Origin: a virus
Reading direction: 5' to 3' (one strand)
Length of the DNA stretch: 21,501 nt
Virus record (IMG/VR): IMGVR_UViG_3300044995_000370
Location: 1-21,501 of that record
Shown here one piece after another: positions 1 through 21,501 of the stretch. Each line of letters opens with the position of its first letter. The first letter of the stretch is position 1. The notes beneath the pieces were generated by a model. It made no database searches and had not been told where the DNA came from. It saw nothing but the letters and a program-made list of their open reading frames with translations. The position numbers and the translations under genes are program-made.

Positions 1-101
1 TGGCTAGAACTGGCGTGACTTGGCCTCGATCGCACTGAGTGCGCCCGACGCCCTTTTCGGGGCCATCTTCAGGCGCAGCCGCCGCCTCTGCGGCCGCCCT
101 C

Positions 102-163
102 GCCCCTCAATTCTCAATTCACGCTTCACGCTTCTCGCCCCCGCCCCTCGCCTCTCGACTCTC
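102..163 (+). repeat. 7-base repeat array A
   Basis: Nine consecutive units, almost all exactly 7 bases: GCCCCTC, AATTCTC, AATTCAC, GCTTCAC, GCTTCTC, a 6-base GCCCCC, then GCCCCTC, GCCTCTC, GACTCTC. Units change in an ordered way along the array rather than repeating one word. The same order recurs in arrays B (305-402) and C (2037-2127, inverted). It resembles in style the short tandem heptamer repeats known from some bacteria; the family here is not identified. Confidence 0.85.
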
Positions 164-173
164 GGCCTTTTTC

Positions 174-189
174 TGGCACGCCACTAGCT
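174..189 (+). promoter_or_regulatory. sigma-54-like -24/-12 motif
   Basis: TGGCACGCCACTAGCT matches the sigma-54 consensus TGGCACG-N4-TTGCW at every defined position but one (A for the second T of the -12 element), with GG and GC at the right spacing. It lies between the two repeat arrays and points toward the late genes, but the first gene is about 300 bases away, so it may be a chance match. It is absent from the second half of the duplication. Confidence 0.25.
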
Positions 190-304
190 GCAAAAGTGCA
201 TTTTGGCTAGAACTGGCGTGACTTGGCCTCGATCGCACTGAGTGCGCCCGACGCCCTTTTCGGGGCCATCTTCAGGCGCAGCCGCCGCCTCTGCGGCCGC
301 CCTC

Positions 305-402
305 GCCCCTCAATTCTCAATTCACGCTTCTCGCTTCACGCTTCACGCTTCTCGCCCCCCGCCCCTCGCCCCTCGACTCTCGACGCTCGCCCCTCGACTC
401 TC
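305..402 (+). repeat. 7-base repeat array B
   Basis: Fourteen consecutive 7-base units, in order GCCCCTC, AATTCTC, AATTCAC, GCTTCTC, GCTTCAC twice, GCTTCTC, GCCCCCC, GCCCCTC twice, GACTCTC, GACGCTC, GCCCCTC, GACTCTC, then decaying to 8-base units until about 426. It is the expanded partner of array A in the tandem duplication, differing by whole units as expected from slippage. No gene is encoded. Confidence 0.9.
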
Positions 403-490
403 GCCCCTACGCCCCCACGCCCCCTCGCCGCACTTTCACCCTCTTGGGTCTGCTACACTGGCGCGGAGCCGCCGCGGGCGGCCTGCATCC

Positions 491-919
491 ATGACCGGAC
501 CCCTCCTTGCCCAGGCCGGCCAGGTGGACCCCACCTGGCTGCACAATGCTTGGATCGTGGCGGTGATCGTGGTCAGTCTGGCCGCCGGGCCGCTGACCAC
601 CTGGCTGACCGCGCGCCGCACGCAGAAACGGGAAGTGCAGCGGGCCGAGACCTATGTGACGAGCGAAACCTGCGGCCTCCTGCGGCAGGAAATCGGCACG
701 CGCCTCCAGACCGCCCAGGACGAGCTGGGGCGGCACCGCGCGCGCCTGGACGCGCTCGAGAGCGGCCTGCCCCAAAAACTGGACGCCCTGCGCCTCGAGC
801 TGCGGCAGGAAATCGCCGGCGTGCGGGCGGATACGCAGCAACTGATCCGCGCCCTGGGCCGGATGCAGGGCCAGATGGACGCCCGGCACCGGGGCGGCTA
901 CTCGGATGACGCCGGATAA
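491..919 (+). CDS. Mu gp25-like (DUF2730-type) membrane coiled-coil protein
   Basis: A 142-residue protein of unknown biochemical role. Residues about 21-40 form one hydrophobic membrane segment; residues about 42-130 are charged and helical with heptad-like Leu spacing, a likely coiled coil. This architecture and its position two genes before the small terminase match the DUF2730 proteins of Mu-like phages; the family call rests on architecture and synteny. The start at 491 is chosen because it directly precedes the membrane segment; upstream in-frame sequence is only translated repeat array. No Shine-Dalgarno sequence is seen. It is the first gene of the late block and ends 3 bases before the next start. 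A spanin-like (Rz) role is an alternative, since Rz proteins share the layout. Confidence 0.6.
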   Translation: MTGPLLAQAGQVDPTWLHNAWIVAVIVVSLAAGPLTTWLTARRTQKREVQRAETYVTSETCGLLRQEIGTRLQTAQDELGRHRARLDALESGLPQKLDALRLELRQEIAGVRADTQQLIRALGRMQGQMDARHRGGYSDDAG

Positions 920-922
920 GCC

Positions 923-1201
923 ATGCACGAAGAGCGCGCCGAACACCTCCTGCTCGCCCTGCTCGATAGCCTGGCCGCGGCGCAACCCACGGCCATGAGC
1001 GAAGGCCTGCTGCACCATGCCATGAACCTGCGCCTTGCCAATCGCGGCCAGCCCCAGGCCCTGCTCAGCGAGTTCGAGCAGGCGCGCGACCTGGCCGAGC
1101 GCCGCCGCTGGACCGCCGGCGCCCGCGGCCCCACCGGGCGCGTGCGCTGGGCCCTCACCCCGGCCGGCGCGGCGGCCCTGGCCGACCTGGCCGCCCCCTG
1201 A
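923..1201 (+). CDS. Small winged-helix-like phage protein (gp26 position)
   Basis: A 92-residue protein. The sequence suggests three N-terminal helices followed by a short beta-hairpin-like stretch (residues about 70-82, with RVRWALT) and a final helix starting with TPAGAAAL, a pattern common in small winged-helix domains. It sits between the DUF2730-like gene and the small terminase, exactly where Mu-like phages carry an uncharacterised small gene. It could bind DNA in packaging or late regulation, but nothing in the sequence proves either. It lies 3 bases after the previous stop and 3 bases before the next start, indicating translational coupling. Confidence 0.5.
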   Translation: MHEERAEHLLLALLDSLAAAQPTAMSEGLLHHAMNLRLANRGQPQALLSEFEQARDLAERRRWTAGARGPTGRVRWALTPAGAAALADLAAP

Positions 1202-1204
1202 GCC

Positions 1205-1810
1205 ATGAAACTGCGCCTGAGCATCCCCAAAAAACGCGCGTACACGCGCACGCAGTTGCTGCGCGCCCCGCGCAAGCCCGCCCCGCACCGGCGCCCCTCG
1301 CCCTCGATGCAGCAACTCCGGGCCCTGCCCCGCGACGTGCTGGCCCGCCTCTTCGAGCTCACCAACGAGCTCAGCGCCCGCGACTGGCGCGCCCGCCTCG
1401 CCCAGGAGCACGGCATCCACCTCAGCTCCGACAGCCAGGTCACCACCTTCCGCGACTGGTGGTGGACCCAGCACAAGCTCGAGGAACGCAACCGGCGCGT
1501 CGAGCAATTCGAGGACTGGTTCAAAAGCCGCTATCCGGCCACCAGCCCGGAAGACCTGCGCGCCGCCGTGCTGGCCTTCAGCCTGGCCGAGGCGGCCCTC
1601 GAGGGCGACCGCCGCGGCGTGGTCCAGGTGGCCCGCACGCAGATCGCCGATGAATCCGAACGCCGCGCCCGTGAGGAATTCGAGTTCAACGCGGCCGAGG
1701 CGTGCCTCAAACACCTGGCCGCGCTGCGCGCCATCGCCGCCGACCCCACGCTGGACGAATCGGCCAAGCTGGCCGAAGTGCGCAAACGGCTCTTCGGCGC
1801 CGCCCCCTGA
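1205..1810 (+). CDS. Small terminase subunit, Mu gp27-like (DUF3486)
   Basis: A 201-residue protein likely to recognise phage DNA for packaging and hand it to the large terminase. The first 30 residues are strongly basic. Residues about 36-75 (QLRALPRDVLARLFELT and following) resemble the helix-turn-helix part of gp27 family proteins, in which a 'LP..V...L...L' segment precedes a recognition helix. Residues about 83-106 are Trp-rich and helical (DWWW, DWF), and the C-terminal half is all helical and acidic/basic, suitable for oligomerisation. Position is decisive: it lies just upstream of the large terminase with one small membrane gene between. Length fits the family (about 180-200). Confidence 0.65.
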   Translation: MKLRLSIPKKRAYTRTQLLRAPRKPAPHRRPSPSMQQLRALPRDVLARLFELTNELSARDWRARLAQEHGIHLSSDSQVTTFRDWWWTQHKLEERNRRVEQFEDWFKSRYPATSPEDLRAAVLAFSLAEAALEGDRRGVVQVARTQIADESERRAREEFEFNAAEACLKHLAALRAIAADPTLDESAKLAEVRKRLFGAAP

Positions 1811-1813
1811 CCC

Positions 1814-2173
1814 ATGAAACACGCCCTGCCCCTGGCCCCCCTGGCCGCCGCGCTGGGCGCGCGCCTGCGCGGCCGCAAGACTTACCTCATCGCCGCGCTC
1901 GGCCTGCTCTACCTCTTCGGCGGCGACCAGGGCTGGTGGCGCGTCTCCGCCGAGGGGCTCGCTCTCCTGAACCTGTTGGGCCTGGCGGCGCTGCGCCACG
2001 GCCTGGCGGCCCGGACGGGCAGCGAGGGAGAAAGTCGAGAGTCGAGGGACGAGGGTCGAGAGGCGAGGGACGAGGGGCGGGAGGCGAGAAGCGAGAAGCG
2101 AGAAGCGAGAATTGAGAAGCGAGGGGCGAAGGCGGCCTTGAATGCTCAGTGCTCGCTTCCCAATGCCCCCTAA
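1814..2173 (+). CDS. Holin-like small membrane protein with repeat-encoded tail
   Basis: A 119-residue protein. After a basic N-terminus, GRKTYLIAALGLLYLFGG (residues about 20-37) and SAEGLALLNLLGLAALRHG (about 46-63) form two hydrophobic segments separated by a short Trp-containing turn. The 'G(K/R)KTY' start and 'LRHG' end are typical of small holin-like or membrane proteins in phage late regions, so a lysis role is possible but not shown. From residue 75 to about 105 the protein is encoded by a 7-base repeat array and reads as a charged periodic peptide (SRDEGRE, ARDEGRE, ARSEKRE). The core probably ended near residue 70 before the repeat entered. The large terminase starts 4 bases after the stop. 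Confidence 0.55.
   Translation: MKHALPLAPLAAALGARLRGRKTYLIAALGLLYLFGGDQGWWRVSAEGLALLNLLGLAALRHGLAARTGSEGESRESRDEGREARDEGREARSEKREARIEKRGAKAALNAQCSLPNAP
2037..2127 (-). repeat. 7-base repeat array C, inverted, inside a gene
   Basis: Thirteen exact 7-base units. Read on the minus strand from 2127 they run GCCCCTC, GCTTCTC, AATTCTC, GCTTCTC three times, GCCTCCC, GCCCCTC, GTCCCTC, GCCTCTC, GACCCTC, GTCCCTC, GACTCTC twice. The general order (GCCC, then AATT/GCTT, then GCCC, then GACT) is the same as in arrays A and B, so this looks like an inverted copy of the same dispersed element. Just outside, the minus strand also shares GGCCGCC-TC with the left copies. It is translated as the C-terminus of the holin-like protein. 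Confidence 0.85.
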
Positions 2174-2176
2174 ACC

Positions 2177-3664
2177 ATGCCTGCCGCCGCGCCTCCCCCA
2201 GCCCGCCGCCCGGATCGCGACGGCCGCGAGGCCCTCATCCGCTTCCTGCCCTACCAGCGCGAGGCCTTCGCGGACCGTCATCACGGCGTCGCCATCTGGT
2301 TCTGGGGCCGCCAATGCCGCAAATCCAGCACCGGCGCGGCCTGGGCGGTGGACCGGCTGCTGACCCAGGTGCCCAAACATGGCCGCTGGCTGGTGACCGT
2401 GCTCTCGAACTCGAAGGACAACGGCGCCGAGTTCAACCTCAAAGTGGGCGAAATCTGCGAGCTGCTCGGCCAGGCCTATGAGGCCGCGGACCTCAGCCCC
2501 GACGGCCTCTACGAGCACATGGTGTACGAGACGCGCGTCCACGTGGGCGGCGGCGTGGGGCGCATCAAGGTCCTGGCCGCCAACCCCCGCACCGCGCGCG
2601 GCTTCTCCGGCGACCTCATCCTCGACGAATTCGCCTTCCACGAAGACAGCCAGCGCATCTGGGAAGCGGCGGAGCCGATCCTGGCGGCGCACCCGGAGTA
2701 TCTGTGCCGGATCATGAGCACGGGCAACGGCCGCCAGAACATGTTTTACCGCATGGTCACCAGCGGCCGGTACCCGGTCTCGAACATCCGCCGCTCCGAC
2801 GCCTGGCGCCAGGGCCTGCCGGTGTACCATCCGGTCACCCGCGAGCCCATCACCCCGGACCAGGCCCGCGAGCTGGCCCTGGACAAGCGCGCCTACGACC
2901 AGAATTACGAGAACGTCCTGAGCGATGAAAGCATGGCGCTGCTCACCTACGAGCTGATCGGCGCCGCCGAAGACCCGGACGTGGGCGAAATCTGCGAACA
3001 GGACTGGTCCGCCGCCGCGCTGGCGCGCCTCCACGCGGCCCGGGGCGACCTCTACGCCGGCGTGGACGTGGGCCGGAGCCGCGACCTCACCGTCCTCAGC
3101 GTCTTCGAGCGCCTGGGCGGGCAATGGCTCTGCCGCGCCCTGCTGCGCTGCGCCGGGATGCGCCTGCCCGAGCAACAGCGCCGCCTGCGCGCCGTCTGCG
3201 AAGCCCCGCGCTTCCATCGCGCGGCCATTGACATGACCGGCCTGGGCCTGGGGCTGGTCGAATACGCCCAGGAACAATTCGGGCGGGGCCGCATCCTGGG
3301 CGTCAATTTCGCCACCAGCGTGCCCCTCACCCGCCGCCTGGCCGCCAGCGGCCGCGCCGCCGACCGCGTGCGCGTGACCGAGGCGATGGCCACGGAACTG
3401 CTCGCCGCCTACGAAGACCGCCGCATCAAACACCCCGTGGACGAACTCTTGCGCGAAGACCTCCGCAAACCCGAGCGCCTCACCACCCCGGGCGGCCGGG
3501 TCAGCATCGCCGCCGCCGCCGACGCCTCCGGGCACGCGGACCATTTCTGGTCGTTCGCCCTGGCCATCGAGGCCGGGCACCTGGCCGCCGAAGGCGCCAT
3601 CCGCGACGCCGGCGGCATCACCCTGCAAACCCCGCGTTACCGCCCTCGCTGGTACTGGCGCTGA
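2177..3664 (+). CDS. Terminase large subunit, Mu gp28-like
   Basis: The packaging motor: an ATPase that drives DNA through the portal and a nuclease that cuts it. The 495 residues hold a Walker A-type loop GRQCRKSST (residues 44-52), Walker B LILDE (147-151), and a coupling motif STGNG (181-185). The C-terminal RNase H-like nuclease shows acidic residues in AGVDVGRSRD (294-303), IDMTGLG (351-357) and DASGHADHFW (449-458), the last typical of gp28 family ends. Length and motif order match Mu-like large terminases. The start at 2177 lies 4 bases after the previous stop and lacks a Shine-Dalgarno sequence. Followed by a short gap and the portal gene. Family recognised from motifs, not from a search. 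Confidence 0.88.
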   Translation: MPAAAPPPARRPDRDGREALIRFLPYQREAFADRHHGVAIWFWGRQCRKSSTGAAWAVDRLLTQVPKHGRWLVTVLSNSKDNGAEFNLKVGEICELLGQAYEAADLSPDGLYEHMVYETRVHVGGGVGRIKVLAANPRTARGFSGDLILDEFAFHEDSQRIWEAAEPILAAHPEYLCRIMSTGNGRQNMFYRMVTSGRYPVSNIRRSDAWRQGLPVYHPVTREPITPDQARELALDKRAYDQNYENVLSDESMALLTYELIGAAEDPDVGEICEQDWSAAALARLHAARGDLYAGVDVGRSRDLTVLSVFERLGGQWLCRALLRCAGMRLPEQQRRLRAVCEAPRFHRAAIDMTGLGLGLVEYAQEQFGRGRILGVNFATSVPLTRRLAASGRAADRVRVTEAMATELLAAYEDRRIKHPVDELLREDLRKPERLTTPGGRVSIAAAADASGHADHFWSFALAIEAGHLAAEGAIRDAGGITLQTPRYRPRWYWR

Positions 3665-3679
3665 CTCCGGCCCCCGCGC

Positions 3680-3802
3680 ATGACCCCGCTCCGCCCAGAA
3701 ACCGCCTGGAAACCCCGGAACCCCCGGCGCCGCTATCCGGACACTCGCCGCGCGCAAAAGCCGCTCCTGGCCAAACCGCGCAAAACCGCAGCGCCTTTCT
3801 GA
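3680..3802 (+). CDS. Small basic ORF between terminase and portal
   Basis: A 40-residue reading frame (ATG 3680, TGA 3800-3802) nearly fills the 150-base gap between terminase and portal. It is rich in Arg, Lys and Pro (KPRNPRRRYPDTRRAQK) with no acidic stretch or membrane segment. It follows the terminase stop by 15 bases and precedes the portal start by 12, as expected for a gene in this tightly packed block. No family is recognised and there is no Shine-Dalgarno sequence; a chance frame in GC-rich DNA is quite possible. Confidence 0.35.
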   Translation: MTPLRPETAWKPRNPRRRYPDTRRAQKPLLAKPRKTAAPF

Positions 3803-3814
3803 AAGACACTAGCC

Positions 3815-5569
3815 ATGTGGAACCCCTGGCCATTGACCGCCGCCGCCCGCCCTGCGCCCGAACCCCCCCTCAAGACCGTGGTCGTGCCCGCCGCGCGCGA
3901 CCGCTGGCTGGCCGCCGGCCTGACCGACCTCACCCCCGAGCAAATCTACAGCACCCTGCGCGGCGCGCTCTCCGGCGACCTGCTGCAGGTCTGGCGGCTG
4001 TTCGATGTCATGGAAGACACCTGGCCGCGCTTGTCGGTCAACCTGGCCAAGGTGCGCGCCGCGGTCAAACGCCACGACTGGACCCTCCAAGCCTGGGCGC
4101 CGCTCGGCAGCCGGCCCTCCGCGGAGGCCCTGCGGCGCGCGCGCATGCTCGGCGACGCCATCTGGTCCATGCGGCCCGCGCCCGACCTGGACGAGTTGGG
4201 CTGGGAGGGCACGCTCGATGCCCTGATGGACGCCTGGGGCAAGGGCGTGAGCGTGCTCGAGGTGGACTGGGAGCTGCGGGACACCGCCGAGGGCGCCTTC
4301 ATCGCCCCGCGCTGCACGCACTGGGTCCACCCGCGCTACTATGGCTGGCCCAGCGAGGACCGCCCCGAGGGCGACCGCCTCATGCTGCGCGCCAGCGAGG
4401 TGCTCCCCCGCAGCCAGGCGCTCGGGCCCGCGCCCCAAGACTGGCTGCCCTTCCCCCCGCGCAAATTCATCTTGGCCGTCTGCAAGGCCCGCACCGCCCA
4501 CGCCGCCGCGGCCGCGCGCCTGCGCCAGCTCGCCTGGTGGTGGTGCGTCTCGAACTTCTCCGGCCAGTGGCTGGTCAATTACGCCCAGCTCTTCGGCGTG
4601 CCGATCCGCTGGGCCACATACGACCCCGCCCGGCCCGACCTGCGCCCCGTGCTCGAACAAATGCTCGAGCGCATGGGCTCGGCCGGCTGGGCCGTGATGC
4701 CCGAGGGCACCAGCCTCACCCTCCACGCCGCGCCCGGCGGCGCCGCGGAAAACCCCCAACTGGCGCTGCTGCAACTGGCGGACCGCATTTGCGACGTGGC
4801 CATCCTGGGCCAGACGCTTACCACCGACGTGGGCGCCAGCGGCAGCCGCGCCCTTGGCGAGGTACACAAGGAAGTGCAGGATGAAATAGTGCAGGCCGCC
4901 ATTCGCTGGCTGGCCAGCACGCTCAACGAGCAGCTCCTGCCCTCTTGGTGCGAACTGAACTGGGGCGACCGCCGCGAATGCCCGTACTTCCTGGACCGCG
5001 CCCCGGCCGAGCGCGACACCCGCGCCACCGCCGAGACCTTCGAGGTGGTGCTCCGCTCCGGCGTGCCCATCCCGCGCGATTTCTACTACGAACAACTCGG
5101 CATCCCTCAACCCGAACCCGACCAGCCCGTCATCATGCCCCCGTCCACGGCCGTCCTCCCGCCCTCCCCCCTGCCGGACCCCGCCCAGGCCCGCCGCCCG
5201 GGCGCCCCCCCGGCCCCGCCCCCCGCCGCGCTCGGAGCGGCGTACTTCGCCCGGCAAATCCAAAACCAGGCCCTCGCGGACCACGTGCTCGAGGATTTGA
5301 CCGGCATCGAGGCCGCCTGGCTGGGCGGGGCGCGGCCCTGGCTGGCCCGCCTGGTCGAGGCCGCGCAGGACCCGAAGGTCAGCGATGCTGAATTCCTCGA
5401 ACTGCTCGAGCGCGCGCGCCGCAACGTCCCCTCCGAGCTGGCCCCCTTGCTCCACCCGGAAGCCGTCAGCGAAGCGCTGGAACGCGCCCTGGGCGCGGCC
5501 TGCGTGAATGGCGCCCTCGAGGGGTTCCGCCGCCGGCGCCTCCCCGCCCCCGGCGACCCGGCCGCATGA
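3815..5569 (+). CDS. Portal protein, Mu gp29-like (DUF935)
   Basis: The portal forms the ring at one capsid vertex through which DNA enters and leaves. The 584-residue protein matches DUF935: an N-terminal segment with DVMEDTWPRLSVNLAKVRAAV (about residues 64-84), a core with FSGQWLVNYAQLFGVPIRWA (about 248-267), and the family's well-conserved LGQTLTTD...SRALGEVH segment (about 331-350), then CPYFLDR and the 'IPRDFYYEQLGIPQP' region. After a Pro-rich linker (about 450-470) a helical C-terminal domain (about 475-575) resembles the usual DUF935 tail. Its stop overlaps the next start (ATGA). Mu has a separate F-like minor head gene after the portal; none is present here. Confidence 0.85.
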   Translation: MWNPWPLTAAARPAPEPPLKTVVVPAARDRWLAAGLTDLTPEQIYSTLRGALSGDLLQVWRLFDVMEDTWPRLSVNLAKVRAAVKRHDWTLQAWAPLGSRPSAEALRRARMLGDAIWSMRPAPDLDELGWEGTLDALMDAWGKGVSVLEVDWELRDTAEGAFIAPRCTHWVHPRYYGWPSEDRPEGDRLMLRASEVLPRSQALGPAPQDWLPFPPRKFILAVCKARTAHAAAAARLRQLAWWWCVSNFSGQWLVNYAQLFGVPIRWATYDPARPDLRPVLEQMLERMGSAGWAVMPEGTSLTLHAAPGGAAENPQLALLQLADRICDVAILGQTLTTDVGASGSRALGEVHKEVQDEIVQAAIRWLASTLNEQLLPSWCELNWGDRRECPYFLDRAPAERDTRATAETFEVVLRSGVPIPRDFYYEQLGIPQPEPDQPVIMPPSTAVLPPSPLPDPAQARRPGAPPAPPPAALGAAYFARQIQNQALADHVLEDLTGIEAAWLGGARPWLARLVEAAQDPKVSDAEFLELLERARRNVPSELAPLLHPEAVSEALERALGAACVNGALEGFRRRRLPAPGDPAA

Positions 5570-6144
5570 TCACCCTGCATTTCTCCGAAGCCTCCTGGCG
5601 CCTGTGGACCGAGCGCGCCCGCGCCCTGGGCCGGCTCCCGGGCCTGCTGGCCGTGCTCGGCCGCGAGCTGCGCCAGCGGCTGCGCACCCATTTCCTGGCG
5701 CGCGACCAAACGCCGAATGCGCGCGGCGGCGCGCGCACGCACTTCTGGCGCGAGGTCGCGCACAGCGTGCAATCCCCGCGCCTCGAAAACGCGCAGACCG
5801 TGGTGGTCGGCATCGCGCATCCGGCCATCCGCCAAAAAGTCTTTGGCGGCGCCATCACGCCCAAGCGCGCCCGCGCCCTCACCATTCCACTGAGCGCCGA
5901 GGCGCACGGGCGCACGGCGGACACCCTCGAGCATGAGCTGGGCGTCCAGCTCTTCTTGGTGCCGCGCGATTTCGGCAGCGGCTGGCTGGCGGCAGCCCTG
6001 CCGGACGGCCGCATTCGCGTGCATTACCTCCTGCGCACGGCCGTGACGCAAGAGCCGGACCCCGCGGCGCTGCCGCCGCGGGAGGAACTCGCCGCCCGCC
6101 TGCTCGAACGCGCGCGGATCGAGGTCCTGCGCTGGACCGCCTGA
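5566..6144 (+). CDS. Phage virion morphogenesis protein (Mu gpG-like)
   Basis: A 192-residue protein probably involved in head completion or head-tail joining. It starts within the portal stop (ATGA). The segment FGGAITPKRARALTIPL (about residues 93-109) is characteristic of phage virion morphogenesis proteins, which carry a 'GG.I.PK.A..L.IPL' motif, and the N-terminal HFLARDQTPNARGGARTHFW region fits the usual start. The 44-base gap after it is the first real gap since the terminase. Position after a DUF935 portal agrees with Mu G. No unusual features apart from the missing F gene between portal and this gene. Confidence 0.7.
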   Translation: MITLHFSEASWRLWTERARALGRLPGLLAVLGRELRQRLRTHFLARDQTPNARGGARTHFWREVAHSVQSPRLENAQTVVVGIAHPAIRQKVFGGAITPKRARALTIPLSAEAHGRTADTLEHELGVQLFLVPRDFGSGWLAAALPDGRIRVHYLLRTAVTQEPDPAALPPREELAARLLERARIEVLRWTA

Positions 6145-6187
6145 CCCGCCCGGTTTCACTGCGGGATTTATGGCAACATGACGCCCG

Positions 6188-7096
6188 ATGCCGGAGCCGA
6201 TCCTCGCCCGCTATGATGGACGTCCCGCCGCCCTCGAGGTGGCCGCGGATGGCTCGGCCCCCAGCGACATCCAATACATGCCGCCGGGCCGCCAAACCAT
6301 CACCCCCCTGCGCGACGGCCAGCCGGTCCAGGTCACCCTCGTGGTGGATGAAGCCACCGCGCAAACCCTCGAAGCCTCCTTGCTACAGGCTTTAGCCCGG
6401 GGCGACCGCCCCTGGTTCGATTACAACCACGAAGACGGCGCCGCCAGCGGGCACCCCCTCCGTTTCTACTGGGCCGGCGAGGACCCCAAGAAGGGCGGCG
6501 TCCGCTGCGAGGTCCAATGGACCCCCACCGCCGCCCAGGCCATCGTCCAACGCGAGTACCGGCACCTCTCCCCCGTCTTTTTTGCCGACGAAAAGGGTCG
6601 GATCACCGGCGCGCCGCTGAACATGGGCGGGTTGGTGAACGCCAGCGCCTTCCGCAACCGCGAACCCTTCTGGAACAAAGCGACCATGAACGAACCCGAA
6701 CTGCAGGCCCTCCAGGCCAAATTGACCGCCGCGGAGGCCGAACTGACCAAACTGCGCGCGCGGCTGACCGAGCTCGAGGCCAAAGAGCGCGAGCTGACCG
6801 CGCTCCAAACCCGCTACACCGACCTCGAAGGCCGGCTCAAAGCCGCCCGCCAGGAACAGGCCCGCGCCTGCGTGGCGGAAGCCGTGCGCGCCGGGCGCCT
6901 GCCGCCCCAGGCGGCCGAGCTGCACGCCAAATGGCAGGCCTTGATCGAGGAACACCCCGAGCACGCCGCCCTCCTCGCCGCGCTCCCGACCGTGCTGCCC
7001 GCCGGCCAAACCGTGCCGCCGGGCGGCAAACCGGACCCGGCCGCCGGGAATGAACCCGTCCCCACGGCCAAACGCTGGTCCGCCCCAAACGCCTGA
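6188..7096 (+). CDS. Mu I-like prohead protease with scaffold domain
   Basis: Head maturation protease fused to a scaffold domain, as in Mu protein I. Residues 1-165 form the protease part, with FDYNHEDGAASG (77-88), YRHLSPVFF (124-132) and GLVNASAF (148-155), all signature positions of the family; H81 in DYNHE and S128 in LSP are candidate catalytic residues. Residues about 169-225 form a strongly heptad-patterned coiled coil (LQAKLTAAEAELTKLRARL), and the C-terminus is Pro/Gly-rich. Length 302 is somewhat short for the family (Mu I is about 360). The capsid gene follows after 35 bases. Start 6188 is preferred because MPEPILARYDG reads directly into the domain. Confidence 0.78.
   Translation: MPEPILARYDGRPAALEVAADGSAPSDIQYMPPGRQTITPLRDGQPVQVTLVVDEATAQTLEASLLQALARGDRPWFDYNHEDGAASGHPLRFYWAGEDPKKGGVRCEVQWTPTAAQAIVQREYRHLSPVFFADEKGRITGAPLNMGGLVNASAFRNREPFWNKATMNEPELQALQAKLTAAEAELTKLRARLTELEAKERELTALQTRYTDLEGRLKAARQEQARACVAEAVRAGRLPPQAAELHAKWQALIEEHPEHAALLAALPTVLPAGQTVPPGGKPDPAAGNEPVPTAKRWSAPNA
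6686..7096 (+). CDS. Possible nested scaffold protein from internal start
   Basis: An in-frame ATG at 6686 (residue 167 of the protease gene) begins exactly at the domain boundary, giving a 136-residue coiled-coil protein that starts MNEPELQAL. Mu makes a separate scaffold, gpZ, from an internal start in gene I, so a similar nested product is plausible. There is no clear Shine-Dalgarno sequence before it, but this is true of almost every gene in the window. Confidence 0.35.
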   Translation: MNEPELQALQAKLTAAEAELTKLRARLTELEAKERELTALQTRYTDLEGRLKAARQEQARACVAEAVRAGRLPPQAAELHAKWQALIEEHPEHAALLAALPTVLPAGQTVPPGGKPDPAAGNEPVPTAKRWSAPNA

Positions 7097-7131
7097 TTTC
7101 CGCCGACACCCTCTCATCCCCCCCCTGACCT

Positions 7132-8052
7132 ATGGCCACCACCGGACCCCTCACCCTGCTCGACCTGGTCAAGCTCAACGCCGGCGCCGGCTTCGAGATT
7201 GTCAACGAAGTGGGCAAACTCAAACCCGAGCTATCGGTGCTGCCAGTGGACACGATCACGGGCACCGAGATGGAACTGACCGTCCTCAAGACCCTTCCCA
7301 CGGTCAGCGCCCGCAAGATCAACCAGGGCACCAGCGCCGCCAAAGGCGAATGGGAAAACCGCATCTACCAATGCGCCACCTACGACGTGCCGGTGGATGT
7401 GGACCGCGCCGTGTACGACCGCGCCAAGGACAAGGGCCGCCTGCTCATGCAGATGACCGAGCCGGTCATGGAAGCCACGCTCTTCGCCCTCTGCCGCCAA
7501 ATCTACTACGGCATCGGGGCCGATCCCCTGAGCTTCCCCGGCCTCCTGGCCCAAACCGAGACCGGCCCCACGCACGTCGTGGACGCCACCGCCACCAGCG
7601 CCAAGACCAGTGTCTGGTTCCTGGCCACGGGCGTGAACAAGGTCTGCTGGCTGATCGGCCAGGACGGCGCCGGCGCCCCCGCCATGCTCGATATCTGGCG
7701 GGACGTGGACCTGGTGGACGCCAACGGCAAGGTCTTCCCCGGCCTGCGCAACTACATCAAGGCCCGCCCCGGCTTGCGCGTGGCCAACAAAAACGCCGTC
7801 GTCCGCATCAAAAACATCGGCACCGCCAACGGCAAAACCCTCACCGACGCGCTCATGTTCCAGGCTCTGCGGCTCATGAACGACCTGGGCCAGGAGCCGA
7901 CCGCGATCTTCATGAACGCCCGCTCGCGCGAGCAACTGCGCGCCAGCCGCACCGCGACCAACGCCGCGGGCGCCCCCGCCCCGCTGCCCCGCGACTTCGA
8001 GGGCATCCCCATCTACGTGACCAACGCCATCTCGAACGACGAGACCGCCTAA
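7132..8052 (+). CDS. Major capsid protein
   Basis: A 306-residue protein forming the capsid shell. It follows the protease/scaffold gene and precedes a cement-like protein, the standard place for the major capsid gene. Residues 1-130 include TLLDLVKLNAG and 'ENRIYQCATYDVPVDVDRAVYDRA', and the middle has VWFLATGVNKVCWLIGQDG and an acidic loop, then LMFQALRLMNDLGQEPTAIFMNARSREQLRAS. This pattern resembles the capsid family of podophages such as BPP-1 (Bbp17-like) more than Mu gpT; that is recall, not a search. The C-terminal VTNAISNDETA is typical for capsid ends. No cysteine-rich or Ig-like decoration domain is seen. Confidence 0.75.
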   Translation: MATTGPLTLLDLVKLNAGAGFEIVNEVGKLKPELSVLPVDTITGTEMELTVLKTLPTVSARKINQGTSAAKGEWENRIYQCATYDVPVDVDRAVYDRAKDKGRLLMQMTEPVMEATLFALCRQIYYGIGADPLSFPGLLAQTETGPTHVVDATATSAKTSVWFLATGVNKVCWLIGQDGAGAPAMLDIWRDVDLVDANGKVFPGLRNYIKARPGLRVANKNAVVRIKNIGTANGKTLTDALMFQALRLMNDLGQEPTAIFMNARSREQLRASRTATNAAGAPAPLPRDFEGIPIYVTNAISNDETA

Positions 8053-8064
8053 CCCTCCCCTGAC

Positions 8065-8478
8065 ATGAGCACCACCCCCTGGATTCGCGACGCGCAATTC
8101 GAGACCGCCAAGGCCCTGCCCGCCGCCGGCGCCTCGAACCAAACCGACCCTTGGGACCTGGGCGCCGCCGCCGACGGCAACGACCCGCGCCAATATGTCG
8201 TGGCCATTACCGTGCCCGCCCTGCCCAACCACACGGACGCCTCCAAGACCATCACCCTCACCGCCCAGCACAGCCCGGATGGCTCGACCTGGGCCGACGT
8301 CAGCCCGCAGATTCAGGCCCGCATCGCCGGCGTCGCCGGCACCGGCAGCGCCGCGGCCGAGTTCCGTTTCTACCTGCCGCCGAGCGTGGACAAGTACGTG
8401 CGCTTCCAGCAGAGCGTCCCCGCGGCGGGCGGCAATCACACCGCGCAATCCGTGGCCTACGCCCTCCTCTTCCACTGA
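8065..8478 (+). CDS. Probable capsid cement/decoration protein
   Basis: A 137-residue, mostly beta protein placed 12 bases after the capsid gene. It contains an N-terminal WIRDAQFETAKALPA, a central alternating beta pattern (VVAITVPALPN, TITLTAQHSPDGSTWADV) and an end 'EFRFYLPPSVDKYVRFQQSV' reading as a jelly-roll-like strand pair. The 'HSPDGSTWADV' plus 'LP...KYVR' pattern resembles Bbp16-type capsid cement proteins that accompany Bbp17-like capsids. Such proteins bind the outside of the shell and stabilise it. The stop overlaps the start of the next gene (TGATG). Confidence 0.5.
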   Translation: MSTTPWIRDAQFETAKALPAAGASNQTDPWDLGAAADGNDPRQYVVAITVPALPNHTDASKTITLTAQHSPDGSTWADVSPQIQARIAGVAGTGSAAAEFRFYLPPSVDKYVRFQQSVPAAGGNHTAQSVAYALLFH

Positions 8479-8885
8479 TGCGCCGCGACGCTCCATCGAA
8501 CCCCCGCGCCCCCGGCCTCCTGGCGGGGCTCCTGGCGCTGTGCCTGCTGGCCGCGTGCCGCGCTCCCGCCCCCGGCCAGGATGCCCTGACGCTGCGCGCC
8601 CAGCAGATGCTGGCCGCCAGCTTCGCCGTGGTGGATGCGTTTTTGGCCTGGGAATACGCCGCGCGCCCGGAGGAGCCGGAGGTGCGCGCCGCCGCCGAGC
8701 TGCTGCGGCGCGAATTCACGCCCACGCACCGCCTGGCGGCGCAATTGCTCCGCGCCTGGCAGACCGCCGGCGCCTCGGACACCCGGGACGCCCTCGAGCG
8801 CACCTTGAAACGCCTCGAGGCCCTCGAGGACGTCGCCCGCGAACATTTGCGCCAGATCACCACACCCCCCGTCCCGGCCCGATGA
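8478..8885 (+). CDS. Phage-encoded lipoprotein, unknown role
   Basis: A 135-residue protein with an N-terminal signal: basic start, hydrophobic stretch (residues 13-26) and lipobox LAAC with Cys27, so it should be lipidated and exported. The residue after Cys is Arg, not Asp, compatible with the outer membrane if rules from enterobacteria apply. The mature part is helical and charged (EYAARPEEPEVRAAAELL, LERTLKRLEALEDVAREHL). It is coupled to its neighbours by overlaps on both sides, so it is expressed with the head genes. Candidates are a superinfection-exclusion lipoprotein or the outer member of a spanin pair; neither is proved. Confidence 0.7.
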   Translation: MRRDAPSNPRAPGLLAGLLALCLLAACRAPAPGQDALTLRAQQMLAASFAVVDAFLAWEYAARPEEPEVRAAAELLRREFTPTHRLAAQLLRAWQTAGASDTRDALERTLKRLEALEDVAREHLRQITTPPVPAR

Positions 8886-9106
8886 ACCCCACCCTGCTCC
8901 TGGCCATCATCGAGGTCTTGCGCCTGGCCGGACGCCTGCTGTCCGAAGCCCGACGCACGGAAGTCTGGACCCCCGAGCAAGAGGCGGCCGTGCGCGCGGC
9001 CTGGGAACAAGCCTTCCAAGCCCCGCACTGGCAACCTCGGCCGGCCGCGGCCCCCGGCGCTCCCGAAGCGGCCCGCGAACCCGCGCCTGACGCGGTGCAC
9101 GACTGA
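8882..9106 (+). CDS. Small protein with hydrophobic N-terminal helix
   Basis: A 74-residue protein overlapping the lipoprotein stop (ATGA) and the next start (TGATG). The first 20 residues (MNPTLLLAIIEVLRLAGRLL) are a hydrophobic or amphipathic helix; the middle is charged, and the last 25 residues are rich in Pro and Ala. No family is recognised. Its pairing with the lipoprotein suggests they may act together at the envelope, for example as a small spanin-like pair, but it could equally be an unrelated structural protein. Confidence 0.5.
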   Translation: MNPTLLLAIIEVLRLAGRLLSEARRTEVWTPEQEAAVRAAWEQAFQAPHWQPRPAAAPGAPEAAREPAPDAVHD

Positions 9107-9483
9107 TGCCCTTCACCAAGGACCATTTGCTCCTGACCGACGAACGCCGGGCGCAGCTCGAGGCCGCCCTGGCCAACACCGGCGTGCCCGACCCCCTCGC
9201 CCTGGCCATCACCGAGGCCGAGGCCGAGGTCGAGCGCCTCACCCTGGGCTACGTCGTGGCCGAGCCGGTCCGGTTCGGCTGGATTCGCAGCGTGGCCCTC
9301 TATCGCGCCTGGGCCATCACCGGCGCGGTCCCGGAGGACGTACGCCGCGATTACGAGGCCACCTGGCGCGAGTTGACCGCCATCTCGGCCGCCGAGCGCA
9401 AAAACCTGCCGCGCGCCGAAGCCCCGGCCCTGGCCGCGCCCGCGCGCGGCGCCTGGGGCGCGCGCGCTAACATCTTCGCCTGA
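9106..9483 (+). CDS. Head-tail connector, Mu gp36-like (DUF1320)
   Basis: A 125-residue protein. The layout fits DUF1320 connector proteins: an N-terminal LLTDERRAQLEAAL helix, then EAEAEVERLTLGYVV followed by a helix (RSVALYRAWAIT) and a final helix-turn-helix 'VPEDVRRDYEATWRELTAIS'. In Mu-type phages this protein lies between capsid and tail genes and caps the portal. It starts on the stop of the previous gene. The last 25 residues are Ala/Pro-rich and probably disordered. Assignment is from pattern and synteny. Confidence 0.5.
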   Translation: MPFTKDHLLLTDERRAQLEAALANTGVPDPLALAITEAEAEVERLTLGYVVAEPVRFGWIRSVALYRAWAITGAVPEDVRRDYEATWRELTAISAAERKNLPRAEAPALAAPARGAWGARANIFA

Positions 9484-9495
9484 CCACCGCAGTGA

Positions 9496-10038
9496 ATGGC
9501 CACTCTCAACGCACGCCCGCTGGCCGAGATCATGCAGGCCCTCGAAACGCGCCTGACCGCGCTGCTCTGGAACGGGCAGCCGGCCTTTGCGGAGGTGCGG
9601 CGCTTTGCGGCGGACGATCTCCTGGCCGCTTTTCGGGCCCTCATCGCCGTCCAGCGCCGGGTCTGCATTACCCTGTGCGCGGGCGTCGAGTGGCCCTCGC
9701 CCGGCCCCGGCTACGAACAACCCTGGCTGCACCACCGCCGCGTGGCGCGCATCACCCTCTTGTGCTCGGACCAGGTGCTTTCCCGCGAGACGCATGCGCT
9801 CTGGGGCACGGCCAGCACCCCGGGCGCCTGGCGCCTGGCGGAGTTGGCGGTCGAGGCCTGCTGCGGGCTGCTCCTGCCCAACCCAGGCGGCGTCCTGGTG
9901 CGCCCCAGCGCCATGCTGCCGCTTTCCGTGGTGGACCTGCGCCAGAATCAGCCTGGCCGCGCCGTCGTGAGCGCGGACCTCGAGGCCATCGGCGGCACGC
10001 TCACCGAACCCCTCGCTTCGCCCGGACCCATCGCCTGA
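9496..10038 (+). CDS. Tail terminator-like protein (Mu gp37/DUF1834-like)
   Basis: A 180-residue protein, likely to cap the tail tube and join it to the head. The N-terminal helix (LAEIMQALETRLTALL) is followed by a strand-rich core (VCITLCAGVEWPSPG, RVARITLLCSDQVL), and residues 110-130 form a helix WRLAELAVEACCGLLL, the order seen in terminator proteins of this type. The start at 9496 is 12 bases after the previous stop, without a Shine-Dalgarno sequence. It lies between the connector and tube genes, which supports the assignment; the family itself is not proven. Confidence 0.45.
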   Translation: MATLNARPLAEIMQALETRLTALLWNGQPAFAEVRRFAADDLLAAFRALIAVQRRVCITLCAGVEWPSPGPGYEQPWLHHRRVARITLLCSDQVLSRETHALWGTASTPGAWRLAELAVEACCGLLLPNPGGVLVRPSAMLPLSVVDLRQNQPGRAVVSADLEAIGGTLTEPLASPGPIA

Positions 10039-10051
10039 CCACACTCTGCGC

Positions 10052-10588
10052 ATGAACAACACCTCGCTCATCCTTGGCGCTCAACTCTGGTTCGCCCGCG
10101 AAGGCGAATCCTACACCCTGCCCGCCCCCGGCACCGTGGCCCGCGACAGCCTGCCCGGCGCCGCGGACACCGTGTGGGCCTATCTCGGCATCATCGGCGA
10201 ACTCTCGGTCGAGGGCGACGCCGAGGAGGTCGAGGTCTGGCGGCCCGCCCCCGGCCGCCTGGTGCTGGACGATGTGCTCCACACCAAGGGCGCGATCAAA
10301 TACAGCTTCACCTGCCGCCAGCTCGGCCCCAGCGGCCTCGAATTCCTCTTCCGCACCGTCAAGCTCACCCCCGGCTCGAACAGCTTCACGCCCCTGGCCG
10401 TGCCCCAGATCAAAGGCTGGCTCAAGGCTCAATGGTACGACCAAACCAACTCCCAGCGCCTCATCACCGACAACTGGGTGGTCCTCAAACCCAACGGCGC
10501 CCTCAAGGCCGACGCCCAGAGCCTGGCCGAGGTCCAGTTCGAGGCCCGGCTCCTCTTCAGCACGCTCAACCTGGGCGGCATCAGCTAA
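10052..10588 (+). CDS. Probable major tail tube protein
   Basis: A 178-residue, beta-rich protein. It starts with SLILGAQLWFAREGE, has an acidic segment (ELSVEGDAEEVEVWRPAPG), then alternating strands 'AIKYSFTCRQL...EFLFRTVKLTP', and ends in a strand-rich EVQFEARLLFS region. This matches the single-domain tail tube fold used by siphophages. No sheath-like protein accompanies it, so the tail is probably long and non-contractile. It lies directly after the terminator and two genes before the tail chaperone, the usual siphophage order. Confidence 0.5.
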   Translation: MNNTSLILGAQLWFAREGESYTLPAPGTVARDSLPGAADTVWAYLGIIGELSVEGDAEEVEVWRPAPGRLVLDDVLHTKGAIKYSFTCRQLGPSGLEFLFRTVKLTPGSNSFTPLAVPQIKGWLKAQWYDQTNSQRLITDNWVVLKPNGALKADAQSLAEVQFEARLLFSTLNLGGIS

Positions 10589-10600
10589 GCCCCACTCCCT

Positions 10601-11005
10601 ATGCCCGACGCCATCACCGTCCCCGAGCCCACCCTCCCCACCTGGGGCGGCCCGGCCGTCACCGTGGTCAAGGCCTTCAACGAAGACGTGCAGGCGACCG
10701 TCACCGCCGGATTGGCCGCCGGTCAAACGGCCTACGGCTACACCATGCAAGAAAATGACGTCGTGCTCGCCTTGACGCCCCACCCGCACGTGCACAGCGG
10801 CATCTACGTGGTCGGCGCCGCCAGCGGCTCGCGCCATCCGCAAGCGGACCAGACCGCCGAGTTCCCGCGCCACCTGCGCGTGCCGATCTCCGGGACCGGC
10901 CCCTTCGCCGGCCGCACCGCCCGCTACAGTGGCAAGGCCAACCCGGTCATCGGCACCGACGGCCTGCCATTCACCTTCGACCCCGTGCCCATCACGCCGC
11001 CATGA
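10601..11005 (+). CDS. Unrecognised tail-region protein
   Basis: A 134-residue protein without a family I can name. It is mixed beta and Pro/Gly-rich, with TVVKAFNEDVQATVTAGLAAGQTAYGYTMQ-like N-terminal half, a His-rich HPHVHSG turn (about residues 62-68) and an acidic-free C-terminus. It has no signal or membrane segment. Its stop overlaps the next start by the ATGA pattern (11002-11005), and it sits between the tube and chaperone genes, so it is probably a minor tail or tube-associated protein. Confidence 0.55.
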   Translation: MPDAITVPEPTLPTWGGPAVTVVKAFNEDVQATVTAGLAAGQTAYGYTMQENDVVLALTPHPHVHSGIYVVGAASGSRHPQADQTAEFPRHLRVPISGTGPFAGRTARYSGKANPVIGTDGLPFTFDPVPITPP

Positions 11006-11343
11006 TCGCCCTCAGCCTCGAACGTCACGACGGCGCCCTCGCGGACAACGTGACCGTGCGCGCGCTCAAGCTCGCGCAGTACGCGGAGGCCGGGGCGGCC
11101 CTCGAACGCGGCGATGAATTCCGGCTGGTCGAGCTGGCCTGCGACCGCCAGGCCGGCTGGGCGCTCACCCTGACCCCCGCCGCCTACGAGCAGGCCGCCG
11201 CCGCGGTCTATCAGGTGAACACCGCTTTTTTCGCCTGGTACGGCAGGCGGCAGAGCCTCAAGCAACTCGCGGCCCTGGCCCTGCAGCTCAACGGCTCACT
11301 CTCGACGCCCACGTCGCCCGCCTCGCCGCGTTCCTCGGCCTGA
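11002..11343 (+). CDS. Tail assembly chaperone, G-like product (unshifted)
   Basis: A 113-residue protein read without frameshifting. It lies directly before the tape measure gene, where siphophages encode the paired tail assembly chaperones (lambda G and GT). Residues 1-77 (MIALSLERHD to NTAFF) are the shared domain, with a helical core (VRALKLAQYAEAG, LTPAAYEQAAAAVYQ). The 36 residues after the slippery site (AWYGRRQ onward) are Ser/Pro-rich by the end and look like ordinary coding for about 20 residues. The start is set by the ATGA overlap with the previous gene. Confidence 0.6.
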   Translation: MIALSLERHDGALADNVTVRALKLAQYAEAGAALERGDEFRLVELACDRQAGWALTLTPAAYEQAAAAVYQVNTAFFAWYGRRQSLKQLAALALQLNGSLSTPTSPASPRSSA

Positions 11344-11516
11344 GCCTCCATGAAGCCCGGGAGCACAGCCTCGAAGACCTCGAAGCCCTGGCCGCCGCGC
11401 GCGCCCGGCTCGAAGCCGAACGCCTCCGCGCCCTGGCCTGCGCCCTCCGCGCCGCCTTCCATGCGGACCGCGCGGCCTTTGACCGCTTCCTGCGCGCCTG
11501 CGAGCCCTCCGAGTAG
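11002..11516 (+). CDS. GT-like tail chaperone fusion made by -1 frameshift
   Basis: A -1 shift at 11226-11232 joins residues 1-77 of the chaperone to a second frame that stays open to TAG at 11514-11516, giving about 171 residues. The -1 frame is protein-like: from about 11297 it reads LTLDAHVARLAAFLGLSL and continues as a long charged amphipathic helix region (LEDLEALAAARARLEAERLR) ending in FDRFLRACEPSE. The stretch between the site and stop has no ATG, GTG or TTG in the -1 frame, so independent initiation is unlikely. The tape measure starts 6 bases downstream. This arrangement is the classic G/GT system; the product is inferred. Confidence 0.7.
11226..11232 (+). promoter_or_regulatory. 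-1 ribosomal slippery site T TTT TTC
   Basis: The heptamer TTTTTTC lies in the chaperone frame as GCT TTT TTC, which is the X XXY YYZ form, allowing both tRNAs to re-pair one base back. A 5-bp hairpin (GCCTG 11233-11237 with CAGGC 11244-11248) follows immediately, nearly too close to the site; a weaker structure farther on is possible. Confidence 0.7.
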
Positions 11517-11522
11517 CGCCCC

Positions 11523-13895
11523 ATGCCCGAACTGAAAGTCCGCATCATCACCGAGGCCCAGACGGCCGGCCTGCGGCAGATGCAGGCCGCCCTCGAGCAG
11601 TTTCGCGGCTCCCTCGGCGGCTTGCAGGGCATGTTGGCCAGCCTGCGCGGGACCCTCACCGCCGCCTTCGGCGGTCTGGCCCTCACCGCCCTCACCCGCG
11701 CCGCCGTGGCCGGCGCCCAGCAAAGCGCCGTGGCCCAGGCGCAACTCCGCCAGGCCCTGCTCTCCACCGGCCAGGCCTCGGAGCAGGCCGCCGCCGCGCT
11801 CGTCCGGCAGGCCCAGGCCCTCGAACGCCTCACCGGCCAGGACGATGCCACCGTCCACGCCGTCCAGCGCATCCTCTTATCCCTGGGCGCCACCATCGAG
11901 CAAACCCAGCGCCTCACCCCGCTGGTGCTCGACCTGGCCGCCGCGATGGGCACCGATGCCACCACCGCCGCGCGCCTGCTCGGCCAGGCCCTCGATGGCC
12001 AGGCGACCGGCCTGGCCCGGTACAACATCACCGCCCGCAATTTCGACACGCTCACCGATCAATTGACCCGCGCCTTCGGCGGGCAGGCCCGCGCCCTCCA
12101 GGCCGCCCGCGGGCCGCTCGGGGAACTGGCCATCCTGCAGGACCAGGCCCTCAAAGGCCTGGGCCAGGCCCTCCTCCAAACCGCCGCGCCCGCGCTGCGC
12201 TCGCTCAACGGCGCCCTCGAGGCCCTGGCCCGCACCATCGCCGCGCCGGGCTTCGCCGAAGGCCTGCGCGCCACGTGGCACCTGCTCGGTTCGGCTGCCC
12301 TCACGGCGGGCATCCTCGCCCTGGGCACGGCCCTGGGCCGCGTCTATCCACAACTTGCCGCTTTCCTCAGCCTCTGGCGCCAATTCGGCGCCGCCTCCCT
12401 CGCCGCCGCCTTCACTGAGGCCCAACTCGCCGCCGCCGGCCTGGCCGCCCGCCTGGCCGCCCTGGTCGCGGCCGTGGACACCCTCCGCAATGCCTGGGGC
12501 GCCTGGCAGGCCGAAATGGCCGCCCGCGGCGCCCGCGCCGCCGCCGGCGACACGTTGACCGAGTCGCGCCGGGTCCTCGAGCGCGAGATTGCCGCCGCCG
12601 AGGCCGCCCAACGCCTCTCCACCGCGCGCGCTGCCGAGATGCGCGCCCGCCTGGACACGGCCTTTGCCGGCCGCCAGGAGACGGTGCAACGCTCGGTCAG
12701 CGCCGGCACCGGCGGCGCCACGCTCCTGCCCCCCCAGACCACCCGGGTGCGCGACCTGGCCGCCGAACACGAGGCCTTGACCGCGATCAGCCGCGAGCTG
12801 CGGCAGATCCACACCACCCAGGACGAAATCGAGCGCCGCCAACTGGGCGAATGGCTCACCGGCCAGATGACCCGCGGCGTTGGCGCCCTCGAGGAGGCCT
12901 TCCGGCGCGCCGGCGAGCGCGTCCTGGCCCTGGCCGAATGGCGCCGCGCCCTGATCGAACAAGTGCGCGGGTTCAGCGAGATCGCCGAACGCATGGACCA
13001 GGCCGAGGCCGAGCGCGAGGCCACCCGTCAGCGGGCCCTGGCCGAATACTACCGCGGCGTGAGCCAAATCCTAGAAATAGAAGAGCGCCGCGAGGAAACC
13101 GCCCGACGCCGCGCCGAGGCGGAGGCGACGCTGCAATCCTTCCACGGCCAGCTCGGCCTCCAACTGCAACAGGAATTCGGCGTGGTGGTGGACGCGCAGG
13201 GGCGCATCCAAAACCTCGTCGCCGCCGCCCGCGATGCCGCCAGCACCATCGCCCAGACCATCGGCAACGCCTTCCGCGTCATCGGCGACCAGATCACCAA
13301 ACTCATCCTTGGCACCGTGACCTGGGGGCAGGCCCTCGCCAACATCGGCCGCACCATCCTCGCCCAACTCGTCGCCTCCATCGTGAATTTCTTCGTCACC
13401 CTGGCCGTGCGCGCCATGCTCACGGCCCTGTTGGGCACCGCCATCACCGAGGCCGCCGCCGCCTCCGCCGCCAGCGCCTGGGCCGGCCCGGCCATCCTCG
13501 CCAGCACCGCGACCTACGGCACGGCTCCCGCCGTCGGCACCGCCGCCCTGGGCGCCGCCCTGGCCGCCGCCCCCGCCATCGCCGCCGCCGCCTCCTTCGC
13601 CGGTGGCTTCGCCCGCGGCGGCTTGGTGACCGGCCCGGGCGGCCCCGCCGAGGACCGCGTGCTGGCCCGGCTCAGCCCGGGCGAATTCGTGATCCCGGCT
13701 ACCGCCGTGCGCCGCGCCGGCCTGCCGGCGCTCGAGGCCATCCGCCAGGGCCTGCCGCCCTGGCCCCTGCGCGCCCCCGCGCGCGAGGAATCCCAGGAAT
13801 CGGCGCCCCTGCGCGTGGTGATCGTGGACCAGCGGCGCGAAGCCGAGGAACTCCTGCGCGATCCCCGCTGGCGCAGCGCCCTGGTGAACCTCTGA
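11523..13895 (+). CDS. Tail tape measure protein
   Basis: A 790-residue protein that sets tail length and travels with DNA on injection. Residues 1-330 begin with an assembly domain (LKVRIITEAQTAGLRQMQAALEQFRGSLG) and an Ala-rich helical region; residues about 340-560 are charged helix with coiled-coil spacing (REVRGFSEIAERMDQAEAEREATRQR-type). Residues about 590-695 are hydrophobic (ANIGRTILAQLVASIVNFF), and a final domain has GGLVTGPGGPAEDRVLARL then SPGEFVIPATAVRR (about 700-735), the frequent end motif of tape measures. At about 0.15 nm per residue this implies a tail near 120 nm. It is the largest early tail gene, and the chaperones directly precede it. Confidence 0.88.
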   Translation: MPELKVRIITEAQTAGLRQMQAALEQFRGSLGGLQGMLASLRGTLTAAFGGLALTALTRAAVAGAQQSAVAQAQLRQALLSTGQASEQAAAALVRQAQALERLTGQDDATVHAVQRILLSLGATIEQTQRLTPLVLDLAAAMGTDATTAARLLGQALDGQATGLARYNITARNFDTLTDQLTRAFGGQARALQAARGPLGELAILQDQALKGLGQALLQTAAPALRSLNGALEALARTIAAPGFAEGLRATWHLLGSAALTAGILALGTALGRVYPQLAAFLSLWRQFGAASLAAAFTEAQLAAAGLAARLAALVAAVDTLRNAWGAWQAEMAARGARAAAGDTLTESRRVLEREIAAAEAAQRLSTARAAEMRARLDTAFAGRQETVQRSVSAGTGGATLLPPQTTRVRDLAAEHEALTAISRELRQIHTTQDEIERRQLGEWLTGQMTRGVGALEEAFRRAGERVLALAEWRRALIEQVRGFSEIAERMDQAEAEREATRQRALAEYYRGVSQILEIEERREETARRRAEAEATLQSFHGQLGLQLQQEFGVVVDAQGRIQNLVAAARDAASTIAQTIGNAFRVIGDQITKLILGTVTWGQALANIGRTILAQLVASIVNFFVTLAVRAMLTALLGTAITEAAAASAASAWAGPAILASTATYGTAPAVGTAALGAALAAAPAIAAAASFAGGFARGGLVTGPGGPAEDRVLARLSPGEFVIPATAVRRAGLPALEAIRQGLPPWPLRAPAREESQESAPLRVVIVDQRREAEELLRDPRWRSALVNL

Positions 13896-13940
13896 CCCCC
13901 AAGAAACGCCGCATGAAGCCCCCCGCGACATTTTCCAGCC

Positions 13941-13961
13941 CGGCGGTCGTCAGGACCGCCG
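13941..13961. repeat. 8-bp perfect hairpin
   Basis: CGGCGGTC pairs with GACCGCCG around the 5-base loop GTCAG. No T tract follows, so it is not a standard terminator. It may be a short repetitive element, a remnant of the recombination that brought in the next gene, or a transcript structure. Confidence 0.6.
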
Positions 13962-14067
13962 ACCGGCCTGCCTGGTTGGCAAGCGTCCCGTCCGCTGACG
14001 CCCCACCCCGGCGGCGGGTGCCTTCGGCCTCCACCTGCCCGCCCGCCGCCGGGTTCACTTTCAACTT

Positions 14068-14071
14068 GGAG
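14068..14071 (+). promoter_or_regulatory. Shine-Dalgarno GGAG of the imported gene
   Basis: GGAG lies 6 bases before the ATG at 14078, a normal bacterial ribosome-binding site. Almost no other gene in the window has one; the next gene (15018) does, which suggests both entered with their own translation signals. Confidence 0.75.
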
Positions 14072-14077
14072 TGACGT

Positions 14078-15016
14078 ATGGCGCTGCAACTTTACGAGCA
14101 CACTGACACCGGAGCACCTGCGGCCAACGCGCGCGTGATAAGCGTGCTGCGCGCGTGTCTGGTCAACGGCTACGGTTCAAAAGCTGCGGCCGGATGGTCG
14201 GAGGATTTCACCGGTGCAAACAAAGCGGTGTTCAAGATGCCCGCGACAGCCCCACGGCGACTTCACTTACGACTTGAAGTGTACAACAGCAACGCAACAC
14301 GCTGGAACGGTTACGTGGACATGTCGGACATAGACACCGGCACTTTCAGGTTCTTCAACGGTGACTATAGCTGCTACGACCAGACCACAGCCACAGGTTG
14401 GAAAGTGCTCGCGGATGACAAGACGGTTATTTGGATTCCACGTCATACTGATAATACTTGGCGGTTTTTCTATTTCGGTTACTTGCGAGATGAAGCGCCG
14501 GGTGACTTAAATCACGCTTGGTGTGGAGGCAATCAAGGTCTGGCGGGCTATCCGTCCACGGTAGGTGCATTCTGGCCGATACATTCGAGCTACAACCCGT
14601 GGGGCAATGCTGTCTATGGGCAACTGCTCGGGCCTTACGGCGAGTCGCTGGGTTCTACGGTCTATGCCATTGGGACGTCGATGATGGGAACGACCGGAGA
14701 CAGCCAGAGAAACAATCAAGAAAACACACGCCTTCCAGGGGCTCCCCCCAGCAATGGCGTCTATCAATTCGCGCGAATGCCAATTACCGAAGCGGGCGAC
14801 AGTTACACGCCTTGTGTGCTGCGCGGCAACTTGCGCGGACTAGTATGGCCTTGTCACCGCTACTCGACCTTAACTAACGGTTTGACCATCTCCGGTGTCG
14901 GCCAATACAGCGGGTTTACTATTAAGATTTTGAAAGAAGTGAAAGCCTGTGACAACAGCTACACGACATCCGAAAGCAATACGTTTGCTTTGGGTCTGGT
15001 AATCGGAGACACTTGA
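14078..15016 (+). CDS. Imported virion structural protein (HTDTGAP type)
   Basis: A 312-residue protein with ordinary start. Residues about 3-15 (LQLYEHTDTGAPA) and 27-41 (CLVNGYGSKAAAGWS) match a conserved N-terminal pattern of virion proteins found in many phages, usually in the tail region. The middle is rich in aromatic residues, Asn and Gly (YDQTTATGWKVLAD, WRFFYFGYLRDEA), with the look of a beta-rich surface protein. The DNA differs from its neighbours: one hand-counted 60-base line is 48% GC, compared with more than 70% in adjacent genes. It uses AGA, TTA and AAT codons and has a Shine-Dalgarno sequence. A role in host recognition is an inference. Confidence 0.7.
   Translation: MALQLYEHTDTGAPAANARVISVLRACLVNGYGSKAAAGWSEDFTGANKAVFKMPATAPRRLHLRLEVYNSNATRWNGYVDMSDIDTGTFRFFNGDYSCYDQTTATGWKVLADDKTVIWIPRHTDNTWRFFYFGYLRDEAPGDLNHAWCGGNQGLAGYPSTVGAFWPIHSSYNPWGNAVYGQLLGPYGESLGSTVYAIGTSMMGTTGDSQRNNQENTRLPGAPPSNGVYQFARMPITEAGDSYTPCVLRGNLRGLVWPCHRYSTLTNGLTISGVGQYSGFTIKILKEVKACDNSYTTSESNTFALGLVIGDT
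15005..15008 (+). promoter_or_regulatory. Shine-Dalgarno GGAG of the hybrid gene
   Basis: GGAG lies 9 bases before the ATG at 15018, overlapping the end of the imported gene. It shows that the two genes were probably a transcriptional pair where they came from. Confidence 0.6.
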
Positions 15017-15017
15017 A

Positions 15018-15446
15018 ATGCCTGATGCCGCCAACGACCGCTGTCCGGTTCTGGGTTTTGTCCCCAAGAAACCTTGGATTGCGTTTAAAATCAACAGCGA
15101 GCCGTTTGCTTTAGGCAGCTTGGACGCGACGGTGGGCAATCCGGCTCCCAGCTTGAAACTGAAAGCCGGACGCTGGCCGGTGCGCCTCGCCGTCAAGTCG
15201 GGCGCGCGGACGGTGAAGGTGGACCTGCGCCAACCCGACGCCACGGCAGCGAGGCCGGTGTTGCGCGTGAAGGCCAACCCGGACATCGGGCTGGCCGCCG
15301 ACGTGTCGGCCACGGCGGGCGCGGCGACGGACTGGCAAACGGTGACGCTCAATTTCACCGCCACGGCGGACGGTGGGGTGCGCGTGGAATTGGAGAACCC
15401 CGACCCGGAAAAGCCGTGCTGGTTTGACAATCTGGTGCTGACATGA
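15018..15446 (+). CDS. Hybrid gene with beta-sandwich-like protein
   Basis: A 142-residue protein of unknown function. The first 35 residues (PVLGFVPKKPWIAFKINSE) are encoded by DNA of moderate GC with AT-rich codons, continuous with the imported gene, whereas from about base 15115 the GC and codon use return to those of the phage. The latter part has beta-strand rhythm (GRWPVRLAVKSGARTVKVDL, WQTVTLNFTATADGGVRVEL) and ends in WFDNLVLT, typical for carbohydrate-binding-type or jelly-roll modules. It overlaps the next gene at ATGA. The composition change marks a probable recombination joint within the gene. Confidence 0.55.
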   Translation: MPDAANDRCPVLGFVPKKPWIAFKINSEPFALGSLDATVGNPAPSLKLKAGRWPVRLAVKSGARTVKVDLRQPDATAARPVLRVKANPDIGLAADVSATAGAATDWQTVTLNFTATADGGVRVELENPDPEKPCWFDNLVLT

Positions 15447-15715
15447 GCCGGCCCGTCCCACGCCCCGATTGGCGCGCCCTGGCCGCCGAACTGGCGGCCG
15501 CCCTTGAACGGCTCGACCGCGCCTATGTGAGCGACAATCTGGACCCCTCGACGCACTCGCCGCGGCGGCCCGATTGGATCGCGGGGCCGCTCGCCCGGTT
15601 CCGGGCCGCGCGGGCGGCCGACCGCCGGGGCCGCGCGGGTCCATCGTTTTCCGCAAACGCCGACGACACGCGCCGGCGGCGCCTTGAGCCATGCCTGATT
15701 TCAGCCAGCAGTTGA
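15443..15715 (+). CDS. Small charged unknown protein
   Basis: A 90-residue protein that starts within the preceding stop (ATGAG) and overlaps the next gene by 25 bases. Residues about 8-30 form a helix (DWRALAAELAAALERLDRAY); the rest is Arg/Pro/Ala-rich and probably disordered. A family is not recognised. The tight overlap on the 5' side supports translation, but its C-terminus lies in the start of the DUF2163-type gene, so the 3' part may be under double constraint or it may not be a true gene. Confidence 0.4.
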   Translation: MSRPVPRPDWRALAAELAAALERLDRAYVSDNLDPSTHSPRRPDWIAGPLARFRAARAADRRGRAGPSFSANADDTRRRRLEPCLISASS

Positions 15716-17823
15716 GCGGCGCGCCCGTCTGGGGCCGGCGGGTGAGTTTCACCTTCTGGCTGCACGGCGCGCCGGTGGTCGAGCTGGACCCGCCCAATCC
15801 CCTGGCCGGGTACGTGCTCCTCGCTGTGCCGCCGGATTGGCAGCGCGCCCTCGAGCTGCGCCTGGAACTGCCCGTGCCCGTCACCGCCGGCCTGACCGCG
15901 CGCGAGACCCGCGCGCCGCGCGCGGAGACCCTGCGCGCCGAGCTGCTCTATGACGCGGTGCTGGGCGGACGCGCCTGGAATACCTTGCGCGACCAGCTCC
16001 AACACCTGGCCGACCAGGCGGTCATCCTGCCCGCCTGGCCCCTGGCCGTGCCCGGGGCCGCATTCAATCCGGCCGTGCATTGTTCGGGCGGCATTCTGTG
16101 CGGCTGGAAGGATGACGGCTCGGGCCTGACGGCGCTGCCCGCCGAGCAATTTGAGGCGTCCGCCCACGATTGGGTGGCCCCCGGGCTCATGGGGACCCTC
16201 GAGATCGAACGGGCCAGCCTGATCGGGGCGGACGCCACGCGCCTCCGCCTCCGCCTCACCGAGGACAGCCCGGCCGAATACGCGCTGCGGCCGCCCGCGC
16301 TCCCCTGGGACACCGGCCCGGCGCTCAACGACACGACCACCCCGCGCCTCTTCCCGCTGGCGCTGGAATTCGGCCGCCGCCTCGAGCCGGAATTGCCCGA
16401 GGTGGAAATCACCCGCCGCACCTACGGCCCCGGCCGCCGCCGCGCCCTCGAGTACTATCCGCAATGGCCCCGGCGCGGCCTGGCCGCCGAGGTGGTGCTC
16501 TCCTCGCCCGTCGAGCTGGCCCGCCTGATCGCCTGGTGGCAAGCCGCCGCCGGCCCGGCCGAGCCGCACTACGTGCCCTGGCCGCCCCAGGTCACGCACC
16601 TGGCGGCGGATGCGGCCAGCGGGGCCACGCAACTGACCCTGGCCGATCCCGAGGCCCTGGGCGAGTTCCGCTGGCTGGCGCTGCTGCGCCCGGAGCGCAC
16701 GGAGATCGTCCGGGTGCTCTCGCTCTCCGGGCCCACGGCCACACTCAACGACCCCCTCGCCCAAGCCTGGCCCGCCGCCTGGACGGTCGTGGCGCTGGCC
16801 CTCCTGGCGCGGCATCGGGATACCGAACTGCGCCTCCGGTGCGAGGCCCCGGGCCTGGCCCGGGCGGCGCTGGCCTGGACCGAAGTCCCCGAGGAATACC
16901 AGCCCGCCAGCGTCGAGACGCGCCAGGTCACCCTCGGCCGCGCGCCGGTCACGGCCTGGCTCTACACCTTCACGCGCGACGCCTTCGGGCAGCAGCAGGC
17001 CGAGCGCTTCACCAGCTACGAGCGCGATTTGACCGTGGCCGGCATGGATTACCGCGCGCACCCCATCGCGCACACGGAGTTTCGCGCCTCGCTCGAGATG
17101 CAGAGCGACGAGATCACCCTGCGCGCGCGGCGGCTCGAATGTTTCGAGGCCTTTTTGCCCGGGCGCTTGACCCACCGGTTGTACCTCGAGATCGCCGAAT
17201 GCACCGTCACCGGCGGCGGCCAGGGCGCGAATGCGCAGCCGCGCTGGCGCGGCGAGGTGGTGCGGGTCGAGTTCGAGGGGCCGTTTGCCCAGGTGACCTG
17301 CCGCGGGCAATGGGCCCTGCTGGACCGCCCCGTGCCGCGCTTGCTCATCCAACCGCAGTGCAATCACACCGTTTTCGACGCCCGCTGCGGCTTGAACCGG
17401 CTGGACTGGACCTTCAGCGCCACCTGGGTCAGCGCGTCCGGCGCCACGGTCACGGCCGGCAACTGGTCGCGCGCCGGCGGCCTGCCGGCCGGGTTCGGGG
17501 CCGCCCATTACTTCGCCCTGGGCTACCTCGAACGCCCCTCCGGCGAGCGCTTGCCCATCCTCGACAGCACCGCGCTCGCCTCGGGGCAAATCACGCTCAC
17601 GCTCGACCGCGCTCCGGCCTCGGCATGGAGCAGCGCCGAGCCGCTCCAAGTGGTGCCCGGGTGCGACGGCCGCCGGGAAACCTGCCAGGCCTGGCACGCC
17701 ACCAATAATCCCGAGGGCAAATTCGACAACTGGGCGCGCTTCGGCGGCTTCCCCTGGGTGCCCGCCAAGAACCCCGCCTTCACGCCGCCCAAACGCACCA
17801 ATCTCCCCCAGGGCAAAAAATGA
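15691..17823 (+). CDS. Tail hub/baseplate protein, DUF2163 + BR0599 type
   Basis: A 710-residue minor tail protein expected to form part of the tail tip hub, as in gene transfer agents and D3112-like siphophages. Residues about 1-400 form a domain I do not recognise, with hydrophobic strands and two Cys (131, 137). Residues about 425-555 (FTRDAFGQQQAERFTSYERDL-like start, 'RARRLECFEAFLPG', 'WRGEVVRVEFEGPFAQVTC') fit DUF2163. Residues about 555-690 carry the BR0599 signature: C557, C566, C658, C665 and FGGFPWVP with NP (684-694). The next gene overlaps the stop (ATGA) and encodes a peptidase, the order typical of this module. Confidence 0.75.
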   Translation: MPDFSQQLSGAPVWGRRVSFTFWLHGAPVVELDPPNPLAGYVLLAVPPDWQRALELRLELPVPVTAGLTARETRAPRAETLRAELLYDAVLGGRAWNTLRDQLQHLADQAVILPAWPLAVPGAAFNPAVHCSGGILCGWKDDGSGLTALPAEQFEASAHDWVAPGLMGTLEIERASLIGADATRLRLRLTEDSPAEYALRPPALPWDTGPALNDTTTPRLFPLALEFGRRLEPELPEVEITRRTYGPGRRRALEYYPQWPRRGLAAEVVLSSPVELARLIAWWQAAAGPAEPHYVPWPPQVTHLAADAASGATQLTLADPEALGEFRWLALLRPERTEIVRVLSLSGPTATLNDPLAQAWPAAWTVVALALLARHRDTELRLRCEAPGLARAALAWTEVPEEYQPASVETRQVTLGRAPVTAWLYTFTRDAFGQQQAERFTSYERDLTVAGMDYRAHPIAHTEFRASLEMQSDEITLRARRLECFEAFLPGRLTHRLYLEIAECTVTGGGQGANAQPRWRGEVVRVEFEGPFAQVTCRGQWALLDRPVPRLLIQPQCNHTVFDARCGLNRLDWTFSATWVSASGATVTAGNWSRAGGLPAGFGAAHYFALGYLERPSGERLPILDSTALASGQITLTLDRAPASAWSSAEPLQVVPGCDGRRETCQAWHATNNPEGKFDNWARFGGFPWVPAKNPAFTPPKRTNLPQGKK

Positions 17824-18335
17824 ACCCGACCGCTCCCGCCGCTCCCGCCGCTCCCCGGTGCGACCCGGAGGCGCTCGCCCGCGCCGCCGAGGCCTGGGCC
17901 GGCACGCCCTTTGCCCCCAATTCCTGCCGTCGCGGCGCCGGCGTGTGTTGTCACCAGCTCCTGGGCGCGATCTACCGCGAAGCGGGATGGCTGCCGGACC
18001 TGCCGCCCTTGCCGCCCGGCTCCCCGGCGCACGCCCGCGCCGGCCAATCCAGCCCGATGCTCGATTGGCTGCTGGGCCCGGGCCTGCGCTGGTTCCTCCC
18101 CCTGGCCCGCCCCGACGATTTACGTGCCGGCGACCTCTTGCTGGTCCGCCACGGTCACGTGCCGCACCACCTGGCCCTCGTGCTCCCGGAGGGCCGGGTG
18201 GTGCATGTGTCTCCCCATCACGGCGTCGTCCTCCTGCCCGTCTTGCCCCGGCGATGGCGCGCCGCCATCTCCCACGCCTTCCGACCGCGCGCGGCCGTCC
18301 CGGAGGGCGTCCACCTGGCCGCCGCCCTGGCATGA
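17820..18335 (+). CDS. NlpC/P60-like tail peptidase
   Basis: A 171-residue protein likely to cut peptidoglycan during entry, located at the tail tip. The pattern GVCCHQLLGAIYREAG (residues 41-56) is the Cys motif of NlpC/P60 enzymes, where 'G.(D/C)C..L....YREAG' carries the nucleophile, here C44. 'PDDLRAGDLLLVR' (98-110) and HHLALVL (116-122) give the His (H117) and VVHVS the third position. The segment between is shorter than in the longer family members, as in gene transfer agent and siphophage versions. It starts on the hub gene's stop; the N-terminus has a small Pro/Ala repeat. The peptidase substrate is not predictable. Confidence 0.78.
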   Translation: MNPTAPAAPAAPRCDPEALARAAEAWAGTPFAPNSCRRGAGVCCHQLLGAIYREAGWLPDLPPLPPGSPAHARAGQSSPMLDWLLGPGLRWFLPLARPDDLRAGDLLLVRHGHVPHHLALVLPEGRVVHVSPHHGVVLLPVLPRRWRAAISHAFRPRAAVPEGVHLAAALA

Positions 18336-18523
18336 GCAAATCCAGCATCAAACCCGAAACGCTGGACGAGACCACGCTCGAAGCCGAGGAGCTGGCCACG
18401 CACCAGGAGAATGTGCCCCTGCCCTGGTTGGCCGGCACCCGCAAGATCGCCGTGCGCTGGCTCGATAACGCCCTCGACCAGCGCACCGAGCAAGCCCCCG
18501 ACGACCGCCCGCAGAAGAAGTGA
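18332..18523 (+). CDS. Small 63-residue unknown protein
   Basis: A 63-residue protein overlapping the peptidase stop (ATGA) and ending 5 bases before the likely start of the tail-tip gene. It is acidic at the start (ETLDETTLEAEELATHQ), then PWLAGTRKIAVRWLDNALDQ, and a charged end; there is no signal or membrane segment. I do not recognise a family. Its place in the chain suggests a minor tail or assembly function. Confidence 0.6.
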   Translation: MSKSSIKPETLDETTLEAEELATHQENVPLPWLAGTRKIAVRWLDNALDQRTEQAPDDRPQKK

Positions 18524-18528
18524 CCCCT

Positions 18529-21051
18529 ATGGGCAAATCCGAGTCCGGCGCCAAATCCTACAATTACTACGGCACCCTCGTGGCCGCCATCTGCGCCGGG
18601 CCCGTGGACCAGTTGCACGCGGTGATTGTGGACGGCAAGTCCATCGTGGACTGCGATCCGCCGGTCACCCGCGGCGCCCAGCCCTACACCGTGCTGACCG
18701 GGTTGGTCGAAGCCAAATACCTCCATCGGCGCGGCCAAATGCTCATCTACTGGGGCACCGACGACCAGACGCCGCCCGCCCAATTCACCAGCGGCGTCAT
18801 CGCCCATCACCCCAACTACCGCGGCGTCGCCCTGTGGATCGCCAGCGGTCTGCTCTTCGGCCGCGAACGCACCACCGCGCCCAACGTCGAGATCATCGTC
18901 AGCCGCAAGCCCGTGGCGCCGGTCTCCCTCGTGCCGGCCGCCCACAACACCCTCGAGGACGGCCAGTGTAACCCGGTCGCCGCCCTGGCCGAGCTGATGA
19001 CCCATTGGCACGGCTTGGGCCTGCCGGAAAGCGCCTTTGCCGCGGCCGATTGGCAGGCCGCCGCGGCCTGGTGCGCTGCCAACCCGGCGCGCTATTATTG
19101 CTCGCCGTTGCTCCATGTACAGGGCGAGGCCCGGCGTGCCTGTCGCGAGCTGCTCGCGCTCTTTGACGGCGCCCTGTACTGGACCGCGGACGGCAAGATC
19201 GGACTGCGCTTGCTCAAGCCGGGCGACGCCCCGCCCGACTTGCCCACGCTCGACGCCCCCTTGCTGGCCGAGCGCGCCCGCATCGAATGCGGCGGATGGC
19301 CCGAGGTCCCCACCAGCCTGACCCTCCGCTACCCGGACCGCGCGGCGCAGTACAAATCGCGCGAAATCCGCCTCGCCCATCCCCTGGCCTGGCGCGCCCG
19401 CGACGGCGTCCCCCGGGAAGAGGCTCAGGAAACCCCGCATGTCACCCGCGCCGATCAGGCGGCCGCCCTGGCCGCCGATTGGCTCCGCCGCGCCCACCGC
19501 CCGGCCGGCCGCATCCAAATCTCCGTCCGCCGCCCCCACGCGCTCCACCTGACCCCCGGGAGCAAATGCTGGGTGGATATTGACCCGGAGCCGGGCGGGA
19601 CCGGTCTCGCGCAACTCTGCCTCATCCAGGAGCGCCGCGAGGAAGACCAGGGGCCGGTCAAATTGAACTTGATCCCGGACACCACCGTCGCCGCAGTCCC
19701 CTACGCCCCGCAATTCCTTTCCCCGCCGCCCCAGGCGCCCTCTTGCCCCGGCCTCGACGCCGCCCGCGCCCTCGCCATCCCGTTGTCCCCCAAATTCACC
19801 GTCCGCCCCAGCATCGCCATCCTCGCCCCGCGACCGGACGAATCCGTGATCGGCTTCCGCGCCTTCTTCGCCCTCGATACGGACCACGACGGAAACCTCG
19901 ACGAGGAAGACTGGGCGGACCTGGGCGCGAGCATCGGCTTCGCCTGCCGGCTCACCCTGGATACGGATGCCGCCGAAGACGCCACCACCCTCCGTCTCAC
20001 CCTCACCGACGGACCGGACAGCCCCGATGCCTACCTGGCCGGGCGCCTGCCCGATAACGCGCGCGACGCGGAACAGGATCGGTTGCTGCTGATCCTGGCC
20101 AACCGCGATGCCCAAGGCAGGGTCAAGATCACCAGCGGCCTGCCGGAGCTGGAAATCCTCAGCGTCGTCACCCGTACCGCCGTGGACGCGGACACCCACG
20201 ACTACACCTGCTTGCGTGGGCGCTGGGGCACCACGCCGCGATCCTGGACGGCCGCCCAACCGCCCGCCGCCTATATCCTGCCCGCCGACAACCTCAAAGC
20301 CTGGACACACCCCCTGCTGACCGAGCTGATGATGACCGGGGGCGCCGGCTACTTGCGGCTGGTGGCCTACAATGCCCTGGCGGAAGACACCGGCCCGCGC
20401 CCGCAAATCAGCTTCCTTTACCCGACGGCCTACAACGTAGCCCCGGTGATCGTCTGGACCAGCCCCAGCGACGGCCCCCCGGACAACGGCCAGGGCACCG
20501 CGGACCCGACCACCGGCCTCTATACCCCGAACCTCACGATCACCGACTCGAACGGCGATCTGGTGCAGGTGCGCATCGTCAGCCAGCTCAGCAACGGGTC
20601 CGGTTACACCGAGCGCCACAGAGTGGACCTCGCGCCCGCCTCCTCCTACACCTTCTCGGCCGCCCTGACCTTCGCCCTGGGCAGCCACAGCCTCATTGTC
20701 ACCGCCCGGGACCGGGCCGGCTACACCACCGTCTCCCAGCGCACCATCGCGCGCACCGCGCCCGGAGGCATTGCCCCGCCCACCTTCAATCCCCCCTCGG
20801 GGGCCGACTTCACCAGCCAGCGATTGGTCACCCTCACGGTATCCGCTCCGGCTGACCAGGTCCAATGGGCCGTCACCCCCTTGGGATCGAACGAGCCCAC
20901 GTCCTGGCCCAATACCTCCTCCCCGGGCACCACCCAGGTCCAGATCACCCTCACCAGCACCAAGCGCATCTGGGCCCGCGGCCGTGACAGCACCACCAGC
21001 ACCACCGGCCCCTCCGCCTACGCAGACTACGAGAAACTCGACAACCGCTGA
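18529..21051 (+). CDS. Tail tip/central fibre protein (J-like) with modular C-terminus
   Basis: About 840 residues. The start at 18529 is preferred to the upstream GTG at 18520 because MGKSESGAKSYNYYGTLVAAICAGP is a typical beginning for phage tail-tip proteins ('..AKSYNYYG....GPVD'). Residues 1-370 form the tip domain. An EF-hand-like loop, DTDHDGNLDEED (about residues 450-461), has the spacing D-x-D-x-D-G. Residues about 640-745 look like an Ig-like domain ('SLIVTARDRAGYTT'), and about 750-835 like the chitobiase/hexosaminidase C-terminal domain (PPTFNPPSGADFTSQ, IWARGRDST). The role in host contact is inferred. It is the last gene of the phage block. Confidence 0.75.
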   Translation: MGKSESGAKSYNYYGTLVAAICAGPVDQLHAVIVDGKSIVDCDPPVTRGAQPYTVLTGLVEAKYLHRRGQMLIYWGTDDQTPPAQFTSGVIAHHPNYRGVALWIASGLLFGRERTTAPNVEIIVSRKPVAPVSLVPAAHNTLEDGQCNPVAALAELMTHWHGLGLPESAFAAADWQAAAAWCAANPARYYCSPLLHVQGEARRACRELLALFDGALYWTADGKIGLRLLKPGDAPPDLPTLDAPLLAERARIECGGWPEVPTSLTLRYPDRAAQYKSREIRLAHPLAWRARDGVPREEAQETPHVTRADQAAALAADWLRRAHRPAGRIQISVRRPHALHLTPGSKCWVDIDPEPGGTGLAQLCLIQERREEDQGPVKLNLIPDTTVAAVPYAPQFLSPPPQAPSCPGLDAARALAIPLSPKFTVRPSIAILAPRPDESVIGFRAFFALDTDHDGNLDEEDWADLGASIGFACRLTLDTDAAEDATTLRLTLTDGPDSPDAYLAGRLPDNARDAEQDRLLLILANRDAQGRVKITSGLPELEILSVVTRTAVDADTHDYTCLRGRWGTTPRSWTAAQPPAAYILPADNLKAWTHPLLTELMMTGGAGYLRLVAYNALAEDTGPRPQISFLYPTAYNVAPVIVWTSPSDGPPDNGQGTADPTTGLYTPNLTITDSNGDLVQVRIVSQLSNGSGYTERHRVDLAPASSYTFSAALTFALGSHSLIVTARDRAGYTTVSQRTIARTAPGGIAPPTFNPPSGADFTSQRLVTLTVSAPADQVQWAVTPLGSNEPTSWPNTSSPGTTQVQITLTSTKRIWARGRDSTTSTTGPSAYADYEKLDNR

Positions 21052-21065
21052 CCCGGCGGCAAAGC

Positions 21066-21086
21066 GGCGGCCGCAGTGACGCCGCC
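21066..21086 (+). terminator. Possible weak transcript-end hairpin
   Basis: GGCGGC pairs with GCCGCC around a 9-base loop, 14 bases after the tail-tip stop. Only GC-rich sequence follows; the T run is about 38 bases farther on, so intrinsic termination is not clear. Confidence 0.25.
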
Positions 21087-21198
21087 CCGCCGCCGCCACA
21101 TCGCGGGCCAGATTAGCGAGCTGTTTTTTTGTGAGTGGGGCTGCCCCCCCCAGCCTGCCAATCAATGCCCCCTGCCCGAATCGGTCCGCTGACCGTGT

Positions 21199-21204
21199 TA
21201 CAAT
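21199..21204 (+). promoter_or_regulatory. Possible -10 element TACAAT
   Basis: TACAAT is a near-consensus -10 hexamer. The -35 region holds the CGGTC/GACCG inverted repeat rather than a TTGACA-like box, so it would need an activator. It would direct transcription towards the permease gene starting at 21394. Confidence 0.3.
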
Positions 21205-21269
21205 TAGCTGCACAAATACCCAACGCCCCCGCCTCAACCCATCGCGTGGCAACCCATCCCCCGATCTAC

Positions 21270-21337
21270 TTTCCCGCCGCTTCCCTACCCATTTCACGAC
21301 TTCGGCACGACCCTTTTCACGACTTTTGCGCGTTTAC
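21270..21337 (+). repeat. Tandem 22-23-base sites, Mu end-like
   Basis: Three similarly spaced sites start at 21270, 21292 and 21315. The last two share TTTCACGACTT exactly and continue with a GC(A/G)CG core; the first is degenerate (TTTCCCGCC). TTTCACGA-N4-TGCG in the third site resembles Mu transposase-binding site R2. They could be the right end of a transposable phage or operators for the downstream gene. Confidence 0.4.
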
Positions 21338-21393
21338 ACCGCTCGCTGCGCGATTGAACCGCCCGGCGCCTGCCCTGCCCCACCCCGCGCGCC

Positions 21394-21501
21394 ATGACCG
21401 CCCTGACCGCCTGGCTGAACCGCTCCCTGGTACCCGCGTTGACGGCCCTGAGCGAGAACACCTACCTCTCCGCCATCCGCGCCGGCATGGTGGCGGTGGT
21501 G
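21394..21501 (+). CDS. PTS sugar permease EIIC, N-terminal fragment
   Basis: An incomplete gene; 36 codons are present and the window ends mid-gene. The N-terminus WLNRSLVPALTALSENTYL followed by SAIRAGMVAVV matches the start of lactose/cellobiose-type PTS EIIC permeases, where a short amphipathic helix with 'L.P....I.....L.AIR.G' leads into the first membrane segment. The role would be uptake and phosphorylation of a disaccharide together with EIIA and EIIB. It follows the phage block after a 342-base gap and is the only gene in the window with a host-metabolism look. Confidence 0.55.
   Translation, partial: MTALTAWLNRSLVPALTALSENTYLSAIRAGMVAVV

Follow-up and report, generated by a model that had tools for sequence, protein, structure and literature searches.

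We find that positions 11002–11516 of a 21.5 kb virus record (21,501 nucleotides, the whole stretch that was analysed, hereafter the window) very probably hold a gene for a tail assembly chaperone whose translation includes a programmed −1 ribosomal frameshift, resembling the G/GT system of phage lambda. The original prediction had placed a tail chaperone fusion here, produced by a −1 shift at T TTT TTC, and the heptamers and −1 frames of related loci now support it. The majority of ribosomes would read 11002–11343 to give a 113-aa chaperone. A minority would slip back by one base on the heptamer through tandem slippage of two Phe tRNAs and would continue in the −1 frame to 11516, giving a fusion of 171 aa (77 + 94) in which chaperone residues 1–77 would be joined through a linker of about 22 residues to a helical T-like domain. 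Both the slippage and its rate are inferred.

The virus that carries the locus has a Mu-like head module, in which the portal was recognised by PF06074 (E 1.2e-74), and its tail module includes a tape measure gene. All features of the locus lie on the plus strand. The zero-frame gene, gpG-like and 113 aa long, runs from 11002 to its stop codon TGA at 11341–11343. The slippery heptamer T TTT TTC occupies 11226–11232 in the phase GC-T TTT TTC, with TTT at 11227 and TTC at 11230 as zero-frame codons. The −1 frame is without a stop from 11118 to 11513, has no ATG, GTG or TTG in that interval, and closes with TAG at 11514–11516; counted from the heptamer, the extension (11232–11516) comprises 94 codons (11232–11513) and this stop. 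The ATG of the gene for the tail length tape measure protein (11523–13895; matched to PHROG tape measure families, best E 2.3e-9) follows directly at 11523. The end of the chaperone gene, the phase of the heptamer, the open −1 frame without a usual start codon and the tape measure gene right behind it were all as originally described, and standard ORF calling does miss this gene part, its frame having no ATG, GTG or TTG. Between slip and zero-frame stop lie 108 nt (11233–11340) that stop counts and synonymous changes mark as dual-coded: here the zero frame holds the last helix of the chaperone and a Ser/Pro/Thr tail, and the −1 frame holds the linker and the start of the T-like domain. Alignment of −1 products with those of the relatives and L064, together with a codon-usage change point at 11296, places this helical domain at 11298–11513 (TLDAHVARLAAFLGLSLHEAREHSLEDLEAL...). 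The predicted junction peptide is ...NTAFFRLVR..., and a −1 frame peptide within 11232–11297 is LVRQAAEPQATR.

The zero-frame protein matched PHROG 1442 (tail assembly chaperone) at E 1.1e-5, a family matched at E ≤ 0.01 by only three of 22 members of the chaperone family described here. Its AlphaFold2 model, of good confidence (pLDDT 84.5), shows helices after a beta hairpin, with the final helix at residues 74–98, and the slip position falls on residues 76–77, at the start of this last predicted helix. A viral fold search with the zero-frame protein gave weak matches, several phage tail chaperones among them and none with E < 0.04, and searches of Pfam and PDB, by sequence and by fold, returned no significant match. 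Judging by its sequence, the domain encoded in the −1 frame is helical, conserved and without a start codon of its own, and the predicted fusion has the chaperone core followed by the linker and the T-like domain, which together stand where the chaperone has its last helix.

A near twin of the window, IMGVR_UViG_3300045136_000873 (99.5% identity over 10.3 kb), shares its heptamer and frames; it makes an assembly error unlikely but carries no evolutionary information. The protein at 14078–15016 is only 92% identical between the two viruses, against 99–100% for the neighbouring tail and head proteins, and is perhaps a host-contact protein under diversification. A first search of 388 genomes from the phylum of an Akkermansia genome (Verrucomicrobiota) yielded three relatives of 28–30% identity, and profile searches then found the family in 25 of the 373 genomes in one order, as well as in a viral contig (L034). 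The resulting alignment contained 30 zero-frame proteins, almost all of them encoded at loci in Verrucomicrobiota genomes; we read these loci as prophages on account of the tape measure-like gene that comes next. When the chaperone, tape measure, capsid and portal proteins were each searched against viral contigs, the near twin was the only match; in a phage collection, tblastn returned nothing for the chaperone, for the tape measure protein or for the L024 chaperone, and no chaperone relative was detectable in the portal relatives L006–L021. The best phage-collection matches of the portal (3815–5569) and the major head protein (7132–8052) were to Akkermansia phage Chantilly (30% and 28% identity, respectively), hinting at a Verrucomicrobiota host for the virus.

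In 23 of the 30 aligned loci a canonical in-phase X XXY YYZ heptamer lies within the same alignment columns, 109–113, in one of the forms A AAT TTC/TTT, T TTT TTC, C CCT TTT/TTG or T TTC CCT. The original prediction had looked to homologues for a conserved TTTTTTC; what is kept is the position, with the type of heptamer exchanged, and the exact sequence recurs in L034, a locus about 30% identical to the window. Three further relatives carry near-canonical heptamers, C AAT TTT in L040 and L041 and G CCT TTT in L046, and L043 and L045 have C CCT ATY (CGC CCT ATT/ATC) at the slip position despite a clear −1 T-like domain. The remaining two loci are L064, a natural in-frame fusion, and L055, which was considered as a frameshift member and rejected since the T-like domain is absent. 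The 2794 codons of 22 representative ORFs contain a single further in-phase heptamer. Given the residues A-F-F and the codon usage of the window, in which GCT makes up 3% of Ala codons and TTT 15% of Phe codons, the heptamer would arise by chance with P = 0.0049. The product of such probabilities over 16 loci, with amino acids fixed and codons drawn from local usage, is ~1e-21, a figure that is illustrative and not a strict P value, as the 16 loci share ancestry and are not fully independent. The alignment indicates that the slippery pattern stays at a fixed place while the heptamer sequence changes. With about 23 slippery sites of differing sequence at one protein position, the family offers a means of testing which heptamers non-model bacteria slip on.

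The relatives also show where the −1 frame begins to be kept open. In the 1591 codons upstream of the heptamer, 22 loci together contain 61 stops in the −1 frame and 56 in the +1 frame; in the 1137 codons between heptamer and zero-frame stop the counts are 0 and 42, respectively. In L046, L049, L061, L039, L034, L045, L053 and L048 a −1 frame stop lies 3–15 nt upstream of the heptamer, and translation must therefore enter at or after it. Conservation of the −1 frame in related phages, on which the original prediction had staked its case, is borne out by profile: HMMs built from the −1 products of the other groups recognise the loci held out. The −1 ORF of the window ranked first of 351 (E 5.5e-6; next 0.18), and the −1 ORF ranked first among the six-frame ORFs of every locus tested (for L064, the fused ORF), with the exception of L049, in which the top match is a neighbouring frame and the domain looks damaged. 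In L049 the T-like domain appears broken up, probably through indels, with intact sequence on either side; L061, a close copy in the same genome, has it intact. Synonymous differences drop after the slip site in three close clades (0.363 to 0.174, 0.136 to 0.041 and 0.541 to 0.335); a fourth clade (L050/L062), with too few sites, shows no such suppression. In the fusion of L064, homology to the chaperone is left at the slip position, and the linker and T-like domain follow without the zero-frame helix. This locus lies in genome G422, on contig C11 (101530–126180), where three related chaperone loci (L064, L050 and L062) sit inside 25 kb, two with a T TTC CCT frameshift and one as the in-frame fusion of both parts. 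Among prophage copies in the same genome (L026/L060 versus L024/L036), the overlap of one copy has about 60 nt extra, containing two short palindromes and with the −1 frame open throughout.

Within the window alone the case is ambiguous, and codon usage alone argues against the heptamer. In a change-point analysis trained on the other genes of the window, the frame switch was best placed at 11296, a switch at 11233 was 65.7 bits worse, and the −1 frame codons of 11233–11297 were poor. Taken by itself this would make the heptamer a coincidence, a reading that the relatives overturned. The original prediction that a protein can be read from about 11297 thus holds for codon usage but not for the extent of the fused part, which begins at 11232 with the linker. 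The codon signal misleads because the overlap is dual-coded, with a conserved helix in the zero frame and, up to the T-like domain that starts near 11298, only a linker in the −1 frame; over the 108 nt that follow the slip, codon choice is dominated by the zero frame. Across so long an overlap, detecting the frame from codon usage can put a frameshift site in the wrong place, in this case 60–70 nt off.

The same change point is what would be expected if the frame changed near 11290–11300, by an unrecognised slip or a fixed indel, with T TTT TTC being coincidental, and the extension of zero-frame homology to the relatives as far as residue 98 would also agree with this. However, the relatives have no shared slippery motif there, their −1 frame is stop-free from the heptamer onward and so also in the stretch preceding such a change (22 loci), the position of the heptamer is conserved while its sequence changes, and L064 passes from the slip position straight to the linker and T-like domain. 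We therefore regard a change at this later point as very unlikely. Less probable again is an independent gene in the −1 frame with a non-standard start, or entry into this frame through termination followed by re-initiation. Some relatives do contain ATG, GTG or TTG in this frame, but these possible starts are not conserved and often fall inside the T-like domain; a start codon of its own downstream of the heptamer was looked for and is absent from the −1 frame of both the window and L062, and the conserved domain of the window begins about 40 nt before the zero-frame stop. The run of six T in the window and L034 would suit transcriptional rather than ribosomal slippage, yet the relatives have AAATTT, CCCTTT or TTTCCC at this place, which form no long homopolymer and fit tandem tRNA slippage, leaving transcriptional slippage with only the slightest chance of being correct. 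Finally, an identical frame pattern would result from a one-base difference, whether an error of sequencing or assembly or the breakage of the gene, but the near twin reads identically and some 28 other loci have the same −1 arrangement, so that this explanation is of negligible probability.

Frameshifts of the lambda kind are often, though not always, accompanied by an SD-like sequence or a downstream structure that stimulates the slip. Upstream of the heptamer in the window lies a weak Shine-Dalgarno-like AGGTGA (11213–11218; duplex with the anti-SD of −3.8 kcal/mol, rank 0.28 within the gene), a possible but not convincing stimulator here; strong SD-like sequences precede the slip site in L034, L030, L050, L062, L053 and L058. 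Folding of the strand placed a 6-bp hairpin immediately 3′ of the heptamer (11232–11249), the spacing of which is too short for a classical stimulator, and the z-score for a stimulatory RNA structure after the window heptamer was not significant. Downstream hairpins with z near −2 are found in L037, L042 and L039.

Two further features of the window lie away from the chaperone locus. Heptad-type tandem repeats (TTCACGC, CTCGCCC and CGAGAGG) occur at 321–429 and 2022–2134, outside structural genes or at their ends. The minus strand contains very long antisense ORFs at 407–3757 and 15523–21297 (1116 and 1924 aa), which most likely arise as a side effect of codon usage at high G+C.

The −1 frameshift mechanism itself is already well known, and in systems of the lambda kind the fusion is produced at a low, fixed ratio and tail assembly requires it. 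In lambda, gpG and gpGT share the G part, which binds the tape measure protein, and the T part has the tail tube protein as its partner (PMC5009743). By analogy, the part common to both products of the window may bind the tape measure protein and the T-like part may recruit the tail tube protein, for which the product of 10052–10588 is a candidate. The two systems have in common one gene placed before the tape measure gene, an in-phase X XXY YYZ heptamer with a −1 shift, and a zero-frame chaperone made alongside a fusion whose C-terminal part is a T domain; the searches run gave no match in sequence to lambda proteins. They differ in that the lambda heptamer, G GGA AAG, lies 15 nt before the stop of G compared to 108 nt in the window, and in that almost the whole of G is retained in the lambda fusion whereas that of the window would replace the last predicted helix (residues 74–98). 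The E/E+E′ system of P2 shares the gene order ahead of the tape measure gene and has a nearly identical heptamer (T TTT TTG), but its overlap is 18 nt rather than 108 nt, and P2 is a myophage with no sequence relation seen. Predicted −1 frameshift G/G-T genes also stand beside the tape measure gene in the Burkholderia phages AH2, KL1 and BcepNazgul and in Xylella phage Sano (PMC3483164). The heptamers are A AAA AAG in AH2 and G GGA AAC in KL1, the latter immediately before the stop (PMC3483164), and a Sano protein gave a weak fold match to the window chaperone, at E 0.3 only.

Reported mean distances from slip site to stop are 26 nt for SEA-PHAGES and 36 nt for the 28 phages of Xu and colleagues (PMC10274946); the distance is 108 nt in the window and 96–249 nt in the relatives with a T-like domain. 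A slip site near the end of the zero-frame gene, a usual although not strictly defining feature, is thus absent in the window. The chaperone family and its unusually long overlap appear to be undescribed, although long overlaps may occur in individual phages that are already known. Across this Verrucomicrobiota phage group, a part of a tail gene that ordinary ORF calling misses is recovered. Set against the known systems, we lean towards the view that these loci constitute a distinct, undescribed sub-type of chaperone frameshift across Verrucomicrobiota prophages, in which the ribosome would slip at the start of the last helix, 96–249 nt before the stop, the two products would share only the core and have a swapped C-terminus, a long stretch would be dual-coded, and heptamers would interchange at a fixed place.
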